Positions 1 to 64,000 of a stretch of 64,000 nt of DNA are shown in pieces. A program made the translations under genes and the position numbers. The number at the start of each line of letters is the position of its first letter. The stretch's first letter is position 1. The notes beneath the pieces were generated by a model. The model worked only from the letters and a program-made list of their open reading frames with translations, did not search any database and had not been told where the DNA came from. The stretch covers positions 2,167,001 through 2,231,000 of the forward strand of contig NZ_CP042464.1 of NCBI RefSeq assembly GCF_015074785.1, given 5' to 3'. This DNA is from Segatella copri. Its GTDB lineage: Bacteria > Bacteroidota > Bacteroidia > Bacteroidales > Bacteroidaceae.

Positions 1-24
1 CCTCATTTGTTACCTCCTCTCTGA

Positions 25-1444
25 GTTTCAATCCACACACCCACGAAGGGTGTGACGATAGTTTTGCGTGCTTACCACGTAAGCGGCTCAGTTTCAATCC
101 ACACACCCACGAAGGGTGTGACAACATATTCTTGCATGTTGCCGTCTGTAACCTTTGTTTCAATCCACACACCCACGAAGGGTGTGACGTAATATTGATT
201 ATGTTTCGCCTTCTGACAATATGTTTCAATCCACACACCCACGAAGGGTGTGACATGATTGATACATCGAATTTCCGCTCTCAGTTTGTTTCAATCCACA
301 CACCCACGAAGGGTGTGACGGTGTTGCTGGTTCTTTACTTGGTGGTCTTTTTGGTTTCAATCCACACACCCACGAAGGGTGTGACATAACGCTGTATATC
401 ATTTGACATATTTTGACCCGTTTCAATCCACACACCCACGAAGGGTGTGACCTTGACTTGAACATTCAGCAAAATGAGTGGTCTTTGTTTCAATCCACAC
501 ACCCACGAAGGGTGTGACCCATACGCTCTTACCGTCTGCTTAAATAGTTAAAGTTTCAATCCACACACCCACGAAGGGTGTGACAAAGCGAAGATACGCT
601 GACATTCGGCAACCAGTACGTTTCAATCCACACACCCACGAAGGGTGTGACTTATCACGGTGTGCGGTCAAGACCTCCCGAACTTGTTTCAATCCACACA
701 CCCACGAAGGGTGTGACCTGTGCGATGGCTTCCTGCTGCTTTGGCTTTTTGTTTCAATCCACACACCCACGAAGGGTGTGACGCGATGCCGTTCAACTTG
801 GTTTTGAGTGCTGTCGTGTTTCAATCCACACACCCACGAAGGGTGTGACGGTCGTTTGCGACTTGAAAACCTCGGGCAAGGAGTTTCAATCCACACACCC
901 ACGAAGGGTGTGACGTGATAATCTCGATAAACTTCTTCATACGCTCTGTTTCAATCCACACACCCACGAAGGGTGTGACCAGCCCACAAAATGTTCGTTC
1001 AAAGATGATAAAGGTTTCAATCCACACACCCACGAAGGGTGTGACAGAACACCGGTGAAATAATCTAAAGGCAAATTACTGTTTCAATCCACACACCCAC
1101 GAAGGGTGTGACACCGGCGGTCTTCTTTCTGGCATTGCCCAGAAAGTTTCAATCCACACACCCACGAAGGGTGTGACTCTGCTGCGTCTCAGATTGCTCA
1201 GTTTGCATTTCAGTTTCAATCCACACACCCACGAAGGGTGTGACAGCTAGCTGATACAAATCTCCGTTGGCTCGATAAGGTTTCAATCCACACACCCACG
1301 AAGGGTGTGACATAAAAGCTTTAGTCTTTTCAACCTTATCAGAAAGTTTCAATCCACACACCCACGAAGGGTGTGACAACCAGCACCAGCAATAGCAGCA
1401 GCACCTAAACCAGTTTCAATCCACACACCCACGAAGGGTGTGAC
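25..1444 (-). CRISPR. Type I-C CRISPR array, 22 repeats, truncated by window edge
   Basis: Twenty-two copies of a 32-nt repeat (plus strand begins GTTTCAATCC, ends GGGTGTGAC) start at 25, 91, 157, 223, 288, 354, 420, 487, 553, 620, 686, 751, 818, 883, 948, 1014, 1081, 1146, 1213, 1280, 1346 and 1413. All copies look identical, including the one at 1413 nearest the cas genes. The 21 complete spacers are 33-35 nt; a partial spacer (1-24) shows the array continues leftwards. Transcription is inferred to be leftward (minus strand), because the reverse complement ends TGGATTGAAAC, the usual I-C 3' end, and the leader and cas genes lie to the right on the same strand. In that sense the repeat folds with CACACCC/GGGTGTG around TTCGT; cleavage at the stem base would leave the 11-nt tag TGGATTGAAAC, as Cas5c does in studied I-C systems. 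I saw no spacer matching the rest of the window. Confidence 0.98.
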
Positions 1445-1619
1445 TGCATATTCAGCAAATAGCTGAATATCATGATGCAAAGATAATTATTTTGCGAAAG
1501 ATGGCAAAATAATTACACGTAAAATATTATAAAAGGCATAATATTTGTAAGTCACTGATTTTAAGAAGGTGCGAAACTATAGGTTATTTTGCAATACTAT
1601 AGGTTCGCACCCTCATACA
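1445..1619 (-). promoter_or_regulatory. CRISPR leader with pre-crRNA promoter and stacked inverted repeats
   Basis: This AT-rich 175-bp gap separates cas2 from the first repeat. On the minus strand it carries a Bacteroidota-type promoter: -33 TTG at 1507-1505 and -7 TATCTTTG at 1485-1478, 19 nt apart, firing into the array. It also holds perfect inverted repeats: 1448-1456/1462-1470 (9 bp), 1484-1495/1504-1515 (12 bp, spanning the -33 to -7 interval), 1522-1530/1538-1546 (9 bp) and 1568-1575/1604-1611 (8 bp). The role as leader and integration-guiding region is inference from position. Confidence 0.8.
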
Positions 1620-1910
1620 TTAAATGATAAGCTCACCAGTAAAGTCAAGCCCCATATCCTTACCCAAAGTCTCGACTTTACGTTTCCAATTTTTCCCAAG
1701 AATATAGAACCTAATACTATCTTGTTCAGTATCAATAATCCCTTTCAACTGGTCCCTCAATACGAAAAACTGAGATTCCGTCAAAATACACTCAAAAACA
1801 GAGTTTTGAACTCTCTTTCCGTAATTCAAACACGCCCTTGCTACATTGCGTAAACGTTTCGCACCATGAGCCGAGGTAATGTTTACATCATAAGTAATCA
1901 ATACAAACAT
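1620..1910 (-). CDS. cas2: CRISPR-associated endoribonuclease-fold protein Cas2 (type I-C)
   Basis: This 96-residue protein has the size and fold signature of Cas2: an N-terminal beta strand LITYDV with the conserved Asp at residue 8, then a helix rich in Arg/Lys and NSVFEC in the second strand. Cas2 dimers bridge two Cas1 dimers in the adaptation complex that inserts new spacers next to the leader. The gene starts three bases after the cas1 stop codon, so it is the last gene of the cas operon, and its own stop is about 175 bp from the first repeat. The start codon is ATG and the length is normal for the family. Nothing suggests damage. Confidence 0.96.
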   Translation of the reverse strand: MFVLITYDVNITSAHGAKRLRNVARACLNYGKRVQNSVFECILTESQFFVLRDQLKGIIDTEQDSIRFYILGKNWKRKVETLGKDMGLDFTGELII

Positions 1911-1913
1911 ACA

Positions 1914-2936
1914 CTACTTGATTAAAAACACTGGATAATCATCAATATCCTTACGAATGAATCTCGCCAACAACATTGCTTGAACATAAGGAAGAAGACC
2001 TATACTTACCTTTTCATTTAAATAAGGATGAATAATCTGCTCCTTCTTTCTGTTTTGCCAAGCAGACAATATAATCTTACGCCCCGAGTCTGTCATGACG
2101 ATACCTTCGTCACCCTGCTTGATGAAATCTTTGATGGTAATCTGTTTTCTGTTGATTAAAGATAGAACCAATCTATCACCCAAATATGCTCGCAGCTCCT
2201 CCATCATATCCAAAGATAAAGATGCACGCCCTGGTCTTAAAGTATGCATAAACCCTACGTATGGGTCTAAGCCAACAGTCTCCAAAGCCGATGTCATATC
2301 ATTACATATAAGAGTATATACGAAAGATAACATCGCATTAATCGCATCTTTTGGTGGTCGACGATTGCGACCTTCAAATACAAAATCTTCTTTCTGATTT
2401 AGAAGAAGACGTGAGAATACACCAAAATAAGCAGTGGCAGCTTCTCCTTCTATTCCTCTCACACTATCTATAGATTCAGCATTCAAAACTCTTCTTTTGC
2501 ACCGAAGCAGTTCCTCGCAAACACGTTCTATAGCCTCATCATCTCCATTGTCTCTAATAAAACGACGCAAGATATTACGATAGTTTTGGATTTTTCCTCC
2601 TATGAAAAGTTTACTGAGATGAAGAGCATAGTTAGGTTCATCAGAATTCTTATATTGTGCTTTTCTCAGCAAAACGTTTCCCCTAGTCGGACCTTGCGAA
2701 CGGCTGATATATCTTCCTTGAGGTGAAAGGAAGGTTAGAGAAACATTATTATCTGCACACAGTTTCATCAATCCTGGACTTGCCCCCATATAACCAAAAG
2801 TAATAATTTGCTCTATATTATGGATAGGAATACGGAATATCTCGTTTTGCTTCACAGATATCACAACATTCAACCCATCTTTACTTAGATAGGCTTCAGG
2901 TGTGGTCACGTATAATGTATTAAGTAATATCCTCAT
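1914..2936 (-). CDS. cas1: CRISPR integrase Cas1 (type I-C)
   Basis: The 340-residue product is a full-length Cas1, the metal-dependent integrase that joins pre-spacers to the leader-repeat junction together with Cas2. The N-terminal beta domain (about 1-80) is followed by the all-helical catalytic domain. The GIEGEAA motif places the first metal ligand at Glu163, His231 sits in FMHTLRPGRASL, and the acidic LDMMEE run (243-247) supplies the third ligand. The gene overlaps the end of cas4 by 17 bp and lies three bases before cas2, so cas4, cas1 and cas2 form a translationally coupled adaptation module. Type I-C assignment follows from the whole operon. No missing catalytic residue was seen. 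Confidence 0.97.
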   Translation of the reverse strand: MRILLNTLYVTTPEAYLSKDGLNVVISVKQNEIFRIPIHNIEQIITFGYMGASPGLMKLCADNNVSLTFLSPQGRYISRSQGPTRGNVLLRKAQYKNSDEPNYALHLSKLFIGGKIQNYRNILRRFIRDNGDDEAIERVCEELLRCKRRVLNAESIDSVRGIEGEAATAYFGVFSRLLLNQKEDFVFEGRNRRPPKDAINAMLSFVYTLICNDMTSALETVGLDPYVGFMHTLRPGRASLSLDMMEELRAYLGDRLVLSLINRKQITIKDFIKQGDEGIVMTDSGRKIILSAWQNRKKEQIIHPYLNEKVSIGLLPYVQAMLLARFIRKDIDDYPVFLIK

Positions 2937-3591
2937 ATAGATTCTTGTTTAAATAGGTTGATACTAGAGTACAATCACTCATTTCTGGCATACAGAGATT
3001 TACCAGAGAACAATTCTTACAATGATGCTGTTTGTTAGCTTTTGGCAAGATACCGCTTTTAAATACCTCATGCATCTGAAGGGCACATTGAATAGTCGTA
3101 CTTCTTAATGACTCAGAAATAGAAATTGTTTCTCTATGTTTTACTTCATCATAATACAATGCACCGTATGGAATATGGATACCATACATTTCTTCGAGAC
3201 ACATTGCCTGGGCAGCCAATTGTACTTCATCTCTTTCATCAGGCTTATGATGACCTCTTTTATACTCCACAGGGTATGGTTTCCAATATCCTTTGTAGCG
3301 ATTATGAGTTATAGCATCTTCTGAAGAATCAGTTGGAACAAGTTCTACTGCATCAGTTATACCATACAATCCTAATTCTTTAGAGGCAATATGGAGGGAG
3401 CGAAGTGTGATAACATCACCATTTTTCTGACGATAGAAGGGATTATCTACGTTCTTGTGTAGAATCTGCCCTTCTGTCGTTAGTTTATTTTCTGCCCATT
3501 GTTGCTCGATATGAATCAAAGCCCATTGTCGAGGGCAGAACATAAAGTGCTGTATCCCCGACAACATGAGCATTTCGTCTTCAGTATACAT
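2920..3591 (-). CDS. cas4: CRISPR adaptation nuclease Cas4 (type I-C)
   Basis: The 223-residue protein is a RecB-type PD-(D/E)xK nuclease with an iron-sulfur cluster; Cas4 trims pre-spacers and selects the PAM end in I-C systems. Cys19 near the N terminus and Cys191, Cys194 and Cys200 near the C terminus form the expected one-plus-three cluster. The nuclease core shows Asp80 in GITDAVE, Glu109 and Lys111 in PVEYKRG, and Gln124 in the following helix (VQLAAQAMCLEE). The gene begins seven bases after cas7 ends and overlaps cas1 by 17 bp. It is intact and of normal size, so the adaptation arm of this locus looks functional. Confidence 0.97.
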   Translation of the reverse strand: MYTEDEMLMLSGIQHFMFCPRQWALIHIEQQWAENKLTTEGQILHKNVDNPFYRQKNGDVITLRSLHIASKELGLYGITDAVELVPTDSSEDAITHNRYKGYWKPYPVEYKRGHHKPDERDEVQLAAQAMCLEEMYGIHIPYGALYYDEVKHRETISISESLRSTTIQCALQMHEVFKSGILPKANKQHHCKNCSLVNLCMPEMSDCTLVSTYLNKNLYEDIT

Positions 3592-3598
3592 GATGATA

Positions 3599-4462
3599 CT
3601 AAATCAATTCTTCAACTGTTACACCGCTAGGGACAGAGTCCATATCTATTGTAACCTTATAATCGTTAAACGATCTTGGTACCGCATCCGGATTCGTATC
3701 AGGATTTCTCTCAATTTTCACCAAATCAAACAATTTATTCGCTGGAGCATTACCCAGAACAGAATCATGTTTGAACACGATTAATTTCTGAGCACTCATC
3801 AAGCCCCTTGCTGCAGAACGGTCAACATCAAACATGTTCTTCAATGCATCAAAGAATAGTTGAAGATCATCCTCTGAAAAACCTGTTTGCTTTGCAAGAT
3901 TAGCAGAGATAAAACCATGACAAACATAGAGACCATAAGGGACAGTTGCTTTGCGGCCCATAGTTCTGTTGTCACCTTTCTGCTTTTCTGCTTCATTTTC
4001 TGTAGCTACCGCCATTCGAGTAATAGAATGTTCAGCAGTTGCAATTGAATCTACAGAGCGAGCAAATGTAAGCTGAATAGGACCTCTTACCTGTCCTGCA
4101 TTCTTTCCTGTAGACATTACAGCACCAAAAGTACGAATATCATAATAGTTCTTGCACATAAATAAACGAGCTGCTGCCGTTTTGTCTTTTGCGCTCTTGA
4201 CTTCTGAGTCATCATGTGCCTTATCTATCTCATTGTTGAGAACGGCCTTCTCCTTGATAAAAATATCATACCCATCAGCCAGACTTTTTGCTACCTGCAC
4301 ATAGTTGCGCACCTTACGCTTCAAGCACACATCAGTAACTAAGCCCATACCTGTTTCTGCATCCACACGAGGAAGATTACCTGCATCTGGGTCTCCATTA
4401 GGATTACCATCCTGAACATCAAAAATGTACACGAAATCAATTTTATTTTTTAATTCAGCCAT
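3599..4462 (-). CDS. cas7c: Cascade backbone subunit Cas7 (Csd2, type I-C)
   Basis: This 287-residue RAMP-superfamily protein matches the Csd2 family. The start [20 protein letters not shown] followed by a stretch rich in Gly, Pro and Asp and 'LPRVDAETG' is typical of the first strand and loop of Cas7. About seven copies line the crRNA in I-C Cascade and bind target DNA. The gene sits between cas8c (28-bp gap) and cas4 (7-bp gap) on the minus strand. Length is normal and no frame damage was seen. In Cascade, Cas7 acts with Cas5c and Cas8c. Confidence 0.95.
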
Positions 4463-4489
4463 AATATTTATTTTTTAAACGTTAATATT

Positions 4490-6238
4490 TTAATCTTTAT
4501 TCTCTTCCTCTTTCTTCGTAAAGAATTCTTGTTTCTGATGATAGTATCCAATAAAGAATCTACCCTGGTCTTGAAGATCAAGATGTGCAGGGAAACCTGT
4601 TGCAGGAATCTTATCCATAATCTCCTGCTTCATCTTCTCAAAGAAGATTTTCTTACCCTGATTCGACAACTTCTCCATGTGATGTGAAGAAAGATTAAGA
4701 ATTGTAGCAAACACTGAAGCTGGTGTTGCACTGGCAGCATTCATATATCTTTCACGTATGCTGCTACCTCCATTTGCATCTACTTGAATCTTATCAAGAA
4801 CTGCAAAAAGACGACCACATAAGTAGCCTTGATTAGTGTTACTTTTGTCCAACATAATTTCTATTTTTTTATTATTACTACTTGTTCTATTGAGATATGC
4901 CTTGATGATTGCCATACGAGCAATACGAATTGCATCTTTGCTGCCAGCCTCTGCTCTTATTCTGCGAATGCATGCAGAAAATAAAGTGAATGGATATGGT
5001 GTTCCTTGGAAGATACTTTTGACAATAGCTTCAGGAAGATTAGGGGTAGCTTCAGACTGTTTCCCGTTAAGAGTGACAGCTGAAAGCATACTCTTGATTC
5101 CCATATATGGTTTCTTATCATTACGAGTATCTTTGATTTCCATATCTTTAAAATGACACAATATCTTTCCTGCAAATTCTTTCAGAGAACATTCCGACCA
5201 ATATACAACGGCTATTCTAGCCGAATTTGGAGCAAGTCCAAGTATATAGAAGCGGTCTTCTAATGATGTTTTCAAACTTCCAGAATATATAGCCGTAAAC
5301 ACTTTGCGCACTTGCTCTATCTTAGCATTTGGATCATCAACCTCTTCTTCAGTATATCCCAACAGGTCAAAGAGGCTACCTTCAGTCTGTTCTGCTGCCT
5401 CGCTGTTAGAGGACGCCCAAAAAATAAATGAACGATCGCCAATTCGGAACTTATTTCGAGAATTCTTTGATAATAGTTTCAATAAAGCCGTAGTATATTT
5501 AAACTCAGCTTCTTCTGATATAGGCGCATTTAGCCCCATTTTCTTTCCATAAGAATCATAGCCAGAATTAACCTGGAAAGCAACAAGTTTAGCATTGCTC
5601 TTTCCTCCCAAGATGAACGAACTATAAGTCGTATTAACAGGCTTTTCCTTTACTCCTGTTATAAGACAGACAGCCTTCTTGTTTTCGTTTGACTTACTCC
5701 GTTTCTTTACTTGAAGAATTTCATTGTCACTAGCTGCATATCCATTTATTCCTATCACGCTGAATGTTATATTTTTTGCAAGATACTTACAGAAATCACC
5801 CCAATGCGAATCATGTTTAATAGCATTGATTGTTTCCAAACTAAACTTTTTATAGAAAGCATGTATAGCCTGCACAAAACTATTATCCGGCAAGATATTA
5901 AAAAAGTTTTCTACATCTTTTTTAAAAGCAGTCAAAGTTTTCTCATTTCGAGTCATTTCTTTAGCATAATCAAAATTGTCTTTTGCTTTTACTTCTTTTA
6001 AGCCTAAAATATAACCAGCATGATCTCCCATACAATGCGGTACTGGAGCTGACGTACGCTCTTCTGGACGAAACGTCAGAAGCGGCAAACCACTATCGCC
6101 TCCTAAAGGTTCAAGACGTATGAAATTTCCTTTCTCATCTAAAACAATAGAATAATAAAAATCAACATACGCCATATCCATAGGAACGATATCATCACCG
6201 CATCTATTATAATAGTCATATAATGCTTTTAGTATCAT
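4490..6238 (-). CDS. cas8c: Cascade large subunit Cas8c (Csd1, type I-C)
   Basis: The 582-residue protein is the type I-C signature subunit Csd1/Cas8c, which recognises the PAM, starts R-loop formation and docks Cas3. The beginning, MILKALYDYYNRCGDD followed by YVDFYYSIVLDEKGNF, and the later FIFWASSN and FYILGLAPNSARIAV stretches are characteristic of the family. In studied I-C systems a small subunit (Cas11c) is made from an internal start in the 3' part of cas8c; the C-terminal helical part here is long enough for that, but this is inference. Its ATG overlaps the stop of cas5c by four bases, so the two are translationally coupled. The length is usual. Confidence 0.94.
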   Translation of the reverse strand: MILKALYDYYNRCGDDIVPMDMAYVDFYYSIVLDEKGNFIRLEPLGGDSGLPLLTFRPEERTSAPVPHCMGDHAGYILGLKEVKAKDNFDYAKEMTRNEKTLTAFKKDVENFFNILPDNSFVQAIHAFYKKFSLETINAIKHDSHWGDFCKYLAKNITFSVIGINGYAASDNEILQVKKRSKSNENKKAVCLITGVKEKPVNTTYSSFILGGKSNAKLVAFQVNSGYDSYGKKMGLNAPISEEAEFKYTTALLKLLSKNSRNKFRIGDRSFIFWASSNSEAAEQTEGSLFDLLGYTEEEVDDPNAKIEQVRKVFTAIYSGSLKTSLEDRFYILGLAPNSARIAVVYWSECSLKEFAGKILCHFKDMEIKDTRNDKKPYMGIKSMLSAVTLNGKQSEATPNLPEAIVKSIFQGTPYPFTLFSACIRRIRAEAGSKDAIRIARMAIIKAYLNRTSSNNKKIEIMLDKSNTNQGYLCGRLFAVLDKIQVDANGGSSIRERYMNAASATPASVFATILNLSSHHMEKLSNQGKKIFFEKMKQEIMDKIPATGFPAHLDLQDQGRFFIGYYHQKQEFFTKKEEENKD

Positions 6239-6927
6239 TTTAAAATCTCCTCACTATTAATTGGTGGAACAATAATTATGCCATCTTTCATCTGTGGACG
6301 ATAGAACATTGGCTGGATATTCTTCTTATCAGCAAAGTCCATATCATAGAGCATGATTCCTAAGTCTTTAGTACCACCTTGCTCTTCAGATATTGGTGGA
6401 GTCAATGTATCATCATCAGGATTAACGAGACGGAAAGAGGCAGAGAACTCACGAGTACCAAGATAAGGCTGATTGAAACATTGTCCCTTGCTTGCTCTAC
6501 GCTCAAACATCTGATAATACTTCATCGGATTCTCATCTTTACCCGGCTCATGAGAAAACAAATCTCCTTCTGCCTTTCGCTTCAATACAGAACGGAACTC
6601 CATCTTTGCCCAAATTCGATAACCAACATCTTTTAAAAGCAAAGTATTTTTCTGCTGACGTTTTTCCTCTATAAAGATGACAGATTTACCAGCTACCGCC
6701 CCCACCTCATTTCTTCTTACAGAAGTCCATTTGATAGGTTTCAACACCTCTATCTTGGTTATCTGCCAATGAATGGCAGGCTTCCAAAATATAGCCTCGA
6801 ATATAGCTCGTGCTGCTGATGGTGTAATCACATCATAGCTTACACGTTCAACTTTCAGTTCGGGTCTTGTGAAACAAGCCATATCGCCCCACACCTCCAA
6901 ACAATATTCTTTATCAGTATATTCCAT
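6235..6927 (-). CDS. cas5c: crRNA-processing Cascade subunit Cas5c (Cas5d)
   Basis: The 230-residue protein belongs to the type I-C Cas5 family, which replaces Cas6: it cuts pre-crRNA at the base of the repeat hairpin and then stays on the 5' handle. Family features seen are LEVWGDMACFTRPELKVER at the N terminus, the PSAARAIFEAIFWKP helix and IKWTSVRRNEVG near residue 70. It fits the repeat structure, which predicts an 11-nt handle. The gene lies 12 bp after the cas3 helicase gene and overlaps cas8c by four bases. Which Tyr/Lys/His residues are catalytic cannot be assigned safely from this sequence alone. Confidence 0.95.
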   Translation of the reverse strand: MEYTDKEYCLEVWGDMACFTRPELKVERVSYDVITPSAARAIFEAIFWKPAIHWQITKIEVLKPIKWTSVRRNEVGAVAGKSVIFIEEKRQQKNTLLLKDVGYRIWAKMEFRSVLKRKAEGDLFSHEPGKDENPMKYYQMFERRASKGQCFNQPYLGTREFSASFRLVNPDDDTLTPPISEEQGGTKDLGIMLYDMDFADKKNIQPMFYRPQMKDGIIIVPPINSEEILK

Positions 6928-6939
6928 ACCATTATATTT

Positions 6940-8439
6940 TTATTGTATTAATACTTCATTTGCCCAATTATTATCGATGCACAAGCCTATATGTTCATCA
7001 TACTGCTGTTTATAATCGACAACAAAGAGTCCCTCTTTTTTCTCACTAATGACACCCATATCTAACAAAGTTTTAAAGTCTGTCTTAGTGATATTTACAA
7101 TATACTTCGACAGTTTCCTTATCAGCATATATGAAGGTCCCTTTTCCAATAGCTGTTGTATAAGCTCGAAACTATTTCTCCAACAGACAACAACATTGAT
7201 ACCATTATCTTCAATCATCTGAAACTCTTTTGCAGCAGTAGCAAAACATATTTCCTTAGGATTATAAAGATAATGCTTCATATTCTTTACATCGAAACAT
7301 TCCTTTCTGCAATATAATTGCTTGAAATATGATGTCATCACATCTGGAGCAAGCCAATCTATCCCTGTACCAAGACTTAATCTTGCATTATTTGCAGCCT
7401 GCATTTCTCCTTTAGGAAGATTATGCTCTTTAGACAAAGAAAAGACATAAGTAGTACTCAAACCATTCTTTCCTTCTCGATTACATCGGCCGGCAGCTTG
7501 CAATACAGAGTCAAGTCCTGCCTCTTGCCTATATACAATAGGAAAATCTATATCAACTCCAGCTTCTATCAATTGCGTTGAGACTACACGGATAACTTCA
7601 TTCGTATCGTCCTTTAGAGCTTTTTTGAGCTTTTCTAACGTCTCGCTAATATGTGCCGGACACATCATCTTTGAAAGATGTAATGTAACACCCTCTTGCG
7701 GCAAACGTGTATAGAGTTCTCTAGCATCACGACGTGTATTCACAATACAAAGCACTCTTTTATGCTTGATTAACATCTCAGCAACCTCATCATACGTTCT
7801 TCCTTCGTTATTGATACTTAACTTTACCCTTCGCAACTTGTCATGCAAATTAAACTCTCGAGGAATGATTTCAGTAATATGGTCAATGCCTTTGAAGGCT
7901 GCCTTCGGATTACATCCTTCTATAAGTCCACTTAACACGGGTTGACTTGCCGTAGTGAACAAGAAAGAAACATTGAATAGTTTATGATACGTTTTCAATG
8001 AATCCACAACAGGCTGAAGATAGTCCATCGGAAGCATCTGAACCTCATCTAAGATTACTACACTATTGACTATATTGTGAAGCTTCCTACAAACAGATGG
8101 CTTATTGCTAAACATAGACTCAAATAATTGCACATTGGTTGTAACAATTATCGGATAGTCCCAATTTTCTGTTGCCAACTTCATTTTTTCCTGAAGTCTT
8201 TCATCTTTGATTTGCTCAGGATCTACATTACTATGATGCTCCAAAACATTCTCTTCTCCAAAGATGCTTCGTAGAACAGATGCCGTCTGAACAATGATAC
8301 TTGTATATGGAATGGCTATAATAATTTTTTTCTGACCATTTCTGATAGCATGCTTCATTGCCCATACCAAAGAAGATAAAGTTTTTCCTCCACCAGTTGG
8401 TACCGTCAAACTATAAAAACCTATTTCTGTATCCGACAT
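6940..8439 (-). CDS. cas3: Cas3 helicase part (SF2), separated from its HD domain
   Basis: This 499-residue protein is the superfamily 2 helicase part of type I Cas3, which unwinds target DNA after recruitment by Cascade. Motif I LTVPTGGGKT lies only at residues 11-20, motif II is DEVQ (131-134), motif III is in FTTASQP (161-167) and motif VI is QAAGRCNREGK (314-324). In typical I-C Cas3 (about 750-800 residues) roughly a hundred or more residues of HD-domain end and linker precede motif I; here there are ten. The ATG follows the stop of the HD gene after one base (TAA-A-ATG), so reinitiation could couple the two. The helicase core looks complete. The short N terminus suggests a deletion fused the two ends and split the gene. 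Confidence 0.9.
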   Translation of the reverse strand: MSDTEIGFYSLTVPTGGGKTLSSLVWAMKHAIRNGQKKIIIAIPYTSIIVQTASVLRSIFGEENVLEHHSNVDPEQIKDERLQEKMKLATENWDYPIIVTTNVQLFESMFSNKPSVCRKLHNIVNSVVILDEVQMLPMDYLQPVVDSLKTYHKLFNVSFLFTTASQPVLSGLIEGCNPKAAFKGIDHITEIIPREFNLHDKLRRVKLSINNEGRTYDEVAEMLIKHKRVLCIVNTRRDARELYTRLPQEGVTLHLSKMMCPAHISETLEKLKKALKDDTNEVIRVVSTQLIEAGVDIDFPIVYRQEAGLDSVLQAAGRCNREGKNGLSTTYVFSLSKEHNLPKGEMQAANNARLSLGTGIDWLAPDVMTSYFKQLYCRKECFDVKNMKHYLYNPKEICFATAAKEFQMIEDNGINVVVCWRNSFELIQQLLEKGPSYMLIRKLSKYIVNITKTDFKTLLDMGVISEKKEGLFVVDYKQQYDEHIGLCIDNNWANEVLIQ

Positions 8440-8440
8440 T

Positions 8441-8815
8441 TTAATACATTGCTTCTATTTCATCATAGTCATGTAAGCCTGTATGATGAGACACTATTTG
8501 ATTAACAAAGAAAATATCAGCTGATTTACCATAAAGTCTTCGTGCCAAAACTCCACCAATAAATGCATGGTTATAATTACCACAAACTTTAATATCAGGC
8601 TCATATCCACTCTCTTTTTTAATATGTTGCTGAAAAGCTTGTGATTCCTTACCCTTATCATGAAGCAGCCCTAAAACTTTTCCCCATTCACTCATGCCAA
8701 AATCACCGGCAAAACGAGAAGCGAGCCTAGCTACACCAACAGAATGTTCTTCATTAGATTGTATAATCCAATGACCTGAATAATTTTGATATATATGTGA
8801 TATTAATTCTGCCAT
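8441..8815 (-). CDS. Cas3 HD nuclease part (Cas3''), short
   Basis: The product (124 residues from ATG 8815; the frame extends ten codons upstream to a TTG, judged less likely) is the HD phosphohydrolase domain of Cas3, the nuclease that nicks and degrades target DNA. Seen in order are His24 in NEEHSVGVARLA, His52-Asp53 in LGLLHDKGK, His83 in YNHAFIGG and His110-His111 in VSHHTGL. The protein stops fourteen residues after the HH motif. The last part of the HD fold, which in other Cas3 proteins carries a further metal-binding Asp (SxLVDADxLDTE type) and the linker to the helicase, is absent from both this gene and its neighbour. Nuclease activity is therefore doubtful. First gene of the cas operon. 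Confidence 0.85.
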   Translation of the reverse strand: MAELISHIYQNYSGHWIIQSNEEHSVGVARLASRFAGDFGMSEWGKVLGLLHDKGKESQAFQQHIKKESGYEPDIKVCGNYNHAFIGGVLARRLYGKSADIFFVNQIVSHHTGLHDYDEIEAMY

Positions 8816-8927
8816 TTTCAATTTACCATTATCGAATTTAATCAATTTTCTCTACTAATGATTCTAGTTAAAGAATACCAAACACATCGAAAACAATTTA
8901 TTCATTATTATTTTGCTTCATATCTTT

Positions 8928-9338
8928 CTATTTAGAATCAAAATCAATCTGTTTTAACAGTTTCCATCTTCCTGTACGTGGAGCACCAACACGACAAATC
9001 ATATCAGCCTTTTGCAATATAGAAAGTTCTCGTTCTATGGTGCGTTGAGGGATTCCCGACATTACCGCCATTTGTTTGGCGGTAATATCGAAATGCTTTG
9101 CTATGAAAGAAAGGATAATCTGCTGACGATAAGTAAGTTTCATTACCGCCACATTACCGCCACTATTACCGCCATCTCCGACATTTACACCGACATCCCC
9201 GCCACGCTCTGCGATAACTTCGTCTATCGTCTTGCGCTGAACAATCGCCATCACTCCACCTCCATTTTCTTCTATCGTTGGCAATGGCAAGCATGCACGT
9301 TCAAACTCCTCGGCAATCTTCTTGAAACCACGTCCCAT
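8928..9338 (-). pseudogene. 3' remnant of an AlbA_2/Schlafen-type ATP-binding regulator
   Basis: The 136 residues look like only the C-terminal end of a much larger ATP-binding protein (AlbA_2 domain plus HATPase_c_4 type, often called RecG-like). It starts inside the signature MGRGFKKIAEEFERACLPLP, which in complete relatives lies some 350 residues from the N terminus, and ends with a winged-helix domain (AKQMAVMSGIPQRTIEREL). The complete relative at 11617-13095 shows the same order (GSGMKKI, then a linker, then a winged helix). No upstream part remains: the next gene starts 41 bp away. A short DNA-binding protein could still be made, but a truncated relic is the simpler reading. Codons for a Gly/Val/Asn-rich linker lie at residues 45-65. 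Confidence 0.75.
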
Positions 9339-9379
9339 GATTCCTTATATTCTATATTTTGACTTTCATTCTGCATATT

Positions 9380-10372
9380 CTATTCCTCCATACTTTTGAT
9401 GATTGAGTTGACTCTCTTCTCCCTTCCCAATGTCTCAGGAAATGCATAGTGGCCATTACCTATTTCTCGTGGATTAGGCTCTATATGCTCGGCATACCAT
9501 GCCCGTTTATACTCGGTGGTGATGATGCCGTAATCCCTGGCGGCGATGATGGAAGCGGCTAGAGATGCGCCATACAGTTCCTTGATGTCAATCATCTCCT
9601 CCAGCGTTATCTTCTCACGTTTCTTGGAACCCAACTCTTCGATAAGCGCCAATTTAGGAAGAAGGAAGAAACTGGCAAAGAGATCACAACGCTTCTCCAG
9701 CCTCAGCGGACTATCTTCCGGGAAGAGGAGAAGCAGATGAGCCAGTTCATGAACTGCCGTGAAACGAAGTTTCTCTACGCTACTCTTTTCCGGATTGAAA
9801 TCGAGAATCATCAGCGGATGCTTCTTATCTGCCCAGGTGCTCATTCCGAAGACATACTCTGGAAGATTAGCAGCAAGTATCATGATACCTTTTCTTTCCA
9901 AGAGTCTCAGAATGCTGGCGATGGGACCATCACCGCAATGCCACTTTTCACGAAGAAGGTCGGCAGCATGGATGGCATCTTCAAGGGTTGATACCTTGGT
10001 GCCTTTTACCGGATTCTTGAACTGGGTAGGAAAACCCGCTTCTTTCTCCTTGGCAAGATACTGCTCCGCCCAAAAAGAGAGTTTTGCTTCAAGGGCTTGC
10101 AACTCGTCTTCGGATAACTTGCCATTGGAGGTGGTGCGGAGCATCGGAACATCTATCTTGATATTGGTACCATCGAAATATGCCTCGCTGATATTGAGGG
10201 CTTTGGCTATGGCTTGCAGGGCATCACGCTTGGGGCGCATGATGCCTTTCTCATAACGGGATATACTCTGCTTGGTGATGGCTCCATGGGTTCGCTCTAC
10301 GAGTTTATCCATACTGAGCCCCATCATCAGGCGCGCTTCTCGCAATCTTATAGAAAATGAGTCATTAGTCAT
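9380..10372 (-). CDS. XRE-family regulator fused to ImmA/IrrE-type metallopeptidase
   Basis: The 330-residue protein joins an N-terminal XRE helix-turn-helix (about residues 5-66: LREARLMMGLSMDKLVER, ITKQSISRYEKG) to a DUF955/ImmA-IrrE zinc peptidase domain with the HExxH motif at His208-Glu209-His212 (AVHELAHLLLLF). Such fusions often regulate mobile elements, toxin-antitoxin pairs or stress responses, binding DNA with one end and cleaving a repressor or sensing a signal with the other; its target here is unknown. It is complete, starts with ATG and is preceded by a palindromic TTGTCA-N14-TGACAA operator-like site. It lies upstream of the truncated AlbA-type gene and the cas operon, all on the minus strand. 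Confidence 0.85.
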   Translation of the reverse strand: MTNDSFSIRLREARLMMGLSMDKLVERTHGAITKQSISRYEKGIMRPKRDALQAIAKALNISEAYFDGTNIKIDVPMLRTTSNGKLSEDELQALEAKLSFWAEQYLAKEKEAGFPTQFKNPVKGTKVSTLEDAIHAADLLREKWHCGDGPIASILRLLERKGIMILAANLPEYVFGMSTWADKKHPLMILDFNPEKSSVEKLRFTAVHELAHLLLLFPEDSPLRLEKRCDLFASFFLLPKLALIEELGSKKREKITLEEMIDIKELYGASLAASIIAARDYGIITTEYKRAWYAEHIEPNPREIGNGHYAFPETLGREKRVNSIIKSMEE

Positions 10373-10374
10373 AA

Positions 10375-10428
10375 TTGTCAGCTCTTTAATTTGTTGACAA
10401 ATATAATAAGAATATCTGATATCGTCAC
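10375..10428 (-). promoter_or_regulatory. Promoter and palindromic operator of the XRE-ImmA gene
   Basis: TTGTCA (10375-10380) and TGACAA (10395-10400) form an inverted repeat with a 14-nt spacer just upstream of the XRE-ImmA start codon. The right arm overlaps a minus-strand -7 element TATATTTG (10405-10398). A clear -33 TTG is not present. The layout suggests autoregulation; this is inference. Confidence 0.5.
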
Positions 10429-10566
10429 TAAACAGCAGATAGATTTAACATAAAAAAGCACTTGAATATAGGAAGAACTAGAAGATTTAAGGAGAAACGG
10501 GGATTACACATTATTATATATAGGAATCCATAGGAAAATTTCATATAAAATTAGTGCCCAAAACAT

Positions 10567-10597
10567 TTGTATATCCATAAATAATATCGTATCTTTG
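10567..10597 (+). promoter_or_regulatory. Promoter of the SGNH hydrolase gene
   Basis: TTG at 10567-10569 and TATCTTTG at 10590-10597 are 20 nt apart, the Bacteroidota -33/-7 pattern, followed about 70 bp later by the SGNH hydrolase ATG. Apart from this and the XRE operator, the gap 10373-10667 holds nothing recognisable. Confidence 0.7.
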
Positions 10598-10667
10598 CAA
10601 TCGGGTTTCAGACTCTATCCCAAAAAGAGGATCATATAAAAAATCAAACTATAAACAAATAAACGTC

Positions 10668-11345
10668 ATGAAAAGATTATCAGTTATCGTCTGCCTCTTT
10701 ATGTTCGCTCTGATGCCTCTTCTGGCACAGGTGAAGCAGACCGTTGCCGTTCTCGGCGACTCGTATTCAACATTCGAGGGTTTCATTCCAAAGGGATATG
10801 CCACCTGGTACACCACTGCGGTTCAAAAAGTAACCGATGTCAACAAGGTGGAACAAACCTGGTGGTGGCAGGTTATCAAGGAAGGTGGTTACAAGATGGG
10901 CAACATCAATTCCTATTCCGGTTCCACCATCTGCAACACCGGCTACAGCGATGAGGATTACAGCGACCGTTCATTCATCAACCGCACTACCCTTCTGGGC
11001 AATCCAGACATCATCTTGATTTGCGGCGGAACGAACGACAGTTGGGCAAATGCCCCTATCGGCAATTACCAGTACAGCAACTGGAAGCGTGCCGACCTCT
11101 ACTGTTTCCGTCCTGCCCTGGCGAAGTTGCTTTCCGATCTCCGCCAGCGCCATCCGAATGTAGATATCTACTTCATTCTAAATTCTGAGCTGAAAGATGA
11201 AATCAACGAGTCAGTAAAAAAGATCTGCAAGACCTATCAGGTTCCGGTCATCGCCCTTCATGACATAGACAAGAAGAACGGTCACCCAACTATCAAGGGA
11301 ATGAGAAGCCTTGCCGACCAGGTTCTGAAGGTGATAAAGAAATAA
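10668..11345 (+). CDS. Secreted SGNH/GDSL-family hydrolase
   Basis: The 225-residue protein has a signal peptide (about 1-20, ending LLAQ) and an SGNH hydrolase domain. The nucleophile lies in AVLGDSYS (Ser32), block III is GGTND (120-124), and the C-terminal catalytic pair is likely Asp199 and His206 in DIDKKNGHP. Such enzymes de-esterify carbohydrates or lipids in the periplasm or outside the cell; the substrate cannot be told. Homologous Bacteroidales proteins occur near glycan-use genes, but here no sugar-utilisation genes are beside it. It has its own promoter. It sits as a cargo-like single gene between two decayed defence genes. Confidence 0.85.
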   Translation: MKRLSVIVCLFMFALMPLLAQVKQTVAVLGDSYSTFEGFIPKGYATWYTTAVQKVTDVNKVEQTWWWQVIKEGGYKMGNINSYSGSTICNTGYSDEDYSDRSFINRTTLLGNPDIILICGGTNDSWANAPIGNYQYSNWKRADLYCFRPALAKLLSDLRQRHPNVDIYFILNSELKDEINESVKKICKTYQVPVIALHDIDKKNGHPTIKGMRSLADQVLKVIKK

Positions 11346-11382
11346 AATTTCCGCAACATAACCTTCCTAAGAATGGATATAA

Positions 11383-11568
11383 AATCTAAGCGCAATAGCT
11401 GAAGGAATGGCTACTTTGAGAAATTCATATGGAAGCGGACATGGACGTGCTGCTTCATATAAAGGGTTAGAAGAGCGTCATGCCAAATTAGCTGTGGGCA
11501 GTTCAATAACATTGGTTGAGTTTTTGTGGTGTACTCATGAAAGAACAAAAGACAAGAATAAGGTCTAA
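11383..11568 (+). pseudogene. C-terminal remnant of an Abi_C-type abortive infection gene
   Basis: Reading from 11383 (just after an in-frame stop) to the TAA at 11566-11568 gives about 61 residues containing LRNSYGSGHGR, then EERHAKLAVGSSITLVEFL. This is the RNxYGxGHGR...RHAxLAV pattern of the C-terminal domain of abortive infection family proteins (Abi_C). No start or N-terminal portion is present upstream, where the SGNH gene ends at 11345. It is therefore a truncated relic. Assignment rests on motif recognition only. Confidence 0.65.
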
Positions 11569-11616
11569 AATGGCACATGAGGATTTATCGTAATAATAAC
11601 AAGAAAAGAATTTAAA

Positions 11617-13095
11617 ATGAACATAAATGAGTTAATAGGCGAAGCAACCGCCTACGATAAGAAGCAACAACTCGAAGTCAAGAGACCTAAGAGCTGGCTA
11701 AAAAGTGTTTCAGCCTTTGCCAATGGTGAGGGCGGAACATTGGTGTTTGGTATCAGTGACGACGACCAAGTGGTAGGACTTGCTGATGCAGAAAGTGACG
11801 CAGAGAGAATAAGTGAGGAGATAAAGACCAAACTTGACCCTATACCTGCCGTCAACCTCGAATTTAAGGAGGTGGACGGCAAGAAGCTTGTGCTGCTTCA
11901 TGTCTATAAAGGACAAGAGACACCATATTATTATATAGGTGACAAACAACGATTGGCATTTGTGAGAGTCGGTAACGAGTCAGTGGTAGCTGACAGACTT
12001 CAATTGAAGAACCTTGTTATGAGAGGTGCTGGTCGTTCGTTTGATGCTATCCCATCACCATACAAGTTTGAGGATATGTCTTTCTCCAAACTCAAATCTG
12101 TTCATTTTAAGCGATTGAACCAATCGTTTGATGATAGTGATTTCGTTTCATGGGGAATAGTTGACATTGACGGGAAACTAACCAATGCCGGTACATTATT
12201 GGCAGATGATTCCCCTATACGCCATTCTCGTATCTTCTGCACACGTTGGAATGGACTTGACATGACGAGTGGTTTGGGGGAGGCTTTGGATGATGCCGAA
12301 TTGGAAGGTAGTGTCATCAGTCAATTGCAAGATGCAGTTGCTTTTGTGAGAAACAATTCTCACAGAAGATGGTGGAAAGAAGCTGAGTATCGAGAAGAAC
12401 TGCCAGATTATCCTGAGCGTGCCGTAACCGAAGTGATATGTAATGCCATCATTCATAGAGATTATATGGAACTTGGCAGTGAGATACACATAGATATGTA
12501 TGACGACCGCATGGAAGTGTATTCCCCTGGTGGCATGTTTGATGGACGATTGATACAACAACTTAATCCTCTGACTGTGCCATCGAAACGTCGCAATCCT
12601 TTATTGGCAGATTTCTTTCATCGCTTGAAACTGATGGAGCGTAGAGGTAGTGGCATGAAAAAGATAATTGGTGAGTATAAGCGTTTTGAAAACTTGGAAA
12701 ATTATCACGCACCAGAGTTTAGTTCCAATGCAACAGAATTTCATGTTACTCTATGGAACCTCAATTATGGGGAGGATGTCGTAAAAGACAACCTTCATGT
12801 CGTAAAAGAGACGGATGATGTCGTAAAAGATGTCGTAAAAGATGTCGTAAAAGAAAAAGCAAATGCTACAAAAGAATTTGTTAAAGCACAACGGCAAATT
12901 TATAAGTTGATTTCGCAGATGCCCCAAATCAGTGCTGCGCAAATGTCAGAGAACATGGGGATTTCTTTGCGACAAGTGCAACGATACCTCAAGCAACTTT
13001 CCGACCAAAACCTAATTGTAAGAGAAGGTAGTCGCAAAAATGGCATTTGGAAAATCTTGGACGATGAATACGAAGGCTTCTTCAAAAGAATATAA
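11617..13095 (+). CDS. AlbA_2/Schlafen-type ATP-binding protein with winged-helix C terminus
   Basis: The 492-residue protein has an N-terminal AlbA_2 (Schlafen) domain (about 1-130, with EVKRPKSWLKSVSAFANGEGGTLVFGISDD-like order), an ATPase-like HATPase_c_4 region around 265-375 (AVTEVICNAIIHRDY, GGMFDGRL, MERRGSGMKKI), a Val-Val-Lys-Asp repeat linker (about 388-412) and a C-terminal winged helix (SAAQMSENMGISLRQVQRYLKQL). These proteins are predicted transcription regulators, often in defence or mobile contexts; function here is unproven. It is complete. A shorter relative, reduced to the C-terminal end, lies at 8928-9338, and an Abi_C remnant directly precedes it. Confidence 0.85.
   Translation: MNINELIGEATAYDKKQQLEVKRPKSWLKSVSAFANGEGGTLVFGISDDDQVVGLADAESDAERISEEIKTKLDPIPAVNLEFKEVDGKKLVLLHVYKGQETPYYYIGDKQRLAFVRVGNESVVADRLQLKNLVMRGAGRSFDAIPSPYKFEDMSFSKLKSVHFKRLNQSFDDSDFVSWGIVDIDGKLTNAGTLLADDSPIRHSRIFCTRWNGLDMTSGLGEALDDAELEGSVISQLQDAVAFVRNNSHRRWWKEAEYREELPDYPERAVTEVICNAIIHRDYMELGSEIHIDMYDDRMEVYSPGGMFDGRLIQQLNPLTVPSKRRNPLLADFFHRLKLMERRGSGMKKIIGEYKRFENLENYHAPEFSSNATEFHVTLWNLNYGEDVVKDNLHVVKETDDVVKDVVKDVVKEKANATKEFVKAQRQIYKLISQMPQISAAQMSENMGISLRQVQRYLKQLSDQNLIVREGSRKNGIWKILDDEYEGFFKRI
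12775..12852 (+). repeat. 12-bp in-frame repeats (GATGTCGTAAAA) in the linker of the AlbA_2 gene
   Basis: Three perfect tandem copies of GATGTCGTAAAA occupy 12817-12852, with a further perfect copy at 12775-12786 and a one-base variant at 12796-12807. Each unit codes for four residues (Asp-Val-Val-Lys), so copy-number change would keep the frame and only alter linker length. Confidence 0.9.
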
Positions 13096-13147
13096 ACGAT
13101 AATAGCAGGTGGCTATATCCATAATAAGTAAGTAGAGAAGGAGAAAT

Positions 13148-13180
13148 ATGGGCAAGAAAATATGATACTTTCTTGCCCAT
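13148..13180. terminator. Bidirectional hairpin between convergent genes
   Basis: ATGGGCAAGAAA (13148-13159) and TTTCTTGCCCAT (13169-13180) form a perfect 12-bp stem with a 9-nt loop between the convergent AlbA_2-type gene and amtB. Position suggests a shared terminator, though long T runs are lacking. Confidence 0.7.
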
Positions 13181-13207
13181 TCCCATACTATTCTCAATAA
13201 ATGCCTT

Positions 13208-14476
13208 TTAGTTGCTATAAGCACTCTCACCATGCTCGTAGATGTCGAGACCTTCCTCCTCTACTCGCTTGTCAACACGTACTCCTACACTCTTATCTAC
13301 TACCTTGAAGATAATATAGGTAACTACGATGCTGTAGATGATGCTTACCACGGTGGCTACCACCTGAATCCAAAGCTGATGCCAGTCGCCATAGAGAGCA
13401 CCCTGCACGCCTTCGGCACCTGTTACGTATCTTGTGGCGAATACACCGGTGAGGACTGATCCCAGAATACCACCCATACCATGAACACCAAAGGCATCAA
13501 GGGCATCATCATACTTGAACTTCTCCTTCACCACTGCTACCATGAAGAAGCAGACGATGGTGGAAATGATACCGATGCAGAAAGCTCCGAAAATATCGGA
13601 ACTGCCGGCTGCAGGAGTGATGGCTACCAGTCCGGCAACAGCACCGGTACAAGCACCTACCGTAGTTGGCTTCTTGTTCACAATCCAGTCGATGAGCATC
13701 CAGGTAGTGGCTGCCGCTGCTGTTGCGATATGGGTTACAAGGAAGGCGTTGGCTGCCAGACCATCAGCTGCCAATCCGCTACCGGCATTGAAGCCGAACC
13801 ATCCCAACCAGAGGAATGACATACCCATGAACACGAAGGTGATGTTGTGAGGTGTGATAGGATGACCCGCACGGTAATCATCACGCTTGCCTACACAGAG
13901 TGCCATGACCAGAGCGGCTACACCGGCATTGATATGTACCACGGTACCACCCGCAAAGTCGATGGCTCCCATCTCCTGCAGGAAACCGCCGCCCCATACC
14001 CAGTGAGCCATAGGAAGATAAGCGATGATAACCCAGAGGATGGTGAAAAGTACATAACCGCTGAACTTCACACGCTCGGCAAAAGCACCGAGAATCAAGG
14101 CTGGAGTAATGAGGGCGAACATGCACTGGAACATTGCAAAGGTGAGTTCCGGAATACCTGTAGGCATGATGGCATCCAAGCCGATGCCGTGGAGGAAACA
14201 TTTATCGAAACCACCGATGACGCAAGCCAGAGGATTGCCCGAATCGGCATATTCTGTAGAGAAAGCCCAGGAATAACCGAAGGCTACCCATATCAGACTG
14301 ACTACTGCCACAATGAAAACCGTCTGCATCAGGATGCTGAGAATATTCTTCTGGCGCACCAAACCACCATAAAAAAGTGCTATACCCGGGATTGACATCA
14401 AAAGTACCAAGATGGTGGCCATGATCATCCACGCTGTGTTACCCGTATCAAGTGTAGTTAATAATAAACTGCTCAT
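13208..14476 (-). CDS. amtB: Ammonium transporter AmtB
   Basis: The 422-residue membrane protein is an Amt/Rh channel that takes up ammonium across the inner membrane. It starts with TAWMIMATILVLLMSIPGIALFYGGLVR, has the family's eleven or so hydrophobic segments, and shows both members of the pore His pair: one in GGTVVHINAGVAALV and one in FGVHGMGGILGS. The gene lies about 100 bp downstream of glnK on the same strand, the reverse of the common glnK-amtB order only in reading from the map: glnK is transcribed first. AmtB is normally plugged by GlnK when nitrogen is plentiful. Length and ends are normal. Confidence 0.96.
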   Translation of the reverse strand: MSSLLLTTLDTGNTAWMIMATILVLLMSIPGIALFYGGLVRQKNILSILMQTVFIVAVVSLIWVAFGYSWAFSTEYADSGNPLACVIGGFDKCFLHGIGLDAIMPTGIPELTFAMFQCMFALITPALILGAFAERVKFSGYVLFTILWVIIAYLPMAHWVWGGGFLQEMGAIDFAGGTVVHINAGVAALVMALCVGKRDDYRAGHPITPHNITFVFMGMSFLWLGWFGFNAGSGLAADGLAANAFLVTHIATAAAATTWMLIDWIVNKKPTTVGACTGAVAGLVAITPAAGSSDIFGAFCIGIISTIVCFFMVAVVKEKFKYDDALDAFGVHGMGGILGSVLTGVFATRYVTGAEGVQGALYGDWHQLWIQVVATVVSIIYSIVVTYIIFKVVDKSVGVRVDKRVEEEGLDIYEHGESAYSN

Positions 14477-14577
14477 ACTTATATCTTATAGTTAAATTAG
14501 AATACTAAATAATATTTATTAAAGATAAGTAAGAATGCCTAATTCAACATTCAACACTTAACATTCAACATTTTAAA

Positions 14578-14934
14578 TTATTCCTCTTTCTCAGCGTTAT
14601 ACAATGCGATGTCGCCTCGCTCGCCAGTTCTGATTCTAACGGTATCGAGTACAGGAATCACGAAGATTCTGCCGTCTCCGACTTCACCGGTCTGTGCAGC
14701 GCCCTGGATGGCGGCGATGGTAGGTTCCACGTTCTTATCACGAACCACAATATTCAGAAGCACACGTTCGATGCTGCTGGTATCGTACATCACACCACGG
14801 TAAATGCGAGCCTGGCGCATTTTTCCCTCTCCTCTTACATTATAATAAGAGAACCACTCGATGTCTGCTGCTAAAAGTGCCTTCTTGACATCCTCGAATC
14901 TTGACTTGCGGATAATTGCCTCAATCTTCTTCAT
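14578..14934 (-). CDS. glnK: PII nitrogen regulatory protein (GlnK/GlnB type)
   Basis: The 118-residue protein is a PII signal protein, a trimer that senses 2-oxoglutarate and ATP/ADP and binds partners such as AmtB. It begins MKKIEAIIRKSRFEDVKKAL and carries a T-loop region RGEGKMRQARIYRGVMYDTS (about 34-53), which departs from the proteobacterial T-loop sequence, and the C-terminal GDGRIFVIPVLDTVRIRTGERG block for nucleotide binding. Linkage to amtB supports the GlnK role. Tyr45 and Tyr50 lie in the T-loop; whether either is modified is unknown. The gap to amtB contains AACATTCAAC-type repeats (14542-14571). Confidence 0.94.
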   Translation of the reverse strand: MKKIEAIIRKSRFEDVKKALLAADIEWFSYYNVRGEGKMRQARIYRGVMYDTSSIERVLLNIVVRDKNVEPTIAAIQGAAQTGEVGDGRIFVIPVLDTVRIRTGERGDIALYNAEKEE

Positions 14935-15153
14935 AATCCTTTAATAATTAATAATGTGTTAATACTTCTATTGATTGTCTCTTTTCGAAAACGGACCCTC
15001 ATTGGTTGTTATCCAAACTAAGCCTTTCTTTTGCATTATGTTCGTTTTCGGCTGCAAAATTAATACATTTTGTCAGTATTTTAAAGAATAACTAAGCATT
15101 TCGCTTTTATTTTTTATCGAATATTTTAAATTTATCCGGGCTTATCGCATTCT

Positions 15154-15201
15154 CCTTACAATTTGTAAGGCAGAAAGCGTTTTTATAACACAAATTGTAA
15201 G
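15154..15201. promoter_or_regulatory. Palindromic operator-like sites between glnK and dapF
   Basis: CCTTACAATTTGTAAGG (15154-15170) is itself a palindrome, and its half CTTACAATTTGT recurs inverted and perfect as ACAAATTGTAAG at 15190-15201. Each is followed by AGAAAGCG/GAAAGCG. It lies in the 454-bp divergent gap between glnK and dapF, upstream of the dapF promoter. A regulator-binding role is inferred. Confidence 0.5.
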
Positions 15202-15238
15202 AAAGCGAAAAATAATCAAGATTTCTGCATCTATTTTC

Positions 15239-15269
15239 TTGCATATTTCAACAAATCGTCGTACCTTTG
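15239..15269 (+). promoter_or_regulatory. Promoter of the dapF-dapL-glnN cluster
   Basis: TTG at 15239-15241 and TACCTTTG at 15262-15269 are 20 nt apart, an exact Bacteroidota promoter; dapF starts 120 bp downstream. The leader RNA contains AGAAAGAGATAAGACATGAGAGATAAA-like purine-rich sequence but no recognised riboswitch. Confidence 0.8.
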
Positions 15270-15388
15270 CAACCGAAATCAAACAAATAGTCATCGAAAT
15301 ATTCGAAAGACTAGCAAAAAGTCAAATCTCAAAAGAGATAAGACATGAGAGATAAAAGAAGAGTATTCAAACATAAAGAACAACGCAG

Positions 15389-16234
15389 ATGAAAGAAACA
15401 GTTCATTTTACAAAGATGCAGGGAGCGGGTAACGATTACATATATGTAGATACCCAACAATACGACATCCCTGACCCAGAGAAGGCTGCCATTGCCTGGA
15501 GTGCTTATCACACGGGCATAGGAAGCGATGGACTGGTTCTCATCGGAAAGCCGCACGACGGCAGAAGAGCAGATTATTCGATGCGCATCTTCAACGCCGA
15601 TGGTTCAGAAGCGATGATGTGCGGCAATGCAAGCCGATGCATCGGTAAGTATCTTTACGAAAAAGGATTGACCCGAAAGGACACCATCCGACTGGAAACA
15701 CTTTCGGGTATCAAGATATTGAAACTTCATCTTCAGGATAATAAGAAAGTTGTGGAATCGGTAACAGTAGACATGCTGGAACCCAAACTTGAAAATCCCG
15801 AGCAATTCATAGGCCCTTCGGTTCTCGAAGCTGACGGCAGAAAATTTGAAGGCACCTATGTTTGTATGGGTAATCCGCATTTCGTTACCTTCGTGGATGA
15901 CATCGACACCATCGACATCGCCCACTATGGTAAAATCCTGGAAAGAGACAAGGCATTTCCCCAGAGATGCAACATAGAATTTGCACAAGTAACTGACACA
16001 GACGCCATAAGGACACGAGTTTGGGAAAGGGGAAGCGGAATAACAATGGCTTGCGGAACAGGAGCCTGTGCCACAGCCGTAGCCGCAGCCCTTACCAAGC
16101 GTACTGGCAGAAAAAGCAGTATCGTGATGGATGGCGGAACGCTGGAAATAGAATATAGCGAGGCTGATGATCATGTTTACATGACAGGGCCTGCAGCCTT
16201 CTCATTCGAAGGAGAAATTCAGTTGGAGTGTTGA
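15389..16234 (+). CDS. dapF: Diaminopimelate epimerase
   Basis: The 281-residue enzyme converts LL-diaminopimelate to meso-diaminopimelate in the cytoplasm, for peptidoglycan and lysine. The two catalytic cysteines are Cys78 in [10 protein letters not shown] and Cys222 in [11 protein letters not shown]; the substrate-binding [11 protein letters not shown] block and the N-terminal [15 protein letters not shown] are typical. Start ATG fits the family. It is the first gene of a cluster with dapL, which makes its substrate, and glnN. A strong AACATTCAAC-type hairpin begins at its stop codon (16229-16299). Length is normal. Confidence 0.97.
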
Positions 16235-16299
16235 ATGTGGAATGTTGAATGTTGAATGTAGCTGCACCCACCAAGTCAACATTCAACATTCAACACTCA
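16229..16299 (+). repeat. AACATTCAAC-type repeats forming a hairpin between dapF and dapL
   Basis: Tandem GTTGAATG units (16229-16259) face complementary CAACATTC units (16277-16299) around an 18-nt loop, giving a long stem that overlaps the dapF stop codon. The same short motif recurs at 14542-14571, 17609-17640, 21458-21478 and, as TCAATGTTCAA, at 31969-31990. Confidence 0.8.
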
Positions 16300-16375
16300 A
16301 CATTAAAATTAGAAAGAACGCAAACTTAAATAACAAATGGTCGATAATGACCACAAATAAAAGGAGAAACAAAAT

Positions 16376-17608
16376 ATGGCATTAGTTAATGAACATTTCC
16401 TGAAGTTGGCCAACAACTACTTGTTTGCCGACATCGCAAAGAAGGTGAACGCCTACAAGATTGCACATCCAAAGCAGCGTGTAATCAGTCTGGGCATCGG
16501 TGATGTAACCCAGCCTCTCTGCCCTGCCGTCATCAAGGCGATGCACAAGGCTGTAGACGAGATGGCTGAGCAGGCTTCCTTCCGTGGCTACGGTCCGGAG
16601 CGAGGCTACGACTTCCTCCGAGAGGCTATCATCAAGAACGACTTCCTGCCACGTGGCATTCATCTTGACGCCAACGAGGTATTCGTAAACGATGGAGCCA
16701 AGAGCGATACGGGAAATATCCAGGAGATTTTGAGATGGGATAACAACATCGGCGTTACCGACCCGATTTATCCGGTTTATATAGACTCTAACGTGATGAT
16801 AGGTAGAGCCGGAGTCTTCGAGAACGGCAAGTGGAGCAATGTAACCTACATGCCTTGCGATGAGAGCGATGACTTCATCCCTCAGATTCCAGACCACCGT
16901 GTGGACATGATTTATCTCTGTTATCCAAACAACCCTACGGGTACGGTCATCTCGAAAGAAGAACTCAGAAAATGGGTAAACTATGCTATCAAGAACGAGA
17001 GCATCATCCTCTATGATGCAGCCTACGAGGCATATATCACCGACCCATCAATTCCTCATTCTATCTACGAGATTCGTGGAGCCAGAAAGGTAGCGATAGA
17101 ATTCCACAGTTATTCGAAGACTGCCGGATTCACCGGTGTGCGTTGTGGTTACACCATCGTTCCTAAGGAGTTGAAGGCAAAGACATTGGCTGGTGAGGAA
17201 GTGGCATTGAATCCTATCTGGGACCGCCGCCAGTGCACCAAGTTTAATGGTACAAGCTATATCAGCCAGCGTGCTGCCGAAGCCATCTACACCCCAGAGG
17301 GTAAGGAACAGGTGAAGGCAACCATCAATTACTATATGGAGAATGCCCACTTCATGAGAGCAGAACTCCAGAAGCTCGGCTTGAGAGTATATGGCGGCGA
17401 GAATGCACCTTATCTCTGGGTGAAGACGCCAAACAACACGCCAAGCTGGAAATTCTTCGAAGAGATGCTTTATGGTGCCAGCGTAGTCTGCACCCCTGGT
17501 GTCGGCTTCGGTCCATCAGGCGAAGGCTACATCCGTCTCACCGCCTTCGGCGAGCACGAGGACTGCAAGGAGGCCATGGAGAGAATTGCCAAATGGCTGG
17601 GAAAATAA
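16376..17608 (+). CDS. dapL: LL-diaminopimelate aminotransferase
   Basis: The 410-residue PLP enzyme makes LL-diaminopimelate from tetrahydrodipicolinate in one step, using glutamate as amino donor. PLP-binding Lys248 lies in FHSYSKTAGFTGVRCGY; GAKSDTGNIQEI and CYPNNPTGT are hallmark DapL segments. It follows dapF by 141 bp and precedes glnN by 44 bp, so the three genes form a plausible transcript that links DAP synthesis with glutamine synthesis. The length is usual and all family motifs are present. With ddh at 63004, the genome has two ways to make meso-DAP. Confidence 0.97.
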   Translation: MALVNEHFLKLANNYLFADIAKKVNAYKIAHPKQRVISLGIGDVTQPLCPAVIKAMHKAVDEMAEQASFRGYGPERGYDFLREAIIKNDFLPRGIHLDANEVFVNDGAKSDTGNIQEILRWDNNIGVTDPIYPVYIDSNVMIGRAGVFENGKWSNVTYMPCDESDDFIPQIPDHRVDMIYLCYPNNPTGTVISKEELRKWVNYAIKNESIILYDAAYEAYITDPSIPHSIYEIRGARKVAIEFHSYSKTAGFTGVRCGYTIVPKELKAKTLAGEEVALNPIWDRRQCTKFNGTSYISQRAAEAIYTPEGKEQVKATINYYMENAHFMRAELQKLGLRVYGGENAPYLWVKTPNNTPSWKFFEEMLYGASVVCTPGVGFGPSGEGYIRLTAFGEHEDCKEAMERIAKWLGK

Positions 17609-17652
17609 TTCAACACTTAACATTGAACATTAAACATTTAAAAATATAAGGT

Positions 17653-19842
17653 ATGAGCAACTTAAGATTTGAAGCTGTTTCAGAGGCTTCCAAGAGAAAG
17701 CCTGTTGAGGTAACCGCTCCTAGCGAGCGACCAAGTGAATTCTTCGGAAAGAAGGTATTCAACCGACAGAAGATGTACAAGTATCTCCCTGCAGATGTCT
17801 ATGAGAAACTGGTAGACGTCATCGACAATGGAGCTCGTCTCGACCGTAACATCGCCAACGCCGTAGCCAAAGGCATCAAGCAGTGGGCTGACGAGAATGG
17901 CGTAACCCACTACACCCACTGGTTCCAGCCACTGACAGAAGGTACTGCCGAGAAGCACGATGCCTTCATCGAGCATGATGGCAAGGGTGGTATGATCGAG
18001 GAATTTTCAGGCAAGTTGCTCGTTCAGCAGGAGCCTGATGCTTCATCTTTCCCATCTGGCGGTATCCGCTCTACCTTCGAGGCTCGCGGTTATTCTGCTT
18101 GGGATCCAACATCTCCTGTATTTATCATCGACGATACACTCTGTATCCCTACCGTCTTCATCTCTTATACAGGTGAGGCTCTCGACTATAAAGCTCCATT
18201 GCTCCGTTCATTGCACGCTGTAAACGTAGCAGCAACAGAGGTTTGCCACTACTTCAACCCAGATGTCAAGAAAGTTATTTCCAATCTCGGTTGGGAGCAG
18301 GAGTACTTCTTGGTAGATGAGAGCTTGTATGCTGCACGTCCTGACCTGATGTTGACTGGTCGCACCCTGATGGGTCACGATTCGGCAAAGAACCAGCAGA
18401 TGGACGACCATTACTTCGGAGCCATCCCAGAGCGTGTTCAGGCATTCATGAAGGATTTGGAAATCCAGGCTCTTGAACTCGGTATTCCTTGCAAGACCCG
18501 TCATAACGAGGTAGCACCAAACCAGTTTGAGTTGGCACCTATCTTCGAGGAGACCAACCTTGCCGTTGACCACAACATGCTCCTGATGAGCTTGATGAAG
18601 AAGGTAGCTCGCCATCACGGTTTCCGCGTACTTCTCCATGAGAAGCCATTCGCAGGCATCAACGGTTCCGGTAAGCACAACAACTGGAGTCTCGCTACAG
18701 ATACAGGCATTCTGCTCCATGGTCCTGGCAAGACACCAGAGGATAACCTCCGTTTCGTAGTCTTCATCACAGAGACTTTGATGGGTGTATACAAGCACAA
18801 CGGTTTGCTCAAGGCTTCTATCATGAGTGCAACCAATGCTCATCGTCTGGGCGCCAACGAGGCACCTCCAGCAATCATCTCTTCATTCCTCGGCAAGCAG
18901 TTGACCGACCTTCTCGAGCACATTGAGAAAGCCGACAAGAAGGATCTCTTCACCGTAGCTGGCAAGCAGGGCATGAAGTTAGATATCCCAGAGATTCCAG
19001 AGTTGATGATTGATAACACCGACCGTAACCGTACTTCTCCATTCGCCTTCACCGGTAACCGTTTCGAGTTCCGTGCCGTAGGTTCTGAGGCTAACTGTGC
19101 ATCAGCAATGATTGTATTGAACACAGCTGTAGCTGAGGCTTTGACCAACTTCAAGAAGCGTGTGGATGAGTTGATTGCCAAGGGTGAGGACAAGACATCT
19201 GCCATCATCGATATCGTTCGTCAGGATTTGAAGACCTGCAAGCCAATCCGTTTCGACGGCAATGGTTACTCAGATGAGTGGGTAGAGGAAGCTGCTAAGC
19301 GTGGTTTGGACTGCGAGAAGAGCTGTCCTAAGATTTTCGAGCGTTATCTCGACCCTGCATCTATCAAGATGTTCGAGGATATGGGTGTCATGAAGAAGAA
19401 CGAGTTGGAAGCCCGTAACGAGGTGAAATGGGAGACCTACACCAAGAAGATTCAGATTGAGGCTCGTGTGATGGGCGACTTGAGCATGAACCACATCATC
19501 CCTGTGGCTACTCACTATCAGAGCCAGTTGGCTAAGAATGTGGAGAATATGATTGACATCTTCGGTGACGAGGAAGGCAAGAAGTTGACAGCCCGCAACA
19601 TTAATATCATCAAGAAGATTGCTGAGCGCACTCAGATCATCGAGACCGGTGTTGAGGAGTTAGTTAATGCCCGCAAGGTAGCCAACAAGATTGAGAATGA
19701 GCACGACAAGGCGATAGCTTATCATGACACGGTAGCTCCAAAGATGGAAGAGATCCGTTATCAGATTGACAAGTTGGAGTTGGCTGTAGCCGATGAGCTT
19801 TGGACCTTGCCTAAGTATCGTGAACTCCTATTCATCAGATAA
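17653..19842 (+). CDS. glnN: Glutamine synthetase type III
   Basis: The 729-residue enzyme is a GSIII glutamine synthetase, which makes glutamine from glutamate, ammonia and ATP. Size (GSI is about 470) and motifs mark the type: FPSGGIRSTFEARGYSAWD near 130, TRHNEVAPNQFELAPIFEE near 285, HEKPFAGINGSGKHNNWS near 330 and DRNRTSPFAFTGNRFEFRAVGS near 460. It is the third gene after dapF and dapL, and is separated by dapF's divergent promoter region from glnK-amtB, so uptake and assimilation of ammonium are grouped. A hairpin terminator follows at 19982. The protein is complete. Many Bacteroidales also carry GSI elsewhere; not visible here. Confidence 0.97.
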   Translation: MSNLRFEAVSEASKRKPVEVTAPSERPSEFFGKKVFNRQKMYKYLPADVYEKLVDVIDNGARLDRNIANAVAKGIKQWADENGVTHYTHWFQPLTEGTAEKHDAFIEHDGKGGMIEEFSGKLLVQQEPDASSFPSGGIRSTFEARGYSAWDPTSPVFIIDDTLCIPTVFISYTGEALDYKAPLLRSLHAVNVAATEVCHYFNPDVKKVISNLGWEQEYFLVDESLYAARPDLMLTGRTLMGHDSAKNQQMDDHYFGAIPERVQAFMKDLEIQALELGIPCKTRHNEVAPNQFELAPIFEETNLAVDHNMLLMSLMKKVARHHGFRVLLHEKPFAGINGSGKHNNWSLATDTGILLHGPGKTPEDNLRFVVFITETLMGVYKHNGLLKASIMSATNAHRLGANEAPPAIISSFLGKQLTDLLEHIEKADKKDLFTVAGKQGMKLDIPEIPELMIDNTDRNRTSPFAFTGNRFEFRAVGSEANCASAMIVLNTAVAEALTNFKKRVDELIAKGEDKTSAIIDIVRQDLKTCKPIRFDGNGYSDEWVEEAAKRGLDCEKSCPKIFERYLDPASIKMFEDMGVMKKNELEARNEVKWETYTKKIQIEARVMGDLSMNHIIPVATHYQSQLAKNVENMIDIFGDEEGKKLTARNINIIKKIAERTQIIETGVEELVNARKVANKIENEHDKAIAYHDTVAPKMEEIRYQIDKLELAVADELWTLPKYRELLFIR

Positions 19843-19981
19843 TCAGCAATTTCTGGTTTAATTATAAGGTATAGTTTTCGTTTAAGAAAAAGAAAACGCA
19901 AAAGCTCTAAAAGAGCTACTCTTCATCAGATATAACAATTGAACGATCAATCTATTTCTTTTATTGGTTGTTTAAGTTTGC

Positions 19982-20017
19982 GCGGAGTGTGGTTGTGAAA
20001 TCACGCTCCGCTTTTTT
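19982..20017 (+). terminator. Rho-independent terminator of glnN
   Basis: GCGGAGTGTG (19982-19991) pairs with CACGCTCCGC (20002-20011) as a 10-bp stem with one G-T pair, followed by six T. Confidence 0.85.
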
Positions 20018-20078
20018 ATATACGCAGAAAAAACTGTAATAAGCTTCATTGTCCAATGAAGCCTACTTCAACTATCAA

Positions 20079-20114
20079 TGAAGCCTGTTTCGATGACTAA
20101 CGAAGCAGGCTTCA
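20079..20114. repeat. 14-bp inverted repeat downstream of glnN
   Basis: TGAAGCCTGTTTCG (20079-20092) pairs with CGAAGCAGGCTTCA (20101-20114) with one G-T pair and an 8-nt loop. A diverged copy of the arm (AATGAAGCCTACTTCA) lies at 20055-20070. It sits between convergent glnN and the KilA-N remnant; no T run follows. Confidence 0.7.
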
Positions 20115-20130
20115 TAAAACTTATGTAATT

Positions 20131-20376
20131 CTATTCATTGATACAAGCCGCACAAATAAACTCGCTTAAACTAAATGCTATATCTTTATGAGCATATGTT
20201 CCTCCATAACGCCCAGACTTTGCAATCAAACCAATTGCAACGGTGGTATCTATCCATTTTTTAGGAGAAAGAGTAAAAGCATTAAGACCTGCCTCTTTTT
20301 TAAACCCCTCGAATTCGAGGGGTTTAAAAGAAGGATTATATAAATCTTCCCAAATTACCAAGCATAAACCAAACAT
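20131..20376 (-). pseudogene. Fragment of a KilA-N domain protein
   Basis: The 81 residues contain NPSFKPLEFEGFKKEAG, LSPKKWIDTT and KSGRYGGTYAHKDIAF, the core of the KilA-N DNA-binding domain found in phage and Bacteroidales accessory loci. The N-terminal strand pair of the domain is missing (it opens MFGLCLVIWEDL, where relatives have an uninterrupted FLGLWEQL-like stretch), and the protein ends a few residues after AFSLSEFI where relatives continue with the long helices. A broken copy of a roughly 270-residue gene is the best reading. Confidence 0.75.
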
Positions 20377-21180
20377 ACCACAACTATGCTATTTTTCATC
20401 TGCCACATTTATATTTCTGGAAGATTCTATCTTTTTTTCCTAAAATATGAGTACTTTTGTAAAAGATTTACAGGAGGAATTTTCAATTACAGGCAAGACG
20501 AATCTACAAACATAAATAAGAGAGAGGGGAAAAAGAAAGGTTGCTTTATATCACGCTTTCCATACTTCACTGCCTATCATGGCAGGATATGGATTTCTGG
20601 GACTGACCACCTTGAAAGTGCGTACCACATTACGACTGTCGCCGAGGAGGGCTGAAGCTGAACTTTAGCGTTTCACTCTTTTTATAAGCAGCGCATGCTA
20701 AAGAATATAAAGAAATATGTATCAATGGGTTATATAGGATTTAAAAGATTCATAAAACGCTATTTTTACCCTATTTTCAGTGTTCTGAGTTCAGTATTCA
20801 GCCTGATGTTCAGCCTCATGAGACATAGAGTAAACAAGTACTTGCAATCTTAAGTTACTGAATGGTGAACAGCGGGGTGAACACTTACCCAAAGTATTCA
20901 CCTTTTCGGCTTCGGGGTGAACCCTAGTAAAAAGAACTTTGTATATACAGCGCATGTTAGAAATATAAGAGTCTAGATTATAATGGGTTATAGGGTATAT
21001 TTAACACATTATTAACGCTAAAGGTTGGCATCGGGGTTCACCCTTCACCGACTTCATTGCCAAGTGTTCACCCTCACTCTTATTTAGAGAACGTTGCAAA
21101 CAACAGCAAGCCCCAACAGAATACCGCCCCCGACCTGCCCTTCTAGGGGTGGGTAGGGTAAGTCTGGCGTAAACAAGATA
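20377..21180. other. Noncoding stretch with duplicated block and GTGAAC motifs
   Basis: No convincing gene was seen. A block beginning near AGCGCATG and ending at ATGGGTTATA occurs twice (20687-20735 and 20947-20994). Motif GGGTGAAC or its complement GTTCACC recurs at 20874, 20914, 21035 and 21064 in both orientations. The stretch looks like intergenic debris of a lost replication-type locus. Confidence 0.5.
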
Positions 21181-21246
21181 GTTACGATAGCTAAGTATTA
21201 TGGTTACGATAGCTAAGTATCATGGTTACGATGGCTAAGTATCATA
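21181..21246. repeat. Three tandem 22-bp repeats
   Basis: GTTACGATAGCTAAGTAT plus four bases is repeated at 21181, 21203 and 21225 with one or two changes per copy. Three copies of ATCGGTGAG follow at 21275, 21285 and 21305. Purpose unknown. Confidence 0.9.
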
Positions 21247-21485
21247 CTTATGGAGCATAACCCTATCAGTGATAATCGGTGAGTATCGGTGAGAAACGAT
21301 GAGCATCGGTGAGTTGGGAATGAGAAATGTTGTATCTTTGCATTGTGATTCAGAAAGAGTCTCTCACAGATTTGCACAGATACTCTCGTTGCAAGCAACG
21401 GTCTTATACACATCAAGGCTCACAGTAAAGAAAATCTGTGTTATCTGTGGGAAAATTAAACATTCAACATTAATCATTAATAAAA

Positions 21486-21566
21486 ATGAAAAAGGAAACA
21501 ATTCAGAAAGTAATCAATTTCGTCATCACCGTCCTCAGTTCCTTCTGTGTGCAGAGCTGCAAGTGA
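21486..21566 (+). CDS. Smalltalk micro-protein
   Basis: A 26-residue reading frame starts MKKETIQKVINFVITVLS and ends with a Cys-rich SFCVQSCK tail. It matches the 'smalltalk' family of about 30-residue Bacteroidales proteins: MKKE start, one hydrophobic helix, and a Ser-Cys near the end. The family is usually encoded directly before an N-acetylmuramoyl-L-alanine amidase gene, and here a piece of such an amidase follows within 75 bp. The hydrophobic stretch may be a membrane segment or a lipoprotein-like signal; function is unknown. It seems intact while its partners are broken. Confidence 0.75.
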   Translation: MKKETIQKVINFVITVLSSFCVQSCK

Positions 21567-21636
21567 TAGCGTTTGAACACGAATTACACGAATCGAACGA
21601 ATCAATCTGTTCAATGGCCATTTTCGTGTCATTCCT

Positions 21637-21810
21637 GCCGACACTCGCACTCCAGCCCAGAAGGAATCTCTGGAAGACCTCCTCTACAGTCTCGCCCTCG
21701 ACTATCACGATGCCGAGATTCTAGGCCATCGCGACCTTCCCTGGGTTCGCAAGAGCTGTCCTTGCTTCGATGTCAAGGAATGGCTGAAGGAAATCGACTT
21801 CCCTCTCTAG
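21637..21810 (+). pseudogene. C-terminal fragment of an N-acetylmuramoyl-L-alanine amidase
   Basis: In the frame of 21640 the sequence reads ADTRTPAQKESLEDLLYSL, then DAEILGHRDLP, then SCPCFDVKEWL and a stop at 21808-21810. This is the end of phage-type amidase_2 enzymes that cut the peptide from muramic acid; HRD provides a zinc ligand. The N-terminal half, with the other zinc His, is absent: upstream sequence leads straight into the smalltalk gene. It is a relic with about 57 codons left. Confidence 0.8.
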
Positions 21811-21842
21811 ATAATGCTCCTAATCTGAAAACAGATGGGAGT

Positions 21843-22163
21843 TTTTTAAAACCTACCTTCAATAGATGGTACCTGCTCTGGATTACCTGGCTTGATGAAA
21901 CCTATTGGGTCATCGGGGCAACGCTGGGTGGCCTCATCGGTCCGTTTATCACCTTCGACCTCAAAGGATTGGATTTCGTGCTGACCGTTATGTTTACGGC
22001 TATCTTCGCAGACAACTGGCTTCGGGAGAAAGACTATACCAGCAGTATTTCCGGACTGATTATCTCGGGTCTGTACCTCACGATATTCAGTGCCGACCAC
22101 TTCATCATCCCAAGCATGGTTATCATCCTTGTATTTCTCACCCTCAAAAAAAGAAAAGTATGA
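21843..22163 (+). pseudogene. azlC: azlC remnant (branched-chain amino acid exporter subunit), doubly deleted
   Basis: About 106 residues of AzlC remain: RWYLLWITWLDET from the middle joined directly to YWVIGATLGGLIGPF and the C-terminal hydrophobic half (DFVLTVMFTAIFADNW, GLIISGLYLTIF, FIIPSMVIILVFL). Complete AzlC has about 230 residues; the N-terminal third is gone and about 20 residues between DET and YWVIGA are lost in frame. The reading frame runs on upstream through unrelated sequence (amidase debris). It overlaps the azlD start by four bases, as in intact azlCD operons. AzlC cannot be functional in this form. Confidence 0.8.
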
Positions 22164-22477
22164 CTCTTCTCCAACAAATCATCATGGTTTCAGCAGGCGT
22201 AGCCGCCACCATGCTTACCCGTTTCATCCCTTTCATCGCCTTCCGGCCGAGGAAACCTACACCTAAGTACATTCTGTATTTAGGCAAGGTACTGCCAGCC
22301 TCGGTCTTTGCCCTGCTGGTGGTTTACTGCCTTCGCCACATCCATTCCTTCTCTCCAGATTCCGTGGCACAGTTGGCAGCTATAGCCTTCACCATCCTCA
22401 TCCACGTATGGAAAAGGAATATGATGTGGTCAATAGCAGCAGGCACCCTCTGCTATATGCTGCTCATCAGAATCTGA
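22160..22477 (+). CDS. azlD: AzlD-type branched-chain amino acid transport subunit
   Basis: The 105-residue integral membrane protein (MTLLQQIIMVSAGVAATMLTR, then PKYILYLGKVLPASVFALLVVY) is the small AzlD subunit that works with AzlC to export branched-chain amino acids. It has four hydrophobic segments and the conserved PxxILYLGKVLPxA stretch. Its ATG overlaps the azlC stop (ATGA). It is complete, but its partner is a remnant, so it is likely an orphan on the way to loss. It ends directly against the stop of the convergent ZIP transporter gene at 22478, with no gap. Confidence 0.85.
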   Translation: MTLLQQIIMVSAGVAATMLTRFIPFIAFRPRKPTPKYILYLGKVLPASVFALLVVYCLRHIHSFSPDSVAQLAAIAFTILIHVWKRNMMWSIAAGTLCYMLLIRI

Positions 22478-23230
22478 CTACACACATTTCTCCATCAGCA
22501 CAAAGGTGATGAAACCCAGGAGAAGAGCATAGGTGGCTTGCTTCTGAAAGCCATGGGCATGAGTTTCGGGAATCATCTCATCGCTCGTTACATAAAGCAT
22601 GGCGCCACCGGCAAAGCCCAGCATCACGGGGAGGAAGGTGGAAGAGGCTGAGCCCAAACCGAAACCCAACAGAATGCCTACCACTTCGAGCAGGGCGATG
22701 AAAATGGAAATAAAAAAGGTGCGGACTGCTGTAACACCAGCCATCATCAAAGGAGCGATGATCACCATACCCTCAGGGATGTTCTGCAGGGCGATACCGA
22801 AGGATACCCCCCACTCCGTTGCTCCCTCTGCCGAACAGACACTCACTCCAGCAGCCATGCCTTCGGGCAGTTTATGTAGGGCTATCGCCATCACGAAAAG
22901 CATCACATGACTGAGCCTGGCATTGTTGCGATGCTCCTCGGGGTCTAGTCCCGTGATATGATGAAGATGGGGAGTTACCAGGTCTAGCACATTCAGGAAC
23001 AGGGCTCCTGCCATCACGCCGATTACTACCAGCCACCAAAGTCCGGTCTGTTCGAAGGCTGGCACTATCAGTCCCAATGTGGAAGCTGCCAGCATGATTC
23101 CGGCACAATATCCCAATACGGCGTCGTTCCATTTGTGAGGCAACTCCTTGACGAAGAATCCCAAAATGGCACCTATAATCGTGGCACCGCAAAGCCCGGC
23201 AGCACTAATCAATACGTTTGTCATAATCAA
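22478..23230 (-). CDS. zupT: ZIP family divalent metal transporter (ZupT-like)
   Basis: The 250-residue protein is a ZIP transporter that brings zinc or other divalent metals into the cytoplasm. Metal-site motifs are ALHKLPEGMAAG and LQNIPEGMVIIAP in two adjacent helices, with DEMIPETHAHG near the C terminus; a His/Glu loop (HLHHITGLDPEEH) lies in the middle. Eight hydrophobic segments fit the family. An alternative ATG two codons in (MTNVLIS) is possible. It follows eno after 180 bp containing a terminator, and converges with azlD. Substrate is inferred from the family. Confidence 0.9.
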   Translation of the reverse strand: MIMTNVLISAAGLCGATIIGAILGFFVKELPHKWNDAVLGYCAGIMLAASTLGLIVPAFEQTGLWWLVVIGVMAGALFLNVLDLVTPHLHHITGLDPEEHRNNARLSHVMLFVMAIALHKLPEGMAAGVSVCSAEGATEWGVSFGIALQNIPEGMVIIAPLMMAGVTAVRTFFISIFIALLEVVGILLGFGLGSASSTFLPVMLGFAGGAMLYVTSDEMIPETHAHGFQKQATYALLLGFITFVLMEKCV

Positions 23231-23294
23231 TATAATATATCGAAGTTATCCAGTTAAACACATGAAGATACAGATACATCATAGAAGGAAAAAA

Positions 23295-23323
23295 GCATGG
23301 ACAACCATCACGGTCATCCATGC
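23295..23323 (-). terminator. Terminator downstream of eno
   Basis: On the minus strand GCATGGA (23323-23317) and TCCATGC (23301-23295) form a stem followed by a T6 run (23294-23289 region, A-rich on the plus strand), placed 90 bp after the eno stop. Confidence 0.7.
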
Positions 23324-23411
23324 CCATCTATTTCGTATCTGATCTATTCTATTTTTATAAAATGTGTATGTTATGGTGAAATTGGTGTTTCCCAATTTCA
23401 TATCATCATTC

Positions 23412-24734
<1,323 letters not shown>

Positions 24735-24884
24735 TTAATTACATAAAAAATTTTTTCCGAGTGCAAATTTAGGTATTATCTGACAAATCTCCAAATTTCG
24801 GGCATCATCAAAAGTAGGTATTCGCCCGAAAATACCTACATATAGGTAAGGAGAGGCATGGAAATTTGAGATGCTACCAAATTG

Positions 24885-25367
24885 TCATTTTATTTTAATT
24901 TTATCAATCAGTCCTTCGAAATCCTCCTTTTGCATAGCACCCATCTGCACAGATGGTTTGCCTTTCACGGGGATGAATAGGAAGGTAGGGATGCTGCTGA
25001 TACCGAAAACAGAAGCAAGTTCAGACTCCTGGTCGATATCCACCTTATAGAAATCTATCTTGCCAGCATATTTCTCGGCGAGAGATTCCACTACGGGAGC
25101 CATCATCTTGCAAGGACCACACCAGGTGGTATAGAAATCGATGACGGCAGGACGGGAACCGGCAAAGACCCACTCTTCCGGATGAGCCTCGTAATCCATA
25201 ATCTTTTTTCTGAAATCAGATGTGGTAAGATATTGCACCTTGGCAGTTTCATTCTTTTCAGTTTTCCCTACAGTCGTTTGAGGAGAAACATCAGGTGCTT
25301 TCCTGTTCTGTGTACAAGAAACAAGAAATGGTAGAAATAAAATAGCTGCTAATATGATTTTCTTCAT
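24885..25367 (-). CDS. Thioredoxin-like lipoprotein
   Basis: The 160-residue protein has a lipoprotein signal (residues 1-18, lipobox LVSC with Cys18) and a thioredoxin fold with the redox site Trp82-Cys83-Gly-Pro-Cys86 and the cis-Pro segment SSIPTF near 130. It should be anchored to a membrane on the periplasmic side and work in thiol-disulfide exchange. WCGPC is the classic thioredoxin type rather than a DsbA-type site. It lies between eno and a SIMPL-domain gene, both separated by gaps of about 90-165 bp, so it may be its own transcription unit. Confidence 0.9.
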   Translation of the reverse strand: MKKIILAAILFLPFLVSCTQNRKAPDVSPQTTVGKTEKNETAKVQYLTTSDFRKKIMDYEAHPEEWVFAGSRPAVIDFYTTWCGPCKMMAPVVESLAEKYAGKIDFYKVDIDQESELASVFGISSIPTFLFIPVKGKPSVQMGAMQKEDFEGLIDKIKIK

Positions 25368-25459
25368 CGTTTTTTCGTTGCTTTAATTTGATAGAGTGTG
25401 CCATTAGTCTATAACACACCCTCTTATTACAATTAATCACTATTCACTAATCACTACTC

Positions 25460-26167
25460 CTAATCCTTCAAAGAATAAGTAACGGTAGTAACAACCCTTA
25501 CCTTTTTAATATATGGGGTATTGGAATCGCGGTCTTCAATAGAGAACTGGCCCTGGTCGGCATTCATAATCTTGTCTATCTTACTCTTGCTGTTCTCAGC
25601 AAACTGGGTAGCAGTCTGCTCAGCATTCTCTATCGCCTCCTGCATCATCTGAGGTTTCATCTGCCGGAAGGCAACATACTCATACTTCACCGGATTCTCG
25701 TAACCACCATCCACAATAGCAACACCTTTCTGAAGCAGATCACCCTGACGGGCAATGATACTGCGGACCAGTTTCACATTCTTGGATGTAACCGTGATGA
25801 TGGAAGTAATGTTATAACGATACCCCTGGCGGTTTTCGCCATACCGTTCAGCATTGAGATCTATGACCACAGGCGCATTCACATTGATTTCATTAGCCTT
25901 AACACCATTCTCCACCAGGAAGTTTCTGATGGTTCTCGTGGTGGCATTGATTTTTTGATAGAGTTCAGGCAGGTCATTGCCTATTTCCTTGGAAACGATA
26001 GGCCACGTCACCTTATCAGCCTCCACCTCCTTTTCGGCAAGGCCTTTCACTACAACCTTTCGGTCTTTACTAATCACACTTTCAAGTCCCGACTTGATAC
26101 AAAATCCAAGCATGATGATGCCGATGGTTAAAATCACGGCTTGCTTAATACCAGAATTGATGTTCAT
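25460..26167 (-). CDS. SIMPL-domain (DUF541) protein, membrane-anchored
   Basis: The 235-residue protein has one N-terminal hydrophobic helix (about 8-26) and a SIMPL/DUF541 domain: KVVVKGLAEKEVEADKVTW, a repeat-rich helix pair and VRVVTTVTYSL at the end. Such proteins are periplasmic; related ones assemble into rings or are linked with oxidative stress in E. coli (YggE), but the role here is unknown. The start MNINSGIKQAVILTIG is supported by the helix. It is upstream of, and in line with, the thioredoxin lipoprotein gene. Confidence 0.85.
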   Translation of the reverse strand: MNINSGIKQAVILTIGIIMLGFCIKSGLESVISKDRKVVVKGLAEKEVEADKVTWPIVSKEIGNDLPELYQKINATTRTIRNFLVENGVKANEINVNAPVVIDLNAERYGENRQGYRYNITSIITVTSKNVKLVRSIIARQGDLLQKGVAIVDGGYENPVKYEYVAFRQMKPQMMQEAIENAEQTATQFAENSKSKIDKIMNADQGQFSIEDRDSNTPYIKKVRVVTTVTYSLKD

Positions 26168-26343
26168 AATTAGTCCTCCATTATTAAGTTGTTAAAATTG
26201 AGTTTCCATTCTATCTCAGATTGAGTTGCAATTTGAGTTTTCAAAGATACAATAAAAATATAGAAAAACGACACTTTATAATGATAAAATATGCTAAAAC
26301 AGCCCATATCAACCCATAAGCACCATTTTTTCTGCCCAAAAGC

Positions 26344-26374
26344 TTGCATATATTACCAAAAAAAACTACCTTTG
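26344..26374 (+). promoter_or_regulatory. Promoter of nhaC-type antiporter gene
   Basis: TTG at 26344-26346 and TACCTTTG at 26367-26374 with a 20-nt gap form a consensus promoter. It lies inside the longest possible reading frame, which shows that the ATG at 26390 is the real start. Confidence 0.8.
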
Positions 26375-26389
26375 CCCAAAAACAATAAA

Positions 26390-28018
26390 ATGGATTACAA
26401 CATGATTGGGACCGCATGGTCGTTACTGCCTCCTATCGTCGCCATCGCTCTGGCGCTGAAGACGAAGGAGGTCTATTCTTCTCTTTTTATCGGTATCATA
26501 CTGGGTGCCGTTCAATATTGCATTTCGATGGGAACAGGTTTCGACGGATTCCTCGTTCACCTGACAAACCACACTGTAGGTGAAGGCGATGATGCCAAGG
26601 CATACGGTTTGATACATTGCCTCTCCGACCCATGGAACGTGGGCATTCTGGTATTCCTGGTGGTATTAGGCAGCATCGTTTCATTGATGAACAAGGCGGG
26701 AGGTTCGGCAGCTTTCGGCCGTTGGGCTTCCAAACACGTACACTCAAAGATTGGGGTGCAGATTGCCACCATTCTGCTCGGCATTCTGATATTCATCGAT
26801 GATTACTTCAACTGCCTTACGGTGGGTTCGGTGATGCGTCCTATCGCAGTGCGCAACGGTGTTACCAAGGAGAAGCTGGCTTATCTCATCGATTCTACAG
26901 CCGCTCCGGTCTGCATCATCTCCCCTATCTCGAGTTGGGCAGCTGCGGTATCGGGCTTCGTATCAGGAGGTGAGAACGGACTGGCACTTTTCTGCAAGGC
27001 GATACCTTTTAATTTCTACGCATTCTTTACCATCCTCTTTATGTTTGGCATCGTGATACTGGGCTTCGACTTCAAGGCGATGAGCAAGTATGATGCGAGA
27101 CTGAAGGAATGGTACGAGCGAACCAATGGCGGGAAACTTGATGAGGTGAGCGATACCAAACTGCAGATTGTCGAGCATGGTGTGGGAGCCAAACAGGAAG
27201 AGGATTCCAAGAACAAGGGAACCGTGAGCGACCTGGTGATTCCAATCATCATGCTGATTATCTTCTGCATGGCGGGCATGGTATATTCGGGCGGATTCTT
27301 CGATGCCGATAATGCCAACTATCTCAACTTTGTGGATTCCTTTGCTGCGAGCAATGCCTCTGTAGGCTTGGTAATCGGTTCATTGGCGGCCCTGATTCTT
27401 ACCATCATGATGTTTACCATTCGCAAGACCTTGCCTTTCGATGAGGCGATGAGTAGTCTCATCAAGGGTTTTGAGGCGATGGTACCAGCCATTCTGATTC
27501 TTACTTTGGCATGGACGCTGAAGAGTATGACCGACTCGCTGGGTGCGGCAGAATATGTATCATCGGTTGTAGCGAGCAGTGCCTCAGAACTTCAGATGCT
27601 TCTTCCGGGCATCATCTTCCTGGTAGCAGGCTTCCTGGCATTTGCTACGGGTACCTCCTGGGGAACCTTCGGTATTCTGATACCTATCTGCATCGCCGTA
27701 TTCCCTGGTGCTGATCCTTTGCGCATCATCTCTATCTCGGCATGTATGGCTGGAGCGGTATGTGGCGACCATATCTCTCCTATCAGCGATACCACCATCA
27801 TGGCGAGTGCGGGAGCGGAATGCAAGCATGTACATCATGTATCATCACAGTTGCCTTACGCCCTGACTGTGGCCTGTGTGAGTTTCTTCACCTTCATTGT
27901 GGCGGGATTCACTCATACGCTGGGTATGGTAACGAGTGCCATTATCTCGTGGATCTTCGGTGTTGCCATGCTCGGTTTTGCTTTATTTTATTTAAATAAG
28001 CGCCAAAAAGTTAAATAG
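26390..28018 (+). CDS. nhaC: NhaC-family Na+/H+ antiporter
   Basis: From ATG 26390 the protein has 542 residues (MDYNMIGTAWSLLPPIVAIALALKTKEVYSS); the frame is open 99 bp further up, but a perfect promoter overlaps that part. It is an NhaC-type antiporter of the inner membrane, with about 11-12 hydrophobic segments, FIDDYFNCLTVGSVMRP near 160, APVCIISPISSWAA near 190 and SISACMAGAVCGDHISPISDTTIMASAG near 455. The family exchanges protons for sodium or organic substrates (malate-lactate, tyrosine). Single gene transcribed from its own promoter. Confidence 0.9.
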   Translation: MDYNMIGTAWSLLPPIVAIALALKTKEVYSSLFIGIILGAVQYCISMGTGFDGFLVHLTNHTVGEGDDAKAYGLIHCLSDPWNVGILVFLVVLGSIVSLMNKAGGSAAFGRWASKHVHSKIGVQIATILLGILIFIDDYFNCLTVGSVMRPIAVRNGVTKEKLAYLIDSTAAPVCIISPISSWAAAVSGFVSGGENGLALFCKAIPFNFYAFFTILFMFGIVILGFDFKAMSKYDARLKEWYERTNGGKLDEVSDTKLQIVEHGVGAKQEEDSKNKGTVSDLVIPIIMLIIFCMAGMVYSGGFFDADNANYLNFVDSFAASNASVGLVIGSLAALILTIMMFTIRKTLPFDEAMSSLIKGFEAMVPAILILTLAWTLKSMTDSLGAAEYVSSVVASSASELQMLLPGIIFLVAGFLAFATGTSWGTFGILIPICIAVFPGADPLRIISISACMAGAVCGDHISPISDTTIMASAGAECKHVHHVSSQLPYALTVACVSFFTFIVAGFTHTLGMVTSAIISWIFGVAMLGFALFYLNKRQKVK

Positions 28019-28030
28019 TTCTTAATTTAT

Positions 28031-28061
28031 TTGTATATTTGAAATATTTTCAATATCTTTG
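28031..28061 (+). promoter_or_regulatory. Promoter of the rubrerythrin gene
   Basis: TTG at 28031-28033 and TATCTTTG at 28054-28061, 20 nt apart, 115 bp before the rubrerythrin ATG. Confidence 0.75.
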
Positions 28062-28175
28062 CATAAGAAAAGCTGCACTCGGCAATTTGAAAGCAAACTT
28101 TCATTGCGCTCGTTTGCATTTTCTTTGCAAAAGAATTTAATAAAGAACATATAAACATTATAAAAAGTAGACATT

Positions 28176-28718
28176 ATGAAGGAATTAAAAGGAACAAAGA
28201 CAGAGAAGAACCTCCAGGAGGCTTTCGCTGGTGAGTCACAGGCTCGTAACAAATATACCTATTTTGCAAGCAAGGCAAAGAAGGACGGTTTTGTACAGAT
28301 AGCTAATATCTTTGAGGAGACAGCTGCTAACGAGAAGGAGCACGCTAAGTTGTGGTTCAAGTATCTGGAGGGCGGTGCTATCCAGGATACAGAGAAGAAC
28401 CTGGAGGCTGCTGCGAATGGTGAGCACGATGAATGGACAGACATGTATCCTCGTATGGCGAAAGAGGCTCGCGAAGAAGGTTTCGAGGAGATTGCAGCTA
28501 AGTTTGAAATGGTTGCTGAAATCGAGAAGCACCACGAGGAGCGTTATCGTAAGCTCTTGAAGAACGTACAGGACAAGCTCGTCTTCTCTCGTGACGGCGA
28601 CTGCATCTGGCAGTGCTCTAACTGCGGACATATTGTAGTAGGCAAGAAGGCTCCTGAGGTTTGCCCAGTCTGCAACCACCCACAGAGCTACTTCCAGATT
28701 GAAGCACAGAATTACTAA
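28176..28718 (+). CDS. rbr: Rubrerythrin
   Basis: The 180-residue protein combines a diiron four-helix domain (ExxR at GESQARNKY, [10 protein letters not shown] near 46-54, EIEKHHEER near 112-120) with a C-terminal rubredoxin-like domain that holds one iron by Cys-x2-Cys (WQCSNCG) and Cys-x2-Cys (VCPVCN). Rubrerythrins reduce hydrogen peroxide in anaerobes and so protect against oxygen. Complete, with its own promoter and a strong terminator. It is consistent with an anaerobic host. Confidence 0.96.
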
Positions 28719-28798
28719 TTCTTGCTTAGGACGGATTTGCCAAATTCGCCGGAACGACTAGCGAAAGAAACGCATAGCGAGATATATACTAAAAGAAA

Positions 28799-28830
28799 GC
28801 CAGCAGGGGAAATTCCTGCTGGCTTTTATT
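28799..28830 (+). terminator. Terminator of the rubrerythrin gene
   Basis: GCCAGCAGG (28799-28807) and CCTGCTGGC (28815-28823) form a perfect 9-bp stem followed by TTTTATTT. Confidence 0.9.
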
Positions 28831-28880
28831 TTATTCATGATTGAATAGCCACCCTAAAAAGCTAGAGTCATGATTATTGT

Positions 28881-29048
28881 TTAATTATCCCAGACACTTA
28901 ATCCTGGTCTTTTATTTGACTGGAATTCATAATCATTTTCTATCACATCACTGTTATTCAAATTTTCAGATGGACTAGCAGCGAGGATTAACTCATTAGA
29001 GATGTTCATAACATCCATATTTGGCTTGATATAATTTTTCTTGTTCAT
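28881..29048 (-). CDS. Small acidic Bacteroidales peptide of unknown function
   Basis: A 55-residue frame starts MNKKNYIKPNMDVMNISNEL, then has ILAASPSEN and a C-terminal acidic stretch. It has the layout of many short proteins of Prevotella and Bacteroides: a basic start, the KP-x5-V pattern, an Ala-Ser-Pro step and an acidic, Trp-containing tail (SVWDN). No family name is known to me. It is isolated in the 610-bp gap between rubrerythrin and the secreted endonuclease, on the opposite strand. The ATG is well placed but no clear promoter was found. A ribosomal processed peptide or precursor is one possibility; it is unproven. Confidence 0.6.
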   Translation of the reverse strand: MNKKNYIKPNMDVMNISNELILAASPSENLNNSDVIENDYEFQSNKRPGLSVWDN

Positions 29049-29074
29049 AATGATAATTGTTTTAAAAGGTTGAT

Positions 29075-29125
29075 TTACTTATTTACATATTTCTTTCCGT
29101 ACTTGATTACTACGCCCTTGTAGCT
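29075..29125 (-). pseudogene. C-terminal tail remnant of a secreted protein
   Basis: Sixteen codons between two in-frame stops read SYKGVVIKYGKKYVNK, which resembles the short C-terminal sorting tail of Bacteroidales secreted proteins (compare NGYKGILIIKQGKN in the next gene). Everything upstream is lost. It may also be chance. Confidence 0.35.
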
Positions 29126-29329
29126 TTAACTTTTAAATTGTTTATATTTAGGGTTTTAATTACTTTCTGGTGCAAAATTGAGCAATTATTCAATACGATG
29201 CAAATTTATTTGATGGAAATACCTTTTTGAAACATTTTTATAATCGTTTCGAACACTTTTTTTCTGTAAAAACTTGGTTTTGTGGTTTTTAAGTCTTAAT
29301 TTTGCAGCGCTAATCAAAACATTATAATT

Positions 29330-30901
29330 ATGAGAAGAAAATTACTACAATGGACACTTGCTATGATTGCAGCAGCCCTGCCAGCTATACCATCTCTGGC
29401 ACAAATACCTGATGGCTATTACGACTCTCTGAAAGGCAAGAAGGGAGCCGAACTGAAAAACGCAATACACGATATCATCAAAACAGCTAAAGTGTATGGC
29501 TATGGAAGCGGTAAAGGAAAAACATGGTGGGGATTCTGGGATACAGACCGGGATGAAAACGGATACTATATCGACCGATACTCTGCCCAGAACGAATGGG
29601 AGAAAGCAACCTCTCAAGGTACACCTGGAGCAGCCATGAACATAGAACACTCTTTCCCTAAAAGCTGGTGGGGAGGAGCAAGCAACCAGGCATATAAAGA
29701 TCTCTACAACCTGATGCCATGCAAAGCCAGAATCAATTCTACCAAAAGCAACTTTCCTATGGGAAAGGTGGAAAGTGGCGATAAAGGCAATGGTTGGACC
29801 AAAGTGGGCAGAGGCAGCGACGGAAAAATGTATTGGGAGCCTGCTGATATGTGGAAGGGCGACTTTGCCCGTGGCTACATGTATATGGCTACCACCTACC
29901 AGCACTTCAACTGGACCGGAACCCAAGCCCTGCAGATTCTGCAGAAGGGCAACTACCCAACACTGCAGAAATGGGCTTACACCTTATATATACAATGGGC
30001 TAAAGGTGACATGCCTGATAAATTGGAAATCCAACGTAATGAAGAGGTATTCAAGATTCAAGGCAACCGCAACCCATACATCGACTTCCCTAACCTGATG
30101 GAATATGTATGGGGCGACAGCATTGACTATGCTTTCGATCCTGCCAAGACCCTGAAGGCAACAGAGTACAAGGGCGGAACTGGTGGAGAAGGTGGTGGCG
30201 GAACCATCGACCCAACCCCTAATCCGGAAAAGCCTTCGGTAGAAACACTGATGAACGAAGACTTTACCAAGGGTAAAGGTGGCTGCACGGAAACTATCAA
30301 CAGAAACGAAAGTGGCTACAAGAATATATGGATGCAGACTTCACAATATGGTTGGAAGGCTTCAGCCTATACAGCAAGCAACAAGAAGAACCATGCCGCA
30401 GATGCCCTCCTCTCAACACCGGAGATAGACCTTACGGAATATAACAATGCAACACTGACTATCAATCAGGCTGTCAACTTCGTCAAAGGTAAGGGACACG
30501 AATACCTGTCAATAGAAGCATTGGTTACCAACCCGGAAACCGGCGAAACTGAGACATCATTGCTCGATGATTTCGTGGTACCACAAAAAGATTCGTGGGA
30601 GTTTAACGATTATAATCTCGATTTGTCACAGTATTGTGGAAGCAAGTTACAACTCCGTTTCCGCTACACCAGCGATGAAAACATCTGCTGCACTTGGGAA
30701 ATCAAGAAAATGTCGGTCAAGGGAACCAAACCTGTGGGAACAGGCATCAACCAGACACAGATATCAACTTCTACCGATATCGACTTCAGTCAGTCATATC
30801 AGGTATACACCATTGATGGAAAGAAGACCAGCCTCAGCAACGGCTATAAGGGAATCTTAATCATCAAACAAGGTAAGAATGCTAAGAAAATCGTGAAATA
30901 A
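29330..30901 (+). CDS. Secreted endonuclease I (NucM-type) with adhesin-like C terminus
   Basis: The 523-residue protein has a signal peptide (1-24, ending SLAQ), an endonuclease I domain (about 60-270; catalytic region MNIEHSFPKSWWGG, then DLYNLMPCKARINSTKSNFPMG), a Gly-rich linker (GGTGGEGGGGT), a beta-rich cleaved-adhesin/choice-of-anchor domain (about 300-475, FTKGKGGCTE, WKASAYTASN) and a C-terminal tail (YTIDGKKTSLSNGYKGILI) like type IX sorting tails. It should degrade DNA outside the cell for nutrients or against extracellular traps. Exit by type IX secretion fits the presence of sprA. Complete. Confidence 0.88.
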   Translation: MRRKLLQWTLAMIAAALPAIPSLAQIPDGYYDSLKGKKGAELKNAIHDIIKTAKVYGYGSGKGKTWWGFWDTDRDENGYYIDRYSAQNEWEKATSQGTPGAAMNIEHSFPKSWWGGASNQAYKDLYNLMPCKARINSTKSNFPMGKVESGDKGNGWTKVGRGSDGKMYWEPADMWKGDFARGYMYMATTYQHFNWTGTQALQILQKGNYPTLQKWAYTLYIQWAKGDMPDKLEIQRNEEVFKIQGNRNPYIDFPNLMEYVWGDSIDYAFDPAKTLKATEYKGGTGGEGGGGTIDPTPNPEKPSVETLMNEDFTKGKGGCTETINRNESGYKNIWMQTSQYGWKASAYTASNKKNHAADALLSTPEIDLTEYNNATLTINQAVNFVKGKGHEYLSIEALVTNPETGETETSLLDDFVVPQKDSWEFNDYNLDLSQYCGSKLQLRFRYTSDENICCTWEIKKMSVKGTKPVGTGINQTQISTSTDIDFSQSYQVYTIDGKKTSLSNGYKGILIIKQGKNAKKIVK

Positions 30902-30912
30902 CAGAAATCATT

Positions 30913-30951
30913 AAGCCCATCTTGCATCGTCTGATACAAGATGGGCTTTTT
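30913..30951. terminator. Bidirectional terminator between endonuclease and mutY genes
   Basis: AAGCCCATCTTG (30913-30924) and CAAGATGGGCTT (30937-30948) form a perfect 12-bp stem flanked by T5 on the plus strand; it serves the convergent endonuclease and mutY genes. Confidence 0.85.
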
Positions 30952-30953
30952 CT

Positions 30954-31970
30954 TTATGATTTAGCTTGAACCATTTCCAACAAGATTTCTATCAATCTAG
31001 GAACACCATACTGTTCTATCTCGTCCTCTTTCACCCAGATATAATCATCAGGGAGCAGGGGGCGGGTTTCTGTTTCCTGCAGATAGAAGTCGGCAAGGAG
31101 GACGCGATGGGTAAGTACATGCTTCACATCCTTAGCCAGGAGAAGAGGATTATGGACAAAGGCAGGCAGTTGCGGAGCATCTGATGCGTTATATGGTTCC
31201 CACAATCCTTGCCAGATATCACCCTCGCCGCGACGGTGGATAGCCACTTCGCCTTTACACCTTATATATATATAGGAGAGATGGCGCGTTTTCACCTTCA
31301 GTGTCTTGTTCTTCACCGGCAACTCCTCTACCCTTCCTGTTCTCAAAGCCTCACAGGTTTCAGCAAGCGGACAGACAAGACATTTTGGAGATTGGGGAGT
31401 GCACTGGATAGCTCCGAAATCCATCATGCCCTGATTATAAGATGCAGCATCAGAAGCAGGCAAAAGTGATTGCGCCAACGCAGCAAACTCCTTTTTCCCC
31501 TGCGTTGAGTTGATAGGAGTATCTATTCCGAAGTAGCGTGAAAGAACCCGATACACATTGCCATCTACTACTGCCGCCGGAATATCGAAAGCGAAAGAAC
31601 CGATGGCTGCTGCAGTATAATCGCCCACCCCTTTCAGGGCTTTGATACCTTCAAGCGTATCAGGGAAATGACCGAGCTCCACAATCTGTTTGGCAGCAGT
31701 ATGAAGGTTGCGGGCTCGCGAGTAATACCCCAATCCCTGCCAGAGTTTCAAGACATCATCCTCGCTGGCAGCAGCCAAGTCTTCAACCTTGGGATAGGTC
31801 TTCATGAACCGCTCCCAATATTCCCATCCCTGTGCGATGCGGGTTTGCTGAAGGATGATTTCGCTCAGCCAGATGGCATAAGGATCCTTGGTTTCGCGCC
31901 AAGGCAAATCCCTACCATACTCACGAAACCAACGGATAATGACAGCCGAAAAACTATTCATAAAATTCAA
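30954..31970 (-). CDS. mutY: A/G-specific adenine glycosylase MutY
   Basis: The 338-residue enzyme removes adenine mispaired with 8-oxoguanine. It has catalytic Glu37 (SEIILQQTR) and Asp136 (VVDGNVYRVLSR), the helix-hairpin-helix LKGVGDYTAAAIG (112-124), the iron-sulfur loop Cys190-x6-Cys197-x2-Cys200-x5-Cys206, and a C-terminal NUDIX-like domain (ATRRGEGDIWQGLWE pattern) that senses 8-oxoG. Complete and of normal length. It shares a bidirectional terminator with the endonuclease gene and is followed upstream by the MscS-type gene on the same strand, 27 bp away, so the two may be co-transcribed. Confidence 0.96.
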   Translation of the reverse strand: MNFMNSFSAVIIRWFREYGRDLPWRETKDPYAIWLSEIILQQTRIAQGWEYWERFMKTYPKVEDLAAASEDDVLKLWQGLGYYSRARNLHTAAKQIVELGHFPDTLEGIKALKGVGDYTAAAIGSFAFDIPAAVVDGNVYRVLSRYFGIDTPINSTQGKKEFAALAQSLLPASDAASYNQGMMDFGAIQCTPQSPKCLVCPLAETCEALRTGRVEELPVKNKTLKVKTRHLSYIYIRCKGEVAIHRRGEGDIWQGLWEPYNASDAPQLPAFVHNPLLLAKDVKHVLTHRVLLADFYLQETETRPLLPDDYIWVKEDEIEQYGVPRLIEILLEMVQAKS

Positions 31971-31996
31971 TGTTCAAATCTCAATGTTCAAAGTAA

Positions 31997-33250
31997 TTAC
32001 TGTTCCGGATATTGCTCGTAAATCTTCAGGCCGAACTCATTCGCCAAGGCATAGGCATGCTCCATGATATCGGCAAGGATATGCTCGTAATTTACCCATA
32101 CCTTATCCTTGATGAAGAAATAGAACTCGATAGGAAGACCGCATTGTGTGGCTTCCATGTGACGCACCATCAATGTGAGATCGGTATTGACCTCCGGACG
32201 CTGGCGCAGATACTTCTCCATGAATTTACGGTAAAGCTGAAGATTGGTAGGAGCAAGGGCTGCAGGATTCTTTAAATCCTCAATATCCTTCCCTTCTTGT
32301 ATATCTTTATCTATCGCCTTCTGCAACGACTCCTTCAGCTTAAACGAATCTTCGGTGGCGAAATGCTTGGCAAGCAGATTACGTTTTAATGTCTCATCCA
32401 CCAGACGGACACTACGGAAATCGAAGTAAACCACGCGCTTCACTCTTCGTCCACCACTCTTCTGCATACCAATCCAGTTCTGGAACGAACCGTTCACCAG
32501 GGTAGTAGGCGAAATAGTAACAATGGTGTTATCAAAGTTGCGCACCTTCACGGTCGTGAGTGACATATCCTCAACGATACCATTGGCATCCACCGACTTC
32601 ACCGTAATCCAGTCGCCCTTATGCAACATATCATTGCTGGTAAGACGCACACCAGCCGCCAATCCCGTGATGGTATCCTTGAAGACTAGCATCAGGACAG
32701 CCGAGGTAGCACCCAAACCGGCAAAGAGGGTCATCGGGTTTTTGCCTAGCAGGATGGCAATCACCACCACAGCAGCCACGAAGAGCATCAATACCCTGAG
32801 AACACCGCAGAAAGTATGGAAATACTGCTGAGCCGACGAGCGTCGCTCCTGAGAATCCTCCAGTCCTTTGAAAGACCCGATGAAGACCAGAACCGTACGC
32901 ACCGACATCACCACGATATAGATGCCCGTAGCCCGCTCCAATATTTCCTTGAATATCGGATATTCCAGATAAATCAGTGGCATGAGCGACCATATCACCA
33001 CAGCCGGCACAATATGGCAAGCCGAGGTGAGCACCTTCTTGTTCAGCAGCACATCATCCCAAGTGATGTCCGTCTTATCAGTAATCTTACTGATGAGCGG
33101 AACCAGTATCTTGCGACAAAGAAAATCGCTCAACATCGCCAAGAGGATGGCAGTAATGGTGAGCAAGATATGGCGCAGCATGGGCACAAAATCACCGGTG
33201 ACTCCTGCCCATGTAATCATTTCATCTACAAACTTACGAATTTCCTCCAT
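31997..33250 (-). CDS. Mechanosensitive channel, MscS family (YbdG-like)
   Basis: From ATG 33250 the protein has 417 residues (the frame also allows a TTG six codons upstream). It is a MscS-family membrane channel of the YbdG type: N-terminal hydrophobic helices, a pore helix GLGATSAVLMLVFKDTITGLAAGVRL (about 180-205), the beta domain LTSNDMLHKGDWITVKSVDANGIVEDMSLTTVKVRNFDNTIVTISP and a long cytoplasmic tail. It protects the cell from osmotic shock. Neighbours on the same strand are mutY downstream and dacB upstream. Which gating properties it has cannot be told. Confidence 0.88.
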   Translation of the reverse strand: MEEIRKFVDEMITWAGVTGDFVPMLRHILLTITAILLAMLSDFLCRKILVPLISKITDKTDITWDDVLLNKKVLTSACHIVPAVVIWSLMPLIYLEYPIFKEILERATGIYIVVMSVRTVLVFIGSFKGLEDSQERRSSAQQYFHTFCGVLRVLMLFVAAVVVIAILLGKNPMTLFAGLGATSAVLMLVFKDTITGLAAGVRLTSNDMLHKGDWITVKSVDANGIVEDMSLTTVKVRNFDNTIVTISPTTLVNGSFQNWIGMQKSGGRRVKRVVYFDFRSVRLVDETLKRNLLAKHFATEDSFKLKESLQKAIDKDIQEGKDIEDLKNPAALAPTNLQLYRKFMEKYLRQRPEVNTDLTLMVRHMEATQCGLPIEFYFFIKDKVWVNYEHILADIMEHAYALANEFGLKIYEQYPEQ

Positions 33251-33289
33251 AAAACTATTAACTATCAACTATAAACTATCAACTAACGC

Positions 33290-34570
33290 TCACGGTTGGC
33301 AGAGCAAAGTACATACTTTATCTGCAAAGTGTCTGGCATTATTGCCATGCATGATACCATTGTTGATGATGGCGAAACAGAGCTCATGACCATTGGCTGC
33401 GGTACAGTAACCCGCCAATGAGATGATGCCCGTCAGCGTACCCGTCTTTGCTTTCACATTGCCATGCACAAAACTGTTCTTCATACGCTTCTTCAACGTA
33501 CCGTCAACTCCACCGATAGGCAGCGAATGCTTCAGATGGTCCATGATGTTGCCGTTGAGATAAGCATAACGCAGCAGTCTCACCTCCAGTTCGGCACTGA
33601 GATAATTATAGAGCGAAAGTCCCGAGCCGTCAGCCAGTTTATATCTTGCCGGATCGAGTCCTATCTTACGGATAAGCTGTCTTTCCACATTTCGGGCACT
33701 CTTGGCACTCGCCCATTTATTGCCCGTAGAAGCCGCAATCTGATAATACATGCTCTCGGCATAGAGATTATCACTCTCCTTCATCATCTTGTGCAGAATC
33801 TGATCCATCGTATGGAATCGGGTACAGACCGTAAAGGCACTCGCAGGGCAAGTCTTCTCTGAAGCCCCAAAGCAGGAATATTCGATGCCTTCCTCACGGA
33901 GCTTGGCAAGAAACTTATCCATAAAGATGTCCTTGCGCTGGAATACCAGTGGCGAAAGCACCGGATTGTCATCATCCCAGCACCAGCCTTCACCCAACAG
34001 GTCGGCATCCTTCAAAGAGCGGTCGGCATAGATGCTGCCACGGATGGTGTCAACACCCATATCCTTCAGACTATTGACAAATGCCGACATATCATCGCTG
34101 TTGAAACGGGGATCCATACCGCCTATACAATAGATATTCCCCGTCAATACTCCATTCTCAATGGTACCGGTATATTTCAGAGTGGTTTTAAACTGGTAAG
34201 AACCACCCAACTTATCGAGCGCCGTAATGGCAGTCAGGAGCTTCATCGTACTTGCCGGACGCATCAGCTGTCGTTCATTTCTCTGATAGATACAAGAGTC
34301 AGCAGACAGGTCCCAGACCATCAGTCCTACCTGTGATGTTTCGAACATCTTGCTTTCAAGGAGTTTATCAATACCCACCTTCACCGATTCTGGCCAAGGC
34401 AATTTCTGAGTCAGCGTATCCGCTGCCAGGGAGTCAACGAGTGTAGAGTCGGAAACATCCTCCTCATCAACCGTTTCTATTCCCTCATCTTCAATCACAT
34501 TCTGGGCCTGCACCGGTACGGATATCCATACCATCATCAGACCCAACATCATATATATTATCTTTTTCAT
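33290..34570 (-). CDS. dacB: D-alanyl-D-alanine carboxypeptidase/endopeptidase (PBP4)
   Basis: From ATG 34570 the protein has 426 residues. A signal peptide (1-23) leads to a DacB-type penicillin-binding domain with Ser107-x-x-Lys110 (PASTMK), the SxN motif ESDNLYAES and KTG in VKAKTGTLTG. It trims or cuts peptide cross-links of peptidoglycan in the periplasm. An acidic linker (DEGIETVDEEDVSDSTL) follows the signal. The enzyme is slightly shorter than E. coli PBP4. It is followed by the MscS gene after a 39-bp gap and preceded by a small membrane-protein gene, all on the minus strand. Confidence 0.93.
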   Translation of the reverse strand: MKKIIYMMLGLMMVWISVPVQAQNVIEDEGIETVDEEDVSDSTLVDSLAADTLTQKLPWPESVKVGIDKLLESKMFETSQVGLMVWDLSADSCIYQRNERQLMRPASTMKLLTAITALDKLGGSYQFKTTLKYTGTIENGVLTGNIYCIGGMDPRFNSDDMSAFVNSLKDMGVDTIRGSIYADRSLKDADLLGEGWCWDDDNPVLSPLVFQRKDIFMDKFLAKLREEGIEYSCFGASEKTCPASAFTVCTRFHTMDQILHKMMKESDNLYAESMYYQIAASTGNKWASAKSARNVERQLIRKIGLDPARYKLADGSGLSLYNYLSAELEVRLLRYAYLNGNIMDHLKHSLPIGGVDGTLKKRMKNSFVHGNVKAKTGTLTGIISLAGYCTAANGHELCFAIINNGIMHGNNARHFADKVCTLLCQP

Positions 34571-34600
34571 CACAATCAGTTCACCTGAACTTAAAAGAAA

Positions 34601-35005
34601 TTATTTATTCTTGATTCTCTCCATAAATGCCTCTTCATTATCCGGCTGAACGGTCACAATATTCTTATGCCCGTATTCGATGACCACACAATGGTCTAAT
34701 CCGAAGAAAGTCTTGGCGATGTGTACATCAATGACATCACATAGCGGCACATTTCTGTTGGAAGAGAACCTGCCCTCATTGATGATGAGATATTCCATTT
34801 TCTCATCCAGGTCTATCGGTTTTACCATCTTGAAGGTATAGGTTGTATTCAGTATGCGCTCTATCATGCCCACGATGATGATAGCCACAAAGATGCCGAT
34901 GATAGCCAGTTTGACCCAGAAGAAGTAGAGAGCCAGGATTGCAAACACCGCCACACCGATACGTGCCGTCAGCGTAAAGCGCTTATGAAAAGTTCTATCT
35001 GCCAT
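34601..35005 (-). CDS. Small membrane protein with PH-like domain
   Basis: The 134-residue protein has two hydrophobic helices (about 12-45: IGVAVFAILALYFF and IIGIFVAIIIVGM) and a soluble C-terminal part with beta-strand pattern (YTFKMVKPIDLDEKMEYLIINEG, VPLCDVIDVHIAK, CVVIEYGHKNIVTVQP) like the bacterial PH family. Function is unknown; such proteins lie in the inner membrane. It is in line with dacB, 30 bp before it, so likely in one transcript. Start ATG is supported by the basic RTFHKRF before the first helix. Confidence 0.75.
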   Translation of the reverse strand: MADRTFHKRFTLTARIGVAVFAILALYFFWVKLAIIGIFVAIIIVGMIERILNTTYTFKMVKPIDLDEKMEYLIINEGRFSSNRNVPLCDVIDVHIAKTFFGLDHCVVIEYGHKNIVTVQPDNEEAFMERIKNK

Positions 35006-35138
35006 AACTTTGATTTATTACCTTATATTATTGTCGTTTTTACGACCTTTTGATAGTCTAAAAGACTATATAACCTTAAATTTCGCTGCAAAATTACAAA
35101 AAATCCCTCTCTTATTACTCATTTTAAAGATTAATTAT

Positions 35139-35146
35139 TACTTTTG
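35139..35146 (+). promoter_or_regulatory. Promoter -7 element of nadB
   Basis: TACTTTTG at 35139-35146 is a -7 element in the AT-rich gap 35006-35238; a clear -33 TTG is not seen. The nadB start is 92 bp downstream. Confidence 0.5.
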
Positions 35147-35238
35147 CAACGAATTAAGAATTAATTCTGAGAGAATGGGGCTGTTTTATAGATAAAAACA
35201 CCCGTTCTTAAAATTGAAATTAGATAAGAATAAACTCA

Positions 35239-36828
35239 ATGGTTTATAAGTATGATTTTCTGATTATCGGCTCAGGAGTTGCCGGTATGAGTTACGCCCT
35301 GAAAGTAGCCAGAGCGCATAAAGGTAAGGTGTGTATGATTTGCAAAACCTCTCTCGACGAGGCTAACACGTCATTCGCACAAGGTGGTGTGGCGTCAGTT
35401 ACCAACTTGGAAGTGGATAACTTCGACAAGCACATACAGGATACAATGATTGCTGGTGATTATATCAGCGATTATAAAGCAGTGAAGCAGGTTGTCACCA
35501 TGGCACCGGAGCAGATCAAGGAGCTCGTGCAGTGGGGCGTCAACTTCGATAAGCAGCAGGACGGCAAGTTCGACCTACACCGTGAGGGCGGTCACAGCGA
35601 GTTCCGCATCCTTCATCATGCCGATGATACGGGTGCAGAAATCCAGCGCGGTCTGATGGAGGCTGTGCGCAACTGTCCGGATATCGATATCAAGGAAAAT
35701 CATTTCGCCGTGGAGATTATCACTCAGCACCACTTGGGTGCCCGTGTTACCCGCCGCACTCCTTATATCAACTGTTATGGTGCATACGTATTGAATCCTG
35801 ATACCCAGAAGGTGGATACCTATCTGAGTAAGGTTACCGTGATGTGTACCGGTGGATGTGGTGCTGTTTATCAGACTACCACCAACCCTGTCATCGCTAC
35901 GGGTGATGGCGAGGCGATGGTATACCGTGCCAAGGGAACTGTAGCCGACATGGAGTTTGTCCAGTTCCACCCAACCGCTCTTTATCATCCGGGCGAAACC
36001 CATCCTGCCTTCCTCATCACCGAGGCGATGCGTGGATACGGTGGCATCTTGCGTCTGCCTAACGGCGAAAGTTTCATGGAGAAATATGACAAGCGATTGA
36101 GTCTGGCTCCTCGTGACATCGTGGCTCGTGCCATCGATAAGGAGATGAAGATTCACGGATTGGATCATGTCTGTCTCGATGTAACCCATAAGAATCCAGA
36201 GGAGACCAAGCGTCACTTCCCTAATATCTACGCCAAGTGTCTGAGCATCGGCATCGACATCACCAAGGAGTATATCCCTGTTCGTCCTGCCGCTCACTAT
36301 ATGTGTGGTGGCATCAAGGTAGATTTGAACGGCTGTTCAAGCATCAACCGTCTCTATGCCCTGGGCGAGTGTTCATGCACCGGTCTGCATGGCGGTAACC
36401 GTCTTGCCAGCAACTCGCTCATCGAGGCTGTGGTTTATGCCGAGACTGCTGCCAAGCACAGTATTGAACATGTAGATGAGTACGACTTCAATGAGAAGGT
36501 ACCAGCATGGAATGATGAAGGTACTTTGACCAACGAAGAGAAGGTGCTGATTACACAGAGCGTGAAAGAGGTGGGCGAATGCATGAGCAACTATGTAGGC
36601 ATCGTGCGCAGCGACCTCCGTCTGAAGCGAGCATGGGACCGCCTCGATCTTCTCTACGAAGAGACAGAAAACCTCTTCAAGCGTGTAAAGGTAAGCAAGG
36701 AACTCTGCGAGCTCCGCAACATGATCAACGTGGGTTATCTCATCACCCGCATGGCGATAGAACGCAAGGAGAGCCGTGGTCTCCACTATACCATCGACTA
36801 CCCTGTTCATGCTTACGACAAGAAATAA
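35239..36828 (+). CDS. nadB: L-aspartate oxidase
   Basis: The 529-residue flavoprotein oxidises L-aspartate to iminoaspartate, the first step of NAD synthesis, in the cytoplasm. FAD binding is seen in DFLIIGSGVAGMSYALKVA, DEANTSFAQGGVASV (about 41-55) and LYALGECSCTGLHGGNRLASNSLIE near 375-400; the active-site region is DLHREGGHSEFRILHH. It is about 530 residues, normal for the family. It stands alone, with its own terminator at 36851; nadA and nadC are not in the window. An alternative reading as fumarate reductase subunit is ruled out by the nadB-specific sequence order. Confidence 0.96.
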   Translation: MVYKYDFLIIGSGVAGMSYALKVARAHKGKVCMICKTSLDEANTSFAQGGVASVTNLEVDNFDKHIQDTMIAGDYISDYKAVKQVVTMAPEQIKELVQWGVNFDKQQDGKFDLHREGGHSEFRILHHADDTGAEIQRGLMEAVRNCPDIDIKENHFAVEIITQHHLGARVTRRTPYINCYGAYVLNPDTQKVDTYLSKVTVMCTGGCGAVYQTTTNPVIATGDGEAMVYRAKGTVADMEFVQFHPTALYHPGETHPAFLITEAMRGYGGILRLPNGESFMEKYDKRLSLAPRDIVARAIDKEMKIHGLDHVCLDVTHKNPEETKRHFPNIYAKCLSIGIDITKEYIPVRPAAHYMCGGIKVDLNGCSSINRLYALGECSCTGLHGGNRLASNSLIEAVVYAETAAKHSIEHVDEYDFNEKVPAWNDEGTLTNEEKVLITQSVKEVGECMSNYVGIVRSDLRLKRAWDRLDLLYEETENLFKRVKVSKELCELRNMINVGYLITRMAIERKESRGLHYTIDYPVHAYDKK

Positions 36829-36850
36829 AGTTTTTTCAAGCTACCATATA

Positions 36851-36894
36851 AAGCCGCCAGGATATTCTCACACGATATCCTAGCGGCTTTTTCT
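36851..36894 (+). terminator. Terminator of nadB
   Basis: AAGCCGCCAGGATAT (36851-36865) pairs with ATATCCTAGCGGCTT (36875-36889), one mismatch, followed by T5-C-T3. Confidence 0.9.
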
Positions 36895-37118
36895 TTGCCT
36901 ACAGGAAAGTTCAAATTCTTAATGACATAGATGACCACACTTTGCTGCCCCTCAAAAAGTAGACACAGAAAGGTGGAAAACTGATGGAAAATGATTACCT
37001 TTGCAAGCAGATAGAGTTGTGTGCCCTGTAGAGAGGGCGTAGCCCGAACGTAAGGGCACACAACTTGCCGAAGCACGGTTATCTTATCGTCAAGTATTCA
37101 CCAGAAAGGAAACTTTTT

Positions 37119-37466
37119 ATGGCAAAGCATTTAAATCCATTGGAAAAGGAGTTCTTGATTCGTAAGTTCAAGGGAAACTCCAAAGTTAAGCTCGGTGATT
37201 TCTGCAGGGCAAACAATGTCTCGGAAACTTCTTTTAAGAAGTGGCTGAAGCAATATGAAGAAGCAGGCATAGAGGGGTTGGCTCGTGCTGATGCTGAGAT
37301 TGGGAACATACTTCCTGAGGGCATTGACAAAACCAAGGAGGGGTATAAGCGAGAAATCCTACGCTTGCGTATTGAGAATGAACGGCTCAAAAAAAAATAT
37401 CTGGTGAGGCAGAACGAGGATGGGCAAACGGAGTATGTTCGTTTAAAAATGAAGAGTTCAAAATAG
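37119..37466 (+). CDS. IS3-family OrfA, helix-turn-helix protein
   Basis: From the ATG at 37119 the protein has 115 residues. It carries a helix-turn-helix (FLIRKFKGNSKVKLGDFCRANNVSETSFKKWLKQY) that binds IS ends and an adjacent Leu-rich helix. The frame is open up to 37065, but ATG 37119 matches relatives. A run of nine A at 37389-37397 allows a -1 ribosomal slip: the -1 frame is open from there to orfB, giving the OrfAB fusion transposase. Its own TAG overlaps the orfB GTG by one base. Confidence 0.85.
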   Translation: MAKHLNPLEKEFLIRKFKGNSKVKLGDFCRANNVSETSFKKWLKQYEEAGIEGLARADAEIGNILPEGIDKTKEGYKREILRLRIENERLKKKYLVRQNEDGQTEYVRLKMKSSK

Positions 37467-38425
37467 TGGACATGCTATCGCACGAGTATCCTGTCAAGGA
37501 TATCTGCAAGATGATGGGAGTAAGTCGGTCGGGGTATTACAAGTGGCTTAGAAGAGAGCCTTCATCCCGTGAGATCAATCGTGAGTTCATGGTGGGTGTG
37601 GTTGAGGACATACACTCGGAACACCCTACACATGGCTACAGGTGGGTGGCGGCGTACATAAGAATCAATTTACAGTTGAGTATCAGCGACAATTTCTCTT
37701 ATAAATGCTTCCAATATCTTGGTATTCAGTCACAAACGAGACACAAGATACATTACAAACCACGTAAGGTAAAGGATAAGTACCCCAACCTCATTTATTC
37801 CACGTGGGACACGGTAGACAGACCTCGACAAGTTATCGTCTCTGACATGACAGTCATCAAATACTCTTGGTTCTTCTTTGAGTTGACCATGTATTTCGAT
37901 GTCTTTACGAAAGAAATCCTAACGTGGCATGTGGCTGAGAGACGTGGACATAGAGACCAGTACATTGATGGGCTAAATGATGTCATCAACCTGTTGAAGG
38001 GCACAGATGAGCCAACTGTTCTTCATACGGACCAAGGTAGCGTGTATGCTTCGCTCGCCTATAATGAGCTGATAAAGGACACCTTGATTGTGAGGTCTAT
38101 GTCCAGGGCAGGAAAGCCTACAGACAACCCTGTGAACGAATCCCTCAACGGATGGATAAAAGAGGAATTGTTCATAGACTTCAAGATTGAGACATGTAAT
38201 TCAAGAGAGGAGTTCGAGGAGGCCTTGGACGCATACGTGGATTATTACAATGAGAAAAGACCATGTTATGCTATCGGCTATGATACGCCAAATAATTACA
38301 GGAAGAGGTTTTATAAAGGGGAGCTTCCAAGAAAGGACACTTTTGGGAAGCGAGAGGCTAATGCAACACCGAAGTTCATCACAGAACGGAAGAAAATGGC
38401 TGGAAATGAGAAAAATAAAGAATAA
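37466..38425 (+). CDS. IS3-family OrfB transposase, DDE type
   Basis: This part has an rve integrase domain with catalytic Asp127 (VIVSDMTV), Asp189 (LHTDQGSVY) and Glu225 (NPVNESLNGW). As written it begins at a GTG (37466), 319 residues, but the natural product is likely OrfAB, made by -1 frameshift on A9 at 37389. It starts with an IS150-type HTH_21 segment (MGVSRSGYYKWLRRE). Complete, no stops; the element may be active. Confidence 0.92.
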   Translation: MDMLSHEYPVKDICKMMGVSRSGYYKWLRREPSSREINREFMVGVVEDIHSEHPTHGYRWVAAYIRINLQLSISDNFSYKCFQYLGIQSQTRHKIHYKPRKVKDKYPNLIYSTWDTVDRPRQVIVSDMTVIKYSWFFFELTMYFDVFTKEILTWHVAERRGHRDQYIDGLNDVINLLKGTDEPTVLHTDQGSVYASLAYNELIKDTLIVRSMSRAGKPTDNPVNESLNGWIKEELFIDFKIETCNSREEFEEALDAYVDYYNEKRPCYAIGYDTPNNYRKRFYKGELPRKDTFGKREANATPKFITERKKMAGNEKNKE

Positions 38426-38589
38426 TGTTCACTTTTATAAAGAAAAACTTGCAAATATGGATGAGATTGTCTACTTTTGCAAATGAAAAGGAACGAAATT
38501 TGATAGATATGTGTACTTTTAAAAATATAAATAATTAATAATCATTTTTTGTGTCCACTTTGGGGAACTGCTACACTTTTGCAGCAAAG

Positions 38590-38670
38590 ATTTTGGTAAA
38601 ACGACATAAATCGCAAAAATAAATTTTGGTAAAACGACATATTTTTGCTAAAAAGATTTTGGTAAAACAT
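38590..38670. promoter_or_regulatory. Three 18-bp repeats at exact 33-bp spacing before the DUF4143 gene
   Basis: ATTTTGGTAAAACGACAT occurs at 38590-38607 and 38623-38640, and a shortened form (ATTTTGGTAAAACAT) at 38656-38670: starts exactly 33 bp (about three helical turns) apart. The third overlaps the -33 TTG (38659-38661) of a promoter whose -7 element TAACTTTG lies at 38681-38688, 19 nt on. ATG follows at 38710. This is the layout of a cooperative operator. Confidence 0.7.
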
Positions 38671-38709
38671 ATTTTTTATATAACTTTGCACCCATAAAAC
38701 ATTGAAAAT

Positions 38710-40047
38710 ATGGAGAATAGGGTATTCAAGAGAAAAATATATAGCCAAATGGCTGAATGGAAGGAAATTTCCAAGGGAAGTACAGCCCTCCTTGTAGAGG
38801 GTGCTCGCCGTATTGGAAAGTCAACTATCGTAGAAGAATTTGCCAAGAATGAATACGAATCATACATTATGATAGATTTCAATGAGGCTTCCAAGGAAGT
38901 GAAAGCACTCTTTGATGATCTTATGAATATGGATTTCATTTTTCTTTTCCTGCAGAATGCTTACAATAAAACATTGCATGAGCGAAAGTCGGTTATCATC
39001 TTCGATGAGGTACAACAATGTCCGAAAGCCCGACAAGCCATCAAGTATTTGGTAAAAGACGGTAGATATGACTATATAGAGACTGGCTCACTTATCAGCA
39101 TACATAAGAGCACTAAGGACATTAGCATCCCTAGCGAAGAACATCGTATCGAGATGTTTCCGATGGATTACGAAGAGTTCAGATGGGCCATGGGGGACAC
39201 GGCTAGCGTGCCTCTGCTGCGTCAAGTTTTCGATAAGAAAATATCTCTAGGCGAGGGAGTCAACAGATTGAAGATGAGAGAGCTACGCCTATATATGTTG
39301 GTAGGAGGAATGCCACAAGCTGTCAATGCTTATCTTAACACTAACAATCTACAGCAAGTAGATACCGTAAAGCGACAGATTCTCCAACTATATGCTGATG
39401 ATTTCAGAAAGATAGACCCATCGGGCAAAATATCCAAACTATTCATGTCTATCCCAGCCCAATTGAGCAGGAACCAGCTCCGCTATCAGCCTACTTCTGC
39501 TGTAGGAAGAATGGCTGCTGAGAAAATAGATGAGTTGATACTCAACTTAGAAGACAGCAAGACTGTTAACATTGCGTACCACACGGATGATCCGAATGTA
39601 GGAATGCCACTGACAGCCAACATCAACAAGTACAAACTGTACATAGGCGATACGGGACTATTCGTAACTTTGGCTTTCTGGGACAAGGATTATACGGAGA
39701 ACATCATCTACCAGAAACTGTTGAGCGACAAGCTATCCACCAACATGGGATACGTATTTGAGAATCTGGTTGCCCAAATGCTGAGAGCCTCAGGCAACAG
39801 ACTCTTTTACTATACTTTTCCAAAGGATGCCACGCATTCTTACGAAATCGACTTTTTGTTGTCACGCGGCAGTAAGTTGTGCCCTATAGAGGTCAAGTCG
39901 TCTGGATACAAAACGCATGCCTCGCTTGATGCTTTCTGTCAAAAATTCTCCAACAGGATAGTAAATCCGTACTTGGTTTACACCAAAGATCTGCAGAATG
40001 ATGGGCAAACACTCCTGATTCCGATTTACATGACCCCATTCTTATAA
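38710..40047 (+). CDS. AAA ATPase with DUF4143 C-terminal domain
   Basis: The 445-residue protein has an AAA ATPase domain (Walker A GARRIGKST at 31-39, Walker B VIIFDEVQ near 95) and a C-terminal DUF4143 domain with a PD-(D/E)xK-like Glu-Ile-Asp...Ile-Glu-Val-Lys pattern near 379-396. These proteins are common and often multi-copy in Bacteroidales; their role is unknown (perhaps a nuclease-like or toxin/regulator function). It is complete and has its own promoter with three operator-like repeats. The IS3 element inserted only 14 bp upstream of the first of these repeats, leaving them whole. Confidence 0.85.
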   Translation: MENRVFKRKIYSQMAEWKEISKGSTALLVEGARRIGKSTIVEEFAKNEYESYIMIDFNEASKEVKALFDDLMNMDFIFLFLQNAYNKTLHERKSVIIFDEVQQCPKARQAIKYLVKDGRYDYIETGSLISIHKSTKDISIPSEEHRIEMFPMDYEEFRWAMGDTASVPLLRQVFDKKISLGEGVNRLKMRELRLYMLVGGMPQAVNAYLNTNNLQQVDTVKRQILQLYADDFRKIDPSGKISKLFMSIPAQLSRNQLRYQPTSAVGRMAAEKIDELILNLEDSKTVNIAYHTDDPNVGMPLTANINKYKLYIGDTGLFVTLAFWDKDYTENIIYQKLLSDKLSTNMGYVFENLVAQMLRASGNRLFYYTFPKDATHSYEIDFLLSRGSKLCPIEVKSSGYKTHASLDAFCQKFSNRIVNPYLVYTKDLQNDGQTLLIPIYMTPFL

Positions 40048-40065
40048 AGCAATGTTTTTTTATTG

Positions 40066-40073
40066 TACCTTTG
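40066..40073 (+). promoter_or_regulatory. Orphan -7 element pointing antisense into sprA
   Basis: TACCTTTG at 40066-40073, followed by CACCTCAG, is a perfect -7 box on the plus strand 25 bp before the sprA stop on the other strand. No -33 TTG fits. There is no gene downstream on that strand. Confidence 0.35.
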
Positions 40074-40097
40074 CACCTCAGTTGGGCGATAAAAGCA

Positions 40098-43000
40098 TCA
40101 TCTCGTCAGCGAGAACTTGATGCTCAGGCCGAAATCCTGCGTTGTGGTAGGATAACTGCTGCTCGACAGGAGCGGTGTGTTAGTCTGACGGTCATAATAG
40201 AAACTCATGGTAAGGAGTTTGCTGAAGGTATAATCGGCAGAGAAACTCAGTTTCAGAGCATTGTTGCCGCTGCTGGCACTGCTTACCATTGAGGCTATAT
40301 CACGAACGATGGCTGCCTGCTTGCGGAAACTGAAGTCAAGACGTAGATTCAGGTCATGGTTGGTACCATTCTGAACCGTCTTGGTGGTCGACGCATTCTT
40401 GTTGGCTGCATTCTTGTTGCCGCCCTTCGACTTGGAACGGGAGGCCTTGGCGCCCCAGCCGAAAACATCGAAGTTGTTGATGCGGTAACCCATACCGATT
40501 ACCCAGTCCTTACTCAATGCCTCGTTCAGCTGCACACTCGTCATACTGAGGTTCAACACACGGGTCTGGCGATATTCTGCCTTCACCGTCATATTATTGT
40601 TGAATGTGACATCCATACCCAATAATGGCGAGAACGACTCGTTGATACTTACCTGCGAAATGTTGAACATGCTGCTTGGAGATGGATTGCCCGTAGTGGC
40701 ATCACTCACGAAGCCGAGACCGTTCATATACTCCTGGAAGGTGCTGTAACTGTTGTAGCTGCCAACTGCAAAGACGCTTTTGTAAGAGTGGTTGATGTTG
40801 ACACTCTTGAAGTGCTCATTGAACCAAGGCAGACGTCCCAGTCCGCTGTAACGGATGGTCCAGTTTGGCAACATCCGGCTCAATGCCGGGAATACCGAAA
40901 GCGAATTGCCACCCATCGAGGTATAAGCCTTGAGGAAGGCAGGAATCATGACATCGCTGCTATACTGGTTGACCGGTGTGCGGGAAGCATCAAACTTGCC
41001 GCCAGCCAGAGCCGAACCAGCCGGATAAACAGTTCCGGCATACTGAGCCTCTACCCTATCTCTGAAACCAGCCAGCGAGTTGACAAACTTCTCGAAGGTC
41101 TTGCTGCGATACCCCGAATTGGCATTGCCCATTCCCTCGAAAGCCGAACCCAGCGAAATGGTAGTCATCTGGAAGGCTCCACTCTGGGTGGTTGGCGTTC
41201 CTTCATACATATACTGTATGCTCTTCTGCGTGGTCTTGGTACGTGTAGCTGAGAGATCAATCTTGAAATCCTTGACAGGCTCCAGGGTGGCACGCAACGT
41301 AAGATTATCCGTTCTGCTGGTAGTGGCTGGTGTTGCGATACTGTCGTTGCAGAGCAGCCAGTCGTTGTTTCTAGCCTTCTCGATATAATCGTCGCCAACC
41401 ATACCGAAGGCGAAGTCAAGACCCGGTGCCATCTGTCCCACCTTCTTCTGTCCGAAGGCATCCCCCACACTAGGCAAGAAGCCCGGCAGGGTGAGCTGAT
41501 AGCTGCTGCGATAGTTGATGCTCACATTGCGCACCATCATTGCCAGGCGACTAGCCAACTGCAATCCCTTATACCATTTCTTATCATCAAGCGGTTCCTT
41601 AGCCAGCACGGAGAGTTTCACCTTCATGGCAGTATCTACCTTTGAGATGATTCTGATCTGGTTATTATCCACCTTTTTATATTTAAGCGGGAACACTTTG
41701 CCGTCTTCCGTCTTGGCATTCACAATCAGTCGCTTGGTATTCTTGCCGTGGCGTATCTTGAATGTGGTATCAGGCAGGAGGGTGATTTCCCGTTCGAAGG
41801 CACGCTTGTTCTTAGGCAACGCCTTCTTAGGATCTGCCGCCTGTTCCTTTGCTTCCTGCTTCTTTTTCTTTTTTTCCAGCTTCTTGCGCTGCATCTGTGC
41901 CCTACTCTGGGTACGGTCAAACTTATCGTTTACCTTCTTCAGGAAAGGCACATGGTTGTAGAGTTTCAGCAGGTTGAAGTTACCGTTCAATGTCAGTTCG
42001 CGCTGGGTATTGATGGTGTTTCCATACGAGTTGCCCTCCTCATCCTCTGTACCGCGCTCCCAAGAATAGTTGGCATTGTAAGAGGCATCGCTGTTCACCC
42101 AGTCGAAGACAGGCAGCAGATTGAGAGGCACCTTGTAGGATGCCTGGAAATTCTGACTGTAGTCGAGCGGTGCACCCCAGTGGCGGATGCTGGTCCATAC
42201 GGAGTCCTTCCAGGCATGATACTGGTCGGCATAAAGATCCTTGTTGACCGGTGTATATGGTTCCTCTATCTGTGCATGGGTAGCACTCTGGAAGTTCATG
42301 TGCAGGTTCTTGGTCAGATCCCAGTTGATGGAGAACTCACGGTTCCAGAGGAACTGTTCACTGAAGGTGAGCGGCAACTTGGAGTCTACTCCGGCAGCTC
42401 CACTCATCAGGGTTTCCATATCGCGCTCCTGCAACTCGTAGTAGTCGCGCGTCATCTCGGTATTGAAGGCTATGTTCTGCGGCAGCCAGTTCAGTCCGAA
42501 ACGTTTCAGAATGTCGAGCCACTTACTCTTGTTCTTCAGTCCCTTGAATGGTTCCCATGCCTTATAAACCGGGCTCCACGAATAATCCAAGGCTCCGCGC
42601 CAGTTGTCCTTGCGCTCATACATCGTCGTTTCACCCGTAGTATACTGATGCTGATGACTGTAGGTGAATGAGAAGTTGGCTGGATCGTATGGCATCGGAT
42701 GACGCTTGGTAGCGATACCCACCCGGGCATTCGAGATGGAGAAGTTGGTCTGCGTAATCTTGGTGGCAGCGATATTCTCGATAGAATCGCGCTCATGCTT
42801 GGATCCGGCAGCATCGAGGGCATCCTTCAACTCCATATCGGTATCCAGCGGATTATACTTAGGAGTGGTCTTCTCCTTGGTAACACTATAATATAAAGGT
42901 ATGCTCACCTTCGCCTTGTCAGGGAAGAACTTACCCATTTCGAGCGATGTGGTCACACTGTAGGTACCGTAATTATCGGTAGTGCGACTTGCCACGCCAT

Positions 43001-46000
43001 CTTCCAGACCGCCGAATCCCTCGCTGATGTATCTGCCGGTGGCATTCACGCTACCCAAATCGGAGAGTTGTACGTTCAGGTTGGCATTGGCTGCCCAACC
43101 ACCCGAATTATTATGTTCCTTGAGTCGGAGTTCGTTTATCCATACCTCACCACTCTTGATGTCGGCAGAATTGTTTCTCACACCCAGCATCATGGTCTTC
43201 ACCTCGCCGAGACTCGGATTACCCACGATGGTAATCTTGTTCTGCGGATGTTCTGCATCCATCATGGAATAAGGAGCGAGATAAGAAGCCACACCCTGTG
43301 CCTTCGCCTTGTTACGGTTTTTCTTCAATGCCGTAAAGACGTTCAGCGGCACATCGAGCATATTCTCCTCAGGCCATACCGCCTTACAGTCGGCAAGCAC
43401 ATAGCGGTTGTAGTTGGAGCGTGGCTCGGTGAGTTTCAGCGGGATTTCATACTCGTAGTAATTGTTCTTGTAATCGCTACCCAGACGGATGAAGACTGAG
43501 AGATCACCATCCTGCAGACGGGTGGTATTCTGCTCCAATGCATTGGCATGGGCAAACATCTGGATGCGCTTGTACTGGCGCAGATCAAGGGTAGAATTCT
43601 TGTAAACCGCCTTCGCCTCACCTGGGCTCATATTCTTGACCACCAGACTCAACGCCTGCTCGTTAGCCTCAACCAACTGAGGCTGACTAGGATCCTGTTC
43701 GCGCTTGATACCCGGAGGCAATACATAGTTGACCGGTGTCTTCTCGCCGTTCTCTTCCAGACTCACGCTGTTTGCGTCGAGGGTTCCGCCACTGGCTGCA
43801 CTAAGCGGCTGGTCATAAGTACGCCACTTGCCCATCACGAGGTCGAAGGTACCGAAACGCAGCACGATAGGTTTCTTGAAACCGGTGAGGAACATACGCA
43901 TGAAGCGGATGCTGGAGAAATCGTTGATGTTACCCTGACGGCTCTCAAACTCATCGATAGGTATGCGGAACTGATACCAGATAACGGTAGACTTGGTATT
44001 ATCACGCCAGGTCTGGCTGTATTCACGCTTATCTACAATATGATTGTTACCTACCACGAGATCTTCCGGACGGATGCTGACACGATACTGGAAGTATTTC
44101 TCATATTCGTTGAGCGTATAATCCTGGTTGATATCCTCGACATCCGGCGTTGACTTATAAGAAGTATCATAGCTCTCAGAACGGCTGTCGCTGTCAGGCG
44201 AGTTGCCCTGAGGATTGTTGATATACTTATATCGCTGCAAGATAGGAGCACGCATCTCATCCCAGTCGGAACCGCGGAAATAGTGGTAGTCATCACGTGC
44301 CGGATCGGCAAAGATGCTGTCGAACACCGCCTGGTTCACCTTACCCTGAATCTGGTCGAGATAAGCACTCTTGTAGAATTCCTGCTCCTCGGCATCGGTC
44401 AGTCCGTTGAAACCCACATCCTGCAAGGCTCTGCTGCCACTGGTGGTAGCAAAGGCATAGGTCACGGTGCTCTGGGTAGGAATCTTACCCCACTGGGTAT
44501 AGGTGTAGCTCTTGCTGCCATCTACCGGCATGCCACTCTCATAGAATTTCTTGCCATCACGCAGGATATCCTCGCTCACCTCGCCCAGGTTGATGTAGAA
44601 ATCGCCACCATAATCGGCAGCATCAGCCTCTTCGCGGGAATAGATGAACGGATCGAGCATCCAGAACTCGATGTATTCGATGTTTGCCTGCTCGAAATCG
44701 TTGGTATCCAGCTTACGCATCATTCCGCCCCAGTTGCGCTGCGGATTCTGCAGGGTTCCGTCAGCCTGCAAATCTGTTACATTGAAGTTGTATGGTCCCG
44801 GCTCGCTTGGATAGTAAGCCAGATTGAGTACATTCAGGGTATTGGTAGCGCCCTGATAACTGCTCTGGTCGCGCAATGGGAAGAGCTCCTTGGTATAGAC
44901 CTCGCGAACATAATGGTTACTCAACTGCTTGAGGTCGCCCTTGATATGTCCCGGAGTGAGCGAACTTCCACGGCGGGTGAACAGCGGATCGATGGTATAC
45001 CAGGCTAGGCGCGAACGGTGGAAACCGCTGCTCAGACCGGTCTTATCGCTGTAATCGTCCTTGAAATTGAGCGAAGGCACACTGGATATAAACCAGGAGG
45101 TAGGAGTAGTTACATCGATGGTAGTCTTCGTACCCTCGAAGTCATCGATATAAGATGCATTGTCCTGTGTGCCACCAGCCTCACCGGCAATGAGCTGGGC
45201 AAATTCTCCTGTAAAGGATATCTGCGATGGCTGGGTAAGGTGCAGGAATGGTATCTTGTCAAGCACATTGGTGAGCCACTGACTCTCCTTGCGCCAGTTG
45301 AGATTGATGCCCCAAAGGGTGTTCTTCAGCGGTTCGGAGCCCATGGATACCTTGGTAGTAAGCGCCTGTTCGGAGAGGTGCTGGATAGTACCGCTCAACT
45401 GGAAGTTCTTGGTAAAATCATACTCCCAGTTCAGTCCGAACATCGTTTTTCGGGTTTGTCCGAAATCGGTATTACTCTCCAGAGAAACGTTGACAGCCGT
45501 ACCGGCATCGATGATGCTCTGGTTCAGGATGGTCACCTCACCGGCACTGTAATCTACCGAATAGTCGGTGCCCTCTTTCAGGGTGATACCGCCTGCCGTA
45601 ACGACCACCGAGCCCTGTGGCACATTGTAGGCATCGAGCGAGATGACATTGGCTGCAGAGCCCTTGAACTGTCCCACAATCTGATACTTGTTCTTTTCGG
45701 CTATCTGCTTGGCTACGGTCTTCGTACTGTCATAAAGTTCGGTAAAGGCATACTTTTCAGCCTTGTCGGCAGCCACGCCCCGCTTGACCAGATAATCACG
45801 CATATAACTGCCGAAAGGCTCTACCTTCGGAATGAACACGCGTCCATTAGAGATGGTATAGCCTTCTACATAATCGAAATATCCATTGCTGTGTGCCTTG
45901 TTATTGTTATCCAGACGGTCGGCGCCCAGCACACGGATGATAGGCTGCTCCTTCACCTGCTGCTCAGGGATATAACTGAGATATACGCCGGTGGTATCGC

Positions 46001-47636
46001 TCTGGTATTTCACATCCAGGCGGAACTTCTCCTTCTCTACGGTAGAAGCCAGATAATAAACGTTCTTCATCATCAACCCCCAGTTGCCCTGTCGCGGATT
46101 GTTGCTGGTATTCTTGAGCGATTTCACGAAGAGTGCCTGCTTGGTATCGCTGAGATCGGATGCAAACTCGCCCACCTGATAGGTAACGCCTCCCGATGTA
46201 TACTCATAGGCTACAGCAAGCACCTGGTCGGTCTGCAGACTGGTTTTCAATGAGATATAACCCAATGCAGTATTGACCGTATACTCAGAAGAATTGAGCA
46301 GACGGGCACTCTCCAGTTTCTCATAATCGGCTCCGCCAACCAGTCCGCCTCCATCGAGAGTGGTTGCTGCCTGGTCGATGTCACGGGCAGCAGCATACTG
46401 CCCTGTCATCGCCGCATACTCTGTATTCGCCTGGTTAGAAGGCACCTGTCCGCTCGCCGCCCACATCGGGTTGCTCAGTTTCTGGTTCTCGCCCAGGTCG
46501 GTCAGGGCTACGATGTTTCGGGTATTGGTGGTATTGCCGGTTTTGTTGGTAACCCACACTTCCACGCGGTTGATGGTGATGCCCGTGGTGAGATTAGGAA
46601 GTTTCTGCATCCAGGCATCATAATGGTTTCTGAAATACTGGGAGAGGAAGAAGTGGCGGTTCTCCTCATAATCGGCTACATTCAACTCAAAAGGGGTGAG
46701 CTGCACACCGCCCCTGGTAGATACGCTCTTCGATGCACTCTTCTTCTGCGAAGCTACCATCTGCAGCTTGAGTTTGCCAAACTGCATATCGGTTCTAACA
46801 CCAAACAGACTGCTGGCGCCTTTGATGAGCGAAGAGTTGGAAGGGAAAGAGACGTTGCCCGCCTCAACGAGTTTGATGATTTCATCTTCCTTGCCGTCGT
46901 ACTTCAGTTTCATGTTCTGTGCATCGAAATCGAAGGTGGCATCGGTGTTGTAATTCAGGTTCATGTTCACCTTATCGCCCACCTTTCCGTTGACGTTGAG
47001 ATTGATTTTCTCATCAAAATCCATCATCGTCGTCTTTCGGTTGCGGATAGGCAACGAAGGATTGTCGATGTTTTTCTTGTTGATACCGAACTTGAGTTCG
47101 GCAGAACCCTGTGTCTTCACTCTGATGCCACCAGGACCGAAGATTTTCTCGGCAGGTCCCAAGTCGAAGTGCATATCCGAGAAATCGAACTTCTCCTTGC
47201 CTTTTGCCTGGAAGATTTCATCGTTCTGCTTGCGGAAGTAGCTGTTGCGCTGCTGCTGTTCGGTCCATGCAAGATACTCTTTCGGAGTGAGCATGATAGG
47301 AGCCGAAAGCCAGGTTGAGCCCATGCGGTTGCCGATGATATAGCGGTCGATGGTATCGTTGTAGACTACCTGATATTGCAGATTATCAGGACGTTTCAGG
47401 TCGAGTGGACTCTGATAGAGGTCGCTCAGGGAGTAAGGTTGGGTGCGCTGAATCTGCCAGCGGGTATGCAACAGCGAATCGGGAATGGTATCTTCATCGA
47501 GCTGTACGGGCTGGGCTGTGCTGGTATGGGTTTTCTTTTTATCGTCCTGAAGTTGAGGCAAAGCTATCGCATAGCCGAAGGTTGCCACCATCAGCCAAGC
47601 CAATAGAAAAGATATGAATCTTTGCTTCTGTTTCAT
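40098..47636 (-). CDS. sprA: Type IX secretion translocon protein SprA
   Basis: The start chosen is ATG 47636, giving 2512 residues with a signal peptide (1-26). SprA is the giant outer-membrane beta-barrel that conducts cargo out in type IX secretion. Seen are the N-terminal LQYQVVYNDTIDRYIIGNRMGSTWLSAP, the Gly-Pro-Gly block FDFSDMHFDLGPAEKIFGPGGIRVK, MMDFDEKINLNVNGKVGDKVNMNLNYNTDATFDFD, the plug/barrel region with many alternating strands, and the C-terminal SFYYDRQTNTPL. It is complete. The gene is followed upstream by ruvA after 18 bp, as in many Bacteroidota. Other parts of the machine (SprE, GldK-N, PorV) are not in the window. Confidence 0.97.
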   Translation of the reverse strand: MKQKQRFISFLLAWLMVATFGYAIALPQLQDDKKKTHTSTAQPVQLDEDTIPDSLLHTRWQIQRTQPYSLSDLYQSPLDLKRPDNLQYQVVYNDTIDRYIIGNRMGSTWLSAPIMLTPKEYLAWTEQQQRNSYFRKQNDEIFQAKGKEKFDFSDMHFDLGPAEKIFGPGGIRVKTQGSAELKFGINKKNIDNPSLPIRNRKTTMMDFDEKINLNVNGKVGDKVNMNLNYNTDATFDFDAQNMKLKYDGKEDEIIKLVEAGNVSFPSNSSLIKGASSLFGVRTDMQFGKLKLQMVASQKKSASKSVSTRGGVQLTPFELNVADYEENRHFFLSQYFRNHYDAWMQKLPNLTTGITINRVEVWVTNKTGNTTNTRNIVALTDLGENQKLSNPMWAASGQVPSNQANTEYAAMTGQYAAARDIDQAATTLDGGGLVGGADYEKLESARLLNSSEYTVNTALGYISLKTSLQTDQVLAVAYEYTSGGVTYQVGEFASDLSDTKQALFVKSLKNTSNNPRQGNWGLMMKNVYYLASTVEKEKFRLDVKYQSDTTGVYLSYIPEQQVKEQPIIRVLGADRLDNNNKAHSNGYFDYVEGYTISNGRVFIPKVEPFGSYMRDYLVKRGVAADKAEKYAFTELYDSTKTVAKQIAEKNKYQIVGQFKGSAANVISLDAYNVPQGSVVVTAGGITLKEGTDYSVDYSAGEVTILNQSIIDAGTAVNVSLESNTDFGQTRKTMFGLNWEYDFTKNFQLSGTIQHLSEQALTTKVSMGSEPLKNTLWGINLNWRKESQWLTNVLDKIPFLHLTQPSQISFTGEFAQLIAGEAGGTQDNASYIDDFEGTKTTIDVTTPTSWFISSVPSLNFKDDYSDKTGLSSGFHRSRLAWYTIDPLFTRRGSSLTPGHIKGDLKQLSNHYVREVYTKELFPLRDQSSYQGATNTLNVLNLAYYPSEPGPYNFNVTDLQADGTLQNPQRNWGGMMRKLDTNDFEQANIEYIEFWMLDPFIYSREEADAADYGGDFYINLGEVSEDILRDGKKFYESGMPVDGSKSYTYTQWGKIPTQSTVTYAFATTSGSRALQDVGFNGLTDAEEQEFYKSAYLDQIQGKVNQAVFDSIFADPARDDYHYFRGSDWDEMRAPILQRYKYINNPQGNSPDSDSRSESYDTSYKSTPDVEDINQDYTLNEYEKYFQYRVSIRPEDLVVGNNHIVDKREYSQTWRDNTKSTVIWYQFRIPIDEFESRQGNINDFSSIRFMRMFLTGFKKPIVLRFGTFDLVMGKWRTYDQPLSAASGGTLDANSVSLEENGEKTPVNYVLPPGIKREQDPSQPQLVEANEQALSLVVKNMSPGEAKAVYKNSTLDLRQYKRIQMFAHANALEQNTTRLQDGDLSVFIRLGSDYKNNYYEYEIPLKLTEPRSNYNRYVLADCKAVWPEENMLDVPLNVFTALKKNRNKAKAQGVASYLAPYSMMDAEHPQNKITIVGNPSLGEVKTMMLGVRNNSADIKSGEVWINELRLKEHNNSGGWAANANLNVQLSDLGSVNATGRYISEGFGGLEDGVASRTTDNYGTYSVTTSLEMGKFFPDKAKVSIPLYYSVTKEKTTPKYNPLDTDMELKDALDAAGSKHERDSIENIAATKITQTNFSISNARVGIATKRHPMPYDPANFSFTYSHQHQYTTGETTMYERKDNWRGALDYSWSPVYKAWEPFKGLKNKSKWLDILKRFGLNWLPQNIAFNTEMTRDYYELQERDMETLMSGAAGVDSKLPLTFSEQFLWNREFSINWDLTKNLHMNFQSATHAQIEEPYTPVNKDLYADQYHAWKDSVWTSIRHWGAPLDYSQNFQASYKVPLNLLPVFDWVNSDASYNANYSWERGTEDEEGNSYGNTINTQRELTLNGNFNLLKLYNHVPFLKKVNDKFDRTQSRAQMQRKKLEKKKKKQEAKEQAADPKKALPKNKRAFEREITLLPDTTFKIRHGKNTKRLIVNAKTEDGKVFPLKYKKVDNNQIRIISKVDTAMKVKLSVLAKEPLDDKKWYKGLQLASRLAMMVRNVSINYRSSYQLTLPGFLPSVGDAFGQKKVGQMAPGLDFAFGMVGDDYIEKARNNDWLLCNDSIATPATTSRTDNLTLRATLEPVKDFKIDLSATRTKTTQKSIQYMYEGTPTTQSGAFQMTTISLGSAFEGMGNANSGYRSKTFEKFVNSLAGFRDRVEAQYAGTVYPAGSALAGGKFDASRTPVNQYSSDVMIPAFLKAYTSMGGNSLSVFPALSRMLPNWTIRYSGLGRLPWFNEHFKSVNINHSYKSVFAVGSYNSYSTFQEYMNGLGFVSDATTGNPSPSSMFNISQVSINESFSPLLGMDVTFNNNMTVKAEYRQTRVLNLSMTSVQLNEALSKDWVIGMGYRINNFDVFGWGAKASRSKSKGGNKNAANKNASTTKTVQNGTNHDLNLRLDFSFRKQAAIVRDIASMVSSASSGNNALKLSFSADYTFSKLLTMSFYYDRQTNTPLLSSSSYPTTTQDFGLSIKFSLTR

Positions 47637-47654
47637 CGACAAAAAACTCCTAAC

Positions 47655-48269
47655 TTATTTGATTTGCTTCAATGCCAGTTTCACAACCTGTTCTACCGGG
47701 AGATCAGGCTGTGCCTTGAGGATATCTACTACTACCTTGGCAGATGGTGCCGGCGAGAAGCCGAGCATGGTGAGGGCGCTTACCGCCTCATCCTTTACGT
47801 CATTGTTTACCATCACCACATTGCCTCCGCTGGCTGGCAGTTCGTCAGCGATGCCGAGGCTCACGATTTTATCTTTCAGGTCGATGATGATTCGCTGTGC
47901 TGTCTTCAGTCCGATACCCTTCACGGTTTTCAGCACTTTGTCGTTACCTGTAGAGATGATTTCACAGAGTTCGCGTGGCGAGAGTGAAGAGAGAATCATA
48001 CGGGCTGTATTTCCACCTACTCCTGAAACGGTGATGAGGAGGCGGTAGAGTTCACGTTCCTGTTTGGTAGCAAAGCCGAAAAGGGTAAAAGAGTCATCTC
48101 TTCCACCAGCCACCAGCACTTCGTGAACATAGAGCTTCACTTCCTGTTTGCCCTGAATGGCAGTATATGTATTGAGCGATATATTGAGTCCGTAGCCCAC
48201 CCCCGCAGTCTCAACAACAGCCAGCGCAGGTGTCAGCTCTGTCAGATCGCCATGAATATATTCTATCAT
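47655..48269 (-). CDS. ruvA: Holliday junction branch migration protein RuvA
   Basis: The 204-residue protein binds Holliday junctions and loads the RuvB motor. N-terminal OB domain starts [20 protein letters not shown]; two helix-hairpin-helix regions cover [20 protein letters not shown] and [19 protein letters not shown]; the C-terminal domain ([14 protein letters not shown] to the end) contacts RuvB. Length and motifs are normal. It lies just before sprA in the same direction. Its upstream region starts with a noncoding repeat block. Confidence 0.97.
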
Positions 48270-48343
48270 TTTCTTTTTCTCCTAAATTAAATTAATATAT
48301 TAATAACGGGCAAAGGGCGGGATTATTGTAATAGAGTTCCATA

Positions 48344-48502
48344 AAATTACGTCCCGACGTGCAAAGCGCATCGGGAGGTATGGTAGTGGAAAGAGGATGA
48401 ATGATGTTTCGCAACAAAATAGCGAAACTGTAAGGTTCTTGCTACGGATACTTTACAAATCTCTGCTTATTCATATCTAAAAAACTATGATTTTACTACT
48501 TT
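48344..48502 (+). repeat. Noncoding repeat, copy A (left edge of accessory island)
   Basis: Starts AAATTACGTCCCGACGT (48344-48360) and ends near TTTTACTACTTT (48502). Nearly the same sequence (about 85-90 percent by eye over the shared part) occurs at 62617-62838 in the same orientation. It includes GTTTCG...CGAAAC (48408-48426) as an inverted repeat. The gap 48270-48918 holds this repeat, a MITE-like element and AT-rich filler; no gene was seen. Confidence 0.85.
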
Positions 48503-48802
48503 AATAAAAAGTGAAGAATTCACTGTAACTCTAACATCGATAAATGCTCGCAAATTCAAGTCTACGATTTTTTCTTTTAAAATTACGCTAAAATCAGCCG
48601 AATAGCTAAAAATGAACTATTTATGAGTTTTTCACCTCAACAGAGGTAATGATTTAGCAACAGTTCTAAATTCTGCAATCTGCATACGTTTGCTGCCTAA
48701 CAACTCTTTTCGGCTGCAAAAATACAAAAAAATAATGAATCTAAGAATTTTATTAAACAAAAAATATCAAACAGAGAAATATGTTGCAAAAAGCACTGTC
48801 TT

Positions 48803-48915
48803 ACTAGTGGTCTGTAAAGTCTAAAAGTTGAGTAAAACGTCGTTCGTCACATACTGATGATTGATGAAATATCACACGTGCCTTACTAAACTTTTAGACT
48901 TTACAATCTACTAGT
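48803..48915. mobile_element. MITE-like element with 33-bp inverted repeats
   Basis: Arms 48803-48835 and 48883-48915 are inverted copies matching at 29 of 33 positions (core GTAAAGTCTAAAAGTT); the 47-bp centre is too short for a protein. ACTAGT occurs at both ends and may be the target duplication. The parent element is unknown. Confidence 0.65.
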
Positions 48916-48918
48916 TGT

Positions 48919-49302
48919 TTATTTTGCGAAATACGTATTTACAACATTTGTTGTTGTATTTTGCAATTTTAGCAACTTGTCGGTAAATTCTAAAACTTTA
49001 AACTTAACAGAGAAAGTTTTTGTACCCTTTCCTTCTGATGGAAAAATAACATAAAATGTTTCTACGTTTTCCTGCTGTATTAAGTATGGCTTCTCTATAG
49101 TATGAGTCTGTCCATTAAAGGAGAAACTAGTTGTGTATGTCGTATCTTTGAATATAAGACTCGAAGTATAAGACTTTCCTTTTGGCAATTGCAACTCCCA
49201 TTTTTTACCTTTTAAGCTGTCGATTTTAAATGATTGTGCATGAACTAATTGCCCATTTAGGAACAATAGAGAAATAAAAAAATATTTAAAAATCAACTTC
49301 AT
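48919..49302 (-). CDS. Small secreted protein, possible partner of the adjacent peptidase-like lipoprotein
   Basis: The 127-residue protein has a signal peptide (1-22, ending VHA) and a small beta-rich body: KGKKWELQLPKGKSY, LIFKDTTYTTSFSFNG, TFYVIFPSEGKG, VLEFTDKLLKLQN. This resembles lipocalin-like or inhibitor-type folds but I recognise no family. It is encoded 10 bp after a peptidase-like lipoprotein gene in the same direction. Small secreted partners of Bacteroidales cysteine peptidases are often inhibitors; that role here is only a suggestion. Confidence 0.6.
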   Translation of the reverse strand: MKLIFKYFFISLLFLNGQLVHAQSFKIDSLKGKKWELQLPKGKSYTSSLIFKDTTYTTSFSFNGQTHTIEKPYLIQQENVETFYVIFPSEGKGTKTFSVKFKVLEFTDKLLKLQNTTTNVVNTYFAK

Positions 49303-49312
49303 ATTTATTTAA

Positions 49313-49906
49313 TTACTTTATACCTGTTAATACTATATTATAATCTTGTAAAAAATACCCAGCATTAACTGAGTACATACAAGCAAGCTCAGGGTCCATA
49401 TAAATAGCAGCACCCGTATTGGAGTTATATCCTACACATAACACATTATGGGCAGAGCTTTCTATTTGGCTATTTACATCAGTCATGACGGGATGCTTGG
49501 CATCTATTGCAGACTTATAATTTGTAAATGTTTGAGTTTTAAAGAAATGTGTTACAAAAGGCTCGATATAATCCAAAGAAACACCATCAATCAAAGGATT
49601 TGAATTATATGTTTGTGTATAATATAGAATATACGCTCCCTCATTTACTGTTCCACCAAAAACTTTATTGTTTGCATACTCCATAATTGATGTTACGCAG
49701 GCATTAGGTATTTGCTTTGCCATTGTTGTTGGCAAACTACTTTTGACAAAGACATCACCTTTTTGTTTTGAATATTTTGTCGGGTTATAAATTATTTGAG
49801 TGGAAATCTGTTCTTTCGACACATTGTCTGGCTCGATTAAATCAGTCCCTTCACATGCGACCAAAAAAGTCACAGGAATAAAAAATAACAAATGTTTTAT
49901 CTTCAT
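49313..49906 (-). CDS. Cysteine-peptidase-like (C39/papain-like) lipoprotein
   Basis: From ATG 49906 the protein has 197 residues: signal with lipobox FLVAC (Cys18) and a mature body with IPNACVTSIMEYA (Cys70), SSAHNVLCVGYN (His153) and IYMDPE (Asp171). The order Cys-His-Asp with this spacing and the GY-x-DP pattern are those of peptidase_C39-like or papain-like enzymes. Alternative starts at 49912 exist. It may cleave proteins outside the cell or process peptides. Lies at the left side of the island, in a two-gene unit with a small secreted protein. Activity is unproven. Confidence 0.6.
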   Translation of the reverse strand: MKIKHLLFFIPVTFLVACEGTDLIEPDNVSKEQISTQIIYNPTKYSKQKGDVFVKSSLPTTMAKQIPNACVTSIMEYANNKVFGGTVNEGAYILYYTQTYNSNPLIDGVSLDYIEPFVTHFFKTQTFTNYKSAIDAKHPVMTDVNSQIESSAHNVLCVGYNSNTGAAIYMDPELACMYSVNAGYFLQDYNIVLTGIK

Positions 49907-50134
49907 ATACATTTTCCTTTCCAAATGGTTTCGTCATTCAATTCTTGCACTTGTAGCAACCATTTTTAAACCTACAAGATTCTATATTTTTTTGCAAATT
50001 TACAAAAAAATATTTTAAGTGTTGAAAAATTAAAATTATTTATCCTTTTTAACAATATATCTTTGTTTGCCTAGAAATATCTTTTTAAATTTTGACGCTA
50101 CAAAGATAGCGTGATTTTTCTGACATATCCAAAT

Positions 50135-50159
50135 CCTGAGCAACTTTTTGTTGCTCAGG
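50135..50159. terminator. Hairpin downstream of mobV, at left edge of the mobilizable element
   Basis: CCTGAGCAAC (50135-50144) and GTTGCTCAGG (50150-50159) form a perfect 10-bp stem; a T-rich stretch follows on the plus strand. A second, smaller stem (ACGCTA/TAGCGT) lies at 50095-50112. They stand just after the mobV stop codon. Confidence 0.7.
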
Positions 50160-50162
50160 TCT

Positions 50163-51527
50163 TTAGATTTTTTCTTCTTTATTTATCTTCGGATTTAAGG
50201 TTCTTCTATCTTTTGAGATATTCCATTGCTCCTTGAACCATTCAACAATAGGCTGTCTATTGATACACAGAAACAATTGGTTCGGTTTGGTAGAATCAGA
50301 GAACACCTTAATTTCTGCATTCACTACATTGAACTTTCTTCTGTGCTCCTCGGAATAGAGTGAACCGCTAAAGTTGAGTGCCTTTCCTGTAAGAAGCACC
50401 CCAATTTGTTCAACGGTAAAGCCAACCCTCCTGCACAGGTCTTCCATTTGCAAGCGTGCCTCCAACATCGGGAACCAACGCTTGGCTTTGCGGATAATGT
50501 TGTTGAGCATCGTTATCTCCGTGGTGTGCTTGCTCTCCAAATTCGCGACCTCCGATTGGTGCTTCCGCTGTATCTCGTCAAGCTGTTTGCTGTGGCTGTC
50601 CTCCATACGCTGCACCTTCTCATGGAGTTCGTCAATGTATTGCTCTCGGTTTGTCACAAGCTCGCACAACTTTCGGTTGTGTTGCTCCACCTCCTTCAAT
50701 TTTCCACTACCTAAAAGAGAACCAATCTTCGACACAAAGGCTGTCTTGGCTTCCATCTTAGCAGCCTGTAGTTTCTCCGTGCTGATTTCACTCTTGGTTT
50801 GTTGTAGAAGTCGCTGTGCTTCCTCAATATCAGATTGCAGCAGCTTCATACAGTTTTGAAGTCTCTCGGTCTCTCGCTTGATGTTGCGATAATACTGTGC
50901 CGTGGTGGTATGCCTCGCATCTGATCCACGGACCCCTCTCTTCAAGCCATACTTGCTCATGGCTTCAGCATAGCTGTCGTGATAGCCAATCATTTTGTCT
51001 CGGTTGAGCACATCATCGGCACACAGTCTCACGGCATTGGCTTTCTTGCGGTATGTCCGCTTGCCCTCTTCCGTAGGTTTGCTTCTTGCCTTTCTCCGCT
51101 CGCCTATCACTATTGGAACGATGGAGGCATGGAGGTGTGGCGTGTGCTCGTCCATGTGGAGAACCACCGAAACGACATTCTCCTTGCCGAATGTGTCCTG
51201 CAACCACTTCAAGCTGTCGTTGCACCAATCGTCAAGCTGCCCATTGGCTGCGATGTTCATCATGTCCTCGTGCGTTCCAGACAGCACGGTTCTAATCACC
51301 CTCACCTGGTCGTTGGTTATCTTGCGCTTGATGCCTGCCGTCTTGATGCGGTGGGCGATGGCTTCGTCACGACCATACACACCGCTCGGCATCTTAACAA
51401 GCTCACGGTTGAGGTGAGTTCTTGTTGGGTCGGCATTGTCTGGTATCACCTTGCGCTCTATGTGGTCTGACTCCCTTGCGTCAGAGCTGCCCTTTGCCTT
51501 CTTGAAATCCAAACTGAAATGTCCCAT
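50163..51527 (-). CDS. mobV: MobV-family relaxase (Pre/Mob)
   Basis: The 454-residue protein (ATG 51527, MGHFSLDFKKAKGSSDARES) is a Pre/Mob-type relaxase that nicks oriT and starts conjugative transfer with help from another element. The His-rich metal motif HMDEHTPHLH is at 124-133; a long coiled coil (about 220-370) with IQRKHQSEVANLE-type repeats follows. Frame opens 24 codons upstream of the start at a GTG-free stretch, so 51527 is preferred. GC content of this gene and its upstream oriT-like region is higher than that of the island's cargo. It follows the primase gene in the same direction. Confidence 0.9.
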   Translation of the reverse strand: MGHFSLDFKKAKGSSDARESDHIERKVIPDNADPTRTHLNRELVKMPSGVYGRDEAIAHRIKTAGIKRKITNDQVRVIRTVLSGTHEDMMNIAANGQLDDWCNDSLKWLQDTFGKENVVSVVLHMDEHTPHLHASIVPIVIGERRKARSKPTEEGKRTYRKKANAVRLCADDVLNRDKMIGYHDSYAEAMSKYGLKRGVRGSDARHTTTAQYYRNIKRETERLQNCMKLLQSDIEEAQRLLQQTKSEISTEKLQAAKMEAKTAFVSKIGSLLGSGKLKEVEQHNRKLCELVTNREQYIDELHEKVQRMEDSHSKQLDEIQRKHQSEVANLESKHTTEITMLNNIIRKAKRWFPMLEARLQMEDLCRRVGFTVEQIGVLLTGKALNFSGSLYSEEHRRKFNVVNAEIKVFSDSTKPNQLFLCINRQPIVEWFKEQWNISKDRRTLNPKINKEEKI

Positions 51528-51596
51528 AATAAACTTGTTTTTGAGTTGTACAAATCCGCTTGCCGCATTGCGCCCTGCGCATGGCTCACGGGGTTT

Positions 51597-51652
51597 CAAA
51601 AGGGGATGCCCCTTTGCTCAAATGGGTGTTTTTAGCGGTGGCGTGCCACTGC
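51597..51652. other. Candidate oriT with two hairpins upstream of mobV
   Basis: The GC-rich 190-bp gap between mobV and the primase gene contains CAAAAGGGG-ATG-CCCCTTTG (51597-51616) and GCGGTGGC-GT-GCCACTGC (51635-51652). Hairpins next to a MobV relaxase gene are where its oriT usually lies. The nick site is not identified. Confidence 0.5.
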
Positions 51653-51717
51653 GTCAAGAAAACGCCCTATTGAGCTATGGCTTTTCCGTTCAGAATAGCC
51701 ATTGGAGCAGGAACCGC

Positions 51718-52668
51718 CTACATGCCCAAGGCTGCGCCTCTCTTTCGAGGTGGAATAGTCCGCTTAACAGGCTGTACTTGGTGTACCGACTGTTTGGATT
51801 TCACTCCGCCCAGATAGTCGTTCAAGTCGTTGTACTCGCTATACAAGTGGGATGCGTCCCTCACACGGTAGCCGAGGGCGTTCTCGATGGCAAGCGTTGC
51901 CTTCCGCCCTGCCTCGTCGTTGTCGAGCAGACAACTGATGCGCTCGTAGCCGTGGAGTGCGTCAACAGCCTTGTCCACATTGCTTGTGGAGTTGAGTATC
52001 ACGTAGTCCTGCGCTTCCAATGACGGACAAGACGGAAACTTCTCCATGCGCAACGAGAGAAAGGAAAGATAGTCCATCATGCCCTCGAAAACATAGCAAG
52101 AGTATCTTGGCTCGCCTTGCTGTCGGATATGTGTGATGTCCTTGGGGGACATGCAACCCTTGAAGAATCGGTTACGAACCTCGTAACCGCCCGACTTGTT
52201 CTTGAAGCCGATGGCGAAGTAGTTCTTGCCATTATGCGAGAAGTGGAGTTCCACACATTCCTTTCGGGCTATGCACAGGTCAATATTCCGCTCGCTCAGA
52301 TAGCGCAGGAGTGCAGGGTGGTTGAGCTCCCTAACCTCCAATCTCTCAAAACTCGGCTCGGAAGCTTGCTGAGGGAAAGAAAAGTCGGTCGGGCGTACAT
52401 GGGGCGCTTGCTTCTCCATCTTGTCCAAGAGATATGGCAAGTTGTCTGATGCGTAAAGGTATGACGCAAGGGTGATGATGTTGCCGCCCTTGCCCATTCC
52501 GAAATCGAACCAACTGTTCATCGTGGTGTTCACCTTGAAAGATGGCTCGCTCTCGTTTCTCAGCGGTGACTTGTACCAAAGGTTTGCACCCTGCTGTTTG
52601 ACAGGGTGGTGTCCCAAACTTAGCAGATAATCTGCAATCTTGATTTGCTTTGCTTCTTGAATATTCAT
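51718..52668 (-). CDS. DNA primase-like protein with Toprim domain
   Basis: The 316-residue protein has a CHC2-like N-terminal domain without its zinc cysteines (LSLGHHPVKQQGANLWYKSPLRNE, NSWFDFGMGKGGNIITLAS) and a Toprim domain with Glu in CYVFEGMMDYLSF and Asp-x-Asp in SCLLDNDEAG. Such proteins are encoded on Bacteroidales mobilizable elements and prime replication of the element. It should act with the SF3-type helicase encoded at 55490 (separated from it by the IS66 element) and the iteron-like repeats directly upstream. Complete; ATG fits relatives. Confidence 0.88.
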   Translation of the reverse strand: MNIQEAKQIKIADYLLSLGHHPVKQQGANLWYKSPLRNESEPSFKVNTTMNSWFDFGMGKGGNIITLASYLYASDNLPYLLDKMEKQAPHVRPTDFSFPQQASEPSFERLEVRELNHPALLRYLSERNIDLCIARKECVELHFSHNGKNYFAIGFKNKSGGYEVRNRFFKGCMSPKDITHIRQQGEPRYSCYVFEGMMDYLSFLSLRMEKFPSCPSLEAQDYVILNSTSNVDKAVDALHGYERISCLLDNDEAGRKATLAIENALGYRVRDASHLYSEYNDLNDYLGGVKSKQSVHQVQPVKRTIPPRKRGAALGM

Positions 52669-52755
52669 GTCTTACTGTGGATTAAGTGGTGTATGTATTT
52701 CTGATGAATTGTTGAAAATAGTATGTATTGGTATGATAACCAAAGGCTTATCTTC

Positions 52756-52943
52756 TCAACAAACTCTCAACAAATGGTTCTTTTCAACAAAATCACTGGG
52801 CAAAAGAGAAAGACAGGCATTAGCGGTCATGTTTTCTCTTTTCAACAGTCTCTTTCTTTTGTTGAGAGATTTGTTGAGAAAATGTTGAGCCTTAAATACT
52901 TGATATCCAACACTTCTTTCGTCATATTCAACAATTCAACAAA
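52756..52943. repeat. Iteron-like TCAACAAA octamers upstream of the primase gene (candidate oriV)
   Basis: Six perfect TCAACAAA octamers: direct at 52756, 52767, 52784 and 52936, inverted (TTTGTTGA) at 52858 and 52870, plus three near-copies (52842, 52883, 52928). Dense short repeats beside a replication gene are typical of element origins. Confidence 0.6.
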
Positions 52944-53047
52944 ATTATATGCTATTTAGCTTGTCCGTAAGCGGCTCCGCATTTATACCTTGCCCTTTAT
53001 CGTAAAAGTTCTTACCTTTGCACCATAATTTTAAAAGCAACGAAATT

Positions 53048-53458
53048 ATGAGAGCAACAGAACGTTATGAGAGGGCATGGAATGCCTTCCAGATTCATTT
53101 GAATCATAATCCAAAAGCCAGTTTGATTCCTTTTTTAAAGGAACGGCATGTAAACCATCGCTCGATGCATAGATGGATGTCTGAGAAAGGTTATTCTGTT
53201 AGGTTAGCCAAACAGCAGATTCGTCTGCTTCAGGCCGAAGCCCGTAAGGAATGTTCCGAGGCAATAGCCAAGGACACTGGGATGATGTTCCTTCCCATGG
53301 AAATACCATCCGAACTCGTCTGTCCAGAGAACTATCTTTTTGGCATAACCCTAACCTTCCCAAATGGAACGATAGTCACCATCAAGAAAGGTAGCGCCAA
53401 ATCTGTCATGCATCTGATGAAACTTTACGAAAAGGAGGATATGCTATGTTTGGACTAA
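53048..53458 (+). CDS. IS66 TnpA-type accessory protein
   Basis: The 136-residue protein (from ATG 53048, MRATERYERAWNAF) matches IS66 OrfA-type proteins by its helical, HTH-like middle (RHVNHRSMHRWMSEKGYSVRLAKQQI) and its C-terminal EIPSELVCPENYLFGITLTFPNG strand, which relatives share. The stop overlaps the next gene by 13 bp. It assists transposition; exact task unclear. Confidence 0.75.
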   Translation: MRATERYERAWNAFQIHLNHNPKASLIPFLKERHVNHRSMHRWMSEKGYSVRLAKQQIRLLQAEARKECSEAIAKDTGMMFLPMEIPSELVCPENYLFGITLTFPNGTIVTIKKGSAKSVMHLMKLYEKEDMLCLD

Positions 53459-53793
53459 ACGAAAATACCCAGTATTACGTCTGCCAGCGATATGTCCGAA
53501 TGAACATGGGCATAAATGGCCTGTACCAGATTGTGAGGACGGAGATGGAGCTGCCGCCACTCGGTGGTGCCGTCTTCATCTTCTTCTCAAAGAACCGCCA
53601 GCAGGTAAAAATGCTCAAATGGGATGGCGACGGTTTCCTGCTGTATCAGAAGCGACTGGAGCGAGGAACCTTTGAATTACCATTCTTTGATCCCCAAAGC
53701 AAACAATGCAAAATGCCTTACAAGACGCTATCTGCCATCATGAGCGGAATTTGCCTAAAAAGCATGAAATATAGAAAGAGGGTTAACTTATAG
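53446..53793 (+). CDS. IS66 TnpB-type protein
   Basis: The 115-residue protein has the IS66 Orf2 signature: IFFSKNRQQVKMLKWDGDGFLLYQKRLERGTFELP in the middle (GDGFxLYxKRLExGxF). This small protein is needed for transposition in many IS66 elements. Its ATG lies within the end of tnpA. Complete. Confidence 0.9.
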   Translation: MFGLNENTQYYVCQRYVRMNMGINGLYQIVRTEMELPPLGGAVFIFFSKNRQQVKMLKWDGDGFLLYQKRLERGTFELPFFDPQSKQCKMPYKTLSAIMSGICLKSMKYRKRVNL

Positions 53794-53894
53794 CTTTGCT
53801 ATGCTGTATTTAACGTATTGTATATCAGCAAGATAATAAAAATAAATATCTAAAAACACTTGCATATCTCGATATTTTTTCGTACCTTTGCACT

Positions 53895-55475
53895 ATGAAA
53901 AAGGACGAAATTATAGTACTTTTAAAGGAACAGCTTCAGCTTGCAAACGAACAGCTTCAGCAAGCTAATGCTACGGTGAGCTCGTTGACTACACAGGTCA
54001 ACGAACTCATTGAACGTATAAAGTCATTAGAAGAACTGCTCGTCCAGAAAGGAATCGCCATTGACAAAGCGAATCGTCAGAACAAGGCACTCGGCAAGCT
54101 CGTTTCAGGCAAGAAGTCCGAACGTCAGGAAAAGAATCCACAAGACTCGATGACCCAGGAGGAATTTGACAAGAAGAAAACAGAGCAGGCCGAAAAGAGA
54201 AAGGCACGCAAAAACAACGGTGCCAAGCGTGACATGCATTACGAGATGAAAGAGGTGCATGTTACGATAGATCCAGTCATGGATGCAGGGCTTTTGAAGA
54301 CGTTGCGTCTCTTCGGAACTCGTACCTGTATACGTTACAGCATGGAACCCATCAAATTCATCAAGACCGTGTATCACATCAACACTTATACTGATGGAAG
54401 TATCATGTATCCGGGGAAAACTCCGCCGGCTCTGTTGTTGAATTCTTCCTATTCACCTTCCTTTGCAGCAGGACTCCTGCAGATGCGATACATCTATTCC
54501 ATGCCGGTAGAGCGAATCATCAAATACTTTGCCGACAATGGGTTTACGTTAAGGAAAGCTACGGCAAACAAGTTGATTGCCAGAAGTGCTGATGTACTGG
54601 AAAACTTCTATAAGGCTATCTGCCAAGTAGTGTTGCAGCAGGATTATGTCTCGGCAGACGAGACATACCATAAAGTGCTGTTAGCCAAGACAAAACCTAC
54701 AGACAAGGGGTCGAAGAAAGGCTACCTCTGGGCTGTAAGTGCGTCTAAATTGGGACTTGTCTTCTTCGTATATGAGGATGGTTCACGCTCTGAGCAGGTC
54801 ATACTTAACGTATTCTCAGATTATAAAGGTACCATACAGAGTGATGCATATGCTCCTTACCGGAAACTGGAGTCGGATGCTTATCCTGACATTATGAGAA
54901 TCGCCTGTCTACAGCATGTCAAGAGAGACTTCATCGACTGCGGCAAGGAAGACAAGGATGCTCAGGAAGTCGTAGATATCCTCAACAGATTTTATCGAGA
55001 AGACAAAAAACATAAGGTTGGGGTAAATGGATGGACCGTTGAAGGCCATCTAGTCTATCGGCAGTCATATGCACCGGACATTTTACAGGATTTATTGGAG
55101 AAACTGGAGGAAATATCTTCCAGGAAGGATTTGCTGCCCAAGTCTACCTTGGCGCAGGCGGTCGGTTATGCCCTTAATGAATATAATGCCATTTGTGACA
55201 TCTTCAAAAGAGGTGATACGGCTCTCGATAACAACTATATTGAGAGAATCCAGAGGTACATATCACTATCAAGAAGAAACTCAATGTTCTTTGGTTCGCA
55301 CGAAGGAGCAAGCCGGGCGGCTATCCTATATTCCATCGCCATCTCATGCAGGCTGAATGGCATTAATCTGTTTGAATACATATGCGACGTAATAGAAAAG
55401 ACTGCAGAATGGCAACCCAATACCCCATTGAAAAAATATAGAGACTTACTTCCTGACCGATGGAAAAAGCAGTAA
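53895..55475 (+). CDS. IS66 transposase TnpC, DDE type
   Basis: The 526-residue protein has an N-terminal coiled coil (1-60), a basic zinc-less region, and a DDE domain with YVSADETYHKVL, TIQSDAYAPYRKL and, near the C-terminal end, NNYIERIQRYISLSRRNSMFFGSHEGASRAA. The C-terminal helix pattern is that of the Tnp_IS66_C domain. It has a TACCTTTG -7 box (53882-53889) 6 bp before ATG. A terminator (55468-55480/55494-55506) follows. Intact. Confidence 0.93.
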   Translation: MKKDEIIVLLKEQLQLANEQLQQANATVSSLTTQVNELIERIKSLEELLVQKGIAIDKANRQNKALGKLVSGKKSERQEKNPQDSMTQEEFDKKKTEQAEKRKARKNNGAKRDMHYEMKEVHVTIDPVMDAGLLKTLRLFGTRTCIRYSMEPIKFIKTVYHINTYTDGSIMYPGKTPPALLLNSSYSPSFAAGLLQMRYIYSMPVERIIKYFADNGFTLRKATANKLIARSADVLENFYKAICQVVLQQDYVSADETYHKVLLAKTKPTDKGSKKGYLWAVSASKLGLVFFVYEDGSRSEQVILNVFSDYKGTIQSDAYAPYRKLESDAYPDIMRIACLQHVKRDFIDCGKEDKDAQEVVDILNRFYREDKKHKVGVNGWTVEGHLVYRQSYAPDILQDLLEKLEEISSRKDLLPKSTLAQAVGYALNEYNAICDIFKRGDTALDNNYIERIQRYISLSRRNSMFFGSHEGASRAAILYSIAISCRLNGINLFEYICDVIEKTAEWQPNTPLKKYRDLLPDRWKKQ

Positions 55476-55512
55476 CAGCATTAGTTTAATCAGCTGTTAC
55501 TGCTTTTTTTTG
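55468..55512 (+). terminator. Terminator of IS66 tnpC
   Basis: AAGCAGTAACAGC pairs with GCTGTTACTGCTT as a perfect 13-bp stem, followed by T8. It spans the tnpC stop and lies against the end of the opposite helicase gene. Confidence 0.9.
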
Positions 55513-56788
55513 AATTATGCAAGGTATAAACGCGGAGACGCTTACGCTTGTCCCTCGTTACAGTGTAGAACCTGCCCACACGTTTTGTTGGCGAGTAGTG
55601 ACCGCTGCTGTTGTAGTTGTACTCGTATGAGGTGTAGGTGAGGGCGTTCTCTGAAGGTTGCAGCTTCCAACAGTCCTGCACTATCTTTCGCACAAGGTGC
55701 TTCTCCGCTTTCACGTGGTTGCATTGCAACAAGGCGATTGCATCATTGAGGCAGAATTGCAAACTGTCGGTTTGGGTGTTCTCCATGACCTCAAGGAACA
55801 GCTCCGACATTTCCACTTCAAGCCTGTTGCGGTTGCAGCGTATGATTCTTCTCAGTACATCGGTAGCTATCTGTTCGGGGGCGAACCACATACGGCTCTT
55901 GTGCTCGGTGGACAGCGTTCTGCCTTGCAAATGGAACAGAAAAGCAGGTATCTCAGCCTTTAGTTTCTCCAAGAAGTTGGTATCATCCGCTTGCAGCGAT
56001 GAAATCTTCCTCACCCAATATCGGGTCTCTCCCTCGTCAATGATGACAGGCAAGGACTCGTTGTTGGAACATAACACGAACTTGGCAAAGAAAGAAATTT
56101 CATTTCTGTCCTTGCCCTTGGCTTCCACCTTGTACGAGAGGGTGGTGCTGAGGTTCTTCAACCGCTCGGAATCCTCCCTGCGACTGAGCAACACCTCGTC
56201 CACGACAATTAGCAGCTTGCCAGCCCAATCGGAATTGAACTGACTGCGGAAGTCCTCGTTGGTGTTGAATGTCACGTTATCTTGGAACAACGCTTTCAGA
56301 AAGTTCAAGAACGTGGTCTTGCCTGTGTTCCTCTCCTCTGATACGAGCAGCAGAATGGGCAACTTCTGCACAGGTCTGAGATAGAGCAGTTGCAGGTAGT
56401 CCATGCCAAGCTCATATTGCTCACCGAAGATGTGACTAACCAACTTCTTGATATTTGGGAAGTCCCCTTGCATCGGCTTATGTCCTATCGGCTCGTATAG
56501 GTTGAGGAAACCGTCTATCACCGTGCGGTGGTTCACATGCTCGGGAACGGTGCAGAAGCCGTCATACTTGTGAACGTACTTGATGAACTCCTTGCCGTAG
56601 TCCTGACGCAAGGTCTCCATGTTCCATGGGATGCGCTTTCTTACCTTTCCTCCATTGATGGTAGGTTGGTCAACCACCTTGTACAAGGTTGTGCCAACAC
56701 GGATGAACACCTCGTTTGTCGGAGGTGCAGCCTGTGGCTTTGCATTTGCCACGCCTACAAGCTGATTGTTGTCGTTTGTCTTGCTCAT
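55490..56788 (-). CDS. Element helicase of SF3/VapE-like type
   Basis: The 432-residue protein has a P-loop ATPase core of the superfamily 3 type used for replication of mobile elements: Walker A SEERNTGKTTF (150-160), Walker B LLIVVDEVLLSR near 190, and an Asn/Ser pair in FVLCSNNESLPV. It likely unwinds the element's DNA, with the primase encoded at 51718. The IS66 insertion lies right after its stop codon, so its end was little harmed (C terminus LHNSKKSSNS). Complete. Confidence 0.8.
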   Translation of the reverse strand: MSKTNDNNQLVGVANAKPQAAPPTNEVFIRVGTTLYKVVDQPTINGGKVRKRIPWNMETLRQDYGKEFIKYVHKYDGFCTVPEHVNHRTVIDGFLNLYEPIGHKPMQGDFPNIKKLVSHIFGEQYELGMDYLQLLYLRPVQKLPILLLVSEERNTGKTTFLNFLKALFQDNVTFNTNEDFRSQFNSDWAGKLLIVVDEVLLSRREDSERLKNLSTTLSYKVEAKGKDRNEISFFAKFVLCSNNESLPVIIDEGETRYWVRKISSLQADDTNFLEKLKAEIPAFLFHLQGRTLSTEHKSRMWFAPEQIATDVLRRIIRCNRNRLEVEMSELFLEVMENTQTDSLQFCLNDAIALLQCNHVKAEKHLVRKIVQDCWKLQPSENALTYTSYEYNYNSSGHYSPTKRVGRFYTVTRDKRKRLRVYTLHNSKKSSNS

Positions 56789-56822
56789 AATCTAACCTTT
56801 GTGAGTTGATAAATTAAAGTTG

Positions 56823-56852
56823 CAAAGGTAAGGGTGGAAAATCAAAACGCAA
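56823..56852 (-). promoter_or_regulatory. Promoter of the element helicase gene, with box shared with the integrase promoter
   Basis: On the minus strand: -7 TACCTTTG at 56830-56823 and -33 TTG at 56852-56850 (19 nt). The 80-bp upstream stretch (56821-56900) aligns with 61034-61113 without gaps, including CGCAGAATGG and TGTTAAAA. Confidence 0.75.
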
Positions 56853-57022
56853 AACACAAACTTGCGCAGAATGGAGAAGTTTGCACCGGCAATGTTAAAA
56901 GATTGGAAATCAAGGTGCTTGATGTAGGCTTTCGGGATAAAATAAAACGAAAAAATCCCAAAGAAAGGCTTCCTTGTAAACCTTTCCTCGGGATGAACAA
57001 AAAGTAATTTTACATTATACTT

Positions 57023-57776
57023 TTACTTGTCTGGTTCTAATTCTTCTACTGCATAAATGGCATGTAGTTCAACTTTCTTAATCTTAGGATATGCCGTTTT
57101 ATAATAATCTGTCACATCTTTGACTATACTTTCTTGGTCATAGTAAAATGTAGCCAAAACGACTTCCGTATAATTACCAATAGGTAATAAATGCCAAACT
57201 TCGGAGTTATCGGCATTTGGCTGAATCTTAAGAATTCCATCCATGCGGACATTTCCTTTATCATCTGTAATGGTTAGTCTCTTGGTTACATAAGAGCCGA
57301 AAGGAATATAATCACGAGTACGTATTGTATAATATTTATTGTATGAGTCTTTCTCTATGGCATCAGCTGCAATAGTTGCAGAATCCTCAGAAGAAACACC
57401 TTCAACAAAACATTTTCTATCTACCACATACATTGTTCTACTAAGTTCCCAAAGAGCCGTCCAATCTTTTACTTCAACCTTTAATACAGCAGTATTTCCA
57501 TCGGAATCGGTTATGGTGATAGTGGTATTTCCTACAGAAACACCACTTACATAGATTTCTTTCTCTGCTTCATTTGTTGAGCACGAGACTTTGGCTATAC
57601 TTTCATCGGAAGATGTTGCTGATATTTTGCCTTTAGCTCCATTTACATTAACTTTGCTGCTACTTTCCGTATAGGTGGTAAGAGAGGTAATCACAATCTT
57701 TTTACCAGTATTTATGTCACCAATGATTTCGTCTTGTGTGAGTTGAAGACCAGAGTCATCATCACCGCAGCTTGCC
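57023..57776 (-). pseudogene. Lipoprotein gene split by IS4 insertion (main part)
   Basis: The 3' part codes for about 251 residues that start at the lipobox LASCGDDD and run through an Ig-like/Big-type domain (GKISATSSDESIAKVS, GNTTITITDSDGNTAVLKVEV) and a C-terminal beta domain. The signal peptide is at 59165-59211 on the other side of the IS4 element. Removing the IS and one copy of AAAGAT joins them in frame: MKIKMILIALTALLSLASC followed by GDDD, 266 residues in all. So the reading frame is interrupted inside the signal peptide codons, and the exported form cannot be made from this part. Confidence 0.9.
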
Positions 57777-57782
57777 AAAGAT

Positions 57783-59164
57783 CAATACTCTGTTAATTCT
57801 TATGTAATCGATTGAAAATGAGAGAGTTAATTAACGTAATATAACTAATAAAATTTGGTTAAGTGGCTGATTATCAGTAACTTTATAGTTCTCTAAGCTC
57901 AAAGTTATATGACATCAGAACCACTCAACCAATATACGGAAATATGCAGAGATGCTATCAAAAGTTCATCTGCAAAGTTAAGCAAAACTTTCGAGAGTCT
58001 ACTCTTGGAAATACTTTTATTGTACATGACGATACAAAGAAAGATAAATTTCACTCAAATGGAGCGTTACGGCACCCATTGTGAGCAGACCTACAGAACG
58101 AACTTCAACCGTGGTCGTGCTAAATGCATAGACTGGGTGAAGTTCAACCTTGCCCTATGCCGACGTTACTTGAATATGGATGGTCTATTGGCTATAGCCA
58201 TCGATCCGAGCTACATCAGCAAGTCGGGTAAGAAGACTCCGCATATCGGTACTTTCTGGTCCGGTTGTGCAAGTTCCATGAAGCATGGGCTTGAAATCAT
58301 GGGGCTTGCACTTGTCGATGTCCATGCCAACAGTTGCATGATGCTGCGCGCCCATCAGACTCCATCTACTGGAGAATTGAAAATGCGTAACATGACTCTC
58401 GTGCAACATTACATAGCGGTCATCAAGCGTTATAAGAAGGATTTGTTGAAGGTCACCGATATTGTTGTCGCTGACGCTTTCTTCTCTATCCGTCCGTTTG
58501 TGGACGGAATCAAAGAGTGCGGTTTCCATCTTGTCAGCCGCTTCAGGGATACTGCGAGCCTATATTATGTGTATACGGGACCTCGTTCCAATAAGCCTGG
58601 ACGTCCCAAGACACTTGACGGAAAAATCAACTACAAGAAACTTGACCTCACACGTATGGCAGAGTTGCATATTGAAGGACTTGAAGGCACAGCCTACACA
58701 CTCATAGCCTATTCAAAGGCATTGAAGCAGAAAGTGCGCCTTGTCATTTGGGTTATGCCGAACGGAAAACACAAGCTTTTCTTCTCAACAAAGACATCCA
58801 TGTCGGGTGAGGAAGTGTTGCGCACATACCGCTCAAGATTCCAAATAGAGTTTTGTTTTCGCGATGCAAAGCAATATACTGGTCTTACGCATTGCCAAGC
58901 AAGACACAAGAACCAGTTGGACTTTTCCTATAATGCATCATTCGCATCACAGAATGTTGCGAAAGTGATGATGAAGGAAAATGAATTGCCGTATTCCATG
59001 GCTTCTTTCAAGGAGATTATGGCAAGCACATACATCGCTAAATTAATTTTCAACAAGTGTCGGAGAATACCGAACCGAAAGTTAATTAGTCATACTATCA
59101 AAGAACTCTTTGGCTGGCAACGTAAAGCTGCTTAGCCATTATCTCAAATTTTAACGAACTATTG
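57783..59164 (+). mobile_element. IS4-family insertion sequence, 1382 bp
   Basis: Ends CAATACTCTGTTAATT (left) and, reverse complemented, CAATAGTTCGTTAAAA (right) match at 12 of 16 positions. AAAGAT flanks both ends (57777-57782 and 59165-59170) as a 6-bp target duplication. One transposase gene inside. Confidence 0.9.
57909..59135 (+). CDS. IS4-family transposase
   Basis: The 408-residue enzyme has Asp99 (AIAIDPSYIS), Asp189 (IVVADAFFS) and the IS4 signature Y-x2-R-x3-E-x6-K at Tyr307, Arg310, Glu314 and Lys321 (TYRSRFQIEFCFRDAK). It starts at ATG 57909 and is complete. It can explain the interruption of the neighbouring lipoprotein gene. Confidence 0.93.
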   Translation: MTSEPLNQYTEICRDAIKSSSAKLSKTFESLLLEILLLYMTIQRKINFTQMERYGTHCEQTYRTNFNRGRAKCIDWVKFNLALCRRYLNMDGLLAIAIDPSYISKSGKKTPHIGTFWSGCASSMKHGLEIMGLALVDVHANSCMMLRAHQTPSTGELKMRNMTLVQHYIAVIKRYKKDLLKVTDIVVADAFFSIRPFVDGIKECGFHLVSRFRDTASLYYVYTGPRSNKPGRPKTLDGKINYKKLDLTRMAELHIEGLEGTAYTLIAYSKALKQKVRLVIWVMPNGKHKLFFSTKTSMSGEEVLRTYRSRFQIEFCFRDAKQYTGLTHCQARHKNQLDFSYNASFASQNVAKVMMKENELPYSMASFKEIMASTYIAKLIFNKCRRIPNRKLISHTIKELFGWQRKAA

Positions 59165-59211
59165 AAAGATAGCAAAGCGGTTAATGCAATAAGAATCATT
59201 TTAATTTTCAT
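59165..59211 (-). pseudogene. Signal-peptide part of the interrupted lipoprotein gene
   Basis: ATG 59211 opens MKIKMILIALTALLS and then runs into IS4 sequence. Joined to 57776 it continues in frame as LASCGDDD. Confidence 0.85.
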
Positions 59212-59334
59212 ACATTTCTTCAATATTAAAGGGTTACACTTATATCTAATAAACGCAGACCGTATCAAAAACTTGCATGAGATTTCATATTTTTCTTCAT
59301 GCGCAATATAAATCACCCTATCAAGAATTTTGTG

Positions 59335-59393
59335 AATCAATAAATCTATACGACAGTAAATCAGTAAATCAATAAGTCAATACGACAGTGAAT
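59335..59393. repeat. Two 27-bp direct repeats 32 bp apart upstream of the integrase operon's end
   Basis: AATCAATAA-(A/G)-TC-(T/A)-ATACGACAGT-(A/G)-AAT (roughly) occurs at 59335-59361 and 59367-59393. It lies in the gap between the IS4-split lipoprotein gene and the small gene after the integrase gene. Confidence 0.6.
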
Positions 59394-59420
59394 ATCCAAG
59401 CGTCAAAGATGCGACCATTC

Positions 59421-59792
59421 TCAACTAAAAGCATTTGTCCCTCCGTAGATTTGCAGGACAATGGCTATTTTCTCTTTTGCTCCGTACAGCCTCTTGGTGA
59501 TGTCATCACGAAGTTGCGCTGCACCATTGGAGTTTAGACGGAAGCAAATGGCAACAACCATAGGGAATCCATACAATGTTTGCCAAACATCTTTGGAAAG
59601 TTTTTGCCTCTTTTGGACTTCCGACATCAACAACATACCTTCTTTATATATGGCTCTTATCACGGCTTTGAGCTTCGGGGTTGTGACATAAAGCATATCT
59701 ACCAACTCATTTTCACTCATCCACAAGTCCTCCACATTGGACGGAATGGAAAGCTTTCCATTTCCGTCCACGGTGATTACAGTCCTTTTCAT
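59421..59792 (-). CDS. Uncharacterised protein co-encoded with the integrase
   Basis: The 123-residue protein (MKRTVITVDGNGKLSIPSNVEDLWMSENELVDMLYVTTPKLKAVIRAIYKEG) overlaps the integrase stop by four bases (ATGA), so both are translated from one message. It has an HTH-like helix pair around 25-60 (SENELVDMLYVTTPKLKAVIRAI) and ends GGTNAFS. Proteins of this type follow integrase genes on many Bacteroidales mobilizable elements; whether it is an excision factor is unknown. No membrane segment. Confidence 0.7.
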   Translation of the reverse strand: MKRTVITVDGNGKLSIPSNVEDLWMSENELVDMLYVTTPKLKAVIRAIYKEGMLLMSEVQKRQKLSKDVWQTLYGFPMVVAICFRLNSNGAAQLRDDITKRLYGAKEKIAIVLQIYGGTNAFS

Positions 59793-61012
59793 GCCATCCC
59801 TCCCATTGCAGGCAAATGCCCCTTGATTCGACTTTCAAAGACTGATATGTCATGGTCAAGTTTGGTGCTTGTCACCTTGGCATATATCTGTGTTGTTGTG
59901 ATGTTCGTGTGACCAAGAATCTTGCTCACGCTCTCTATTGGCATACCATACTCCAATGCTAAAACTGCCCAACTATGACGTGAGACATGAAATGATACAT
60001 GCTTCTTTATACCACACATTGCAGCAACTTTCTTGATGCGCTTGTTGATGCTGTCAAGGTTGCCAATGTTGAACAAGTGATTACCCTTTCTGAAAGATTT
60101 GTATCTCTCAACTATCTGCATGGGAATATCCATCAGCTTGATTTGGAACGGCACACCTGTCTTCTGACGCTTGGACACAATCCAAGGAGAACCGTTTACC
60201 ATGCTGATGTTGTCCTCTGTAAGATTCTTGATGTCGATAAAAGATATACCTGTCCAACAGCCAAAGACGAAGAGGTCTCTTGCAAATGCCATGTTGGGGT
60301 CTTCCAACTTTATTTCAGTCATGGCGGTAAGCTCGTCCAAGGTCAAGAACTCACGTTCCTTGTGGTCTGGGTCAACATGGTACATGGCAAAAGGGTTTCT
60401 CGGTATCTTGCCATTGTAGTGTGCTGCTGTGACAATATGTTTCAGAGGTATGGAGTAAATCCAGATGGAGGACTGCGCAAGTCCGACAATATTCTTTAAG
60501 TACAAGCAATAGTCACGGATGAACTCTTCGGTAAGCTCATTCATGGACATATCGCTTCGCTTGTACTGATACTTGATGAACTCGGCAACGTACTTTCTCA
60601 CCACAAGATACTTGTTGTACGTGTTCTTGGCTCTGTCCTTGCCTACACGCTTGGCAAACGCAGCGTTCTCCTTGTCAAAAGCTCTAAGCAAAGTCTCGTA
60701 CTCCGTACCTATGCCTTGGTATGCGTTTCTCACCATTTCTGCGGTAACGAACGCCTCACGGTCGGAAAGTCGTTGGTAATGCTTGGCGATTTGAGCTTTG
60801 ATGTTGTCAAGCGCAAAATTCACTTCCTTGGCTTCCTTGCTTTTGCCGATGGCTCTGTTGCCTTTGGCATCCCAGATAGCCTTGGTCACGCTCTGCTTGC
60901 AACTGAACTGTGCGATAGTTCCGTTGATTGTCACTCGTCCCATAATAGGGACAATTCCGTTTCTCTCCTTGCTTCCATTTACATAGAAGACTGTCTTGAA
61001 AGTGCATCTCAT
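59789..61012 (-). CDS. Tyrosine-type site-specific integrase
   Basis: The 407-residue protein has an Arm-DNA-binding region (1-85, FKTVFYVNGSKERNGIVPI), a SAM-like core-binding domain (110-215) and a catalytic domain with His342-x2-Arg345 (HVSRH), His368 (LGHTNITTT) and nucleophile Tyr377 (QIYAKV). The position of the first catalytic Arg has GCWTGISFIDIKNL, without Arg, as is known in Bacteroides integrases of the IntDOT type. It is the integrase of the mobilizable element whose mob and replication genes lie at 50.2-56.8 kb. Element att sites were not found. Promoter at 61036-61065. Confidence 0.92.
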   Translation of the reverse strand: MRCTFKTVFYVNGSKERNGIVPIMGRVTINGTIAQFSCKQSVTKAIWDAKGNRAIGKSKEAKEVNFALDNIKAQIAKHYQRLSDREAFVTAEMVRNAYQGIGTEYETLLRAFDKENAAFAKRVGKDRAKNTYNKYLVVRKYVAEFIKYQYKRSDMSMNELTEEFIRDYCLYLKNIVGLAQSSIWIYSIPLKHIVTAAHYNGKIPRNPFAMYHVDPDHKEREFLTLDELTAMTEIKLEDPNMAFARDLFVFGCWTGISFIDIKNLTEDNISMVNGSPWIVSKRQKTGVPFQIKLMDIPMQIVERYKSFRKGNHLFNIGNLDSINKRIKKVAAMCGIKKHVSFHVSRHSWAVLALEYGMPIESVSKILGHTNITTTQIYAKVTSTKLDHDISVFESRIKGHLPAMGGMA

Positions 61013-61035
61013 AATTCTTACTTTTTTGTTCGGTG

Positions 61036-61065
61036 CAAAATTAAACTATGAGAGCTGCATGGCAA
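61036..61065 (-). promoter_or_regulatory. Integrase promoter, sharing an upstream box with the helicase promoter
   Basis: On the minus strand -7 TAATTTTG (61043-61036) and -33 TTG (61065-61063), 19 nt apart, 22 bp before the integrase ATG. Upstream lies ACGCAGAATGG (61078-61088), shared with 56864-56874. Confidence 0.75.
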
Positions 61066-61112
61066 AATCAAAACTTACGCAGAATGGGGAAATATGAACC
61101 GTCACCGTTAAA

Positions 61113-61584
61113 AATGCTTATTAGGGCGTTTCTGCGAGGTAATGATTTGAAAGCGTTTCTATTTCCTCAATCTGCGTTTTCCGCATTTCCTTGTCTGTGC
61201 CACTTAAAGCCAACGGCTGCCACAACCACTTGAAACTCAAAATAAAAGCATCATTCTGCTATTTTTTGCTTTTTTAGGCGTTATTTTCATTAAAAAAGTT
61301 TGTCGATTACAAAAAAAATCCTTATATTTGCAGCCAAATTGCAATTTAACTTCTAATATTAAAGCGTATGATGTGGAGCACATATAAAAGATTTTTTTTA
61401 AGAGGAGCTCAAACTTCATTATGGATACGTCATTAAAAATTTTAAATATGAAAATAAATAGCATAATACTGGGAGCATACTATAGCTGCCAGGCAAATAA
61501 TTATGCAGATATGAAAGTTTGCATAAACACCTATTTCGTGAATACGAACAGAAATATTTCATTAAAATAAAAAAAATACTCGAT
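61113..61584 (+). other. Gap with promoter and possible micro-ORFs before the lipoprotein gene
   Basis: TATATTTG at 61324-61331 is a -7 box. Two short frames follow: 61369-61437 (MMWSTYKRFFLRGAQTSLWI-type, 22 residues) and 61421-61570 (49 residues, with SIILGAYYSC and NTYFVNTN). Both may be remnants; neither is recognised. Confidence 0.35.
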
Positions 61585-62223
61585 ATGTATAACAAAATTA
61601 TCTTCATTATGATGTTATTACTTATGATTTCGTGCAATTCGAAGCAGAAACGAAATCATAAAAACTCAATAGAGATTAAAGAACAATTAGGACAATCATC
61701 TTATCCTTTTATAAAAAGTATGGAGTATCATGCCTATATACAAGATAATGAGGCTATCCCTGTTATAGAAATCCAAATCACTGAAAAAGGAAACTTCTCT
61801 ATCTTTGTAAAATATCAAACTAATAAAAAATATTCGAAACTTAGTTATAAAGAGACTTTGGATTTTTTGTCCACCGTCATAGAAAAACAAAATAAAGAAA
61901 ATATTCCCCTCTCTAGGCTTCAACAAATATTTATAAGAACAGAAATGTGGAATGAAAATTCCATCTATACTTCTATGGAGGAATACAGGAACATAAACAT
62001 TCCACATGGCGAATATTTTAACAAAAAAGCGAAGGAAAGCCGTATAGTTTCAGACATCACAAAAATACTATCCAGATATAACTTAAAGATTGGAAGTCTC
62101 TCATACGAAGGTCTGCTACCGCTAGACGGAAAAGTCATTAAAGAAATAAATAAAAATATAGAATTAAATACGTCAGAAGCTTACCTTACAGGGAATTTAG
62201 TTTTAGATATTGCAAACCAATAG
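61585..62223 (+). CDS. Lipoprotein of unknown function beside a DUF2019-like gene
   Basis: From ATG 61585 (MYNKIIFIMMLLLMISCNSKQ) the protein has 212 residues. The lipobox MISC gives Cys17; the body is Lys/Asn/Ile rich and shows no named domain (YPFIKSMEYHAYIQ, VIEIQITEKGNFSIFVKYQ, SYKETLDFLSTVIEKQNKEN). The gene is 2 bp before the next gene, so both are co-transcribed. AT content is clearly above the neighbours, which suggests recent transfer. Role as immunity protein or toxin partner is only suggested by its neighbour. Confidence 0.65.
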   Translation: MYNKIIFIMMLLLMISCNSKQKRNHKNSIEIKEQLGQSSYPFIKSMEYHAYIQDNEAIPVIEIQITEKGNFSIFVKYQTNKKYSKLSYKETLDFLSTVIEKQNKENIPLSRLQQIFIRTEMWNENSIYTSMEEYRNINIPHGEYFNKKAKESRIVSDITKILSRYNLKIGSLSYEGLLPLDGKVIKEINKNIELNTSEAYLTGNLVLDIANQ

Positions 62224-62225
62224 TT

Positions 62226-62567
62226 ATGAAAATCAAGAATTTAGAAGAAGCATTAATCTGTTTTAAAGAAAATGCAATCATTCATGGGGAATGTACGCAA
62301 AATGGAGACTACAAACGTGGTAACAAAAGCCACAAAAATATAATAAATGCCATCAAGTACATTTCTGCAGAACATAAATATGAAATTTTAGAACCTCTTT
62401 TGGAAGATAACAATCTTTCTGTAAGAATATGGGCAGCTTATGCACTATTGCACGTTAATACTCCAAAAGCAGTAAAAGCATTGAAAGAAATTGTTAAGAA
62501 TGACAGTGGAATTATGGGGTTCAATGCAGAAATGACATTAGATGAATTCAAGAAAGGCAACATTTAA
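62226..62567 (+). CDS. DUF2019-like HEAT-repeat protein, putative immunity protein
   Basis: The 113-residue protein has two or three short helical repeats (YILEPLLEDNNLSVRIWAAYALLHVNTPKAVKALKEIV-type), as DUF2019 proteins do; the family is predicted to protect against polymorphic toxins. It starts two bases after the lipoprotein gene. No toxin is found nearby, so it would be an orphan immunity gene. High AT content as in its neighbour. Assignment is by resemblance only. Confidence 0.6.
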   Translation: MKIKNLEEALICFKENAIIHGECTQNGDYKRGNKSHKNIINAIKYISAEHKYEILEPLLEDNNLSVRIWAAYALLHVNTPKAVKALKEIVKNDSGIMGFNAEMTLDEFKKGNI

Positions 62568-62616
62568 CCTGCATATTTCATTCTCACCTAATTATACAAG
62601 TGCAAAGATTTGCCAG

Positions 62617-62838
62617 AAATTACGTCCCGACGTAGCATGTAATACGTCACGACGCAGAGCCAGAGATGTCGGGACGCAGCAAAAGCTACGTCAGGACGTA
62701 ATTCAAAGCACATCGGGAAGTATCGGAAAGGGGATGTATGATGTTTCGCAACAAAATAACGAAACTGTAAGGCTCTTGCTACAGATACCTTACAAATCTC
62801 CGCTTATTCATACCTAAAAACTATGATTTTACTACTTT
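62617..62838 (+). repeat. Noncoding repeat, copy B (right edge of accessory island)
   Basis: Same orientation as copy A (48344-48502), longer by about 64 bp because it has extra ACGTC-nn-GACGT palindromes (62621, 62643, 62668 and 62687 regions). The shared part includes GATGTTTCGCAACAAAATA and GTAAGGCTCTTGCTAC. It lies upstream of ddh. The gap 62568-63003 holds this and the ddh promoter. Confidence 0.85.
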
Positions 62839-62896
62839 TTGCAACTTTTATGAGTTAAAATTCTATTAAAACGTCACGTATTTCAAGAAAAAGCTA

Positions 62897-62904
62897 TACT
62901 TTTG
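62897..62904 (+). promoter_or_regulatory. Promoter -7 element of ddh
   Basis: TACTTTTG at 62897-62904, about 100 bp before the ddh ATG; no TTG at the -33 place was found. Confidence 0.55.
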
Positions 62905-63003
62905 CAACCGGAAATAGAATAAAAAGCGGAAAACATATCCGTTGGATGACTAAACCGCAACAAATAAAAGAAATAAAAACAACAAAATAAAAGAAATAAG
63001 ACA

Positions 63004-63903
63004 ATGAAGAAATTTAGAGCAGCCGTAGTAGGATACGGCAACATCGGTAAGTTTACTGTTGAGGCACTCGAAGCAGCTCCTGACTTTGAGATTGCAGGTA
63101 TTGTACGTCGCCAGGGTGCCAAGGACAAACCAGCTGAGTTGGCAAACTATGAAGTAGTAGATGACATCACCAAGTTGAAGGATGTAGATGTTGCTATCCT
63201 CGCAACCCCTACCCGCTCTTGCCCTGAGTATGCAGAGAAGATCGTTGCCCTCGGTATCAACACCGTAGACAGCTTCGATATCCACACCAGCATCCTCGAC
63301 TATCGTACCAAGCAGATGGAGAACTGCAAGAAGGCTGGCAAGGTAAGCGTTATCTCTGCTGGTTGGGATCCAGGTTCTGATTCTATCGTACGCGTTCTGA
63401 TGGAAAGCCTTGCTCCTAAGGGCTTGACATATACCAACTTCGGTCCTGGTATGAGTATGGGTCACTCAGTTTGTGTTCGTGGCAAGAAGGGCGTAAAGGA
63501 AGCGCTCTCTGTAACCATCCCATTGGGTGAGGGTATCCACCGCCGTATGGTATACGTAGAGTTGGAAGAAGGTGCCAAGCTTGAGGATGTAACAGCCGAA
63601 ATCAAGGCAGATCCATACTTCGCTCACGATGAGACCCACGTATTTGCCGTAGCATCTGTAGATGATGTAAAGGATATGGGTCATGGTGTGAACCTCGTTC
63701 GCAAGGGTGTATCTGGCAAGACCCAGAACCAGCGTTTCGAATTCAACATGAGCATCAACAACCCAGCCGTCACCGCTCAGGTATTGGTTAACGTGGCTCG
63801 TGCTTCATTCCGTCTGCAGCCAGGTTGCTACACCATGCCAGAGATTCCAGTTATCGATATGTTGCCAGGAACCCGTGAGGAAATCGTTGCAACACTCGTA
63901 TAA
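63004..63903 (+). CDS. ddh: Meso-diaminopimelate dehydrogenase
   Basis: The 299-residue NADPH enzyme makes meso-diaminopimelate directly from tetrahydrodipicolinate and ammonia. It begins MKKFRAAVVGYGNIGKFTVE (Rossmann GYGNIG), has VRRQGAKDKP, DSFDIHTSI, SAGWDPGSDSIVRVL and GPGMSMGHS, typical of Ddh, and a C-terminal NPAVTAQVLVNVARASFRLQPG. The enzyme is complete, with a strong terminator. With dapL and dapF at 15.4-17.6 kb the organism carries both the aminotransferase and dehydrogenase routes; Ddh uses free ammonia and would work best when ammonium is plentiful. Confidence 0.97.
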   Translation: MKKFRAAVVGYGNIGKFTVEALEAAPDFEIAGIVRRQGAKDKPAELANYEVVDDITKLKDVDVAILATPTRSCPEYAEKIVALGINTVDSFDIHTSILDYRTKQMENCKKAGKVSVISAGWDPGSDSIVRVLMESLAPKGLTYTNFGPGMSMGHSVCVRGKKGVKEALSVTIPLGEGIHRRMVYVELEEGAKLEDVTAEIKADPYFAHDETHVFAVASVDDVKDMGHGVNLVRKGVSGKTQNQRFEFNMSINNPAVTAQVLVNVARASFRLQPGCYTMPEIPVIDMLPGTREEIVATLV

Positions 63904-63963
63904 TTGGGAGTGAAGAACGAAGAGTGAAGAGTGAAGAATTCACTTGCATCACTATAATAAAAC

Positions 63964-64000
63964 GGCTCGCAAGAAGTTTCGAATCCTTGCGAGCCTTTTT
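63964..64000 (+). terminator. Terminator of ddh
   Basis: GGCTCGCAAG (63964-63973) and CTTGCGAGCC (63986-63995) form a perfect 10-bp stem followed by T5 at the window edge. Confidence 0.9.

Follow-up and report, generated by a model that had tools for sequence, protein, structure and literature searches.

The question raised by this locus is whether a type I-C CRISPR-Cas system can still carry out interference when its cas3 gene is broken into two short pieces. The window (the whole stretch of DNA analysed, 64,000 nucleotides long) comes from a gut bacterium, Segatella copri-like, and harbors on its minus strand, in this order, cas3, cas5c, cas8c, cas7c, cas4, cas1, cas2, and a CRISPR array. 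The locus belongs to type I-C, as cas5c, cas8c/csd1, cas7c/csd2, cas4, cas1, cas2, and the array are all present, and it is otherwise intact. Two related S. copri loci are compared with it throughout, namely L004 (strain Indica, the best match among genome contigs, with a helicase 95% identical) and L001; in both of them cas3 is intact and codes for 727 residues in a single frame. The features of the locus are the following:

25 to 1444, minus strand (assigned from where cas2 lies and how the repeats are oriented): CRISPR array, 22 identical 32-nt repeats and 21 complete spacers.
1620 to 1910, minus strand: cas2, 96 aa, open.
1914 to 2936, minus strand: cas1, 340 aa, open.
2920 to 3591, minus strand: cas4, 223 aa, open.
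3599 to 4462, minus strand: cas7c/csd2, 287 aa, open.
4490 to 6238, minus strand: cas8c/csd1, 582 aa, family matched over the full length, divergent from the 620-aa L004 allele.
6235 to 6927, minus strand: cas5c, 230 aa, open, equal in length to that of L004.
6940 to 8439, minus strand: helicase piece of Cas3, 499 aa (TIGR01587, 2.8e-39).
8441 to 8815, minus strand: HD piece of Cas3, 124 aa from the ATG at 8815 (134 aa from the TTG at 8845; TIGR01596, 2.1e-16).
8452 to 8453, minus strand: deletion junction, with 302 nt absent compared to L001 and L004, followed at once by TAA, A, and ATG.

The initial annotation described a split and shortened Cas3, and the two pieces and the TAA-A-ATG junction are indeed there in the sequence. 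The early end of the HD piece also holds, although it falls 13 residues past the HH motif and not 14, as first counted: the piece ends in ...SHHTGLHDYDEIEAMY, with a stop codon that ends at 8441. The helicase piece begins with MSDTEIGFYSLTVPTGGGKT, its start codon being an internal Met of the intact Cas3; it reaches PTGGGKT from residue 14 and carries the Walker A, DEVQ, SQP, and QAAGRCNREG motifs. Hence, the one uninterrupted chain of HD and helicase expected of a functional I-C Cas3 is absent from the window. According to the alignment with L001 and L004, the breakpoints have only 2 nt of microhomology (AG) in common, and the gap corresponds to residues 123–224 of the L004 Cas3, that is, 102 codons touched, which agrees with the earlier estimate of about 100 missing residues. 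Since 302 leaves a remainder of two when divided by three, the frame shifts and the HD frame meets TAA at once; this, in turn, speaks for a frameshifting deletion rather than a tidy separation of domains. These data make it very probable that a recent frameshifting deletion of 302 nt, joined at 2 nt of microhomology, broke the cas3 gene of a normal S. copri-type I-C locus into an HD and a helicase fragment.

Both pieces have plausible starts, which counts against a loss of function, and coupled translation of the helicase piece at TAA-A-ATG is plausible. A programmed frameshift rejoining the two pieces was considered and dropped, since its product would still miss about 100 residues. No second cas3 was retrieved from the 64-kb window, where the only match was at chance level (E 0.63), so that a further copy, if there is one, would lie elsewhere in the genome. 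A single cas3 match was found in each of three genomes, two from S. copri and one from Prevotella sp. 885 (G001–G003).

We then checked the corresponding segment in related loci (80 kept out of 123 confirmed, from 141 pattern matches). In all 80, a same-frame, stop-free match spans at least 88 of the 102 lost residues, and in 79 the HD domain lies within the same match, which starts within the first 25 residues; the exception, L079, is at a contig end. The initial annotation had stated that Cas3 proteins of this family are one chain with an intervening stretch, and both parts of that statement are borne out here. A frame change near the C-terminus (L043) and an early end near a contig end (L072) were detected as well, neither of them at the junction of the window. 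Moreover, 31 of the 249 genus genomes that were sampled from a larger group gave a match at E ≤ 0.001, and the 17 with E < 1e-90 all harbor an open frame of 718–775 aa free of stops; the genome and locus sets overlap, because G001 is the genome of L004. Among the 120 homologues listed (7,999 scored), 114 have at least 680 aa.

The junction itself was not retrieved from any of 398 genus genomes (two mismatches allowed), from any of 107 fetched loci, or, as an exact match, from viral_contigs, and the terminal EIEAMY occurs in none of the 64 short HD proteins. Two of these 64 (P0005 and P0017) end near the same point; their contigs are short (at most 1,854 nt and 601 nt, respectively), so contig ends are the likely cause. 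Several other short HD proteins stop early at other points. Furthermore, two helicase-only proteins of 500 aa (P0097 and P0104), 82% identical, have this same internal Met as their start, and clusters with long contigs include several HD-only proteins; one of them, P0019, ends in ...SHHTGLHDSDEIKELRQI (longest contig 43,861 nt). Judging from these sequences, recurrent breakage of cas3 at other positions is conceivable, and contig ends may account for some of the cases. The same short split pair, which the initial annotation had named as refuting it if common in close relatives, was found in 0 of the 80 loci, and its junction in 0 of the 398 genomes; thus, the lesion of the window is seen only here, while the breakage of cas3 in general may recur.

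Weaker matches in two further genomes, G200 (locus L102) and G181, consist of frames of 124–125 aa in which the HD part alone is matched. In L102, positions 1474–1842 hold a Cas3-related HD-only frame of 122 aa, with no helicase match within 3.3 kb, and by eye it adjoins a WYL regulator-like gene; it is possibly what is left of a cas3 in a different genome of this genus.

A junction present in no other record searched is also what an assembly artefact or a mixed-strain chimera would leave, that is, a source cell with an intact cas3 whose 302 nt were lost in assembly. The mosaic-like identity to P0065 (89.6% for the HD piece and 96.8% for the helicase piece) points in the same direction, natural recombination being an equally good explanation of this difference. 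Regarding L004, its DNA matches the window not only across the cas genes but also, on the upstream side of cas3, across an XRE/ImmA-type regulator and the region 13208–19174, which presumably codes for an ammonium transporter, a P-II-like protein, and an aminotransferase, as recognised from their sequences; DNA identity is 92.8% over the HD part and 95.8% over the helicase and cas5c. Similarity to this locus carries on past both sides of the break, the cas gene order of this named strain, with its Cas3 intact at 727 aa, is identical to that of the window, and the 2 nt in common between the breakpoints are far under the usual assembly word length. We thus consider an artefact unlikely and a genuine deletion the better reading.

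As for what was lost, the missing span contains 25 of the 253 invariant columns in an alignment of 28 relatives. In the structural model of the L004 Cas3 (mean pLDDT only 68.2), it takes with it the helices 152–177, 180–187, and 192–209 and most of 214–229, which, judging from their position, would be the terminal part of the HD domain, the linker, and the helix that opens the helicase. On this model, the window would lack a last HD helix, a linker, and a helix ahead of Walker A, which a functional I-C Cas3 would need. In the Thermobifida fusca (T. fusca) Cas3, the Q-motif glutamine Q284 stands 24 residues ahead of the Walker A glycine G308, according to the available part of PMC5965380; by analogy with this spacing, the Q-motif region should fall within the lost part.

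The retained parts count against a loss of function. The available text of PMC11417383 gives six metal ligands for the N. lactamica I-C Cas3 (H8, H25, H52, D53, H118, and H119), and the HD piece keeps H7, H24, H52, D53, H110, and H111 as their counterparts. The claim that a further metal-binding Asp had been lost is therefore not upheld: such a residue coordinates metal in the T. thermophilus I-E enzyme (D205, in the portion of PMC5965380 consulted), whereas it is no ligand in the N. lactamica structure as described in PMC11417383, all six of whose ligands are matched by residues of the short HD piece. The later helicase motifs, from Walker A onward, are retained too. A fold is still predicted for the truncated HD (mean pLDDT 86.4; about 59 for the final 13 residues), and the best fold match of its model is the I-C Cas3 8zns (E 5.2e-05); such predictions do not show anything firm on stability or activity.

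In principle, these retained parts might act as a working two-polypeptide minimal Cas3, an HD nuclease and a helicase made as coupled separate chains and reassembling on Cascade. The TAA-A-ATG arrangement permits coupled translation, the pieces keep the six metal-ligand counterparts along with the helicase motifs starting at Walker A, the model of the truncated HD is that of a folded domain, and HD and helicase genes are separate in types I-A, I-B, and I-D, as far as the available part of PMC5965380 reports. Nevertheless, the deletion is frameshifting and removes 25 invariant residues, the junction is found in no relative searched, and the segment is present in 80 out of 80 loci, as well as in both solved I-C Cas3 sequences.

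The comparison with solved structures leads to the same point. The N. lactamica I-C Cas3 (PDB 8g9u and 8zns) is homologous across HD and helicase, with corresponding metal ligands in the part of its description available, and it is a single chain including the segment lost from the window; likewise, the intact Cas3 of L004 and L001 comes from the same locus, theirs being one chain of 727 aa and that of the window two chains minus 302 nt. The stand-alone helicase 7tr8, which we take to be a type I-A helicase chain, resembles the window in that HD and helicase are separate chains. It differs in having more sequence ahead of Walker A (about 25 residues before a point that the piece of the window reaches after 6) and in matching it weakly in sequence, the split of the window being a deletion within a fused gene. 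A genuine split of the type I-A kind would be conserved among relatives, and it was found in 0 of the 80 kept loci. The minimal two-piece Cas3 proposed by the initial annotation is thus not supported, and we regard it as extremely unlikely. Just as improbable is that the coupled fragments form a minimal Cas3 that would serve an intact I-C Cascade in trans, whether as a nickase or, perhaps, as a binding-only effector sustaining adaptation.

If cas3 was broken by the deletion, the HD fragment would be missing its last helix and be disconnected from the helicase, and the helicase fragment would be missing its first helix and the Q-motif region. With both parts damaged and separated, target DNA would be neither unwound nor degraded, and interference would be lost. 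This was one of the outcomes suggested at the outset, and it fits a frameshifting deletion of 302 nt that removed 25 invariant residues and has no like in any relative searched; on the sequence data, it is the likeliest outcome. Primed adaptation, which requires Cas3, would be lost as well. Cascade and Cas1–Cas2–Cas4 may still be made, since the helicase start lies one base past the stop and the downstream genes are in frame; the earlier reading of the adaptation and Cascade genes as intact agrees with the open frames of all the other cas genes. The remnant could then only bind targets, perhaps hindering transcription, or acquire spacers naively; persisting spacer uptake or crRNA-guided binding, as put forward in the initial annotation, is thus possible. 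In loci lacking Cas3, Cascade binds targets with no cutting, and transcription may be hindered, according to the available part of PMC8473940.

How old the break is can be approached through the retained sequence. Comparing the window with L004 gives a dN/dS of 0.18 for the HD and 0.13 for the helicase part (0.16 for cas5c, 0.03 for cas7c, 0.13 for cas4, 0.09 for cas1, and 0.40 for cas8c), and comparing it with L001 gives 0.15 and 0.20, respectively; each value combines the two lineages compared and does not single out the branch of the window. For the intact pair L001 and L004, it is 0.28 for the helicase and 0.77 for the HD, the latter on only eight changes. At the columns at least 99% conserved that the window retains, it has 2 unique changes, and 28 out of 113 relatives have at least 2; these substitutions give no sign of long decay. 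The low dN/dS values and the few odd residues suggest that most of the divergence arose with Cas3 intact and that the break is probably recent.

This bears on the possibility that the loss of Cas3 was selected, either turning the locus into a binding-only (silencing) device or disarming it against self-targeting. In its favor, all the remaining cas genes have open frames, dN/dS is 0.03–0.16 for cas5c, cas7c, cas4, and cas1 (0.40 for cas8c), and Cascade lacking Cas3 binds without cutting and may hinder transcription (PMC8473940, in the part available). However, the break is apparently too recent for the retention of the other cas genes to be a sign of selection. The spacers are relevant here, and those matched to phages are the following:

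255 to 486, minus strand: spacers 4–7, all four matching the Microviridae genome PV067919.1 with 90–97% identity.
652 to 685, minus strand: spacer 10, a 100% match to the gut phage record MT836763.1.

These matches imply that the lineage took up phage spacers, and the four consecutive spacers 4–7 look like an uptake burst from one phage. On the crRNA-sense strand, the three bases upstream of the protospacers are CTC, TAC, TTC, and TTC for spacers 4–7 and TTC for spacer 10; the type I-C PAM, 5'-TTC, is thus found at three of the five (spacers 6, 7, and 10). The four spacers nearest cas2 (18–21) have no exact protospacer in viral_contigs (0 out of 4), and recent adaptation could not be demonstrated from them. 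Bases 1–24 resemble part of a further spacer, so that the array appears to extend beyond the window.

Probing for self-targeting, the spacers gave no match in window positions 1501–64000 and one 16-nt match among the other loci examined; in G001–G003, the matches outside the presumed arrays are of only 18–30 nt (E 0.38–0.74). Self-targeting spacers were accordingly discarded, none being convincing in the window, in the loci compared, or in G001–G003. As the self-matches are not convincing and the five matched spacers point to phages, a selected loss of Cas3 is very unlikely, and a recent loss-of-function deletion remains the preferred reading.

I-C loci missing cas3 or other genes are already on record in the Bacillus cereus group, according to the accessible text of PMC7242445. 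Those loci too are inactivated by gene loss, some of them being devoid of cas3; in that text whole genes are lost, whereas the window has a single deletion internal to cas3. A literature search on truncated, split, or missing I-C Cas3 and on Prevotella copri I-C gave no report of this case among the matches listed. The window is a fresh instance of an ordinary, known kind of gene decay and a clear example of an I-C system most likely deprived of its killing step, with the Cascade and adaptation genes still open. Should the remnant have kept binding or adaptation, strains of this kind would be natural Cas3-minus controls with which to ask whether there is any value in the gut to binding by itself or to naive spacer uptake; if it has kept neither, this is the routine decay of a defence gene.

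Some other aspects of the region are worth reporting. The record MT836291.1 (L103), labelled 'Bacteriophage sp.', harbors an I-C array and the genes from cas2 to cas8c; it is 97.7% identical to window positions 1440–6225 (cas2 to cas8c) and has spacer 2 exactly in common, while nothing in the window matches its final 504 nt, which are joined within cas8. Judging from the sequence, this record looks chimeric. The cas8c gene (4490–6238) is far from the L004 allele (582 vs. 620 aa) although the adjoining cas genes are close, possibly as the result of a recombination mosaic.

Moreover, a 136-aa winged-helix (MarR_2-like) frame at 8928–9338, between cas3 and the XRE/ImmA gene, is missing from the same place in L004 and L001; this frame is perhaps the tail of a protein of the AlbA_2 type, resembling the one at 11617–13095. 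Lastly, the regions 37472–38425 and 50163–61012 contain, by eye, transposase-, mobilisation protein-, primase-, and integrase-like frames, which suggests insertion sequences and an integrated mobile element.
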